A DNA stretch of 32,579 nt from Alteromonadaceae bacterium (GTDB taxonomy: Bacteria > Pseudomonadota > Gammaproteobacteria > Enterobacterales > Alteromonadaceae). Under the pieces are notes generated by a model. That model was not told the DNA's origin and did not search any database. It worked only from the letters and a program-made list of their open reading frames with translations. The translations under genes were made by a program, and so were the position numbers. Of this stretch, positions 1-32,579 are shown piece by piece. Position 1 is the stretch's first letter. Every line of letters starts with the position of its first letter. The DNA lies in the NCBI GenBank assembly GCA_015491935.1, contig WGGB01000241.1, positions 1 to 32,579 on the forward strand, written 5' to 3'.

Positions 1-421
1 CGGTATCAAGTATTGTTGCGTCTTCTGATGGTTCAATATAACTCTCGTCGAGTGTTAAAGCATTAATTTCGGCTAATGTTTTTGTTTGATAGAAAGGGAT
101 TGGCGTTAATGCTTGTTGTAAAATATCTTGTGTTGTATTTTTTTCGCCACAAATAGGCAGTTGTAATTTTAGGGTGCTAATGTCTGGTTTTAAAAATGGA
201 GTTAATAATTCAATAAAACGTTTATGACGTAAACTCGTTGCTGCTGATGGCATATCATCAGGAAATTGTTCTTTAAGCTTAGTTTTATCGCCAAGTTGTT
301 GAAAAAGGATCACTTCGACTTCAAACCAACGTTCTTTTTTAGCCGTTTGTGCCAGTGCCGCGTTATTGGTTAATAAGGCTAAACAGGGCAGTAGTGTGAA
401 GTATTTAATGTGTTTTAACAA
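1..421 (-). CDS. csiV: CsiV-family protein, 5' part only (cut by window edge)
   Basis: About 140 residues are visible; the 3' end lies outside the window. I place the start at a TTG (419-421), because an AGGA Shine-Dalgarno lies about 7 nt upstream and no ATG is available in frame. The N-terminus is a Sec signal peptide: a basic start (LKHIKY), a hydrophobic core, then an ALAQT cleavage region near residues 22-24. The mature protein opens with the WFEVEVILFQQ motif typical of CsiV, a periplasmic peptidoglycan-binding protein family of gammaproteobacteria. It lies 83 bp downstream of mfd on the same strand, the arrangement known from Vibrio and Shewanella, and this supports the call. What follows, roughly residues 45-140, has no motif I can name. 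A generic periplasmic protein is the alternative. Confidence 0.75.
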   Translation of the reverse strand, partial: MLKHIKYFTLLPCLALLTNNAALAQTAKKERWFEVEVILFQQLGDKTKLKEQFPDDMPSAATSLRHKRFIELLTPFLKPDISTLKLQLPICGEKNTTQDILQQALTPIPFYQTKTLAEINALTLDESYIEPSEDATILDT

Positions 422-504
422 TGTTTGTCCTAATTAGTTTGTCGAGTCTTGTTTAGGCTAGTATCGACGTACCATTTATCTTATCAAATTTAATGAGTTA
501 TGCT

Positions 505-3500
505 TTAGTTTTTCTTACGCTTAGTGGCGGTGTTTTTGTTGTTTTGTGTTTGACCTTTTGCAAAATCATTTAACATCGCCGTGATCAGTAATAACCTGTC
601 TTTTGCTTCGATAGTACGTTCGTTACCTTTTAAACTAAATTTAAGCTTGGTTGGTCCATCCATTTTATATTTAGTCGGTTGCGCCTGAATAAGGGCAATG
701 ATCATCATAGGATCAATATCAGCATTGGGATTAAATTCTATGCTACCACCATTTTCACCCGCATCAATACGAATAATACCAATTTTTTGCGCTTTAAGTT
801 TTAATTTGGCTATTTGGACTAGGTTTTTTGTCGCTTGTGGCAGTAAACCAAAACGGTCGATAAGTTCTACCTGAATATCATCTAATTCATCATTACTTTT
901 ACAGCTGGCAATACGTTTATATAAGCTTAAGCGCAGACTCACATCAAAAATATAATCTTCTGGGATCAGCGCGGCAATACGTAAGTCAATTTCAGTTTGC
1001 TTACGGGTGGTTTGATCAAGTGATAATTGCTTACCTTCTTTAAGTGCTGCCACGGCATCATCTAACATTTCCATGTATAAACTAAAGCCTATTTGACTCA
1101 TTTGTCCGCTTTGATCTTCGCCTAATAGCTCTCCAGCACCACGAATTTCTAAATCGTGGGTAGCAAGCGTAAAACCTGCGCCTAAATCTTCTAAAGAGGC
1201 AATAGCATCAAGACGTTTTTTTGCATCTTTTGTCATACGCTTAGCGTGCGGAGTTAATAAATAAGCATAAGCTTGATGATGCGAACGACCAACACGCCCA
1301 CGTAATTGATGCAACTGTGCTAAGCCTAAATGATCGGCTCTGTCCATAATTATAGTATTAGCACTGGGTACATCGATACCCGTTTCAATAATGGTGGTAC
1401 ACACTAATACGTTAAAACGCTGATGATAAAAATCACTCATTACGCGCTCTAAGTCGCGTTCACGCATTTGCCCGTGGGCGGTAACAATTTTAGCTTCGGG
1501 CACTAATGTTTGAATATCAAGCGCGGTTTTCTCAATAGTTTCAACATTGTTATGGAGAAAATAAACCTGACCACCGCGCAGTATTTCACGTAATATTGAC
1601 TCGCGAATAAGTGCATCATCACGTTGATGTACAAAGGTTTTTACGGCTAAACGTTTCGCGGGTGGTGTTGCAATAATAGACAAGTCACGCATTCCACCCA
1701 TGGCCATATTTAAAGTACGCGGAATAGGTGTGGCGGTGAGTGTTAAAATATCGACATTAGCGCGTATTTTTTTAATTTTTTCTTTTTGCTTAACGCCAAA
1801 ACGATGCTCTTCATCAACTACAAGCAAACCTAAGTCTTTGTATTTTATTTCACTTTGAATCAGTTTGTGAGTGCCTATTAAAATATCAATATGGCCACTC
1901 GCCACTTTAGCGATCACTTCTTTTTGTTCTTTGGCGGTTTTAAAGCGCGATAATACTTCAATATTTACAGGCCAGTTGGCAAATCTGTCACGAAAATTTT
2001 CATAATGTTGTTGTGCAAGTAACGTTGTGGGTACTAAAATTGCCACTTGTTTACCGTCGTTTACGGCAACAAATGCGGCGCGCATGGCTACCTCGGTTTT
2101 ACCAAAACCTACATCACCACAGACTAATCTGTCCATTGTTTTGGGGCTGCGCATATCGCCGATAACGGCATGAATAGTTTGTTCTTGATCTGTGGTTTCT
2201 TCAAAACCAAAACTGTCGGCAAATGCGCGATAATCTTCTTTATTTAATTGGTAATGATAACCTTGCGAGTTTTCACGTTTGGCATAAACGTCAAGTAATT
2301 CGGCGGCAACATCACGTATTTTTTCGGCCGCTTTTCGTTTAGCTTTACTCCAACTGTCGTTGCCGAGTTTATGTAGTGGTGCATTTTCAGCGCCTGAGTA
2401 ACGACTAATTAAATGTAATGAGGCAACGGGAACATATAATTTAGCCTCGTTAGCATAAGCAAGCACTAAAAATTCGGTAGTTAAGCCGCCTGTCTCTAAG
2501 CTTTGTAAGCCCATATAACGACCAATGCCGTGTTCAATATGTACGACCGATTGTCCAATAGAAAGCTCAGCTAAATTTTTAAAAATAATATCGCTATCTA
2601 TATCTTGTTTTTTGCCACGACGTCTTGATTGACGTACTCTATTACCAAGTAATTCGGTTTCTGTAATAATGGCAAAAGCGTCATTATTAATAATAAAGCC
2701 ATTACTTAAGGCATTAACGGTTAAACCACATTGTGCTTTACTGTGTTTAAACTCATCAATAGAATTAAATAATTCAGGCTTAATATTAGCGCGCTCAAGC
2801 AATTCTAATAGGGTTTCACGACGGCCTTGGGTTTCTGCTATAAACAAAGTTCGTTGAGCTTCATTTGTTTTAATAAAGTGATTTAAAGCGGTAAAAGGTT
2901 GTTTTAATGCTGAATTTACGGCTAATTCAGGTAATGGGGCAATAGGGTAATATATATCACCCGCTTTTTTTCTTGTACTTTGGGCAGACGATTGTTGTTC
3001 TGTATTTGGCGTGAGCTTTATCGCTGTGGAAATAGTGATACGATTAAATGATTTTAGTTCACGATACAATTCATCGCTATGTAAAAATAGTTGCTTAGGT
3101 GCTAGTAAAGGACGTGTTGGATCATAGCGTCTATTTTCATAGCGATAATTAATATCAAGCCAATATTGTTCAAGCGCATTGTCAATATCTCCATGAAGTA
3201 TAATTTGCGTATTTTCGCTTAAATAATCAAACAGAGTATTAGTTTGTTCAAAAAATAGTGGCAGGTAATATTCGATACCATTGGGTAAAATACCGTTACT
3301 TACTTGATGATAAATAGACTCTTTTTCGTTATTTGTTGTTAAAAATTCCCGGTATTGACTACGAAATAGGTTAATCGCTTCTTTATCGGTTGGAAACTCA
3401 TGTGCCGGTAATAATTCTATTTTGGTTATTTTGTCGGTTGAACGTTGTGAATCTACATCGAATAAGCGAATTTCATCAATTTCATCATCAAAAAAATCAA

Positions 3501-4092
3501 GACGAAAGGGGGTTTTGCTGCCCATAGGATATAAATCTAAAATAGCGCCGCGAACTGAAAACTCACCATGTTCCATGACTTGATCAACACAGCGGTAACC
3601 ACAATTTTCTAATTCTTGCCTAAGTTGATGTAAGTCTTTTTTATCACCTTGTTTTATTAATAAACTATTTTTTTCTAAAAACTGTTTTGGGGCAAGGCGT
3701 TGCAATAGGGTATTGATGGGAACTATTACTATGCCTTGTTGCATACGTGATAATTGGTAAAGTGTACTTAAACGTTGCGATATTATATCTTGATGAGGGG
3801 AAAAATTATCATAAGGTAAGGTTTCCCAGTCTGGAAATAAGCAAATATCGCACGCATTTTCGCTATCCGCTAGGCTAGATAACTCATGCTCTAAACGTAA
3901 TGCTGAAGGAGTATCTTGAGTTATTAATAATATCGGGGCGCTATTAGCTAACTTTCCTTTTTTTAATGCCGCATGATATATAGCCAAGCTGGCGCTGCTA
4001 CCGTAAAGGTTATGCCACGTTTTTTTATCAGCTTGCGCGCTTTTTGTTGAAGAAGATAAAACGGGGTCAAAAATAGAGGCAGTTTGGCTCAT
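505..4092 (-). CDS. mfd: Transcription-repair coupling factor Mfd
   Basis: Mfd is a DNA translocase that pushes RNA polymerase stalled at template-strand lesions off the DNA and recruits UvrA. The 1195 residues are slightly longer than E. coli Mfd (1148). The N-terminal UvrB-like module shows the conserved WETLPYDNFSPHQDIISQRL and MEHGEFSVRGAILDLYPMG stretches. The RNA-polymerase-interacting region follows near residues 500-570. The helicase core has Walker A GDVGFGKT (about residue 660), the DEEHR box (about 760), TATPIPRTL, and the C-terminal helicase motifs TGIDVPSANT and QLRGRVGRS. A regulatory C-terminal domain follows, ending in a Lys/Asn-rich tail. No strong Shine-Dalgarno precedes the ATG, but the N-terminal alignment with E. 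coli supports this start. All catalytic motifs are intact. Confidence 0.98.
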   Translation of the reverse strand: MSQTASIFDPVLSSSTKSAQADKKTWHNLYGSSASLAIYHAALKKGKLANSAPILLITQDTPSALRLEHELSSLADSENACDICLFPDWETLPYDNFSPHQDIISQRLSTLYQLSRMQQGIVIVPINTLLQRLAPKQFLEKNSLLIKQGDKKDLHQLRQELENCGYRCVDQVMEHGEFSVRGAILDLYPMGSKTPFRLDFFDDEIDEIRLFDVDSQRSTDKITKIELLPAHEFPTDKEAINLFRSQYREFLTTNNEKESIYHQVSNGILPNGIEYYLPLFFEQTNTLFDYLSENTQIILHGDIDNALEQYWLDINYRYENRRYDPTRPLLAPKQLFLHSDELYRELKSFNRITISTAIKLTPNTEQQSSAQSTRKKAGDIYYPIAPLPELAVNSALKQPFTALNHFIKTNEAQRTLFIAETQGRRETLLELLERANIKPELFNSIDEFKHSKAQCGLTVNALSNGFIINNDAFAIITETELLGNRVRQSRRRGKKQDIDSDIIFKNLAELSIGQSVVHIEHGIGRYMGLQSLETGGLTTEFLVLAYANEAKLYVPVASLHLISRYSGAENAPLHKLGNDSWSKAKRKAAEKIRDVAAELLDVYAKRENSQGYHYQLNKEDYRAFADSFGFEETTDQEQTIHAVIGDMRSPKTMDRLVCGDVGFGKTEVAMRAAFVAVNDGKQVAILVPTTLLAQQHYENFRDRFANWPVNIEVLSRFKTAKEQKEVIAKVASGHIDILIGTHKLIQSEIKYKDLGLLVVDEEHRFGVKQKEKIKKIRANVDILTLTATPIPRTLNMAMGGMRDLSIIATPPAKRLAVKTFVHQRDDALIRESILREILRGGQVYFLHNNVETIEKTALDIQTLVPEAKIVTAHGQMRERDLERVMSDFYHQRFNVLVCTTIIETGIDVPSANTIIMDRADHLGLAQLHQLRGRVGRSHHQAYAYLLTPHAKRMTKDAKKRLDAIASLEDLGAGFTLATHDLEIRGAGELLGEDQSGQMSQIGFSLYMEMLDDAVAALKEGKQLSLDQTTRKQTEIDLRIAALIPEDYIFDVSLRLSLYKRIASCKSNDELDDIQVELIDRFGLLPQATKNLVQIAKLKLKAQKIGIIRIDAGENGGSIEFNPNADIDPMMIIALIQAQPTKYKMDGPTKLKFSLKGNERTIEAKDRLLLITAMLNDFAKGQTQNNKNTATKRKKN

Positions 4093-4151
4093 AAAATTAT
4101 AATTTATTAATAATCTAAAATAAGCGCGTATATTAGCAAAAAACTATTAAG

Positions 4152-4184
4152 GTTAAATAAATATTTTTAATCAATTTATTTAAC
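4152..4184. repeat. AT-only inverted repeat between kinase and mfd
   Basis: The 11-bp arms GTTAAATAAAT and ATTTATTTAAC are perfectly complementary around an 11-nt loop. On the minus strand the dyad lies 11 bp after the kinase stop, and a run of six T follows about 8 nt later. It could be a weak terminator of the narK-kinase transcript, or simply AT-rich DNA. The stem has only two G-C pairs, so it would be weak. Confidence 0.35.
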
Positions 4185-4195
4185 GAATGTATTCT

Positions 4196-5968
4196 TTAGC
4201 CATTAGCAAAAAGTGCGATAACCAATGCCAACATTAAAATCCAAAATCCTGATAATAATTGCCAAAAGAGGACTTGTGATTTGTGTTTTTTAACTTTGGG
4301 ATCATCACGTAAATAATTAGGGTTTGGATGTTTTAAGTCGTGCAAAAATTCTTCAATATTATCATAACGCTGCTCTAAATCAAAAGCAACACCACGCTGT
4401 AATGTGCGATCAAACCACATGGGTATTACTGGATTGGCTTCGCTGGCTTTAATATATCGTAAATGATCGTATTCAAAAGCGGTTTGGCATTCTTCTATTT
4501 TTTCACCGTAAGGTAATTTACCGCAAAACAGTTCATAGGTAATGGTGGCAAGGGCATATAAGTCACCTTGTACACCCGTATTTTTACCTAGTAAATACTG
4601 AGGATCAGAATAAGTTGCTGTGCCTAATACGCCTTCATGTTCAAGCGGAATAAAGACTTCGGCAAGACCTGCAACAAAAACAGAACCAAAATCAACAATT
4701 TTTACTTGTATTTCACCACTGTCATTGTTTTCATTTTCACTATCTAATATTAATATGTTGGCAGGTTTTAAATCTTGATGAATAGTTTCCATCTTATGAA
4801 AAGCAGATAAACCATCAGCAATTTGTTCCACAATTTTTATCGCTAATTTAGGTTTGGGAAAATGATGAGCAGCCATCCATTTGTCTAACGATACACCATG
4901 CACATATTCCATTAAATAATATAAACAGGTACGCGGGCGATTTTGGGCGATAATACGTACTACGTGTTCGCTTTGAATACGCTTTCCAATCCATTCTTCT
5001 TGAATAAAGCGGTCAATATAGCCAGTGTCTTCTAAAAAGTTTATCGAGGGGGTTTTCATTACCATGTGCTCACCAGTTTCAGTATCTTCAACTAAATAAA
5101 GTTGACTGCGAGAGCTGGCGAATAATTCTTTTAAGACTTTGTAACCATCTAGTATTACGCCTTCGTCAAGTGGTGGTGGAAAAGGGAGGCGCGTTAGTTT
5201 TGAATTATAATCATTTAAACTTTCATTAGGTAATTGATTTATTTGACAAAGTGAACCACTGATGTTGTCATCACTACCATTGTCAAAAGCAGTTTTAACT
5301 AGTTTTTCAATACGTTCTTGGCAAGAGGTTTGCTCTGCCATAATGTTTTTTATTTGCTCTGCATCAATAAAATCATGAATACCATCAGAGGTAACTAATA
5401 AAATATCATCTTTTTCTAACGTGAATGAGCCATAATCAATTTGAATGGAGTTATCCATGCCCATAGCACGTGCTAAAAAAGTACGCCCAGAGCCAATACT
5501 GGCTACATGATCACGGGTTAGTTGTTTAAACTCACCTTGTCGTAGTAAAAAAGCACGACTATCACCAGCATGAAAAAAATGACAGATTCTTGATTTTAAA
5601 ACAAGTGCAGTAAAAGTAGTTAAATAACCTTTTTCTTCATTGGTAAATTCATGACTACGTTTAAATAATGTTAAGTTGATGCTAGAAAGGATTTTTTGTC
5701 CTGAATGTTTTACTGACCAAGTATCTGGTGTTTGATAATAATCATCAATAAAACGCGTAATAGCCGTATGACTCGCTTCTTTACCGGCTTCTGCGCTACT
5801 AACACCATCAGCAACCGCGAGTACAATACCTTTTGATTCTAATTGGCGATTGTTTTTATCTTTGTCTTCTTGCGGAATAAAAAAACCAACCGCATCTTCA
5901 TTAGCCTCTTTTAAACCTTGTATTGAATGGCTAGCAAGATCTACTTGTAATTGGTTGGTTTCAGTCAT
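4196..5968 (-). CDS. Bifunctional PP2C phosphatase / Ser-Thr protein kinase, membrane-anchored
   Basis: This is a 590-residue fusion. Residues about 10-245 are a PP2C domain with its metal-binding aspartates in place: NED at 23-25, ADG at 53-55, GDSRAF at 135-140, SDG at 194-196 and DDN at 233-235. Residues about 272-545 are a Hanks-type kinase: ion-pair lysine K305 in VMK, HQDLKPAN with catalytic D399 (HQD rather than HRD), and DFG at 426-428. The nucleotide loop (FASSRSQLYL, about 283-292) lacks the usual glycines. A single membrane helix near 566-587 ends the protein, so both enzymatic domains should face the cytoplasm. It follows a nitrate transporter on the same strand. In Pseudomonas a related kinase gene (PA1782) sits between nirB and nasA, so a role in controlling nitrate/nitrite uptake is a reasonable inference. 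Its substrate is unknown. Confidence 0.85.
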   Translation of the reverse strand: MTETNQLQVDLASHSIQGLKEANEDAVGFFIPQEDKDKNNRQLESKGIVLAVADGVSSAEAGKEASHTAITRFIDDYYQTPDTWSVKHSGQKILSSINLTLFKRSHEFTNEEKGYLTTFTALVLKSRICHFFHAGDSRAFLLRQGEFKQLTRDHVASIGSGRTFLARAMGMDNSIQIDYGSFTLEKDDILLVTSDGIHDFIDAEQIKNIMAEQTSCQERIEKLVKTAFDNGSDDNISGSLCQINQLPNESLNDYNSKLTRLPFPPPLDEGVILDGYKVLKELFASSRSQLYLVEDTETGEHMVMKTPSINFLEDTGYIDRFIQEEWIGKRIQSEHVVRIIAQNRPRTCLYYLMEYVHGVSLDKWMAAHHFPKPKLAIKIVEQIADGLSAFHKMETIHQDLKPANILILDSENENNDSGEIQVKIVDFGSVFVAGLAEVFIPLEHEGVLGTATYSDPQYLLGKNTGVQGDLYALATITYELFCGKLPYGEKIEECQTAFEYDHLRYIKASEANPVIPMWFDRTLQRGVAFDLEQRYDNIEEFLHDLKHPNPNYLRDDPKVKKHKSQVLFWQLLSGFWILMLALVIALFANG

Positions 5969-5990
5969 AATTAAATTCTTAATATAAATT

Positions 5991-6066
5991 TTGTAGGTCG
6001 GCGCTTGCTCCGACAGTGTTTTTTATAAAAAATTGTCCTGCTTCGCTACACTCAGGACAACTACAA
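5991..6066. repeat. REP-like pair (BIME-type) with GTAG heads
   Basis: Two hairpins are bracketed by TTGTAG (5991-5996) and its complement CTACAA (6061-6066). The first pairs GTCGG (5997-6001) with CCGAC (6010-6014). The second pairs TTGTCCTG (6033-6040) with CAGGACAA (6053-6060). Read from each outer edge inward, each unit is a GTAG head followed by a hairpin, as in REP sequences mobilised by RAYT transposases. The first hairpin is the same design as the units at 23895-24018, with compensating base changes. No RAYT gene is in this window. Confidence 0.65.
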
Positions 6067-6205
6067 GGTTAAATTAATCCATTATTCTAAATAGTTGGTA
6101 TTACAACAAAGCCGACGAGTTTTTTCTGTCTGAGCTTAGCCTGCCTCTAATTAAATAAAATTGATTATAACTTACTAAAATTATTGGTTGTTTTAGCCTA
6201 AATAA

Positions 6206-6302
6206 TTGCGGCTGTAGTGAAGCTGTCGAGCTGCGAACCACCTGAGCTTAGTTCACTAAGTGATGGTGGTGAGCAGCGATGACAATAAAACTACGGTCGC
6301 AA
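6206..6302. repeat. 97-bp imperfect palindrome downstream of the narK-type gene
   Basis: The element is symmetric around 6253/6254. Nested arms pair as follows: 6206-6218 with 6290-6302 (two G-T pairs), GTC 6225-6227 with GAC 6281-6283, GCTGC 6230-6234 with GCAGC 6273-6277, ACCACC 6237-6242 with GGTGGT 6265-6270, and CTTAG 6247-6251 with CTAAG 6256-6260 around a TTCA loop. It starts 15 bp after the stop codon of the minus-strand transporter. It may be a non-autonomous repeat element, and as RNA it would form a long 3' hairpin. No U tract follows, so it is not a standard terminator. Confidence 0.6.
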
Positions 6303-6317
6303 GAATGACGGCTAAAT

Positions 6318-7793
6318 TTAAGATACGTCGATTAACTCTACCGTACCATCTTCTTTAACCTCAGCCATATGACCTTTAGGTTCAGTTAATAACATAGTGG
6401 CAAAAAATACAATGGCAGCAGAGGCGGCGATAACCATAAAGAAAGTGCTGTAATCAACAAATGACAATACAGTTAAATAAGTTACGGCACCCACATTACC
6501 ATATGCACCAGCCATACCCGCAATTTGTCCTGTCATACGACGTTTTACTAAAGGAACGATTGCAAATACTGCACCTTCACCAGCTTGTACAAAGAAAGAA
6601 CAAGCCATAGTCGCAATAACGGCAAGGGGAATTGCCCAAGTACCATCTACTTGACCTAAAACCATATAACCAACCGCTAAACCGCCCACTAAAATCATTA
6701 GGCTGTTACGACGACCAAACTTGTCACTAAACCAGCCACCAGTAGGGCGAGCTACTAAGTTCATAAAAGCAAAACCTGAAGCCAATAAACCGGCTTTAAC
6801 TGGAGACAAACCTTCAAAAGTATCAAGGAAAAATAATGGTAACATTGAAACTACCGCTAATTCTGAGCCAAAAGTAACAAAGTATGAAAGATCTAATATA
6901 GCAACTTGCTTAAACTCATATTTTTCAATGTCAGCAACACCATGTTTTAAATGTTCAGCATTTACACGCCAAATTGAATGTACTTGTACAACAAACAATA
7001 CAATTAAACCAATCCACATAATTTCCATTACTTGGCTTGAAAATAAATTTACACCAGCGGGTGATAATTTCCATGCGAGTACCGCTAAAGCAGCATACAT
7101 AGGAATATTCATAAATAAGTAAAAGTAAAAGTCTTTCCAGCTAGTAACTTCTAAGCCACCTGATTTTTTTGGTTTAAAATAGGTAGAGCCTTTAGGTGTG
7201 TTACGCGCAGCAATATAAAAGAAAATACCATAAATACCCGCAATAACACCCGTTAAACCAATAGCGTAACGCCAGCCGTCATCACCACCAAAAAATAATG
7301 CGAGTGAAGGTAAAGTCATTGCTGCAGCGGCACTACCAAAGTTACCCCAACCGCCATAAATGCCTTCGGCAATACCGACTTGTTTAGCAGGAAACCATTC
7401 GCCAACTAAACGAATACCAATAACAAAACCAGCGCCGACAAAACCAAGTAAAAATCTAAAAAGTGCTAATTGCTCAAAGCTATCAGCCATGGCAAAACCA
7501 ACACAAATAAAGGAGGAGATAATTAATAAGCCACTGTAAATAACTCGAGGACCAAATTTATCTACCAAAATACCAATAACGATACGTGCGGGGATAGTTA
7601 AAGCAACATTTAAAATCATTAAGGCTTTAACTTGGGCGCTAGATAAATTAAACGCCTCTTTTATAAAAACTAATAAAGGGGCATGGCTAAACCAAACCAC
7701 AAAGGTTAAAAAAAATGCAAACCAAGTAATATGGAGCATTTTTATTTTTGGATCCGCTAGGCTTAGCAGATTCATTTTTCCATCGTATGACAT
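6318..7793 (-). CDS. Nitrate/nitrite transporter, NasA/NarK type (MFS, NNP family)
   Basis: A 491-residue, roughly 12-helix carrier that moves nitrate and/or nitrite across the inner membrane. I use the ATG at 7791-7793 because AGGAG lies 8 nt upstream; an in-frame ATG ten codons earlier (7823) has no such site. Family marks are the substrate arginine in TIPARIVIG (about residue 70), the nitrate signature GGWGNFG (about 147-153), [12 protein letters not shown] in the second half, and a second glycine-rich signature, GAYGNVG, near 430. The sequence resembles the assimilatory NasA group more than the other two carriers here. It is followed on the same strand by the phosphatase-kinase and diverges from another NNP transporter, with an FNR-type site between them. 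No assimilatory nitrate reductase is in view, so whether it serves uptake for respiration or for assimilation is open. Confidence 0.88.
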
Positions 7794-7874
7794 ATCATTA
7801 ACTCCTGCATGTTGCCCATGCAATAATAGTAATTAAAATAAAATGTTAAAGTTTTAAATAAGCTTAAAAAAATA

Positions 7875-7881
7875 ATGGGTA
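7875..7881 (-). promoter_or_regulatory. NarL-type heptamer
   Basis: On the minus strand this reads TACCCAT, an exact fit to the NarL/NarP heptamer TACYYMT. It lies between the divergent transporter genes, and narXL is encoded 5 kb away. A single heptamer can occur by chance, so confidence is low. Confidence 0.3.
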
Positions 7882-7910
7882 TAGTTTGCACTTTTGTGGA
7901 TTTAACTTTA

Positions 7911-7924
7911 TTGACACAGGTCAA
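7911..7924. promoter_or_regulatory. FNR/CRP-family dyad between divergent transporters
   Basis: TTGACACAGGTCAA is a perfect TTGAC-N4-GTCAA dyad, one base per half-site away from the FNR consensus TTGAT-N4-ATCAA and close to FixK/NnrR/Dnr-type sites. It can serve both directions. For the plus-strand gene a TATAAT at 7973-7978 would put the site near -67. For the minus-strand gene a weak TATA-like box near 7879-7884 would put it near -42 to -45. The intact symmetry in a 224-bp intergenic region between nitrate transporters makes it credible. Confidence 0.65.
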
Positions 7925-8017
7925 CAAAATGAATGTCAAAATATAGCAAAATACACATTAGTTAATTTATTCTATAATAACAAACTATTATCACTTTATT
8001 TTTTAGTTAGGTACTTT

Positions 8018-9289
8018 ATGGACATACAACAAAAACATTCTTACCGTGCTTTAACTATGGCTACGTTAGCGTTTGCTGCTTGTTTTTCTGTGTGGACACT
8101 TTATTCTATTTTAGGCATTGAATATAAAGAACGCTTTGATTTAAGTGCGACAGAGTTTGGTTTGTTGTTAGCGGCACCTATATTTACGGGAGCTATTTTT
8201 AGAATACCGATTGGTTTTTTAGCTGAAAAAATATCATGTCGCAAATTGTTTTTTTGGCAAATGTTATTAACGGCACCACCACTTTTTTATTTACCTTATG
8301 CTCAAAGCTATAGCTCTTTAATATGGTTAGGATTTGCTTTTGGTATTAGTGGCGTATCTTTTACCATAGGCATTCGTTATGTAACTGATTGGTTTGATAG
8401 TAAAAACCAAGGGTTTGCATTAGGTGTTTTTGGAGCAGGTAATGCTGGTGCTGCAATAACCTTAGTGTTTGTTCCTTTTATTATTAAATATTATGGTTGG
8501 CAAGCCATTGGTCCTATCTATGGCGCTGGAATGATTATTATAGCGATTTTATTTCGCCTTTTTTCTCCTGAAATTAGCCAATTTTATCAAGAAAAGAAAA
8601 AGCGCGATTTTCATTATTATGCTGCTCCATTGAAAGACTTAAAAGTATGGCGTTTTGGTCTTTATTATTATTTTGTTTTTGGTAGTTTTTTAGCGCTTAT
8701 TTTATGGTTGCCACATTATTATGTTGCGGCTTATAAATTGTCATTAACACAAGCCATGGCACTAACGTTATTGTTTGTTGCAAGTTCGAGTATGGTGCGA
8801 GCTGTTGGCGGTTGGTTTGCTGATGCCTATGGTGCTAGAACGGTTAACTGGACTGCTTTTTGGATTTGTATGGTTTGTTTGTTTTTTTTAAGCTATCCAC
8901 CCACAACGATGACTATTCATGGTGTAAATAAAGATGTAAATGTTTTTTTTGAAGTGAATATTTGGTTATTTACCTTGCTTATTTTTATTATTGGTATTGC
9001 GCAAGGTTTTGGGCGCGCAAGTGTGTATAAAACAATTTATGATTATTATCCTAATCATATGGGGAGTGTTGGTGGTTTAGTAGCGGCACTTGGCGCTTTA
9101 GGGGGCTGTACTTTGCCCATTATGTTTGGTGTTGCTGTTGATTTTATTGGCGTTTATAGTGCTTGCTTCATGCTACTTTATGGAGTGTTAGCTACGTGTA
9201 TGGTAGCTATGTATATGGCAGTGAGGGCAGAGCGTTATAAGAAATTATTGAATGACTCTATTGAAAATAATTTTTTAGAGCAAGATTAA
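8018..9289 (+). CDS. NNP-family MFS transporter (NarK-like), second carrier
   Basis: A 423-residue, roughly 12-helix carrier. The reading frame stays open to 7886, but the extra 44 residues would cover the promoter/FNR region and look unlike a carrier N-terminus. I therefore start at the ATG 8018-8020, with a weak TTAGG Shine-Dalgarno just upstream. The protein then begins MDIQQKHSYR, immediately before helix 1. Signatures are FRIPIGFL with arginine R62, GAGNAGA (about 139-145), and IAQGFGRASVYKTI plus a glycine-rich helix in the second half. These place it in the nitrate/nitrite porter family, but it is shorter and more divergent than the other two carriers, so substrate direction (nitrate import or nitrite export) cannot be assigned. 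The PqqD-like gene follows after a 45-bp gap and is probably cotranscribed. Confidence 0.82.
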   Translation: MDIQQKHSYRALTMATLAFAACFSVWTLYSILGIEYKERFDLSATEFGLLLAAPIFTGAIFRIPIGFLAEKISCRKLFFWQMLLTAPPLFYLPYAQSYSSLIWLGFAFGISGVSFTIGIRYVTDWFDSKNQGFALGVFGAGNAGAAITLVFVPFIIKYYGWQAIGPIYGAGMIIIAILFRLFSPEISQFYQEKKKRDFHYYAAPLKDLKVWRFGLYYYFVFGSFLALILWLPHYYVAAYKLSLTQAMALTLLFVASSSMVRAVGGWFADAYGARTVNWTAFWICMVCLFFLSYPPTTMTIHGVNKDVNVFFEVNIWLFTLLIFIIGIAQGFGRASVYKTIYDYYPNHMGSVGGLVAALGALGGCTLPIMFGVAVDFIGVYSACFMLLYGVLATCMVAMYMAVRAERYKKLLNDSIENNFLEQD

Positions 9290-9334
9290 GTGTGCATTAC
9301 ATTTGTTAGATACAATTAACTTTAGGAAAAACTT

Positions 9335-9730
9335 TTGGAAAATACAAAAAAAACCTTATTAAATATTAATCATTATTTTTATCGTACTGTTGTTTTTACT
9401 CGAGCGGGAAATAAGGTCGCTTTGGCTGATATTGAGCACCCACAACAAACGACTGAATTAGAAGACTGGATGGGCATTGTGATCTCTTTGGCTGATGGTG
9501 AACATACATTAGTAGAGTTAGTTAATTATATGGCAAGCCAGTATCAACAAGTACCTGAAAAATTAGAAGAAACGTTAGAATCTGTAGTAGAGCGTTTAGT
9601 TGAAAGCAAATTATTAAGATTAAGTGAAAATAAAGTGCAGCTACCTTATTATTTAGCCGCACCGATTGAACAACTAGACCTTGAAAAAGCCAAAAAAATG
9701 ATCAAAGAAGATGGCTATACTGTGCATTAA
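9335..9730 (+). CDS. Small PqqD/RRE-like winged-helix protein
   Basis: A 131-residue soluble protein starting at TTG (9335-9337), with AGGA (9324-9327) at good spacing; no ATG is available in frame near the start. The core has the PqqD pattern: a short beta region (about 10-40), an acidic stretch, then ISLADGEHTLVELVNYM (about 50-66) followed by a helix and a terminal LVESKLLRL (about 88-96). This matches the general shape 'aDG..tv.el...l......v.......l...gll'. PqqD-like domains (RiPP recognition elements) bind precursor peptides for radical-SAM or other maturases. None of those, and no obvious precursor, is beside it. It is 45 bp downstream of the NNP transporter, so a role in nitrate transport or sensing is possible but is pure inference. 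The assignment rests on pattern recognition only. Confidence 0.55.
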   Translation: MENTKKTLLNINHYFYRTVVFTRAGNKVALADIEHPQQTTELEDWMGIVISLADGEHTLVELVNYMASQYQQVPEKLEETLESVVERLVESKLLRLSENKVQLPYYLAAPIEQLDLEKAKKMIKEDGYTVH

Positions 9731-9752
9731 CTATTGTTGAGGCAAACTATAG

Positions 9753-9800
9753 TATGAGCGAGAATAGCTGTAGTTTGTCCCGAGTGTAGCGAGGCGCAAC
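9753..9800. repeat. Degenerate REP-like hairpin
   Basis: A GTAG head (9770-9773) is followed by TTTGTCC and an imperfectly pairing GGCGCAA. The loop carries GAGTGTAGCGAGG, nearly the same as the loop of the second hairpin at 5991-6066 read in reverse. CAAACTA (9753-9759) also pairs with TAGTTTG (9771-9777). It sits between the convergent PqqD-like and Hsp70-like genes. Confidence 0.45.
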
Positions 9801-9825
9801 AATAATCATTAATTTGCACTTAATA

Positions 9826-9846
9826 AGCAGAATTAAAACTTCTGCT
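9826..9846. terminator. Possible bidirectional terminator hairpin
   Basis: AGCAGAA (9826-9832) and TTCTGCT (9840-9846) form a perfect 7-bp stem with a 7-nt loop, between convergent genes. Neither side carries a true U tract, so termination is only a suggestion. Confidence 0.35.
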
Positions 9847-9884
9847 ATTAAATACTAATATTACGAATTTTAATATTACGAATT

Positions 9885-11243
9885 CTAGGCAAACATCAGT
9901 TGTGCATAGCGTGCTAGCCCTGCGGTAACACTACCAAAATGGTCACCTACGACTAACTTTATTTGTGGAAATTGTGCTTGTATAAATTGCCCTAGAACAG
10001 GCGATTTTGCAGTGCCACCCGTAACAAAAATCACCTCAGGTTGGCAACCTGCTTGTTCAACACACGTTTTCATGAGTGTAGCAATAGCATTTAATTCTCT
10101 AGAACTTGCATTAAGTAAGGTATTTCGATCAACTTGCGTTGTTAAACCATTATCTAAATAACTTAAATCTATGGTTTGTTCAAATTGCTCTGTCAGTGCT
10201 ATTTTAGCTTGTTCAGCATTATTGACTAATTGATAGCTGAGTTTTTCTTGCTGTACTTTGACTAAGCGTTGAATTTCATGCTTATTATTGGCATCTTTAA
10301 CTAATTCATTTAAGTAACGGGTATTTGCAGTACTATAAAATTCAGTTTGTTCGTTAATATTATTGATCGCGACTGCTTGCCAATAGCTGTTGGTGGGGAT
10401 TGGCTTTCCTGAGGTTAAAAAGCCATTCATACCTAAACTGGGCATAATACCTTTAAGAGTAAGTTGAATATCGAAATCGTTACCACCAATACGCTGACCG
10501 CTATAGGCTAATAAATGTTTTGCTCTGTCAAGTTGTGTTTTATATTGAGGCGACATTAATAACATTGAACAATCGGTGGTACCGCCGCCTATATCAACAA
10601 CAAGTACTCGAGTTTCTTGTTGTAAAGTCGCTTCAAATTCAAGCCCCGCAGCAACAGGTTCATATTGATATTCAATGTCTTTAAAGCCTACTTTTTTCGC
10701 TGCGCTTGTTAGTATAGTAAGTGCTTGACGATTACTTTCTTCACCTTTTAAACCTTGAAAATTAATCGGACGACCGATCACCGTTTTAGTTATTTCGCGT
10801 TGTAAGTTTTGCTCTGTTAGCGTTTTAATATTACTCATCATTGCTGCAACGATATCTTCAAACAAGGCTACTTGTTGGGGTAATAAGTTACTAGCGCCTA
10901 AAAATGATTTAGGGGATTTTATATAATAGCCTTCTTCAGGATCGTCTAAATAATTATTGAGTGCTTGTATGCCAAAAGATAAATCGGTAGATATGCCGTC
11001 TAAACGTAATTCGCGCAGTACGACGTTGCCTTTTTGTAATTGTTGTTGACGTTGTTTTTTAAATGATTGTTGTTGTGTTAAGGGAAGTTTTTGTTGTAAC
11101 CAATTAACAATAACGTCTCTACTAGGTGAGTAAAGGGTCGATGGAATAAATCGACCATGATCGGCTAAATTTAATAGTTGTGGATTATTGTTTTTAATAA
11201 CTGCAACGGCGCAATTAGAGGTGCCGTAGTCAAAACCAATCAT
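9885..11243 (-). CDS. yegD: Hsp70-family chaperone-like ATPase, YegD type
   Basis: 452 residues from the ATG at 11241-11243, which gives MIGFDYGTSNCAVAV and matches both the start and the length of E. coli YegD (450). A TTG-started version 20 codons longer has no Shine-Dalgarno. Actin-fold ATPase motifs are clear: phosphate-1 FDYGTSN (about 4-10), the YegD-specific KSPKSFLGAS and IGRPINFQG, phosphate-2 VVDIGGGTTDC (about 216-226), GGNDFD, and a C-terminal adenosine motif VTGGTAKSP. It lacks the long DnaK substrate-binding and lid region, as YegD does, so classical DnaJ/GrpE cycling is doubtful. Its client is unknown. It is convergent with the PqqD-like gene and divergent from the HDOD gene, so any tie to nitrate metabolism is positional only. 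Confidence 0.9.
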   Translation of the reverse strand: MIGFDYGTSNCAVAVIKNNNPQLLNLADHGRFIPSTLYSPSRDVIVNWLQQKLPLTQQQSFKKQRQQQLQKGNVVLRELRLDGISTDLSFGIQALNNYLDDPEEGYYIKSPKSFLGASNLLPQQVALFEDIVAAMMSNIKTLTEQNLQREITKTVIGRPINFQGLKGEESNRQALTILTSAAKKVGFKDIEYQYEPVAAGLEFEATLQQETRVLVVDIGGGTTDCSMLLMSPQYKTQLDRAKHLLAYSGQRIGGNDFDIQLTLKGIMPSLGMNGFLTSGKPIPTNSYWQAVAINNINEQTEFYSTANTRYLNELVKDANNKHEIQRLVKVQQEKLSYQLVNNAEQAKIALTEQFEQTIDLSYLDNGLTTQVDRNTLLNASSRELNAIATLMKTCVEQAGCQPEVIFVTGGTAKSPVLGQFIQAQFPQIKLVVGDHFGSVTAGLARYAQLMFA

Positions 11244-11404
11244 TTTGTTATTCTCGTCGCAAAAAAGGTCGCGAATATTACTGATTATTTTTATTATTTT
11301 CAAGTTAACTGCTACAGTTAATGATAATAATAAATAAACGGTTTAGTTAATGAATATAAAACATTCGATTTATATTATAAAAAGTAATTAAAAGGAGTTA
11401 ATCA

Positions 11405-12316
11405 ATGACTATAGACACTAGTACTGCATTTTATGATGTAATGTTTGAAGCTACCAAAGATCAACAACCCATGAACTTATTAGAGGAGAAAGCGTTAGAA
11501 CAAGTAAGAACAGTGTTAAATGATCCTCAACGCTTAAGTAAGCATATTCCTACATTACCTGCAATGCTCATTCAATTATTAAAAACATTAAAAAATCCTT
11601 ATTCAGATGTTTTTGATTTTGTTGATATCTTAGAAAAAGATCCCGCGTTTGCTGCAGAAGTTTTACGCGTGGCAAATTCTGCGCGTTATTGTAAGGCAGA
11701 TCAAGAAATACGCTCTTTAAAACGAGCAGTATCTTTACTAGGCCTTTCAGGGCTTTCAAAAATAGCGACCACGTTATTAATGTCCAATGTTATTCCTTGT
11801 AAACCTATTTATTATAAAATGTTTGGTCGTCAAATATGGGTGCATTCAATGCACTGTGCAACTTTGTGTGAATTATTGGCAGGTAGTCATAACGAAGATG
11901 AATTTGATGGTTATTTTTTAGGATTAATTCATGATATTGGTAAAATTGTTATCTTTAATTGCTTGTGTGAAGCACTCGGTATGATAATGATGGATTGCTC
12001 ACCAGGGACTAAGGTATTTAAAAAATTAATGTCTGAAATGTCAGCCGATATTAGTTTTTATATTGCTAAAGAGTGGCAACTGCCACAACTTTATTGTGAT
12101 GCACTAGAAGAGCAAACGGTAACTAAAAAGCCTATTAAATCATTAGCTAAATTACTTTATAAAGCAAATAAGTTAAGTGAGGCTTATTTAATGCAAGTTA
12201 AAGGTATGGTTTCTGATGATGAATTAGATCAACTTTTTACTTTGTTTTCTTTTCATAGCAGCTCATGGCAGCAATTTACTGAGCTGGCTGAAGAAATAGA
12301 AGCATCAATTAATTAG
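11405..12316 (+). CDS. HDOD-domain signalling protein
   Basis: A soluble 303-residue protein preceded by AAGGAG (11392-11397). The HDOD domain spans about residues 38-235: LPAMLIQLLKTL, the DPAFAAEVLRVANSA stretch, a SLKRAVSLLGLSGLSKIA helix, and GLIHDIGKIVIF around 173-184 with the HD pair kept. HDOD proteins are thought to be protein-interaction or signalling platforms and usually lack confirmed hydrolase activity. No second domain is visible; residues 1-37 and 240-303 are helical and unrecognised. It is a single gene with its own leader, ending 9 bp short of the convergent narL. Contact with the NarX-NarL system cannot be judged from sequence. Confidence 0.85.
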   Translation: MTIDTSTAFYDVMFEATKDQQPMNLLEEKALEQVRTVLNDPQRLSKHIPTLPAMLIQLLKTLKNPYSDVFDFVDILEKDPAFAAEVLRVANSARYCKADQEIRSLKRAVSLLGLSGLSKIATTLLMSNVIPCKPIYYKMFGRQIWVHSMHCATLCELLAGSHNEDEFDGYFLGLIHDIGKIVIFNCLCEALGMIMMDCSPGTKVFKKLMSEMSADISFYIAKEWQLPQLYCDALEEQTVTKKPIKSLAKLLYKANKLSEAYLMQVKGMVSDDELDQLFTLFSFHSSSWQQFTELAEEIEASIN

Positions 12317-12325
12317 TTTTAAATA

Positions 12326-12964
12326 TCAATGAGATATTTTATTCTCTATTGCCCATAATGCTGCTTCAACTCGTGATTTTAGGCCTAATTTTTTTAATAG
12401 GTTTTTTACGTGTACTTTTACGGTTGCTTCGGTAATGCCGAGTTTATTGGCGATATCTTTATTGCTTTTGCCGTTAGCAATAAGTTTTAAGTTTTCTAAT
12501 TCACGTTGCGTTAAACTCTCTAATAATGAATTTTTTTGTGGATTAGAACGCAAAGAGCGCACTAATATTTGTGTTAAAGGTTCACTTATTACAAATTCTC
12601 CTTTAAGGGCAATATTAATTTTTGTAATTAATTCTTCTGGTTCGCTGTCTTTGAGTAAATAGCCATCAGCATTAAATTTAAGTGCTTGTAGTACATCAGC
12701 TTCGTTATCTGAAACACTAAAAATAACAATTTTGCTTTTTACCTCTGCCCGTTTAAGTGCGCTTAGGGTGTCTATACCACTTAATCCTTTCATGTTCAAA
12801 TCAAGTAAAATTAAATCAACTGGATTTTTTATTGCCAATGCAATTGCTTCTTCACCAGAGCTTGCTTCTGCACTCACCTCTAAATTATCTTCAAGTGAAA
12901 TTAATTGAGCAACACCTTTACGTAACATGGGATGATCGTCAACGAGTAATATTTTAGCAGTCAT
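12326..12964 (-). CDS. narL: Nitrate/nitrite response regulator NarL
   Basis: A 212-residue NarL/FixJ-type regulator. The receiver domain (about 1-120) has the acidic pocket D9-D10, phospho-acceptor D55 in LILLDLNMKG, and the conserved lysine in DGYLLKDSEP (near 106). The LuxR-type helix-turn-helix (about 146-205) reads LTQRELENLKLIANGKSNKDIANKLG, then the recognition helix TEATVKVHVKNLLKKL. It is 56 bp downstream of narX on the same strand, a typical narXL operon. The presumed targets are the TACYYMT-like heptamers in the adjacent narX-narK intergenic region. NarP is a close relative; the linkage to narX, narK and narG favours the NarL name. Confidence 0.9.
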   Translation of the reverse strand: MTAKILLVDDHPMLRKGVAQLISLEDNLEVSAEASSGEEAIALAIKNPVDLILLDLNMKGLSGIDTLSALKRAEVKSKIVIFSVSDNEADVLQALKFNADGYLLKDSEPEELITKINIALKGEFVISEPLTQILVRSLRSNPQKNSLLESLTQRELENLKLIANGKSNKDIANKLGITEATVKVHVKNLLKKLGLKSRVEAALWAIENKISH

Positions 12965-13020
12965 TTTATTCTCTTTTTATTCTGTTTTTATTATTGTTTT
13001 AATCGCTATATTAATGGCTT

Positions 13021-14787
13021 TTATCTGTTAAAGCTTAAGCTGATTATTGTGCCATGAGGAGCTAAATTACTAATATTAATTAAGGTATTTAATGATTTTG
13101 CTCGTTCTTCCATGATCCCTAAACCAAAATGACCTGGTTGTGAAAATTCTTTTGGCAATCCGATGCCGTTATCGCTAATGCTTATTTTTACTTTATCACC
13201 ATCTTGATTTATTTCAATATTGGCTAATGTTGCCTTAGCGTGTCTGTGGATATTAGATAAGGCTTCTCTTACTATCTGCAATATATGTATTTCTTGATTG
13301 GCATTTAGATAGTTATCAGGCAATTGGTAACTTAATTTGATAGGATGTTGGCATTTTTCTTTAAATTCAGCAATAGTGCCTTGTAATGCACTTTCTAAGG
13401 AAGGATCGTCTAATTTTAATCTAAAGGTTGTGAGTAATTCTCTTAGTTGTAAGTAAGCATTATTTAAGCCTTGTTTTATGTCTTCAATGGTTTCATCAAT
13501 TTGTTCGGCAGCTACTTTTTTGTGCATTTTTCGGGTGAGTAAACTCATTTGAACTTTTAGGTATGAAAGTGATTGTGCCAATGAATCGTGTAACTCTCGT
13601 GCGATAACGGCACGTTCTTCTACAATTAATAATCGGTTTTCACTGTTTCGTTTTTGATCTAATTCAATTGCTGTCGCAATAATATCGGCTATGGCTTGTA
13701 GTATTTGTTGTTGCCACGGGGCTACTTTTTCATTTTTAGGGAATTGCCAAATTAAATAACCAAAAAGTAAGGTCTGTTTTTCTAAAGGAAATTTTAGATG
13801 GTTAAAACAAATATGATCTATGGTGTCAAAAGGGCTAACAATGTCAATAACTAAGTGATTATGCTGATGTTTATTTAGTTTTATACTGACACGACCAAAA
13901 CCTAAAACTTGTTCTAATTCTTTAATTATTTTCGGGTCAATTTGTTGGTTTTCTTTAGCTGATATATGGTGTGAATCATAACTGGTTAGCTGTTTTGCTG
14001 CATGATAAAGCATTTCTAACGATTGATTTGACTGGGTTAGTTGCTGAGTTTTTTGTGCTACTCGTTGTTCAAAATCTTGGTAGGTGCTTTTTAGTTCACT
14101 CGCCATTTGATTAATGGCACGTGATAATACGCCTAATTCGTCATCTCCTTGATATTGAGCTTTAAGCTCAAAGTTTCCTTTTCCCGTTTCATTCGCTACC
14201 TTAACTAGTTGTTTTAACGGTATTATAACTGATTTATTTAATTTTATTAATACGATAGTTGATATGATCAAGACTAAGAGTAAGCTTATACCTTGAATTA
14301 ATCTTAATATGCTGAGTTTTTTTTCTGACTCAATTTGTAGTAGTGTAACTAACTTATCAATTACATCGACAAAACGATCAAATTTAGCAAAAATTTGTTT
14401 GTTTTTTTGTGGCGAATAAGGAATATCTTTTTGTTGCTTTATTTTTTTCCAAGCATTGATTAAATCTTGATATTGTTGTGCTATTTCTTCATTACTGCCT
14501 GAGCTTAATAACCCACCAGCCAATAAGTTTTTTAAATGCTGATCAAAATTTTTAATTTCTTTGTCAAGTAACTGCTTATCAGTATTTTGAATCATATAAG
14601 CTCTAGATATACGTATAGCTTGCATTCTTAATGCACCCGCACTATTAATTTTAGCGGCATCACCACTAAGACTTTCAGTGACTAGCATAGAAGAAATCAT
14701 GCTGATAATACCCAACGTGATTATAAGCGTAATAATTTGCCCAACACGGGCAACTAAAGAGGTACTTGACGAGGTTTCGTTAAACAA
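13021..14787 (-). CDS. narX: Nitrate/nitrite sensor histidine kinase NarX
   Basis: 588 residues. The only upstream start consistent with a full first membrane helix is TTG at 14785-14787; a stop lies seven codons further up, and the first ATG would cut helix 1. No clear Shine-Dalgarno is seen, so the start is uncertain. Layout: helix 1 (about 15-35); a periplasmic helical domain with a P-box-like INSAGALRMQAIRISRAYM (about 42-60), the ligand-binding motif of NarX/NarQ; helix 2 (about 165-185); HAMP (about 186-238); coiled coil; a GAF-like linker (about 265-385); the HisKA_3 box RELHDSLAQ with H400; and an HATPase domain with REALSNIHRHA and DNGIGL. The Cys cluster of E. coli NarX is not evident, so NarQ-like naming is possible. 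Upstream of narL in one operon. Confidence 0.88.
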   Translation of the reverse strand: MFNETSSSTSLVARVGQIITLIITLGIISMISSMLVTESLSGDAAKINSAGALRMQAIRISRAYMIQNTDKQLLDKEIKNFDQHLKNLLAGGLLSSGSNEEIAQQYQDLINAWKKIKQQKDIPYSPQKNKQIFAKFDRFVDVIDKLVTLLQIESEKKLSILRLIQGISLLLVLIISTIVLIKLNKSVIIPLKQLVKVANETGKGNFELKAQYQGDDELGVLSRAINQMASELKSTYQDFEQRVAQKTQQLTQSNQSLEMLYHAAKQLTSYDSHHISAKENQQIDPKIIKELEQVLGFGRVSIKLNKHQHNHLVIDIVSPFDTIDHICFNHLKFPLEKQTLLFGYLIWQFPKNEKVAPWQQQILQAIADIIATAIELDQKRNSENRLLIVEERAVIARELHDSLAQSLSYLKVQMSLLTRKMHKKVAAEQIDETIEDIKQGLNNAYLQLRELLTTFRLKLDDPSLESALQGTIAEFKEKCQHPIKLSYQLPDNYLNANQEIHILQIVREALSNIHRHAKATLANIEINQDGDKVKISISDNGIGLPKEFSQPGHFGLGIMEERAKSLNTLINISNLAPHGTIISLSFNR

Positions 14788-14960
14788 AGTGCTATCGCTA
14801 TATTAGTTATTAGTGTCATTAATAATGAGTAGCATACTGAAAATATGGTTGTTGTGATAGTTCTACTACTAAATAGTTGTTAATACTTATTCTGACTTTG
14901 ATACTTTTTAATTTTTTTTGTTTTTTCAATCAAATCATATTATTACATTGCTAGTGTCAC

Positions 14961-14976
14961 TACTACTTAAGTGGTA
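14961..14976. promoter_or_regulatory. 7-2-7 NarL-type inverted heptamers
   Basis: TACTACT, TA, AGTGGTA: two inverted heptamers (TACTACT and TACCACT) with the 2-bp spacing that NarL prefers. Each departs from TACYYMT only at position 5. The centre is at about -93.5 from the predicted narK start, close to the NarL position in E. coli narK. Another TACTACT lies at 14864-14870, nearer narX. Confidence 0.55.
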
Positions 14977-15013
14977 GTTATCTGTATCTGGAGTATTTTC
15001 TTTTTCTGCCTTT

Positions 15014-15027
15014 TTGATCTGTATCAA
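15014..15027 (+). promoter_or_regulatory. Consensus FNR site of the narK promoter
   Basis: TTGATCTGTATCAA is an exact match to TTGAT-N4-ATCAA. Its centre (15020.5) falls at -41.5 from a start near 15062 that is predicted by the extended -10 element at 15046-15054. That is the class II FNR activation geometry. Confidence 0.85.
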
Positions 15028-15045
15028 TATTGATTTATATCTAAT

Positions 15046-15054
15046 TGCTATTTT
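15046..15054 (+). promoter_or_regulatory. Extended -10 element of the narK promoter
   Basis: TGCTATTTT, a TGn extended -10 with a weak hexamer and no -35, as expected for a promoter that depends on FNR. The predicted transcript starts at about 15061-15062, leaving a leader of about 82 nt before narK. Confidence 0.55.
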
Positions 15055-15143
15055 AGCCTCAGTTAGAAATAAATCTTTGTGAAATAAACGGTTCTTTTAT
15101 GCTAGGAACTAAATTAAAAAATACTGATAAGTTGGAGAAAACA

Positions 15144-16748
15144 ATGTCAGATATCGAAAAATGGGACGTAGAAGATCCCAAGTTTTGGGAAAGTGAAGGT
15201 AAAAAGGTTGCTAATCGCAACCTTTGGATCTCTATTCCAAGCTTACTCTGTGGTTTTGCAGTATGGTTATATTGGGGGATCATTACGGTTCAAATGTTAA
15301 ACTTAGGTTTTCCATTTGAAAAATCAGAATTATTTACGCTAATGGCTATTGCGGGCTTAACAGGTGCAACATTACGTATTCCCAGCAGCTTTTTTATTCG
15401 TTTATGTGGTGGTCGTAATACGATTGTATTTACTACCGCGTTACTTATATTGCCAGCTGTTGGTGCAGGTATCGCCTTACAAGACATAAATACGCCATTA
15501 TGGGTTTTTCAAGGTCTTGCTTTGTTGTCTGGTTTTGGTGGTGGTAACTTTGCCTCTTCAATGTCTAACATCAGTTTTTTCTTCCCTAAAAAACAACAAG
15601 GTTTAGCATTAGGCTTAAATGCTGGTTTAGGTAACTTTGGTGTTACTACAATGCAAATTTTAGTGCCTTTAGTGATGACTTTTGGTTTGTTTGGTGGAGA
15701 CCCAATGACCTTAGTGAATACTTCGGGTACATTAATTGGCAAAATTCCCGCAGGTAGTGATGCGTGGATTTTTAATGCTGGTTATGTATGGCTTTTATTC
15801 TTAGTACCACTCGTTATTGTTGGTTGGTTTGGTATGAATAATATTAAAGCGCCTCATGTAACGCCTGATTTACCAAACCCTATTATTTCTTTTGGTATGA
15901 TTTCAATTATGTTATTAATTGGTTTTGCCACTGCAATTGCTGGTTTGTGGTTATTGTTGCCCGCTTCTGTTAACGGTTCTGGTTTTGGTGTTCCTAAAGA
16001 AATGGTATTAATTGGTGTTGTTGGTGCAACGGTAATGCTATTAAAATTTTTACCCGGTAAAATCAAAGAAAATTTAGATCGTCAATATAAAATATTTAAT
16101 AATCCTCACACTTGGGTAATGAGTGTTATTTACACGATGACTTTTGGTTCTTTTATTGGTTTTGCGGCGGCTTTTCCTCTTTCTATAAAAGTTATTTTTG
16201 GTTATCAACATATTATGGTTGATGGTGTAATGACACATAATACGATTAATGCTAATGGTCCTAGTGCGTTAATGTATGCTTGGATGGGTGCCTTTATTGG
16301 TGCGTTAATTCGTCCTATCGGTGGTTGGATGGCTGATAAAATGGGTGGCGCTAAAGTAACACAATATTGTTCAGTGGTTATGGTTGCTAGTGCATTAGGT
16401 GTGGCTTACTATATGAAACAAGCTTATGCGAGTGCAACACCAGAAGAATATTTTGTGCCGTTTTTTGTGTTGTTTTTATTCTTATTTGCGGCAACAGGTA
16501 TTGGCAATGGTTCTACCTTCCGTACTATTTCAATGGTATTTAATAAAGAACAAGCTGGTCCTGTATTAGGTTGGACTTCTGCTATCGCAGCTTACGGTGC
16601 ATTTTATATTCCTAAAGTGTTAGGTGAGCAAATTAAATTAACGACACCAGAAAATGCCTTAATTGGTTTCGCAATATTCTATGCCGTGTGTATCGGTATT
16701 AACTGGTGGTTTTATTTACGTAAAGGTGCTGAGCATCATAATCCTTAA
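15144..16748 (+). CDS. narK: Nitrate/nitrite transporter NarK
   Basis: A 534-residue NNP-family carrier. I start at ATG 15144-15146, which has GGAG (15134-15137) at good spacing; the upstream ATG at 15099 would add 15 residues without a ribosome site. After a charged 27-residue N-terminus come about 12 helices. Marks are ATLRIPSSFF with a substrate-binding arginine, the first nitrate signature AGLGNFG (about 160-166), ALIRPIGGWMADKMGG, and the second signature TGIGNGSTFR (about 451-460). This is the respiratory NarK type, expected to exchange nitrate for nitrite or import nitrate with protons. The FNR and NarL sites upstream and narGHJI downstream (185-bp gap with a terminator-like hairpin) show it serves nitrate respiration. 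Confidence 0.92.
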   Translation: MSDIEKWDVEDPKFWESEGKKVANRNLWISIPSLLCGFAVWLYWGIITVQMLNLGFPFEKSELFTLMAIAGLTGATLRIPSSFFIRLCGGRNTIVFTTALLILPAVGAGIALQDINTPLWVFQGLALLSGFGGGNFASSMSNISFFFPKKQQGLALGLNAGLGNFGVTTMQILVPLVMTFGLFGGDPMTLVNTSGTLIGKIPAGSDAWIFNAGYVWLLFLVPLVIVGWFGMNNIKAPHVTPDLPNPIISFGMISIMLLIGFATAIAGLWLLLPASVNGSGFGVPKEMVLIGVVGATVMLLKFLPGKIKENLDRQYKIFNNPHTWVMSVIYTMTFGSFIGFAAAFPLSIKVIFGYQHIMVDGVMTHNTINANGPSALMYAWMGAFIGALIRPIGGWMADKMGGAKVTQYCSVVMVASALGVAYYMKQAYASATPEEYFVPFFVLFLFLFAATGIGNGSTFRTISMVFNKEQAGPVLGWTSAIAAYGAFYIPKVLGEQIKLTTPENALIGFAIFYAVCIGINWWFYLRKGAEHHNP

Positions 16749-16779
16749 GTATTCACATAAAGAATAAGGATATTATGAA

Positions 16780-16821
16780 GAAGGTTGGTTTTTAATTAAT
16801 ATAAAAATCGGCTTTCTTTTT
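16780..16821 (+). terminator. Terminator-like hairpin between narK and narG
   Basis: Arms 16780-16793 and 16803-16816 pair over 14 bp, four of them G-U, with a 9-nt loop, and five T (16817-16821) follow directly. This is the shape of an intrinsic terminator of moderate strength, so narG is either reached by read-through or has its own promoter. A possible -10 is TACAAT at 16867-16872, with no good -35. I see no FNR-type dyad in 16822-16933. Confidence 0.6.
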
Positions 16822-16933
16822 AACTCTTTAATCGTAATAGTACCTTAATAAATTTAACTACTAAATTACAATAAACCGTCTATCCTTTAGATTATTTAAG
16901 CTTAAGTCGGTTCATTTCAACGGAGAAAAAAAG

Positions 16934-19900
16934 ATGAGTCATTTTCTTGATCGCTTACAGTTTTTTAAAAAGAAAACTGGCGAATTTAGCGACGGTCATG
17001 GTGATACTACCAATGAAGGTCGTGAGTGGGAAGACAGCTATCGCCAACGCTGGCAACATGACAAAATAGTACGTTCAACCCATGGGGTAAACTGTACGGG
17101 GTCTTGTTCATGGAAAGTTTATGTTAAAAATGGTTTGGTTACTTGGGAAACCCAACAAACTGATTACCCGCGTACTCGCCCTGATTTACCAAATCATGAA
17201 CCACGTGGTTGTCCTCGTGGAGCAAGTTACTCTTGGTATTTATACAGCGCTAACCGTCTAAAATATCCCAAAGTGCGCAAACCATTATTAAAATTATGGC
17301 GCGCTGCGCGTGCAACGATGGATCCTGTTAAAGCTTGGGGGAGTATTGTTGAAGATAAAACTAAGTGCGATGCTTATAAATCAAAACGTGGTTTAGGAGG
17401 CTTTGTTCGCTCTAGTTGGGATGAAGTGAATGAAATAATTGGTGCAGCTAACGTTTATACTACAAAAACATATGGACCCGATCGGGTTGTAGGTTTTTCA
17501 CCTATTCCAGCGATGTCTATGGTTTCTTATGCTGCTGGTTCTCGTTATTTATCTTTAATTGGTGGTGTTTGTTTAAGCTTTTATGATTGGTATTGTGATT
17601 TACCTCCTGCTTCTCCACAAGTATGGGGTGAACAGACAGATGTACCTGAATCAGCAGACTGGTATAATTCAAACTATATCATTGCTTGGGGTTCTAATGT
17701 TCCACAAACTCGTACCCCTGATGCGCATTTCTTTACAGAAGTTCGTTATAAAGGTGCCAAAACGGTTTCAATTACGCCTGATTATGCTGAAGTTTCAAAA
17801 CTTACTGATGAATGGTTAAACCCTAAACAGGGTACTGATGCTGCCTTGGGTATGGCTTTTGGTCATGTTATTTTAAAAGAATATCACTTAGAAAAACCAA
17901 GTGAATATTTTACTAATTATGTTCGTCAATATACTGATTTTCCAATGTTGGTATTGCTTGAAAAACTTGATGGTCCTGCAGTTGACGGCACTTCATTTAA
18001 ATCAACACGCTTTTTACGCGCTTCAGATTTAGCGGATAATTTAGGCCAAGAGAATAATCCAGAATGGAAAACTATTGCTTTAGATGAAAATACTAATGAA
18101 CTTGTTTCGCCTACTGGCTCTGTTGGTTACCGTTGGGGAGAAAAAGGTAAGTGGAATATTCAAGAGCGTGAAGGTAAAACAGGTAGCGAGACCAAATTAC
18201 AATTAACTTTGCTTGGTGATAACGCTAACGTAACCCCTGTAGCATTTCCTAACTTTGCTGCGGATGCTACCAATACGGCGTGGACAGCTGATGGACAAGA
18301 AGCTATTCAAGTACGTAATGTGCCAAGTAAAACCATTATGAGTGCTGACGGAAAGGAATACTTAGTCGCTACGGTTTATGATTTAATGATGGCTAACTAT
18401 GGTATTGATCGTGGTTTAGGTGGTGAAAATGTCGCCTCTAGTTACGATGATGCTAGCGTTCCTGGCACTCCGGCTTGGCAAGAAAAAATTACGGGCTTAG
18501 ATCGCTCAAAAGTGATTAAAATTGCGCGTGAATTTGCCGATACTGCGGATAAAACCAAAGGTAAGTCAATGATCATTGTTGGTGCTGGTATGAATCACTG
18601 GTATCACTTAGATATGAATTATCGTGGTCTAATGAATATGGTAATGATGTGTGGTTGTGTTGGTCAATCTGGCGGTGGTTGGGCGCATTATGTGGGTCAA
18701 GAAAAACTACGTCCACAAACTGGTTGGTTGCCCCTTGCCTTCGGTTTAGATTGGTCTCGTCCACCGCGTCAAATGAATGGTACTTCATTCTTTTACAATC
18801 ATTCGTCACAATGGCGCCATGAAAAATTAAGTGTTCATGAAACCTTGTCACCTTTGGCGAATAAAGAAGAATTTCCTGAACATACGCTTGACTATAATAT
18901 TAAAGCAGAACGTATGGGCTGGTTGCCGTCTGCACCACAGTTAAATCGTAATCCTTTACAATTAGTTAAAGATGCTGAAGCGGCGGGTATGTCGGCAAAA
19001 GATTTTGCGGTACAAGAGCTTAAAAACGGCAACTTAAAATTTGCTGCTGAAGCGCCAGATGCACCAGAAAACTTCCCGCGTAATATGTTTATTTGGCGTT
19101 CAAACTTACTGGGTTCATCAGGTAAAGGCCATGAATATATGCTTAAATATTTATTGGGCGCTAAAAATGGCGTTATGAATGAAGATTTAGGTAAAACTGA
19201 AGGCTTTAAGCCAGAAGAAGCAGAATGGGTAGAAGAAGGGGCAACAGGTAAATTAGATCTTGTAACCACATTAGATTTTAGAATGTCATCAACCTGTATG
19301 TATTCAGATATCATTTTACCTACAGCAACATGGTACGAAAAAGATGATTTAAATACTTCTGATATGCATCCATTTATTCATCCATTATCAACTGCCGTTG
19401 ATCCTGCATGGGAAGCAAAATCTGATTTTGAAATATTTAAAGGTATCGCGAAAGCATTTTCTGAAGTTGCAGTAGGCACACTAGGTGTAGAGCAAGATTT
19501 TGTTACGGTGCCAATGTTACATGATACTGTTGGCGAATTAGCACAACCGTTTGATGTAAAAGATTGGAAAAAAGGTGAGTGTGATTTAATTCCAGGAATT
19601 ACGGCGCCTAATATGGTAACGGTAGAGCGTGACTATCCTAATATTTACAAGCAGTTTACCTCTGTGGGTCCATTATTAGAAAAATTAGGCAATGGCGGTA
19701 AAGGTATTGGTTGGAATACAGAAGAAGAAGTGAAACTGTTAGGTGATTTAAATCATCGTGTTACTGACGAAGGTATTAGTGAGGGTCGTCCTCAGCTTAA
19801 TTCTGCTATTGATGCTGCTGAAATGGTATTAACCTTAGCACCAGAAACCAATGGTAATGTTGCGGTTAAAGCATGGGAAGCGATAGGTGAGTTTACAGGA

Positions 19901-20737
19901 CTTGATCATACGCATTTGGCTAAACCTAAGCATGATGAAAAAATTCGTTTTCGTGATATTCAAGCACAACCACGTAAAATTATTTCTTCACCCACATGGT
20001 CTGGCTTAGAAGATGAACACGTGAGTTATACCGCTGGTTATACCAACGTACATGAGTATATCCCGTGGAGAACAATCACAGGGCGTCAACAGTTCTATCA
20101 AGATCATAAATGGATGCAAGCATTTGGTTCGCAAATGATGTCTTATCATCCACCGATAGACACTAAAACGACAAAAATGATTAAAAACAGTAAACCTAAT
20201 GGTAACAAAGAAATTGTACTTAACTGGATCACCCCACATCAAAAATGGGGTATTCACAGTACTTATTCTGATAACTTGTTAATGTTGACATTATCTCGCG
20301 GTGGTCCAATTATTTGGATGAGTGAGGTTGATGCAAAAGAAGCGGATATTGAAGATAACGATTGGGTTGAGGTGTTTAACGAGAATGGAGCTATTGCTTG
20401 TCGCGTGGTTGTTTCGCAACGAGTTAATCAAGGTATGACCATGATGTACCATGCTCAAGAACGTATTATGAATATACCTGGTAGCGAAATGACAGGTACG
20501 CGTGGTGGCCATCATAACTCAGTAACTCGCGTAGTGATGAATCCAACACATATGATTGGTGGTTATGCACAACAAGCTTATGGCTTTAACTACTACGGTA
20601 CGGTTGGCTCTAATCGTGATGAAATGGTAGTTATACGTAAAATGGATAAGGTGGACTGGTTAGATGATGATTGCTTTGACGCTAGCAACACTGATAAATT
20701 ACCACGTGCTCTTCCAACTAACCCAGATAAAGCTTAA
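16934..20737 (+). CDS. narG: Respiratory nitrate reductase alpha subunit NarG
   Basis: 1267 residues, against 1247 in E. coli. It is the molybdenum bis-MGD catalytic subunit that reduces nitrate to nitrite on the cytoplasmic side using quinol electrons passed through NarI and NarH. Ligands of the FS0 [4Fe-4S] cluster are present in the characteristic His/Cys form: H50, C54, C58 and C93. The region YDWYCDLPPASPQVWGEQTD (about 216-235) contains the aspartate that coordinates Mo in E. coli (D222). The N-terminus (SHFLDRLQFF) has no cleavable signal, as in other cytoplasm-facing NarG. GGAG precedes the ATG. narH starts 11 bp after its stop, with tight operon spacing. Mo-cofactor synthesis genes are not in the window. 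Confidence 0.98.
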   Translation: MSHFLDRLQFFKKKTGEFSDGHGDTTNEGREWEDSYRQRWQHDKIVRSTHGVNCTGSCSWKVYVKNGLVTWETQQTDYPRTRPDLPNHEPRGCPRGASYSWYLYSANRLKYPKVRKPLLKLWRAARATMDPVKAWGSIVEDKTKCDAYKSKRGLGGFVRSSWDEVNEIIGAANVYTTKTYGPDRVVGFSPIPAMSMVSYAAGSRYLSLIGGVCLSFYDWYCDLPPASPQVWGEQTDVPESADWYNSNYIIAWGSNVPQTRTPDAHFFTEVRYKGAKTVSITPDYAEVSKLTDEWLNPKQGTDAALGMAFGHVILKEYHLEKPSEYFTNYVRQYTDFPMLVLLEKLDGPAVDGTSFKSTRFLRASDLADNLGQENNPEWKTIALDENTNELVSPTGSVGYRWGEKGKWNIQEREGKTGSETKLQLTLLGDNANVTPVAFPNFAADATNTAWTADGQEAIQVRNVPSKTIMSADGKEYLVATVYDLMMANYGIDRGLGGENVASSYDDASVPGTPAWQEKITGLDRSKVIKIAREFADTADKTKGKSMIIVGAGMNHWYHLDMNYRGLMNMVMMCGCVGQSGGGWAHYVGQEKLRPQTGWLPLAFGLDWSRPPRQMNGTSFFYNHSSQWRHEKLSVHETLSPLANKEEFPEHTLDYNIKAERMGWLPSAPQLNRNPLQLVKDAEAAGMSAKDFAVQELKNGNLKFAAEAPDAPENFPRNMFIWRSNLLGSSGKGHEYMLKYLLGAKNGVMNEDLGKTEGFKPEEAEWVEEGATGKLDLVTTLDFRMSSTCMYSDIILPTATWYEKDDLNTSDMHPFIHPLSTAVDPAWEAKSDFEIFKGIAKAFSEVAVGTLGVEQDFVTVPMLHDTVGELAQPFDVKDWKKGECDLIPGITAPNMVTVERDYPNIYKQFTSVGPLLEKLGNGGKGIGWNTEEEVKLLGDLNHRVTDEGISEGRPQLNSAIDAAEMVLTLAPETNGNVAVKAWEAIGEFTGLDHTHLAKPKHDEKIRFRDIQAQPRKIISSPTWSGLEDEHVSYTAGYTNVHEYIPWRTITGRQQFYQDHKWMQAFGSQMMSYHPPIDTKTTKMIKNSKPNGNKEIVLNWITPHQKWGIHSTYSDNLLMLTLSRGGPIIWMSEVDAKEADIEDNDWVEVFNENGAIACRVVVSQRVNQGMTMMYHAQERIMNIPGSEMTGTRGGHHNSVTRVVMNPTHMIGGYAQQAYGFNYYGTVGSNRDEMVVIRKMDKVDWLDDDCFDASNTDKLPRALPTNPDKA

Positions 20738-20748
20738 GGAGTAGAATT

Positions 20749-22293
20749 GTGAAAATTCGTTCTCAAATAGGTATGGTATTAAACCTTGATAAGTGTATCG
20801 GGTGTCATACATGTTCAATTACTTGTAAAAATGTTTGGACCTCGCGTGAAGGTGTTGAATACGCGTGGTTTAACAATGTCGAAACAAAACCTGGTATTGG
20901 TTACCCTAAAGAATGGGAAAATCAAGACAAGTGGAAAGGTGGTTGGATACGTAAATCTGACGGTAACATCGAACCTAAAATTGGTGGTAAATACCGTGTG
21001 TTAGCCAATATTTTTGCTAACCCGAATTTACCTGAAATTGATGATTACTATGAACCATTTGATTTTGATTATCAGCATTTGCATACTTCACCAGAAGTAA
21101 AACATCAGCCAACAGCTCGTCCTCGCTCTGTTATTACCGGCAAGCGTATGGAAAAAATTGAGTGGGGTCCAAACTGGGAAGAAATTTTAGGTACAGAGTT
21201 TGAAAAACGCTCTAAAGACAAAAATTTCGATAATATGCAAAAACAAATGTACGGTGAATTTGAAAACACATTCATGATGTATTTACCGCGTTTGTGTGAG
21301 CATTGTTTAAATCCAGCGTGTGTGGCTTCTTGTCCATCAGGCGCAATATACAAACGTGAAGAAGACGGTATTGTCTTGATTGACCAAGAAAAATGTCGTG
21401 GCTGGCGTATGTGTATTTCGGGTTGTCCGTATAAAAAGATTTACTTCAACTGGAAATCAGGAAAATCAGAAAAATGTATTTTCTGTTATCCTCGTATTGA
21501 AGCAGGTCAACCAACAGTTTGTAGTGAAACGTGTGTAGGTCGTATTCGTTATTTAGGGGTCATTTTATATGATGCCGATAGAATTAAAGAAGTGGCATCT
21601 ACACCATCTGAAACTGATTTATACGAGAAACAATTAGAAGTTTTCTTAGATCCAAATGATCCCGCTATTATTGCGCAAGCACGTAAAGATGGTATTGCTG
21701 ATTCAATCATTGAGGCAGCACAAAAATCTCCTGTATATAAAATGGCGATTGATTGGAAACTAGCATTACCATTGCACCCTGAATATCGTACTTTACCTAT
21801 GGTTTGGTACGTACCGGCATTGAGCCCAATTCAAAGTGCAGTTGACTCAGGTACTTTGGCTACTATTGGTAAAGCTGGTGTTATTCCTGATATTCGCGCT
21901 TTGCGTATTCCGCTTAAATATTTGGCGAATTTGCTAACGGCTGGTGATGAAGAGCCTGTTGCTCGTGCATTAGAGCGTTTGCTTGCTATGCGTGCTTATA
22001 AACGTGCTGAAAATGTTGAAGGTGTTGAAGATTTACAAGTATTGGAAGATGCGGGTTTATCTAAAAAACAAGCCGATGAAATGTATCGTTATTTAGCCAT
22101 TGCTAATTATGAAGATCGTTTCGTTATTCCAACAGGCCATCGTGAAATGAATGTTCCTGAAGCTTACGGTGAAAAATCAGGCTGTGGTTTTACCTTTGGT
22201 AATGGCTGTAGTGATGGTGGAAATGACGTTAATATGTTCGGTGGTAAAAAAATCACCAAACGTGACATCATTAAAACTGTGAATGTTGGTTAG
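20749..22293 (+). CDS. narH: Respiratory nitrate reductase beta subunit NarH
   Basis: 514 residues from a GTG start (20749-20751) with AGGAG upstream. It is the iron-sulfur electron-wire subunit between NarI hemes and NarG. Four cysteine groups are visible: C16/C19/C22/C26 at the N-terminus; CEHCLNPACVASCP (about 183-196); CRGWRMCISGCP (about 217-228), in which tryptophan replaces one cysteine as expected for the [3Fe-4S] cluster; and CIFC with the later CSETC (about 243-264). All ligands expected for three [4Fe-4S] and one [3Fe-4S] cluster appear intact. narJ follows 9 bp after the stop. Confidence 0.98.
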   Translation: MKIRSQIGMVLNLDKCIGCHTCSITCKNVWTSREGVEYAWFNNVETKPGIGYPKEWENQDKWKGGWIRKSDGNIEPKIGGKYRVLANIFANPNLPEIDDYYEPFDFDYQHLHTSPEVKHQPTARPRSVITGKRMEKIEWGPNWEEILGTEFEKRSKDKNFDNMQKQMYGEFENTFMMYLPRLCEHCLNPACVASCPSGAIYKREEDGIVLIDQEKCRGWRMCISGCPYKKIYFNWKSGKSEKCIFCYPRIEAGQPTVCSETCVGRIRYLGVILYDADRIKEVASTPSETDLYEKQLEVFLDPNDPAIIAQARKDGIADSIIEAAQKSPVYKMAIDWKLALPLHPEYRTLPMVWYVPALSPIQSAVDSGTLATIGKAGVIPDIRALRIPLKYLANLLTAGDEEPVARALERLLAMRAYKRAENVEGVEDLQVLEDAGLSKKQADEMYRYLAIANYEDRFVIPTGHREMNVPEAYGEKSGCGFTFGNGCSDGGNDVNMFGGKKITKRDIIKTVNVG

Positions 22294-22302
22294 GAGAGCG
22301 TT

Positions 22303-23040
22303 ATGTTAATTCTTAAAGTAATTTCACGTTTGCTCGATTATCCTAGCGCAGAAATGTTTGCGGCAAAGGATGAGCTTATTGCAATCGTTGAAAAAACGAC
22401 TGAATTGACTGAACAAAACCGCACTCAATTGGTTGATTTTATCAACCAATTGACGGCTAGAGACATTTTTGATGCACAAGAAAGCTACGATTTGTTATTT
22501 GATCGTGGCCGAGCATTATCACTATTGTTATTTGAACACGTTCATGGCGAATCGCGTGATCGTGGTCAAGCAATGGTTGACTTAATGAATGTTTACAAGT
22601 CGAATGGTTTTGAAGTTGATTCGTCACAATTGCCTGATTATATTCCGCTTTATCTGGAGTTTTTAAGTGAGCAGCCAATCGAGTTTGTTGAAGAATGGCT
22701 TGGTGATGTTGTGCATCTATTAACGATGTTATCAGAGCGCTTAATTGATAGAGACTGTTATTATTCGATTCTTTTTGATGCTTTAATTGATATTTCAGGT
22801 CAACAAGTTGACCGTCAAGAAATTAAAGAATCAGTAAAAAAAGAAGAACGTGATGACACTCTCGAGGTGATCGATAAAGAGTGGGAAGATAAAGAAATTC
22901 GTTTTGATGATCCTATGGTGGACAGTTGTCCTTCTTCAAATGGGTTACAAAACTCACAACATTCATTAGATCCAAATACTGTACATCAAGTGCCAATTAA
23001 GTGGCATGATGCAGACGCGGCTGAAGTTGCGGGATTATAA
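22303..23040 (+). CDS. narJ: NarJ, nitrate reductase assembly chaperone
   Basis: 245 residues (E. coli 236). NarJ is a cytoplasmic TorD/DmsD-type helical chaperone that binds NarG for Mo-cofactor insertion and is absent from the final enzyme. The start MLILKVISRLLDYPS and the family hallmark LLFEHVHGESRDRGQAMVDL (about 75-95), with PDYIPLYLEFL (about 107-117), are clear. The C-terminal third is acidic and low in recognisable structure, as in other NarJ. GGAG precedes the ATG and narI starts 10 bp after the stop, so it is expressed within the operon. Confidence 0.97.
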   Translation: MLILKVISRLLDYPSAEMFAAKDELIAIVEKTTELTEQNRTQLVDFINQLTARDIFDAQESYDLLFDRGRALSLLLFEHVHGESRDRGQAMVDLMNVYKSNGFEVDSSQLPDYIPLYLEFLSEQPIEFVEEWLGDVVHLLTMLSERLIDRDCYYSILFDALIDISGQQVDRQEIKESVKKEERDDTLEVIDKEWEDKEIRFDDPMVDSCPSSNGLQNSQHSLDPNTVHQVPIKWHDADAAEVAGL

Positions 23041-23050
23041 GGAGAAACTT

Positions 23051-23728
23051 ATGTCAAATTTAAATTTTTTATTATTTGGGATTTATCCCTATATTGCTTT
23101 AGCGGTGTTCGTCGTTGGTTGTTGGATCCGTTATGATCGCGAACCTTATACTTGGAAAGCCGACTCTAGTCAGCTTTTAGATCAAAAAGGTTTTAGACTA
23201 TCAAGTAACTTGTTTCACATTGGTATTATTTTTGTCTTGTGTGGCCATTTTGTTGGTTTATTAACGCCAGCCTCAATATATCATCATGTGATCACCAGTC
23301 CACAAAAACAATTGTTGGCGATGATCAGTGGTGGTAGCTTTGGTTTGTTATGCTTAGTTGGTTTAGTGATGTTATTAAAACGTCGCTTAATGAATCCAAG
23401 AGTGCGTGCGACATCAAAAACATCAGACATTGTTATTTTAGTGATGTTATTGATCCAATTATTGCTTGGTTTATCAACCATTTTTGCTTCCGCACAACAT
23501 TTAGATGGTGTAGAAATGGAACATTTAGCAGAATGGGCTCAAGGTATAGTGACTTTGAGAGGTGTAACTGCGTCAGAAGCAATAGCTCATGTTGATTTGA
23601 TTTTTAAACTACACATATTTTTTGGTTTAACCTTACTTGTGGTTTTCCCATTTACACGTTTAGTTCACATGATCAGCGTGCCTGTAAAATATTTTGCACG
23701 TAACTATCAACTCGTTAGAGAAAGATAA
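23051..23728 (+). CDS. narI: Respiratory nitrate reductase gamma subunit NarI (cytochrome b)
   Basis: 225 residues, the same length as E. coli NarI. I use the ATG 23051-23053 with AAGGAG (23039-23044) overlapping the narJ stop; an upstream ATG at 23006 lies inside narJ. Five membrane helices carry two b-type hemes and the quinol site. The four axial histidines are recognisable: H56 and H66 (FHIG...CGHF), and H188 and H206 (KLHIF, RLVHM). It anchors NarGH to the membrane and passes electrons from quinol to NarH. It is the last gene of narGHJI; a strong hairpin follows. Confidence 0.98.
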   Translation: MSNLNFLLFGIYPYIALAVFVVGCWIRYDREPYTWKADSSQLLDQKGFRLSSNLFHIGIIFVLCGHFVGLLTPASIYHHVITSPQKQLLAMISGGSFGLLCLVGLVMLLKRRLMNPRVRATSKTSDIVILVMLLIQLLLGLSTIFASAQHLDGVEMEHLAEWAQGIVTLRGVTASEAIAHVDLIFKLHIFFGLTLLVVFPFTRLVHMISVPVKYFARNYQLVRER

Positions 23729-23748
23729 CTCAGCGTTATAGAATATTT

Positions 23749-23780
23749 AAAGACGGTTCTTAGCAATAAGAATCGTCTTT
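23749..23780 (+). terminator. Hairpin ending the narGHJI transcript
   Basis: A 14-bp stem with one G-U pair (AAAGACGGTTCTTA with TAAGAATCGTCTTT) is closed by a GCAA tetraloop, which is an unusually stable GNRA loop. It lies 20 bp after the narI stop. The descending arm ends in TTT with no longer U run, so it may act as a terminator or protect the 3' end. Confidence 0.65.
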
Positions 23781-23894
23781 ACAAGTTAATAGCGTTAAAT
23801 AACTTACTTTTAGGTTATTTATCCTTATTTATTTAATATTAATATGCAGTTACTCCAGCCTAATTAAACCTTTTGATTATTGTTTGTTGTAATA

Positions 23895-24018
23895 ATTTAT
23901 TTGTAGGTTGTAGCTTGCTGCAACGATTTATTTGTAAGTTGTAGCTTGCTGCAACGATTTATTTGTAGGTTGTAGCTTGCTGCAACGATTTATTTGTAGG
24001 TTGTAGCTTGCTGCAACA
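23895..24018. repeat. Four tandem 31-bp REP-like units
   Basis: Units start at 23895, 23926, 23957 and 23988. Each contains TTTGTAGGTTGTAGC followed by TTGCTGCAAC. The only differences are a G-to-A in unit 2 (GTAAG) and a final A in unit 4. Each unit has a GTAG head and a hairpin GTTGTAG/CTGCAAC, the same design as 5991-6014. A decayed partial copy may precede unit 1. There are no unique spacers. The array separates narI from the ppiC-like gene, ending 33 bp before its ATG. Confidence 0.85.
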
Positions 24019-24051
24019 ATGTTGAGTCATTAGTAAAAGAAGAGAGAAATT

Positions 24052-24879
24052 ATGAGTTCATGCGGTACCCAAGAACCAACAACAGCCTCTAAAGAAGCCT
24101 TACCTGAAATTACTGTTAATGGTGTTATTATTGAAGAACAAGCATTGGCTAATGAATTGCAATATCATGAAGGTAGTCAATTTGAACAAGTTGTGCAGCA
24201 AGCTGGACAAACTTTAGTCATACGTCAGTTATTAATAGATCAAGCCAATAAAAAAGGCTTTGATGCAACGGGTGATAATGAAGAAAATGCAGTACAAGAG
24301 CTATTAGCACAAGAGGTCAGTTATGATGATCCTAGTGACGAAACTTGTTTACGTTATTTTGAACAAAACAGAGAAAAATTTGCCACTATGCCTCTAATGG
24401 AAGTAGATCATATTTTATTAGCAGCGGCTAAAGATGATCATGAAGGACGTGATGCGGCTAAAAATAATGCGAAGGTGATTATTAGTCAACTTAAACAAGA
24501 AATTAATAATGGCGAGCCTTCTACATTTGCCGCTTTGGCTAAAGAGTATTCTGCTTGTCCTTCAAAAGAAACGGGTGGTTCATTAGGTCAAATTAGTAAA
24601 GGTCAAACAGTACCTGAATTTGAACGTCAATTAATGAATATGCCAGTAGGATTAGGAGATAAACCACTTGAATCTCGTTATGGTTTTCATGTGGTGAACA
24701 TTAACCGTAAAATTGAAGGCAAGCCATTAGATTATGATATGGTTCGTGATAAAGTGCGTGGTTATTTAATACATCGTGCCTCACATTTAGCGATTCAAGC
24801 GTATATTCAAAGTTTAGTGGAACAAGCAGAAATAACAGGCGTTGAAGTTAAATTTAGTGATGAGAATGTTTATATTTAA
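24052..24879 (+). CDS. Parvulin-type peptidyl-prolyl isomerase linked to nitrate reductase
   Basis: 275 residues. The start (MSSCGTQEPTT) has no signal peptide and the single early cysteine is not in a lipobox after a hydrophobic segment, so the protein should be cytoplasmic. An N-terminal helical domain (about 20-115) is followed by a PpiC-type rotamase domain (about 120-232): EVDHILLAAAKDD, FAALAKEYSACPSKETGGSLGQISKGQTVPEFE and SRYGFHVVNI, with the two conserved histidines (in DHILL and GFHVV). A related gene, PA3871, follows narI in Pseudomonas aeruginosa, so a folding role for NarG/NarH is a sound inference. It is set off from narI by a hairpin and the tandem repeats, with a weak AAGAGAG ribosome site. 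Transcription with narGHJI is uncertain. Confidence 0.85.
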   Translation: MSSCGTQEPTTASKEALPEITVNGVIIEEQALANELQYHEGSQFEQVVQQAGQTLVIRQLLIDQANKKGFDATGDNEENAVQELLAQEVSYDDPSDETCLRYFEQNREKFATMPLMEVDHILLAAAKDDHEGRDAAKNNAKVIISQLKQEINNGEPSTFAALAKEYSACPSKETGGSLGQISKGQTVPEFERQLMNMPVGLGDKPLESRYGFHVVNINRKIEGKPLDYDMVRDKVRGYLIHRASHLAIQAYIQSLVEQAEITGVEVKFSDENVYI

Positions 24880-24921
24880 TATTACAGACATAATCATTAC
24901 TCTGAACTTGGCACTAATGTT

Positions 24922-24982
24922 ACCCTGAACTTGTTTCAGGGTCTTGATTTTATACGTTTTAGATACTGATCTTCGTCAGTAT
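24922..24982. repeat. Composite hairpin element (two dyads) after the isomerase gene
   Basis: ACCCTGAA (24922-24929) pairs with TTCAGGGT (24935-24942), and ATACTGA (24963-24969) pairs with TCAGTAT (24976-24982). A near-copy of the first arm, CTCTGAACTTG, lies at 24900-24910. The pair resembles dispersed hairpin repeats common in marine gammaproteobacteria; one dyad may also end the isomerase transcript. The remaining bases of this intergenic region show nothing else clear apart from the dyad at 25054-25077. Confidence 0.5.
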
Positions 24983-25053
24983 GACTAAAAACACCTGATT
25001 ATTCATATAGAAAATGACAAAAATAAATTCATACGATTTACTTATATTGTAGC

Positions 25054-25077
25054 TAGATGCTAAGCTAATAGCATCTA
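25054..25077. promoter_or_regulatory. Perfect 9-bp dyad just upstream of the aminotransferase gene
   Basis: TAGATGCTA and TAGCATCTA flank a 6-nt spacer, ending 17 bp before the first ATG. A TATATT hexamer at 25043-25048 could be a -10, with no good -35. The dyad would then lie at the transcript start, as an operator or a 5' hairpin. Confidence 0.4.
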
Positions 25078-25093
25078 ACTGCTGATTACTAAT

Positions 25094-26233
25094 ATGGGTT
25101 TTATTATGTCATTTTCTTCTTTTATTCCTCCACAACGTACTTTAATGGGGCCTGGCCCTTCCGATGTTAGTGCTCGCGTATTATCAGCGTTAGCACGGCC
25201 CACAGTAGGTCATTTAGATCCTACTTTTGTTGGCATGATGGACGAAGTTAAGTCATTATTACAATATGCTTTTCAAACACATAATAAGTTTACTATTGCT
25301 TTGTCTGCGCCTGGCTCTGCTGGCATGGAAGCGTGTTTTGTTAATTTAGTAACTCCTGAAGATACTGTGATCGTATGCCGTAATGGTGTATTTGGTGCGC
25401 GCATGATCGAAAATGTACAACGACTTGGCGCTAAATGTGTCATTGTTGACGGTACATGGGGTAGAGCAGTTAACCCTCAGCAATTAGAAGATAAGTTAAC
25501 ACAACACCCTGAGGCAAAGTTTGTTGCTTTTGTTCATGCAGAAACCTCAACAGGTGCATTATCGGATGCTAAAACTTTATGTAGCATCGCTAAAGCATAT
25601 GATTGTATTACCATTGTTGATGCCGTTACTTCTTTAGGTGGTGTTGAATTAGCGGTAGATGATTGGCAAATTGATGCCGTGTATTCAGGTAGCCAAAAGT
25701 GTTTGTCGTGTGTACCAGGCATTTCGCCAGTAAGTTTTAGCGAGCAAGCCGTTGAATTAATTCAAAACCGAAAAACGCCAGTGCCTAGTTGGTTTTTAGA
25801 TCAATCGTTAGTGATGGCTTATTGGTCGGGTGAAGGAAAGCGTGCATACCATCATACTGCGCCTGTTAATTCATTATATGCGCTGCATGAATCGTTATTA
25901 ATGTTACAACAAGAAGGCTTAGAAAATAGCTGGTCACGTCATTTTCAACAACATCAAGCGTTAGCACAAGGCTTGAAAACGTTGGGTTTAGACTTTATTG
26001 TACCTGAAGGTGAACGTTTACCACAGCTTAATACCGTTGCTATTCCGCAAGGTGTTGATGATGCCAAAGTACGCGGCTATTTATTAAATGAATACAACCT
26101 AGAAATTGGCGCAGGTTTAGGGCAATTTGCAGGTGAAGCATGGCGTATTGGGTTAATGGGTTATGCTGCGCGCACTGAAAATGTTGCGCTGTGTTTAGCT
26201 GCATTGAAAGATGCGTTAGTTAAATTTGGTTAA
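25094..26233 (+). CDS. Class V aminotransferase (alanine/serine-glyoxylate type)
   Basis: 379 residues; ATG codons at 25094 and 25106 are both possible and neither has a good Shine-Dalgarno. The second gives MSFSSFIPPQRTLMGPGPSDVS, which fits the family start well. It is a PLP fold-type I enzyme, with an LMGPGPS motif near the N-terminus, APGSAGMEA (about 73-81), HAETSTG (the substrate and PLP region), VDAVTSLGG with the PLP-nitrogen aspartate (about 180), and the Schiff-base lysine K202 in YSGSQKCL. It ends with GLGQFAGEAWRIGLMG, the usual arginine carboxylate site. Likely reactions are amino group transfer to glyoxylate or a related 2-oxoacid, but substrate cannot be fixed from sequence; PucG-type and serine-glyoxylate enzymes are alternatives. 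Apparently a single-gene unit unrelated to nitrate. Confidence 0.85.
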   Translation: MGFIMSFSSFIPPQRTLMGPGPSDVSARVLSALARPTVGHLDPTFVGMMDEVKSLLQYAFQTHNKFTIALSAPGSAGMEACFVNLVTPEDTVIVCRNGVFGARMIENVQRLGAKCVIVDGTWGRAVNPQQLEDKLTQHPEAKFVAFVHAETSTGALSDAKTLCSIAKAYDCITIVDAVTSLGGVELAVDDWQIDAVYSGSQKCLSCVPGISPVSFSEQAVELIQNRKTPVPSWFLDQSLVMAYWSGEGKRAYHHTAPVNSLYALHESLLMLQQEGLENSWSRHFQQHQALAQGLKTLGLDFIVPEGERLPQLNTVAIPQGVDDAKVRGYLLNEYNLEIGAGLGQFAGEAWRIGLMGYAARTENVALCLAALKDALVKFG

Positions 26234-26301
26234 TTCATATTAGCTTGAGCTAAGTTTATCTAATCTAAATTTGGAATATTTGTTTTTCTCTGTAAAATAT
26301 T

Positions 26302-26329
26302 TTGTGAAATAGCACTATGAGCGTATTAT
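26302..26329 (+). promoter_or_regulatory. Probable sigma70 promoter of the M61 peptidase gene
   Basis: TTGTGA (26302-26307) and TATTAT (26324-26329) are 16 bp apart. The predicted start at about 26336 is directly before the inverted repeat at 26339-26374. Confidence 0.45.
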
Positions 26330-26338
26330 ATTGTGTAA

Positions 26339-26374
26339 GTTAACTGGCAGTAATTTAAAATACTGTTAGTTAAC
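26339..26374 (+). other. Hairpin in the M61 peptidase leader or terminator of the aminotransferase gene
   Basis: 14-bp arms (26339-26352 and 26361-26374, two G-U pairs) flank ATTTAAAA and are followed by TTTTAT. It can be the terminator of the preceding gene, or, if the promoter at 26302-26329 is used, the very 5' end of the next mRNA. It ends 25 bp before the GTG start. Confidence 0.5.
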
Positions 26375-26399
26375 TTTTATCATAAAACAGGAGATTTTA

Positions 26400-28310
26400 G
26401 TGAAAAATTATATCATTGTTACTCTCAGTGCATTGTTATTTTTAGCCATGCCTGCACGAGCAGATATTCCACAGCCAGATGCTTTACAACCCATAGATAA
26501 GGCTTATCAAGGCACGATAAAACTTAAAGTCGATGCTACTGATCTAGCGCATCGTATTTTTCAAGTAAATGAAAGCATTCCCGTGAGTTCAGGAAAATTA
26601 ACCTTGTTGTACCCAGCATGGATCCCTGGTCATCATTCACCCGTTGGGCCAATAAATAAACTTGCGGGATTAAAAATAACCGCCAATGATAAAACCATCA
26701 AATGGCAACGTGATGCTGCTAATATTTATGCGTTTAATTTAACCGTACCCAAAGGCATTGATGAAATTAGCCTTAGTTTTCAATTTTTGTCACCGCAAAA
26801 TAGTAGTCAAGGGCGCGTGGTGATGACACCTGAAATGTTAAATTTACAATGGAATACTGTAGTTTTGTACCCTGAAGGTTATTACAGCCGTAAAATACAA
26901 TTTTCTGCTAGTGTAGTACTACCTAAAGGTTGGCATTATGCAACGGCGTTAACGACTAAAAAACACCGTAAAAACAAAGTAAAATTTAAAACCATCGATT
27001 TTGAAAATTTAGTTGATTCGCCATTATTTGCTGGTCGCTATTATAAAAGAGTTGCTTTAAATGATGATGCTAAATCTCATAAAAAAACACTAATTTATTT
27101 AAATGTTTTTGCTGATAAGGCAAAAGATCTCGCTATTACTAAAGACGAGCTTGCTGCACATAAAAAGTTAGTTGAGCAAATGATTAAGGTTTATGGTGCG
27201 TATCATTTTGATCATTATGATTTTTTATTAGCACTGACAACAAAATTAGGTGGTATTGGTATGGAGCATCATCGCTCTAGTGAAAATAGTGCGAAACCTT
27301 ACTACTTTACCGATTGGGAAAAGTCATGGCGTGGCCGAGATTTACTCGCACATGAATTTAATCATTCGTGGAATGGTAAATATCGTCGTCCTGAAAAATT
27401 ATGGACACCTACCTATAATCAAATAAAACAAGCTAGTGGTTTATGGCTTTATGAAGGTCAAACACAATATTGGGGACAAATATTTTCAGTACGATCAGGA
27501 TTATGGAGCCATAAGCAAGGCATAGCGGTACTGGCTATGTTAGCAGCACGCTATGATAAAGGTCGTCCAGGTATGCAATGGCGAAACATTTTAGATACCA
27601 CGAATGATCCTACTATTGCGCAACGCGCTTCATTACCCTTTAGAAATTATCAAATGAGTGAAGATTATTATTCTGGTGGTGAATTAATTTGGTTCGCAGT
27701 TGATGCAAAATTGCGTTATTTATCAAATGATAAAAAATCACTTGATGATTTTGCTAAAGCCTTTTTTGGTATGAATGATGGTGATTGGGACGTTAATACT
27801 TATAATTTTACTGATATTGTTAGTACCTTAAATAGTATTGAAACTTATAATTGGCATGATTTTCTTGAGAGTCGTTTAATCGGTCATGAAAACTTGTCTA
27901 AATCTTTTAACGATCAAGGCTGGAAGTTGATATATAACGATAAACCCTCAGTCGCGGTAAGTGCCGCTGAAAAACGTTATAAAAGTACTGATTTTGTTTA
28001 TTCATTAGGTTTTATGGTTAAGGATAATGGAACATTAAAGGATGTTATTTGGGATAGTCCCGCATTTAATGCTGGTTTATCACCTAGTATGACTATTGTG
28101 GCGGTTAATGGTGAAGAATTTAGTGGAGAAGTGTTAAAAGATGCTGTTACAACAGCAAAGCAAAACCATAAGCCTATTGTGCTATTGGTTAAAGATTTTA
28201 ATCATTATAAAACGATTAAAATAGATTATGACGGCGGGCTTAAATATCCACACTTAGAACGCATAAAGGGTAAAAAAGATTATTTAACGCAGGTATTAAC
28301 GGCGCGATAA
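26400..28310 (+). CDS. Secreted M61-family metallopeptidase with PDZ domain
   Basis: 636 residues starting at GTG 26400 with AGGAG about 7 nt upstream. A Sec signal peptide (KNYIIVTLSALLFLAMPARA, cleavage near residue 22) sends it to the periplasm or outside. An N-terminal beta-rich domain is followed by the gluzincin catalytic domain: H318-E-F-N-H322 for zinc and catalysis, and glutamate E352 in LWLYEGQTQYW as the third ligand. GGIGMEHHRS (about 284-293) is another family mark. A PDZ domain spans about 525-605 (YSLGFMVKDNG, AGLSPSMTIVAVNG). The known family member is glycyl aminopeptidase, which removes N-terminal glycine or alanine; the natural substrate here is unknown. Single gene, with no link to its neighbours apparent. 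Confidence 0.92.
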   Translation: MKNYIIVTLSALLFLAMPARADIPQPDALQPIDKAYQGTIKLKVDATDLAHRIFQVNESIPVSSGKLTLLYPAWIPGHHSPVGPINKLAGLKITANDKTIKWQRDAANIYAFNLTVPKGIDEISLSFQFLSPQNSSQGRVVMTPEMLNLQWNTVVLYPEGYYSRKIQFSASVVLPKGWHYATALTTKKHRKNKVKFKTIDFENLVDSPLFAGRYYKRVALNDDAKSHKKTLIYLNVFADKAKDLAITKDELAAHKKLVEQMIKVYGAYHFDHYDFLLALTTKLGGIGMEHHRSSENSAKPYYFTDWEKSWRGRDLLAHEFNHSWNGKYRRPEKLWTPTYNQIKQASGLWLYEGQTQYWGQIFSVRSGLWSHKQGIAVLAMLAARYDKGRPGMQWRNILDTTNDPTIAQRASLPFRNYQMSEDYYSGGELIWFAVDAKLRYLSNDKKSLDDFAKAFFGMNDGDWDVNTYNFTDIVSTLNSIETYNWHDFLESRLIGHENLSKSFNDQGWKLIYNDKPSVAVSAAEKRYKSTDFVYSLGFMVKDNGTLKDVIWDSPAFNAGLSPSMTIVAVNGEEFSGEVLKDAVTTAKQNHKPIVLLVKDFNHYKTIKIDYDGGLKYPHLERIKGKKDYLTQVLTAR

Positions 28311-28481
28311 GTTAGCTAATTTTGTAAGAGGAATTTATCCCCTCATTTGAAAGTGTGTAAATTAACCCACGCCTAAAAGAAAACTAAAACTCAGGTGAAA
28401 GACAATAATTTTGCATAAACATAATAAATGAACAAAAAAGTCATTTTAATGCGACAAAAAATAAATCACCGATAAATACTA

Positions 28482-28510
28482 TTGTGTTATGTATTGTCTC
28501 GCTATATAAT
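28482..28510 (+). promoter_or_regulatory. Strong sigma70-type promoter upstream of rimP
   Basis: TTGTGT (28482-28487), 17 bp, then a perfect TATAAT (28505-28510), with a predicted start near 28517. It is the best-looking promoter in the 520-bp stretch between the peptidase gene and rimP. The part before it (28311-28481) holds no gene I can support. Confidence 0.65.
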
Positions 28511-28516
28511 ACGCCT

Positions 28517-28692
28517 GCTTTAATTTTGTGTTTGTTATCGAAATGGTTATTTATCTGGGGTGTTGTATAAATATAAGTAGTTAGCTTGATTTATGCGGAC
28601 TTAAATAAGTGTATTCACAAAAAATAAAGCAAAACTAAACATTTATATTAAATAGTTTAGTTATTAAAGCCCCAATGTTCAGGGGCTTTTTT
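28517..28692 (+). ncRNA. Candidate small RNA or attenuated leader before rimP
   Basis: A transcript from the promoter at 28482-28510 to the terminator at 28666-28692 would be about 175 nt. It contains a second stem, AACTAAAC (28633-28640) with GTTTAGTT (28655-28662), directly before the terminator. No tRNA fold is visible, although E. coli has metY in this position. The only open frame is about 13 codons from ATG 28543, without a ribosome site. Whether this is an independent sRNA or the first part of the rimP-nusA-infB leader is open. Confidence 0.45.
28666..28692 (+). terminator. Strong intrinsic terminator upstream of rimP
   Basis: AAAGCCCC (28666-28673) pairs with GGGGCTTT (28682-28689) around an 8-nt loop. 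The T run extends to 28692. This is a textbook rho-independent terminator, placed 140 bp before the rimP start on the same strand. Confidence 0.85.
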
Positions 28693-28762
28693 GTGCGTTA
28701 AGCATTATTTAATATAGTTATATTAGATAATGTGGCAAACAAATTATGAACCATTATGTACT

Positions 28763-28802
28763 GGGCTTTATGCCCTTTTTTTGTTTTTGAGCTTTAGCTC
28801 AA
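28763..28802 (+). promoter_or_regulatory. rimP-leader-type attenuator hairpins
   Basis: GGGC-TTTAT-GCCC (28763-28775) is followed by seven T (28776-28782), then by a second stem TTGAGC-TTTA-GCTCAA (28787-28802). The rimP Shine-Dalgarno is about 18 nt further on. A conserved 'rimP leader' attenuator is known upstream of rimP in gammaproteobacteria. Placement and shape fit, but the match to that model is my recollection and was not computed. Confidence 0.5.
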
Positions 28803-28831
28803 GTAAGTTTATTGTTTTTAGGAGAAAGGTA

Positions 28832-29287
28832 TTGGCAAAGTTTGAAGATAAGCTAACTGATATGTTAAGTCCTGCTGTTGAAGAAACAGGTAAAGAATTA
28901 TTAGGTATTGAATTTCTCAATGCTGGAAAACACTCGGTATTACGAGTTTATATTGATCACCCTAATGGTATCGATGTAGATGATTGTGCAGAAGTCAGTC
29001 GCCAAGTTAGTGCTATCTTAGATGTCGAAGATCCTATTAGTAGCGAATATAATTTAGAAGTATCATCGCCAGGTTTAGATCGTCCATTATTTAAAATGTC
29101 ACATTACCAAGAGATTATTGGTGAAATTATTAATGTGAAATTATCAATACCTTTAAATGGTCGGCGTAAGTTTAAAGGTAAGCTTGATACAATAGAGGGT
29201 AATAATTTAATTATTACTGTTGATGGCGAAGCATACGAAATAGATATAAATAATGTGGATAAAGGGCATATTGTTCCACAGTTTTAA
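28832..29287 (+). CDS. rimP: Ribosome maturation factor RimP
   Basis: 151 residues from a TTG start (28832-28834) with AGGAG at 28820-28824. A frame open to 28730 would add 34 residues that cover the leader hairpins and have no counterpart in E. coli RimP (150 residues), so I reject it. RimP binds the 30S precursor and helps its late maturation. The family blocks are plain: GIEFLNAGKHSVLRVYIDHP, GIDVDDCAEVSRQVSAILD and EDPISSEYNLEVSSPGLDRPLF (about 68-89), followed by a C-terminal Sm-like barrel ending KGHIVPQF. First gene of the rimP-nusA-infB operon; the 76-bp gap to nusA holds nothing notable. Confidence 0.97.
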   Translation: MAKFEDKLTDMLSPAVEETGKELLGIEFLNAGKHSVLRVYIDHPNGIDVDDCAEVSRQVSAILDVEDPISSEYNLEVSSPGLDRPLFKMSHYQEIIGEIINVKLSIPLNGRRKFKGKLDTIEGNNLIITVDGEAYEIDINNVDKGHIVPQF

Positions 29288-29363
29288 TCGTAACGAATAT
29301 ATATAGTTTTGTTTAAAACAAAACTGGTAGGTTTAATTATAAAAATGAATGAGGCTAAGTAAC

Positions 29364-30860
29364 ATGAGTAAGGAAGTATTACTAGTTGTTGATGCTGTCT
29401 CGAATGAGAAAGCGTTACCCCGAGAGAGCATCTTCCAAGCAATGGAAGTTGCTTTAGAAACGGCTACAAAGAAAAAATATGAAGGCGATATTGAAGTTCG
29501 CGTATCAATTGACCGTAAAACAGGTGAGTTTGACACTTTTCGTCGTTGGTTAGTTATTGATGAAAATGAAACGCCAATGGAAAATCATTATGCAGAAATA
29601 ACTTTAGCTGCAGCTCAATATGATGATCCTTCAATGGAAGTTGGTCAATACGTTGAAGATCAGATTGAATCAGTAAAGTTTGATCGCATTACCACGCAAA
29701 CGGCCAAACAAGTCATTGTACAAAAAGTACGTGAAGCTGAACGAGCGCTTGTTGTTGATGCTTATCAAGATCAAATTGGCGAAATTGTTACTGGTGTAGT
29801 AAAAAAAGCCAATCGAGAAAGCGTTATTGTTGATTTAGGCAGCAATGCTGAAGCAATAATTTATCGTGATGATTTATTACCTCGCGAACAATTTCGTCCT
29901 GGTGATCGCGTACGTGGTTTACTTTATGAAATTAAACCAGAAGCGCGTGGTGCACAGTTATTTATCAGCCGTACTAAACCTGAAATGCTCATTGAACTTT
30001 TCCGTGTTGAAGTACCTGAAATTGGCGAAGAAATGCTAGATATTATGGGCGCAGCCCGTGATCCTGGTTCGCGCGCTAAAATTGCTGTAAAAAGTAATGA
30101 TAAACGTATTGATCCCGTAGGTGCTTGTGTCGGTATGCGTGGTTCACGTGTACAAGCCGTTTCAGGTGAACTTGATGGCGAACGTGTTGATATCGTACTT
30201 TATGATGATAATTCAGCACAATATGTTATTAATGCAATGGCCCCCGCTGAAGTTGCCTCTATTATTGTCGATGAAGATAAAAACACCATGGACATCGCCG
30301 TAGCTGAAGATAATTTAGCAATGGCAATTGGCCGTGGCGGTCAAAACATTCGTTTAGCAAGCCAATTAACGGGTTGGGAACTGAATGTTATGACAGTTAA
30401 AGATATGGAAGAAAAACATCAAGCTGAAAATGATAAAGTACTTAGTGTTTTTACTGAACATTTAGATATTGATGAAGATTTTGCTTTGGTACTTGCCGAT
30501 GAAGGTTTCACTTCATTAGAAGAAATTGCCTATGTACCTGTCGCAGAATTATTAGCCATTGATGGTTTTGATGAAGATTTAGTTGAAGAATTACGTGAAC
30601 GCGCAAAAGCGGTGTTAACAACCCAAGCTTTAGCTAATGAAGAAAATTTAGAAAGTGCCGAACCTGCCGCTGATTTATTAGCGCTAGACGGTTTAGAGAA
30701 GCATCTTGCTTATGTATTAGCTAGTCGCGGTGTTATCACCTTAGAAGATTTAGCTGAGCAGGGAGTTGATGAAATTGCAGATATTGAAGAACTTAGCGAA
30801 ACGAAAGCGGGTGAATTAATCATGGCCGCACGTAATATTTGCTGGTTTAACGAAGAATAA
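29364..30860 (+). CDS. nusA: Transcription elongation/termination factor NusA
   Basis: 498 residues (E. coli 495) from the ATG at 29364-29366, giving [21 protein letters not shown] as in E. coli; GAGG lies 9 nt upstream. An ATG five codons earlier overlaps that ribosome site. Domains in order: an N-terminal RNA-polymerase-binding domain (1-125), S1 (about 133-200, [21 protein letters not shown]), two KH domains (about 230-345, including [14 protein letters not shown] and [13 protein letters not shown]), and two C-terminal acidic repeats (about 360-498) ending [11 protein letters not shown]. NusA modulates pausing, termination and antitermination and is known to regulate its own operon, which fits the attenuator-like leader upstream. 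Confidence 0.98.
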
Positions 30861-30880
30861 GTAACAGGGGTAAATTATAG

Positions 30881-32579
30881 ATGACAGAAATAACAGTAGC
30901 ACAACTTGCTAGTGAAATAGGTACACCTGTTGAAAAGTTAGTTGAACAGCTAAAAGACGCAGGTTTAACTAAAAAAGTAAACGATTCAGTCACAGAGCAA
31001 GAAAAAGAAAATCTTTTATCTTTTTTGAAAAAACAACATGGTGGTGAATCTTCTGCGAGTCCAAGTCGTATGACATTGAATCGCAAGAAAAAATCCACAT
31101 TAACAGTTGGTTCTGGTAGCAAAGCAAAATCAGTACAAGTTGAAGTACGCAAAAAGCGTACTTATGTAAAACGTAGTGAGATTGAAGAGCAACAAGCCGA
31201 ACAAGAAAAAGCCACCGCAGAAGCAAAAGCCGCAGAAGAAGCAACAATTGCAGCTCAAGCCAAAGTTGCAGCAGAAGCAAAAGCTGCAGAAGAAGCAAAA
31301 GTTGCTGCTGAAAAAGAAGCTGAAAATGCCAAAGCTGCGCAAGCGGCTAAATTAGAAGTTAATAAAAAGGCAAAAGAAATAGCAAAAGCTAAAGCACAAG
31401 AAATTGATGCAACAAAAGTAAAAGCAAAAGAAGTGGCTCCTATTGTTGAGTCTAAAGAAGCTAAAAAACTACGTTTGCAACAAGAAGCTGAAGCAGCGGC
31501 TAAAGCTGAACAAGAAGCAAAAGAGTCTGCACAAGCCGCTAAAAAATTAGCTGAAGAAAACGAAGCACGCTGGAAAGCTGAAGACGAAGCCCGTAAAGCC
31601 AAAGAAAAAGAAGTCGTTCACGTAACTTCATCGGTTTATGCGCAAGAAGCTGAAGATAAAGTTGATAAAGAAGATGAAGGTGGCAGCCGTCGTCGTCGTA
31701 AGAAAAAATCAACAACACAAGATAAAAATGCTCGTTTTGGTAAAGGTAAAGGTCGAAACAAACAAACTTTAGCGGCTCCAAAAAGTTTACAACATGGTTT
31801 TCAGAAGCCTGTTGAAGTTAAAAATAAAGACGTGCGCATTGGCGAAACTATTTCAGTGGCAGAATTAGCCGATAAAATGTCGGTTAAAGGTGCTGAAGTT
31901 GTTAAAGTAATGTTTAAAATGGGCGCTATGGCAACCATCAACCAAGTAATAGATCAAGAAACAGCAGCGTTAGTTGCTGAAGAAATGGGTCGTGAAGTCG
32001 TCTTAGTAAAAGAAAACGCTCTTGAACAAGATGTGTTACAAGATCGAGGCGAGGTCGGTGAGTCAATCACACGTGCACCTGTTGTTACTATAATGGGACA
32101 CGTTGATCACGGTAAAACATCATTACTTGATTATATTCGTAAGGCGAAAGTTGCAGCAGGCGAAGCCGGTGGTATTACTCAGCATATTGGTGCTTATCAC
32201 GTAGAAACGGGTCATGGTATGATTACCTTCTTAGATACTCCAGGCCATGCTGCGTTTACTGCAATGCGCTCTCGCGGTGCAAAAGCTACTGATATTGTAA
32301 TAATAGTGGTTGCTGCTGATGATGGTGTTATGCCACAAACTGTTGAAGCGGTTCAGCATGCTAAAGCGGCGGGTGCACCTATTATTATCGCAGTTAATAA
32401 AATGGATAAAGAAGCGGCTGATCCAGATCGAGTGAAGAATGAATTAGCACAACATGATATTATTCCTGAAGATTGGGGTGGAGATGTACAGTTTGTTCAT
32501 GTATCTGCTAAATCTGGTTTAGGTATTGATGAATTACTTGATGCGGTATTACTTCAATCAGAAGTATTAGAGTTAACCG
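30881..32579 (+). CDS. infB: Translation initiation factor IF-2, 5' part (cut by window edge)
   Basis: 566 codons are visible and the frame is open at the window end. ATG 30881-30883 has AGGGG about 10 nt upstream and lies 20 bp after nusA. The N-terminal IF2_N domain ([24 protein letters not shown]) is followed by a long charged linker (about 90-265) rich in Ala, Lys and Glu with repeated AEAKAAEEA-like heptads, then a basic patch ([10 protein letters not shown]). A second IF2_N-like segment ([23 protein letters not shown], about 325-347) precedes the GTPase domain: G1 GHVDHGKT (about 406-413), G3 DTPGHAAF, G4 NKMD and a G5 SAK. It delivers fMet-tRNA to the 30S initiation complex. Confidence 0.98.

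Follow-up and report, generated by a model that had tools for sequence, protein, structure and literature searches.

A PP2C-kinase fusion with a glycine-free nucleotide loop, paired with nitrogen-anion transporters: a probable built-in switch for nitrogen uptake

In a stretch of 32,579 nt from an Alteromonadaceae bacterium (GCA_015491935.1, contig WGGB01000241.1, positions 1-32,579 of the forward strand; hereafter the window), a gene joining a protein phosphatase to a protein kinase follows a gene for a nitrate carrier, which raises the question of what such a protein does there and whether its conserved partner is the carrier or a nitrate reductase. Ammonium shuts bacterial nitrate uptake within minutes, as does oxygen in denitrifiers, and to our knowledge the molecular cause of this rapid shut-off is largely open outside cyanobacteria. 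The features discussed below are collected in Table 1.

Table 1. Features of the locus, in coordinates of the window
Feature	Position	Strand	Basis
PP2C-kinase-TM fusion gene (ATG start, 590 aa)	4196..5968	-	ORF list, Pfam, AlphaFold2
C-terminal helix, residues 557-589, predicted tail anchor	4202..4300	-	AlphaFold2
Ser/Thr kinase domain, residues ~274-546	4331..5149	-	Pfam, AlphaFold2, Foldseek
HQD catalytic loop, residues 397-399	4772..4780	-	alignment of 129 homologues
Glycine-free nucleotide loop FASSRSQLYL, residues 283-292	5093..5122	-	homologue alignments
PP2C phosphatase domain, residues ~8-245	5234..5947	-	Pfam, alignment, AlphaFold2; D25, D54, G55, D195, D234, N235 conserved
Carrier-kinase gap, ~350 nt	5969..6317	-	longer than in sister loci (30-250 nt)
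NNP-family nitrate/nitrite MFS carrier (TIGR00886), cognate partner	6318..7823	-	curated profile score, pairing survey
Carrier C-terminal cytosolic tail, position 494	6321..6383	-	Thr 71, Ser 8, Glu 2 in 81 linked carriers
Carrier TM6-TM7 cytosolic loop with T209, S213, T214, T227, S228	7134..7208	-	alignment of linked carriers
Divergent second NarK-type carrier (NarK2)	7886..9289	+	profile score, relatives' loci
Respiratory nitrate cluster: narL, narX/Q, NarK-type carrier, narGHJI	12326..23728	.	profile scores

Make-up of the fusion and its nucleotide loop

Both catalytic halves of the fusion were recognized by Pfam well over the cut-off (PP2C_2, E 2.5e-14; Pkinase, E 8.5e-31), and an AlphaFold2 model built from nine sequences (mean pLDDT 83.6) delimits the same two domains and matches, in Foldseek, the PP2C phosphatases 2pk0 and PppA and the kinases PknB and PknI. 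The chain is predicted to end in a single hydrophobic helix, the C-terminal membrane helix proposed in the initial annotation, and this segment is hydrophobic in every one of the 20 homologues aligned; neither the Pfam matches nor the model reveals a separate sensor domain. A PP2C domain placed N-terminal to a kinase in a single chain is the arrangement of the PP2C-tethered kinases, which the accessible part of a 2005 report by Krupa and Srinivasan presents as uncharacterised, with members in P. aeruginosa (gi|9947763), P. putida and P. syringae (PMC1262709). These proteins resemble the product of the window gene in carrying an N-terminal PP2C and a C-terminal Ser/Thr kinase domain, whereas the same part of that report mentions no transporter partner, C-terminal membrane helix or loop and, unlike its description, the window locus lies near respiratory narGHJI. 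PA1782, a presumed member of the family, is listed among the three putative Ser/Thr kinases of P. aeruginosa with no function given (PMC8560001). Likewise, the NCBI name "bifunctional protein-serine/threonine kinase/phosphatase", given automatically to homologues (e.g. Shewanella, Psychrobacter, Acinetobacter plasmids), assigns no function, and the fusion reached the cut-off of no curated NCBIfam model covering it. The PrkC/PrpC and Stk1/Stp1 pairs share both catalytic domain families with the fusion, but they are separate proteins with PASTA ectodomains and no transporter partner; against the PASTA kinase model NF033483 the fusion scored 134 bits (cut-off 450), and it also stayed below the cut-off of NF033484. 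The family is already known, and the open-access literature searched yielded no report of a transporter pairing or of a function.

The initial annotation had described an intact PP2C metal site and an intact Lys/Asp/DFG kinase set together with a nucleotide loop devoid of glycine and an HQD catalytic loop, all of which are read in the window protein. The kinase half lacks the GxGxxG glycine-rich loop of Hanks-type kinases, and carries their VAIK lysine, alpha-C glutamate, catalytic Asp/Asn and DFG aspartate (K305, E324, N404 and D426-F-G among them); the phosphatase half displays the metal-binding aspartates and the fold of the PP2C (PPM) family. Residues were counted in 129 aligned homologues, down to ~28-30% identity. 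In this set K305, H397, N404, D426, G428 and, in the PP2C domain, D54 are invariant, E324, D399, D195 and D234 are kept in 128 sequences and D25 of the PP2C domain in 126. The loop segment contains no glycine in 108 homologues and one in the other 21, and its replacement is itself conserved, as L-x-x-S-x-R-[ST]-x-x-[YF]-L, with R287, S/T288 and Y291 under constraint; the catalytic loop reads HQD in 87 and HRD in 37.

The missing glycines, and likewise the fusion (PMC1262709), are family-wide traits, not peculiar to the window gene. It might be argued that the kinase half is a pseudokinase, a non-catalytic nucleotide binder or scaffold that has lost its glycine loop and leaves only the PP2C half at work, as the prevalence of glycine-free loops and of HQD in place of HRD would allow. 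Nevertheless, four residues that pseudokinases often lose (K305, D399, N404 and D426) are kept in 128 or all of the 129 homologues, and the loop itself is constrained, which makes this reading quite unlikely. A pseudokinase arisen by decay was rejected as likely, the catalytic residues being near-invariant: conservation of the glycine-free loop together with an intact catalytic set argues against decay, and points to an old family trait that stands beside a complete catalytic apparatus. A loop of this kind lends itself to the study of ATP binding by a kinase that lacks the classic motif.

Pairing with NNP and FNT transporters

Homologues were collected from relatives, from 274 genomes sampled evenly across the class and from named records, and their flanks were retrieved; the survey is confined to the phylum of the window, and comprises many drafts and MAGs, mechanical gene calls and loci that are not independent. 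A scan of genome contigs with too general a kinase motif returned mostly unrelated kinases, and from it L083-L090 alone were useful. The upstream side could be read for 126 kinase copies, and in 112 of them the gene immediately upstream, in the same orientation, encodes a transporter: an NNP (NasA/NarK) carrier in 88 cases and a carrier of the unrelated formate/nitrite family (FNT) in 24, with a median gap of 78 nt. Four of the other 14 adjoin a transporter in another orientation and ten have no such neighbour; about 8% of the kinases have no NNP or FNT gene within 1.5 kb, and the exceptions (L042, L089, L167, L241, L243, L249, L256, L257 and L310) stand beside unrelated genes and share no other partner. 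The rule is also obeyed by 18 of 20 further loci, hand-picked for diversity, which include Pseudomonas-type nas clusters of the order divergent NNP-kinase-nirB-nirD-nasC; PA1782 is presumably the nas-cluster homologue in P. aeruginosa.

The converse holds as well. In the 274 genomes the kinase is found directly downstream of 66 of the 72 NNPs of at least 50% identity, and adjoins none of the ten NNPs below 50%. Of the six exceptions, two lie at contig ends, one is a second NNP that converges with a kinase, one is separated by 5 kb from a kinase linked to an FNT, and two come from genomes without a kinase match, in one of which (G162) the start of a kinase is seen, cut by a contig end. By genome, 68 have both genes, two the carrier only, 26 the kinase only and 178 neither, with a Fisher p of 8e-40 that is descriptive and not an exact probability, given that the genomes share ancestry. 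The correlation between carrier and kinase distance matrices (r = 0.32, 0 of 2000 permutations) is not used as an argument, as the distances saturate and shared ancestry is uncontrolled.

Assimilatory enzymes are near the kinase in only about half of the pairs: among main-type NNP pairs flanked on each side by 6.5 kb or more, 31 have nirBD/nasC, one has nar and 23 have neither. A reductase as partner was accordingly rejected, nirBD/nasC being absent within 6.5 kb of 23 of these 55 pairs, and the two-way test supports the transporter as the conserved partner, as the initial annotation had suggested from the window itself. The circumstance that it had named as fatal to that view, homologues lying mostly away from NNP transporters, is not what the survey found, since most kinases that are not directly downstream of an NNP adjoin an FNT instead. 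In the window the carrier does precede the kinase on the same strand, and its score of 316.9 bits with TIGR00886 exceeds the curated NarK-family cut-off of 311.7. The initial annotation was right that an assimilatory reductase is missing, nirBD/nasC being absent beside the carrier and the kinase in the window, but it overlooked the respiratory narGHJI at 16934-23728, accompanied by narXL and two further NarK-type carriers. The genome of the window holds two NNP-kinase pairs, the one near narGHJI and another, NNP-kinase-nirB-nirD, on a different contig (L004), their carriers being 60% and their kinases 35% identical.

The second partner, FNT, displays a similar behaviour. Of 25 FNT homologues of at least 63% identity, 20 adjoin a kinase, 18 of them on the same strand, sometimes with a cyanase gene between, and two divergently, and none of 16 weaker homologues (<63% identity) does so. 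FNT pairs with flanks of the same minimum length (6.5 kb on each side) are accompanied by cyanase in eight cases, by nirBD/nasC in three and by neither in five. Three changes suffice to place the FNT label on the kinase tree, a number that none of 500 shuffles matched, and the window kinase falls in an NNP-only clade. In one locus (L270 448-4527, G541:C42) an operon reads porin-like gene-kinase 1-FNT-kinase 2; by its coordinates an NNP precedes the porin, and the two tandem kinases have diverged from each other. In this order each transporter thus has its own kinase. The FNT-kinase-cyanase set is also carried on small mobilizable plasmids, which suggests a mobile module for cyanate use whose FNT carrier may import cyanate. 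Such cassettes were seen in Psychrobacter and Acinetobacter at L336 (NZ_MN657039.1) 4867-7947 and L337 (NZ_CP059387.1) 3398-6713. The two-way pairing of the kinase with NNP and FNT carriers appears to be new to the open-access literature searched.

A few loci deviate in other ways. In a nar cluster (L038 3793-12143) the kinase is located between NarK2 and the nar genes, with the NNP 3.3 kb off on the other strand, and on a Shewanella aestuarii plasmid (L335, NZ_CP050314.1) it occupies the same place, no NNP being seen in 13.7 kb. In L250 and L251 the kinase is followed by nirB-nirD-nasC and has no adjacent NNP; the upstream ORF of the latter (427-1815) starts like a second protein kinase (GKGGNAAVW). 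The paralogous kinase of the window genome (L004 10387-12315) differs from its relatives in that its PP2C domain is interrupted at residues ~115-165 by a low-complexity insertion, EQSSHHAELVSASQQ.

A proposed switch on nitrate import

Based on this linkage and on the domain make-up, the gene is probably a built-in switch for nitrogen uptake, and we propose, with a probability of roughly 60%, that it encodes a membrane-anchored bifunctional kinase-phosphatase dedicated to the upstream transporter, on which it would act as a reversible phospho-switch that sets nitrate import. We infer that the protein is active, that the carrier is its substrate, which way the effect goes, what the signal is and that the two genes are co-transcribed. 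The C-terminal helix would anchor the protein at the inner membrane, where the kinase half would phosphorylate cytosolic hydroxyls of the NNP carrier, in the C-terminal tail (DG[T/S]V) and/or in the TM6-7 loop, and the PP2C half would take the phosphate off. Import would thus be set by the state of the cell, e.g. ammonium or glutamine supply in assimilation; near narGHJI the useful signal might rather be oxygen, energy state or nitrate. Since two opposing activities in one chain need a switch, and no separate sensor domain is visible, the state of the carrier itself or a small ligand may set the balance between them. Extended to both folds, the proposal would be that of a widespread bacterial system in which each nitrogen-anion transporter, be it an NNP that carries nitrate or an FNT with cyanate or nitrite as its probable substrate, has its own membrane-anchored glycine-free-loop kinase-phosphatase as a reversible switch; we judge the chances of this to be even.

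A precedent is found in plants, in which phosphorylation of NRT2.1 at the C-terminal Ser501 inactivates the carrier and the PP2C phosphatase CEPH reactivates it (PMC10944928, PMC10773996); by analogy, the phosphorylated bacterial carrier would be the closed form. The plant carrier belongs to the same transporter superfamily, and the proposed bacterial switch would work like the plant one, with a PP2C; in plants, however, hormones control the kinase and the phosphatase, which are two distinct proteins. If the proposal is true, bacteria would have their own counterpart of the NRT2.1/CEPH switch, one that could account for the rapid control of nitrate uptake, and the gating of a transporter would be added to the few defined tasks of bacterial Ser/Thr phosphorylation. 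With the kinase-phosphatase gene beside the carrier, the cause of this rapid control becomes directly testable by a single-gene deletion.

Candidate phosphosites are found in the carrier. The five hydroxyl residues of the TM6-7 loop are 93-100% Ser/Thr in kinase-linked main-type carriers, the tail of which reads AEVxPDG[T/S]VxxI, with Asn at position 494 in one later locus (L302). Neither the loop feature nor the tail is present in NarK2/NarK3-type carriers. The single close NNP found in a kinase-less genome (G250) has PDGA, with Ala at the site, two NNPs in nar clusters with no adjacent kinase (G109, G200) miss the tail, and another unlinked NNP (G287) keeps the tail Thr and has lost the GST of the loop; these contrasts, few and confounded with clade, serve as leads. 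Conservation of the loop and tail also marks one carrier clade and may be structural, and both regions are poorly modelled by AlphaFold2 (pLDDT about 30-45). The divergent NNP (Pseudomonas-type) and the FNT partners have different termini without this tail, and therefore the site would differ between partners.

Co-regulation or a part in sensing could also explain the pairing, without the carrier being phosphorylated. The transporter might be a transceptor whose transport state controls the kinase-phosphatase, the latter modifying a soluble regulator or reductase; the pairing with two unrelated folds fits a sensor as well as a substrate, and a fusion without its own sensor domain agrees with such a role. 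However, the enzymes downstream vary or are absent nearby, so that no constant neighbouring target is offered, and hydroxyl sites are conserved in the linked carriers, which leaves sensing by the transporter rather doubtful. That carrier and kinase are functionally unlinked, their proximity being mere inherited gene order or co-regulation in nitrate operons, is in our opinion very unlikely: many loci do share common descent, and about half of the NNP pairs do belong to nas-type clusters, but the flanks are reshuffled and the pair stays, down to 33% kinase identity, and the linkage is two-way, recurs with FNT through the three label changes on the kinase tree and persists on plasmids. The kinase domain also matches the PD-T4-6 and mad6 profiles of phage-defence kinases, a role that we consider extremely improbable, because the similarity is that of a generic kinase domain (MAD6 of NCBIfam, 90 bits against a cut-off of 460) and the surrounding context is nitrogen transport; a defence system was rejected in the lack of any full-length match or defence context.

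Other features of the window

The carrier-kinase gap of the window, ~350 nt against the family median of ~78 nt, contains two imperfect palindromes, TGTCCTGAGTGTAGCGAAGCAGGACA and GTCGGAGCAAGCGCCGAC. No second copy of TGTCCTGAGTGTAGCGAAGCAGGACA was found in the draft genome with up to 3 mismatches, and a reading as a repeat element was dropped for this motif, unique in the draft genome; an Rfam scan found no RNA element, and promoter and terminator scans performed no better than shuffles. The island NarK2-NNP-kinase recurs in relatives (L034-L037, L039, L301 and L302). A small PqqD-related protein (weak NCBIfam matches) is encoded at 9335-9730, with the divergent NarK2 on one side and a YegD-type HSP70 gene on the other, and similar small ORFs adjoin NarK2 in L034 and L035. 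A 636-aa ORF without an NCBIfam match is located at 26400-28310, between an aminotransferase gene and rimP, and a PpiC/NifM-like peptidyl-prolyl isomerase is encoded at 24052-24879, right after narI.

Follow-up and report, generated by a model that had tools for sequence, protein, structure and literature searches.

A PqqD-like gene behind a nitrate transporter

The window analyzed here is a 32,579-nucleotide stretch of contig WGGB01000241.1 from an Alteromonadaceae bacterium (assembly GCA_015491935.1). Within it, an open reading frame on the forward strand runs from a TTG start at 9335 to the last base of its stop codon at 9730, and encodes a PqqD/RRE-like accessory protein of 131 residues, with a core at residues ~14-98 and a family-specific C-terminal tail at ~99-131. 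Reading of the sequence places AGGA, a probable Shine-Dalgarno element (9324-9327, forward strand), 7 nt ahead of the TTG, and the gene follows a gene of the NNP/NarK transporter family by 45 bp. The reading frame, its start and the gap lie where the first-pass annotation had placed them. The gene also starts with TTG in three congeners, and its dN/dS is 0.07-0.18 in all six pairwise comparisons among the four congeneric genomes. The PqqD-like gene is therefore real, constrained and under purifying selection.

The gene in front, here called NNP2 (8018-9289, forward strand; best start the ATG at 8018), is the probable first gene of a two-gene unit and encodes an MFS transporter with matches to Pfam MFS_1 (E 1.4e-40) and to the NCBIfam NarK model TIGR00886 (E 6e-53, 180 bits against a curated cut-off of 312). 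The pair is kept in 4/4 congeners, with intergenic gaps of 9 to 179 bp in the other three. Upstream of NNP2 lies the palindrome TTGACacagGTCAA (7911-7924), which we take, from its likeness to the consensus, to be an FNR/NNR-type site; it is kept in 4/4 congeners as TTGAC-N4-GTCAA, 88-107 bp ahead of the transporter start. A palindrome upstream of the narK-narGHJI unit, TTGATctgtATCAA (TTGAT-N4-ATCAA; 15014-15027), is likewise of FNR type. The FNR-type pattern occurs three times in the window against 0.19 expected, and the third occurrence (29755-29768), within an open reading frame at 29349-30860, probably arose by chance. Among nine loci from outside the genus, the 350 bp upstream contain such a site in genome G506 alone, where it may serve the divergent gene instead.

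A divergent gene for a NarK nitrate/nitrite transporter (6318-7823, reverse strand) reaches 316.9 bits with TIGR00886, above the NarK cut-off, and in 4/4 congeners it is adjoined by a gene for a PP2C phosphatase-protein kinase fusion (4196-5968, reverse strand). This fusion gene stands behind the divergent NarK gene in the window (4196-7823) and in loci L009, L010 and L011, and a homologue lies beside an NNP transporter in genome G071 (L035); the fusion may control nitrate uptake via phosphorylation. Beyond the PqqD-like gene come a NarX/NarL-like two-component pair, so named from its position (12326-14787, reverse strand; HisKA_3, PilJ-type sensor and Response_reg/GerE domains), a NarK-type MFS transporter of the nar operon, matched by Pfam MFS_1 only and named from its context (15099-16748, forward strand), narG, which encodes the alpha subunit of respiratory nitrate reductase (16934-20737, forward strand; TIGR01580, 2337.7 bits), and narH, narJ and narI (20749-23728, forward strand; PF14711, PF02613 and PF02665). 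A gene for a PPIC-type prolyl isomerase follows narI (24052-24879) and is kept in G395 (L101) and G243 (L044).

Domain assignment and distribution of the family

The PqqD/RRE domain had been called from residue patterns, and profile searches support the call with a strength that depends on the level at which it is made. Taken singly, the window protein scores 19.2 bits (E 1.6e-3) against PF05402 PqqD, below the Pfam cut-off of 23.4 bits and about the same as against DUF5789 (19.3 bits). The NCBIfam models of PqqD type match it at E 7.9e-5 (TIGR04248) and E 1.9e-4 (TIGR03859, PqqD proper; 21.3 bits, under the equivalog cut-off of 46 bits). Across the family, the PF05402 model picks up 11 of the 12 aligned sequences at E<=0.1, the best at 2.6e-5. 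When ten homologues were scanned singly with this model, one (L002) gave 24.9 bits, a second (L050) equalled the 23.4-bit cut-off and eight were below it or unmatched, with L053 the sole homologue to show no PqqD match at E<=0.05. The family profile retrieves a PqqD structure, PDB 5sxy, as its first match (E 2.4e-3), and hhalign of the family against five PqqD-type proteins, taken from loci that the family's own profile had retrieved, returns a probability of 97.1% and an E value of 6.2e-11 over 80 columns. Four proteins from these comparator loci pass PF05402 independently at 45-66 bits, the one from G622 being a neighbouring PqqD copy rather than the copy that the profile matched. An earlier profile (A2) also retrieves, with weak scores, ordinary PqqD proteins from other genomes. 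The resemblance to PqqD/RRE domains, weak for the single sequence, is firm at the family level.

The family differs from PqqD in a conserved C-terminal tail after residue ~98, in which 9 of 11 members carry an LxxP element on reading of the alignment. AlphaFold prediction from four rows gives the order strand-strand-helix-helix-helix(-helix), with a pLDDT of only 43; the order is compatible with a PqqD/RRE fold, but a model this poor is no evidence by itself. The PqqD-like proteins are a separate family built on a PqqD/RRE core plus a conserved C-terminal tail. The family is acidic, with a pI of 4.3-5.4 in 12/12 alignment rows.

The gene is present in all four genomes of its own genus. A draw of 394 genomes from the order gave two matches, the genome of the window and one distant relative (L004). 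A class draw of 369 gave 11 at E<=1e-3: eight strong matches (E<=1.6e-28), among which the own genome is counted, and three weak ones that are ordinary PqqD; a phylum draw of 249 gave the own genome only. Beyond the taxonomic family of the window, six further families of the class have homologues at 37-50% identity, and the seven carrier lineages are the families f1, f61, f70, f129, f137, f146 and f152. Three orders that hold carriers have the gene in 1/4, 1/53 and 4/6 of their genomes, and phage, plasmid and viral collections yielded zero relatives of the protein. Within the genomes drawn, the family looks confined to parts of its class. The distant relative L004 shows 28% identity, lacks most of the C-terminal tail, has a YCII neighbour and comes from a genome (G367) without narG; it was retained as a row in alignments A1-A3 and left out of the carrier counts.

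Association with respiratory nitrate reductase

The association that extends across the lineages is with narG. This gene is present in 63 of the 369 class-draw genomes and in 8/8 strong carriers among them, and in 0/3 genomes whose only matches are ordinary PqqD. Five further carriers from outside the class draw (G394, G395, G396, G1024 and G1026) all have it, so that presence of the PqqD-like gene implies narG in 13/13 carriers overall. By genome, the hypergeometric probability of the association in the class draw is 4.9e-7, and by genus, with 7/7 against 51/272, it is 5.7e-6; genomes are not independent, and the seven lineages are therefore the fair unit. In the genus of G614, narG is present in the four carriers and absent from the two non-carriers, G498 and G1025 (an 88% complete genome). 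The PqqD-like gene is itself optional among narG genomes, since 55 of the 63 in the class draw are without it.

The two genes are often, and by no means always, close together. They are separated by 7 kb in the window and in G396, by 6.7 kb in G685, G614 and G713, by 6.8 kb in G1024 and by 3 kb in G506, so that 7/13 carriers and 4/7 lineages have them within 8 kb (rough chance estimate 1e-6). The distance is 125 kb in G726 and 253 kb in G430, and the genes are on separate contigs in G394, G395, G730 and G1026; in three of the seven lineages (G726, G430 and G730) the PqqD-like gene is thus away from narG. Co-evolution of NarG with the PqqD-like protein is not claimed: their trees share one clade (G726, G685 and G506), and the overall Spearman coefficient of 0.23 hardly changes, to 0.20, with the other NarG copy of G506.

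The pairing with an NNP transporter, which the first-pass annotation had emphasized, holds throughout the genus and fails outside it. Orthologues of NNP2 occur in 22/394 order-draw genomes (23 matches), and the 21 genomes other than that of the window all lack the PqqD-like gene; 12 of the 23 transporter loci were annotated, with the gene in none. The slot behind the transporter holds NnrS in L028, a DGC-domain protein in L035 and NnrS-like genes, as judged by eye, in L033, L036 and L039. Different genes can thus occupy this position, several with links to nitrogen oxides, one of the alternatives being the PqqD-like gene. The respiratory nitrate reductase locus is the broader and stronger association, and the original view has accordingly been widened: within the searched genomes the family occurs only with narG and is not transporter-specific. 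That annotation had also raised the binding of a protein tail. For the C-terminal tail of NNP2 this candidate was rejected as unsupported, because the tails are alike in orthologues with and without the PqqD-like gene.

The immediate neighbours vary among lineages, with no constant or outstanding partner gene. Four genomes (G614, G713, G1024 and G1026) have a gene for a 103-117-residue membrane-like protein in front and one for an HPP-type protein behind, the latter called by Pfam in L050 only and by likeness in the remaining loci. In G685 and G506, the PqqD-like gene is overlapped at its 3' end by a gene for a 116-126-residue protein that matches no Pfam or NCBIfam model (L048 7677-8027; L049 9112-9492). 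The product of this overlapping gene is possibly a dedicated partner in these two lineages. The gene 6 bp ahead in G430 encodes a protein that matches cytochrome c', UbiT (NF047962, 129.8 bits) is encoded 30 bp ahead in G730, and a weakly SseB-like protein (E 0.027, under the cut-off) in front in G726. HPP proteins have a role in nitrite transport, and UbiT has one in anaerobic respiration.

Several other genes recur in these regions. In G430 and G1026 a DsrC/TusE-family protein is encoded directly after narI, and in G506 one is encoded close to the PqqD-like gene (L049 8545-8886; L098 15842-16210; L100 4338-4727). A gene that looks FKBP/SlyD-like by eye is near the PqqD-like gene in L050, L051, L052, L073 and L074. 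In G506, UbiT and an apparent U32-peptidase (UbiU/V-like) follow a second narGHJI operon (L102 14925-18409).

A maturase of the kind that RRE domains usually serve is missing from the vicinity, as had been proposed: no RiPP maturase was found among the 14 window proteins scanned with Pfam or, by eye, among the rest of the ~20 plausible genes, and the 14 scanned proteins include neither PqqA nor PqqE. Inspection of the carrier loci by eye likewise revealed no radical-SAM, YcaO or precursor gene directly beside the PqqD-like gene. The upstream neighbour in L048 (5680-7020, opposite strand) has the look of a MiaB-type methylthiotransferase, which we take to be a housekeeping radical-SAM enzyme and not a peptide maturase. 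Elsewhere in the genomes, a SPASM radical-SAM match is present in 9/13 carriers and absent from 4/13. In the three congeners G394, G395 and G396 this match is NirJ, which scores near the threshold of the SPASM model; the one match in the genome of the window is a radical-SAM gene beside a glycosyltransferase-like open reading frame and is not NirJ-like by eye.

A protein binder of nitrate respiration?

What, then, might this protein do? Its probable role is that of a helper of nitrate respiration that has so far gone unrecognised, rather than a part in a peptide-modifying pathway. Considering that its presence is bound to narG and that it has no constant gene partner, a nitrate-respiration protein binder is the simplest reading; the lack of a constant partner is what one would expect if the protein were an adaptor for the product of a more distant gene, for instance one of the nar products. 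The acidic pI favours protein binding over DNA binding. We would give about an even chance to a more specific proposal, namely a soluble, acidic accessory protein of respiratory nitrate reduction, ~130 residues long, that combines the PqqD/RRE core with its own tail and acts as an FNR-controlled peptide-binding adaptor. In its own genus, the protein would be made together with the NNP transporter from an FNR-type promoter upon a switch to nitrate. A groove flanked by the beta-sheet and helix 3, predicted from homology only, would then bind a short stretch of a second protein, much as the peptide sits between strand and helix 3 in the groove of PqqD-type domains (PMC12710340 and PMC7470986). 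The bound segment would belong to a component of nitrate uptake, of nitrate reductase assembly or of nitrite/NO handling, rather than to a RiPP precursor. Co-transcription, peptide binding and a nitrate-linked partner are all steps that we infer.

Perhaps the protein is instead a true RRE whose trans-acting partner is a maturase, of the radical-SAM or another kind, possibly NirJ, a relative of PqqE, with the carriers being denitrifiers. The PqqD-type domain seen by hhalign would fit, as would the finding that NirJ is the only SPASM match in the three congeners; narG and the heme d1 genes are often found together in denitrifiers. NirJ, however, is the radical-SAM enzyme of heme d1 synthesis, and its substrate is a tetrapyrrole and not a peptide. 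The SPASM match of the window's genome does not resemble it, and no precursor or maturase adjoins the gene in the carrier loci that were read; the four carriers with no SPASM match also count against this alternative, although not decisively, with NirJ so near the model threshold. Together these points make a trans-acting maturase unlikely. A small winged-helix regulator of nitrate/nitrite transport or of the NO stress response is improbable to a similar degree. The winged-helix fold of RREs is common to DNA-binding domains (PMC7470986), and the variable neighbours have mostly anaerobic nitrogen or respiratory functions, but the family is acidic in every row, the Pfam HTH models are weak (HTH_47 gives the window protein 14.5 bits against a cut-off of 27.1) and PqqD models are the best across the family.

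The pair kept in all four congeners would fit a subunit dedicated, in this genus, to regulating or assembling the preceding NNP transporter. Considering that all 21 other transporter genomes of the order draw do without the PqqD-like gene, that homologues elsewhere adjoin other genes and that the transporter tail is the same in carriers and non-carriers, we find such a subunit quite unlikely. The LxxP element suggests a different refinement, in which an RRE domain recruited by anaerobic nitrate respiration brings its ligand along: the groove would be filled by the tail until a Nar, NarK or nitrite-handling protein took its place, and the PqqD-like protein would thereby be a switchable adaptor. 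This idea stems from the resemblance of LxxP to W/Y/LxxP/L/I, the recognition sequences of PqqD-type RREs (PMC12710340), and we hold it distinctly doubtful. Finally, a hitchhiking gene that has no role in nitrate metabolism and moved along with nar islands could account for the patchy spread (1/53 and 4/6 genomes in two orders), but it is difficult to reconcile with the presence of narG even 125-253 kb away or on another contig, and with the purifying selection on the gene; it is very unlikely.

RRE domains are taken as signs of RiPP pathways in genome mining. If the protein-binder reading is true, a narG-tracking PqqD-like family with no adjacent maturase would mean that the fold has been recruited for work beyond RiPPs, and that nitrate respiration, among the most thoroughly studied of anaerobic respirations, has an accessory factor that had escaped notice. 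A literature search of titles and abstract beginnings, mostly outside the subscription journals, did not find a PqqD-like protein of nitrate respiration.

Among known systems, NarJ and NapD, the peptide-binding assembly chaperones of nitrate reductases, offer a possible functional analogy as small cytosolic binders; they belong to an unrelated family, and no such model appears in the Pfam or NCBIfam scans of the window protein. NnrS and the DGC-domain proteins share only the slot behind orthologous NNP transporters in other genomes of the order, and are unrelated to the PqqD-like protein. The stand-alone RREs of lasso peptide (B1) and sactipeptide pathways are closer. No maturase, protease or precursor lies beside the PqqD-like gene in the carrier loci read, in contrast to such RREs, and yet the family resembles them at the level of an RRE-Finder-type criterion, a profile match of at least 90% to PqqD-type proteins across 50 or more residues (PMC7470986). 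Closest of all is PqqD itself (PF05402/TIGR03859), the peptide chaperone of PQQ synthesis and likewise a small stand-alone protein. The PqqD-like family has no PqqA or PqqE neighbour that was seen; it shares with PqqD a homologous core of ~80 columns, to which it adds a further conserved tail of ~33 residues and a link to narG.
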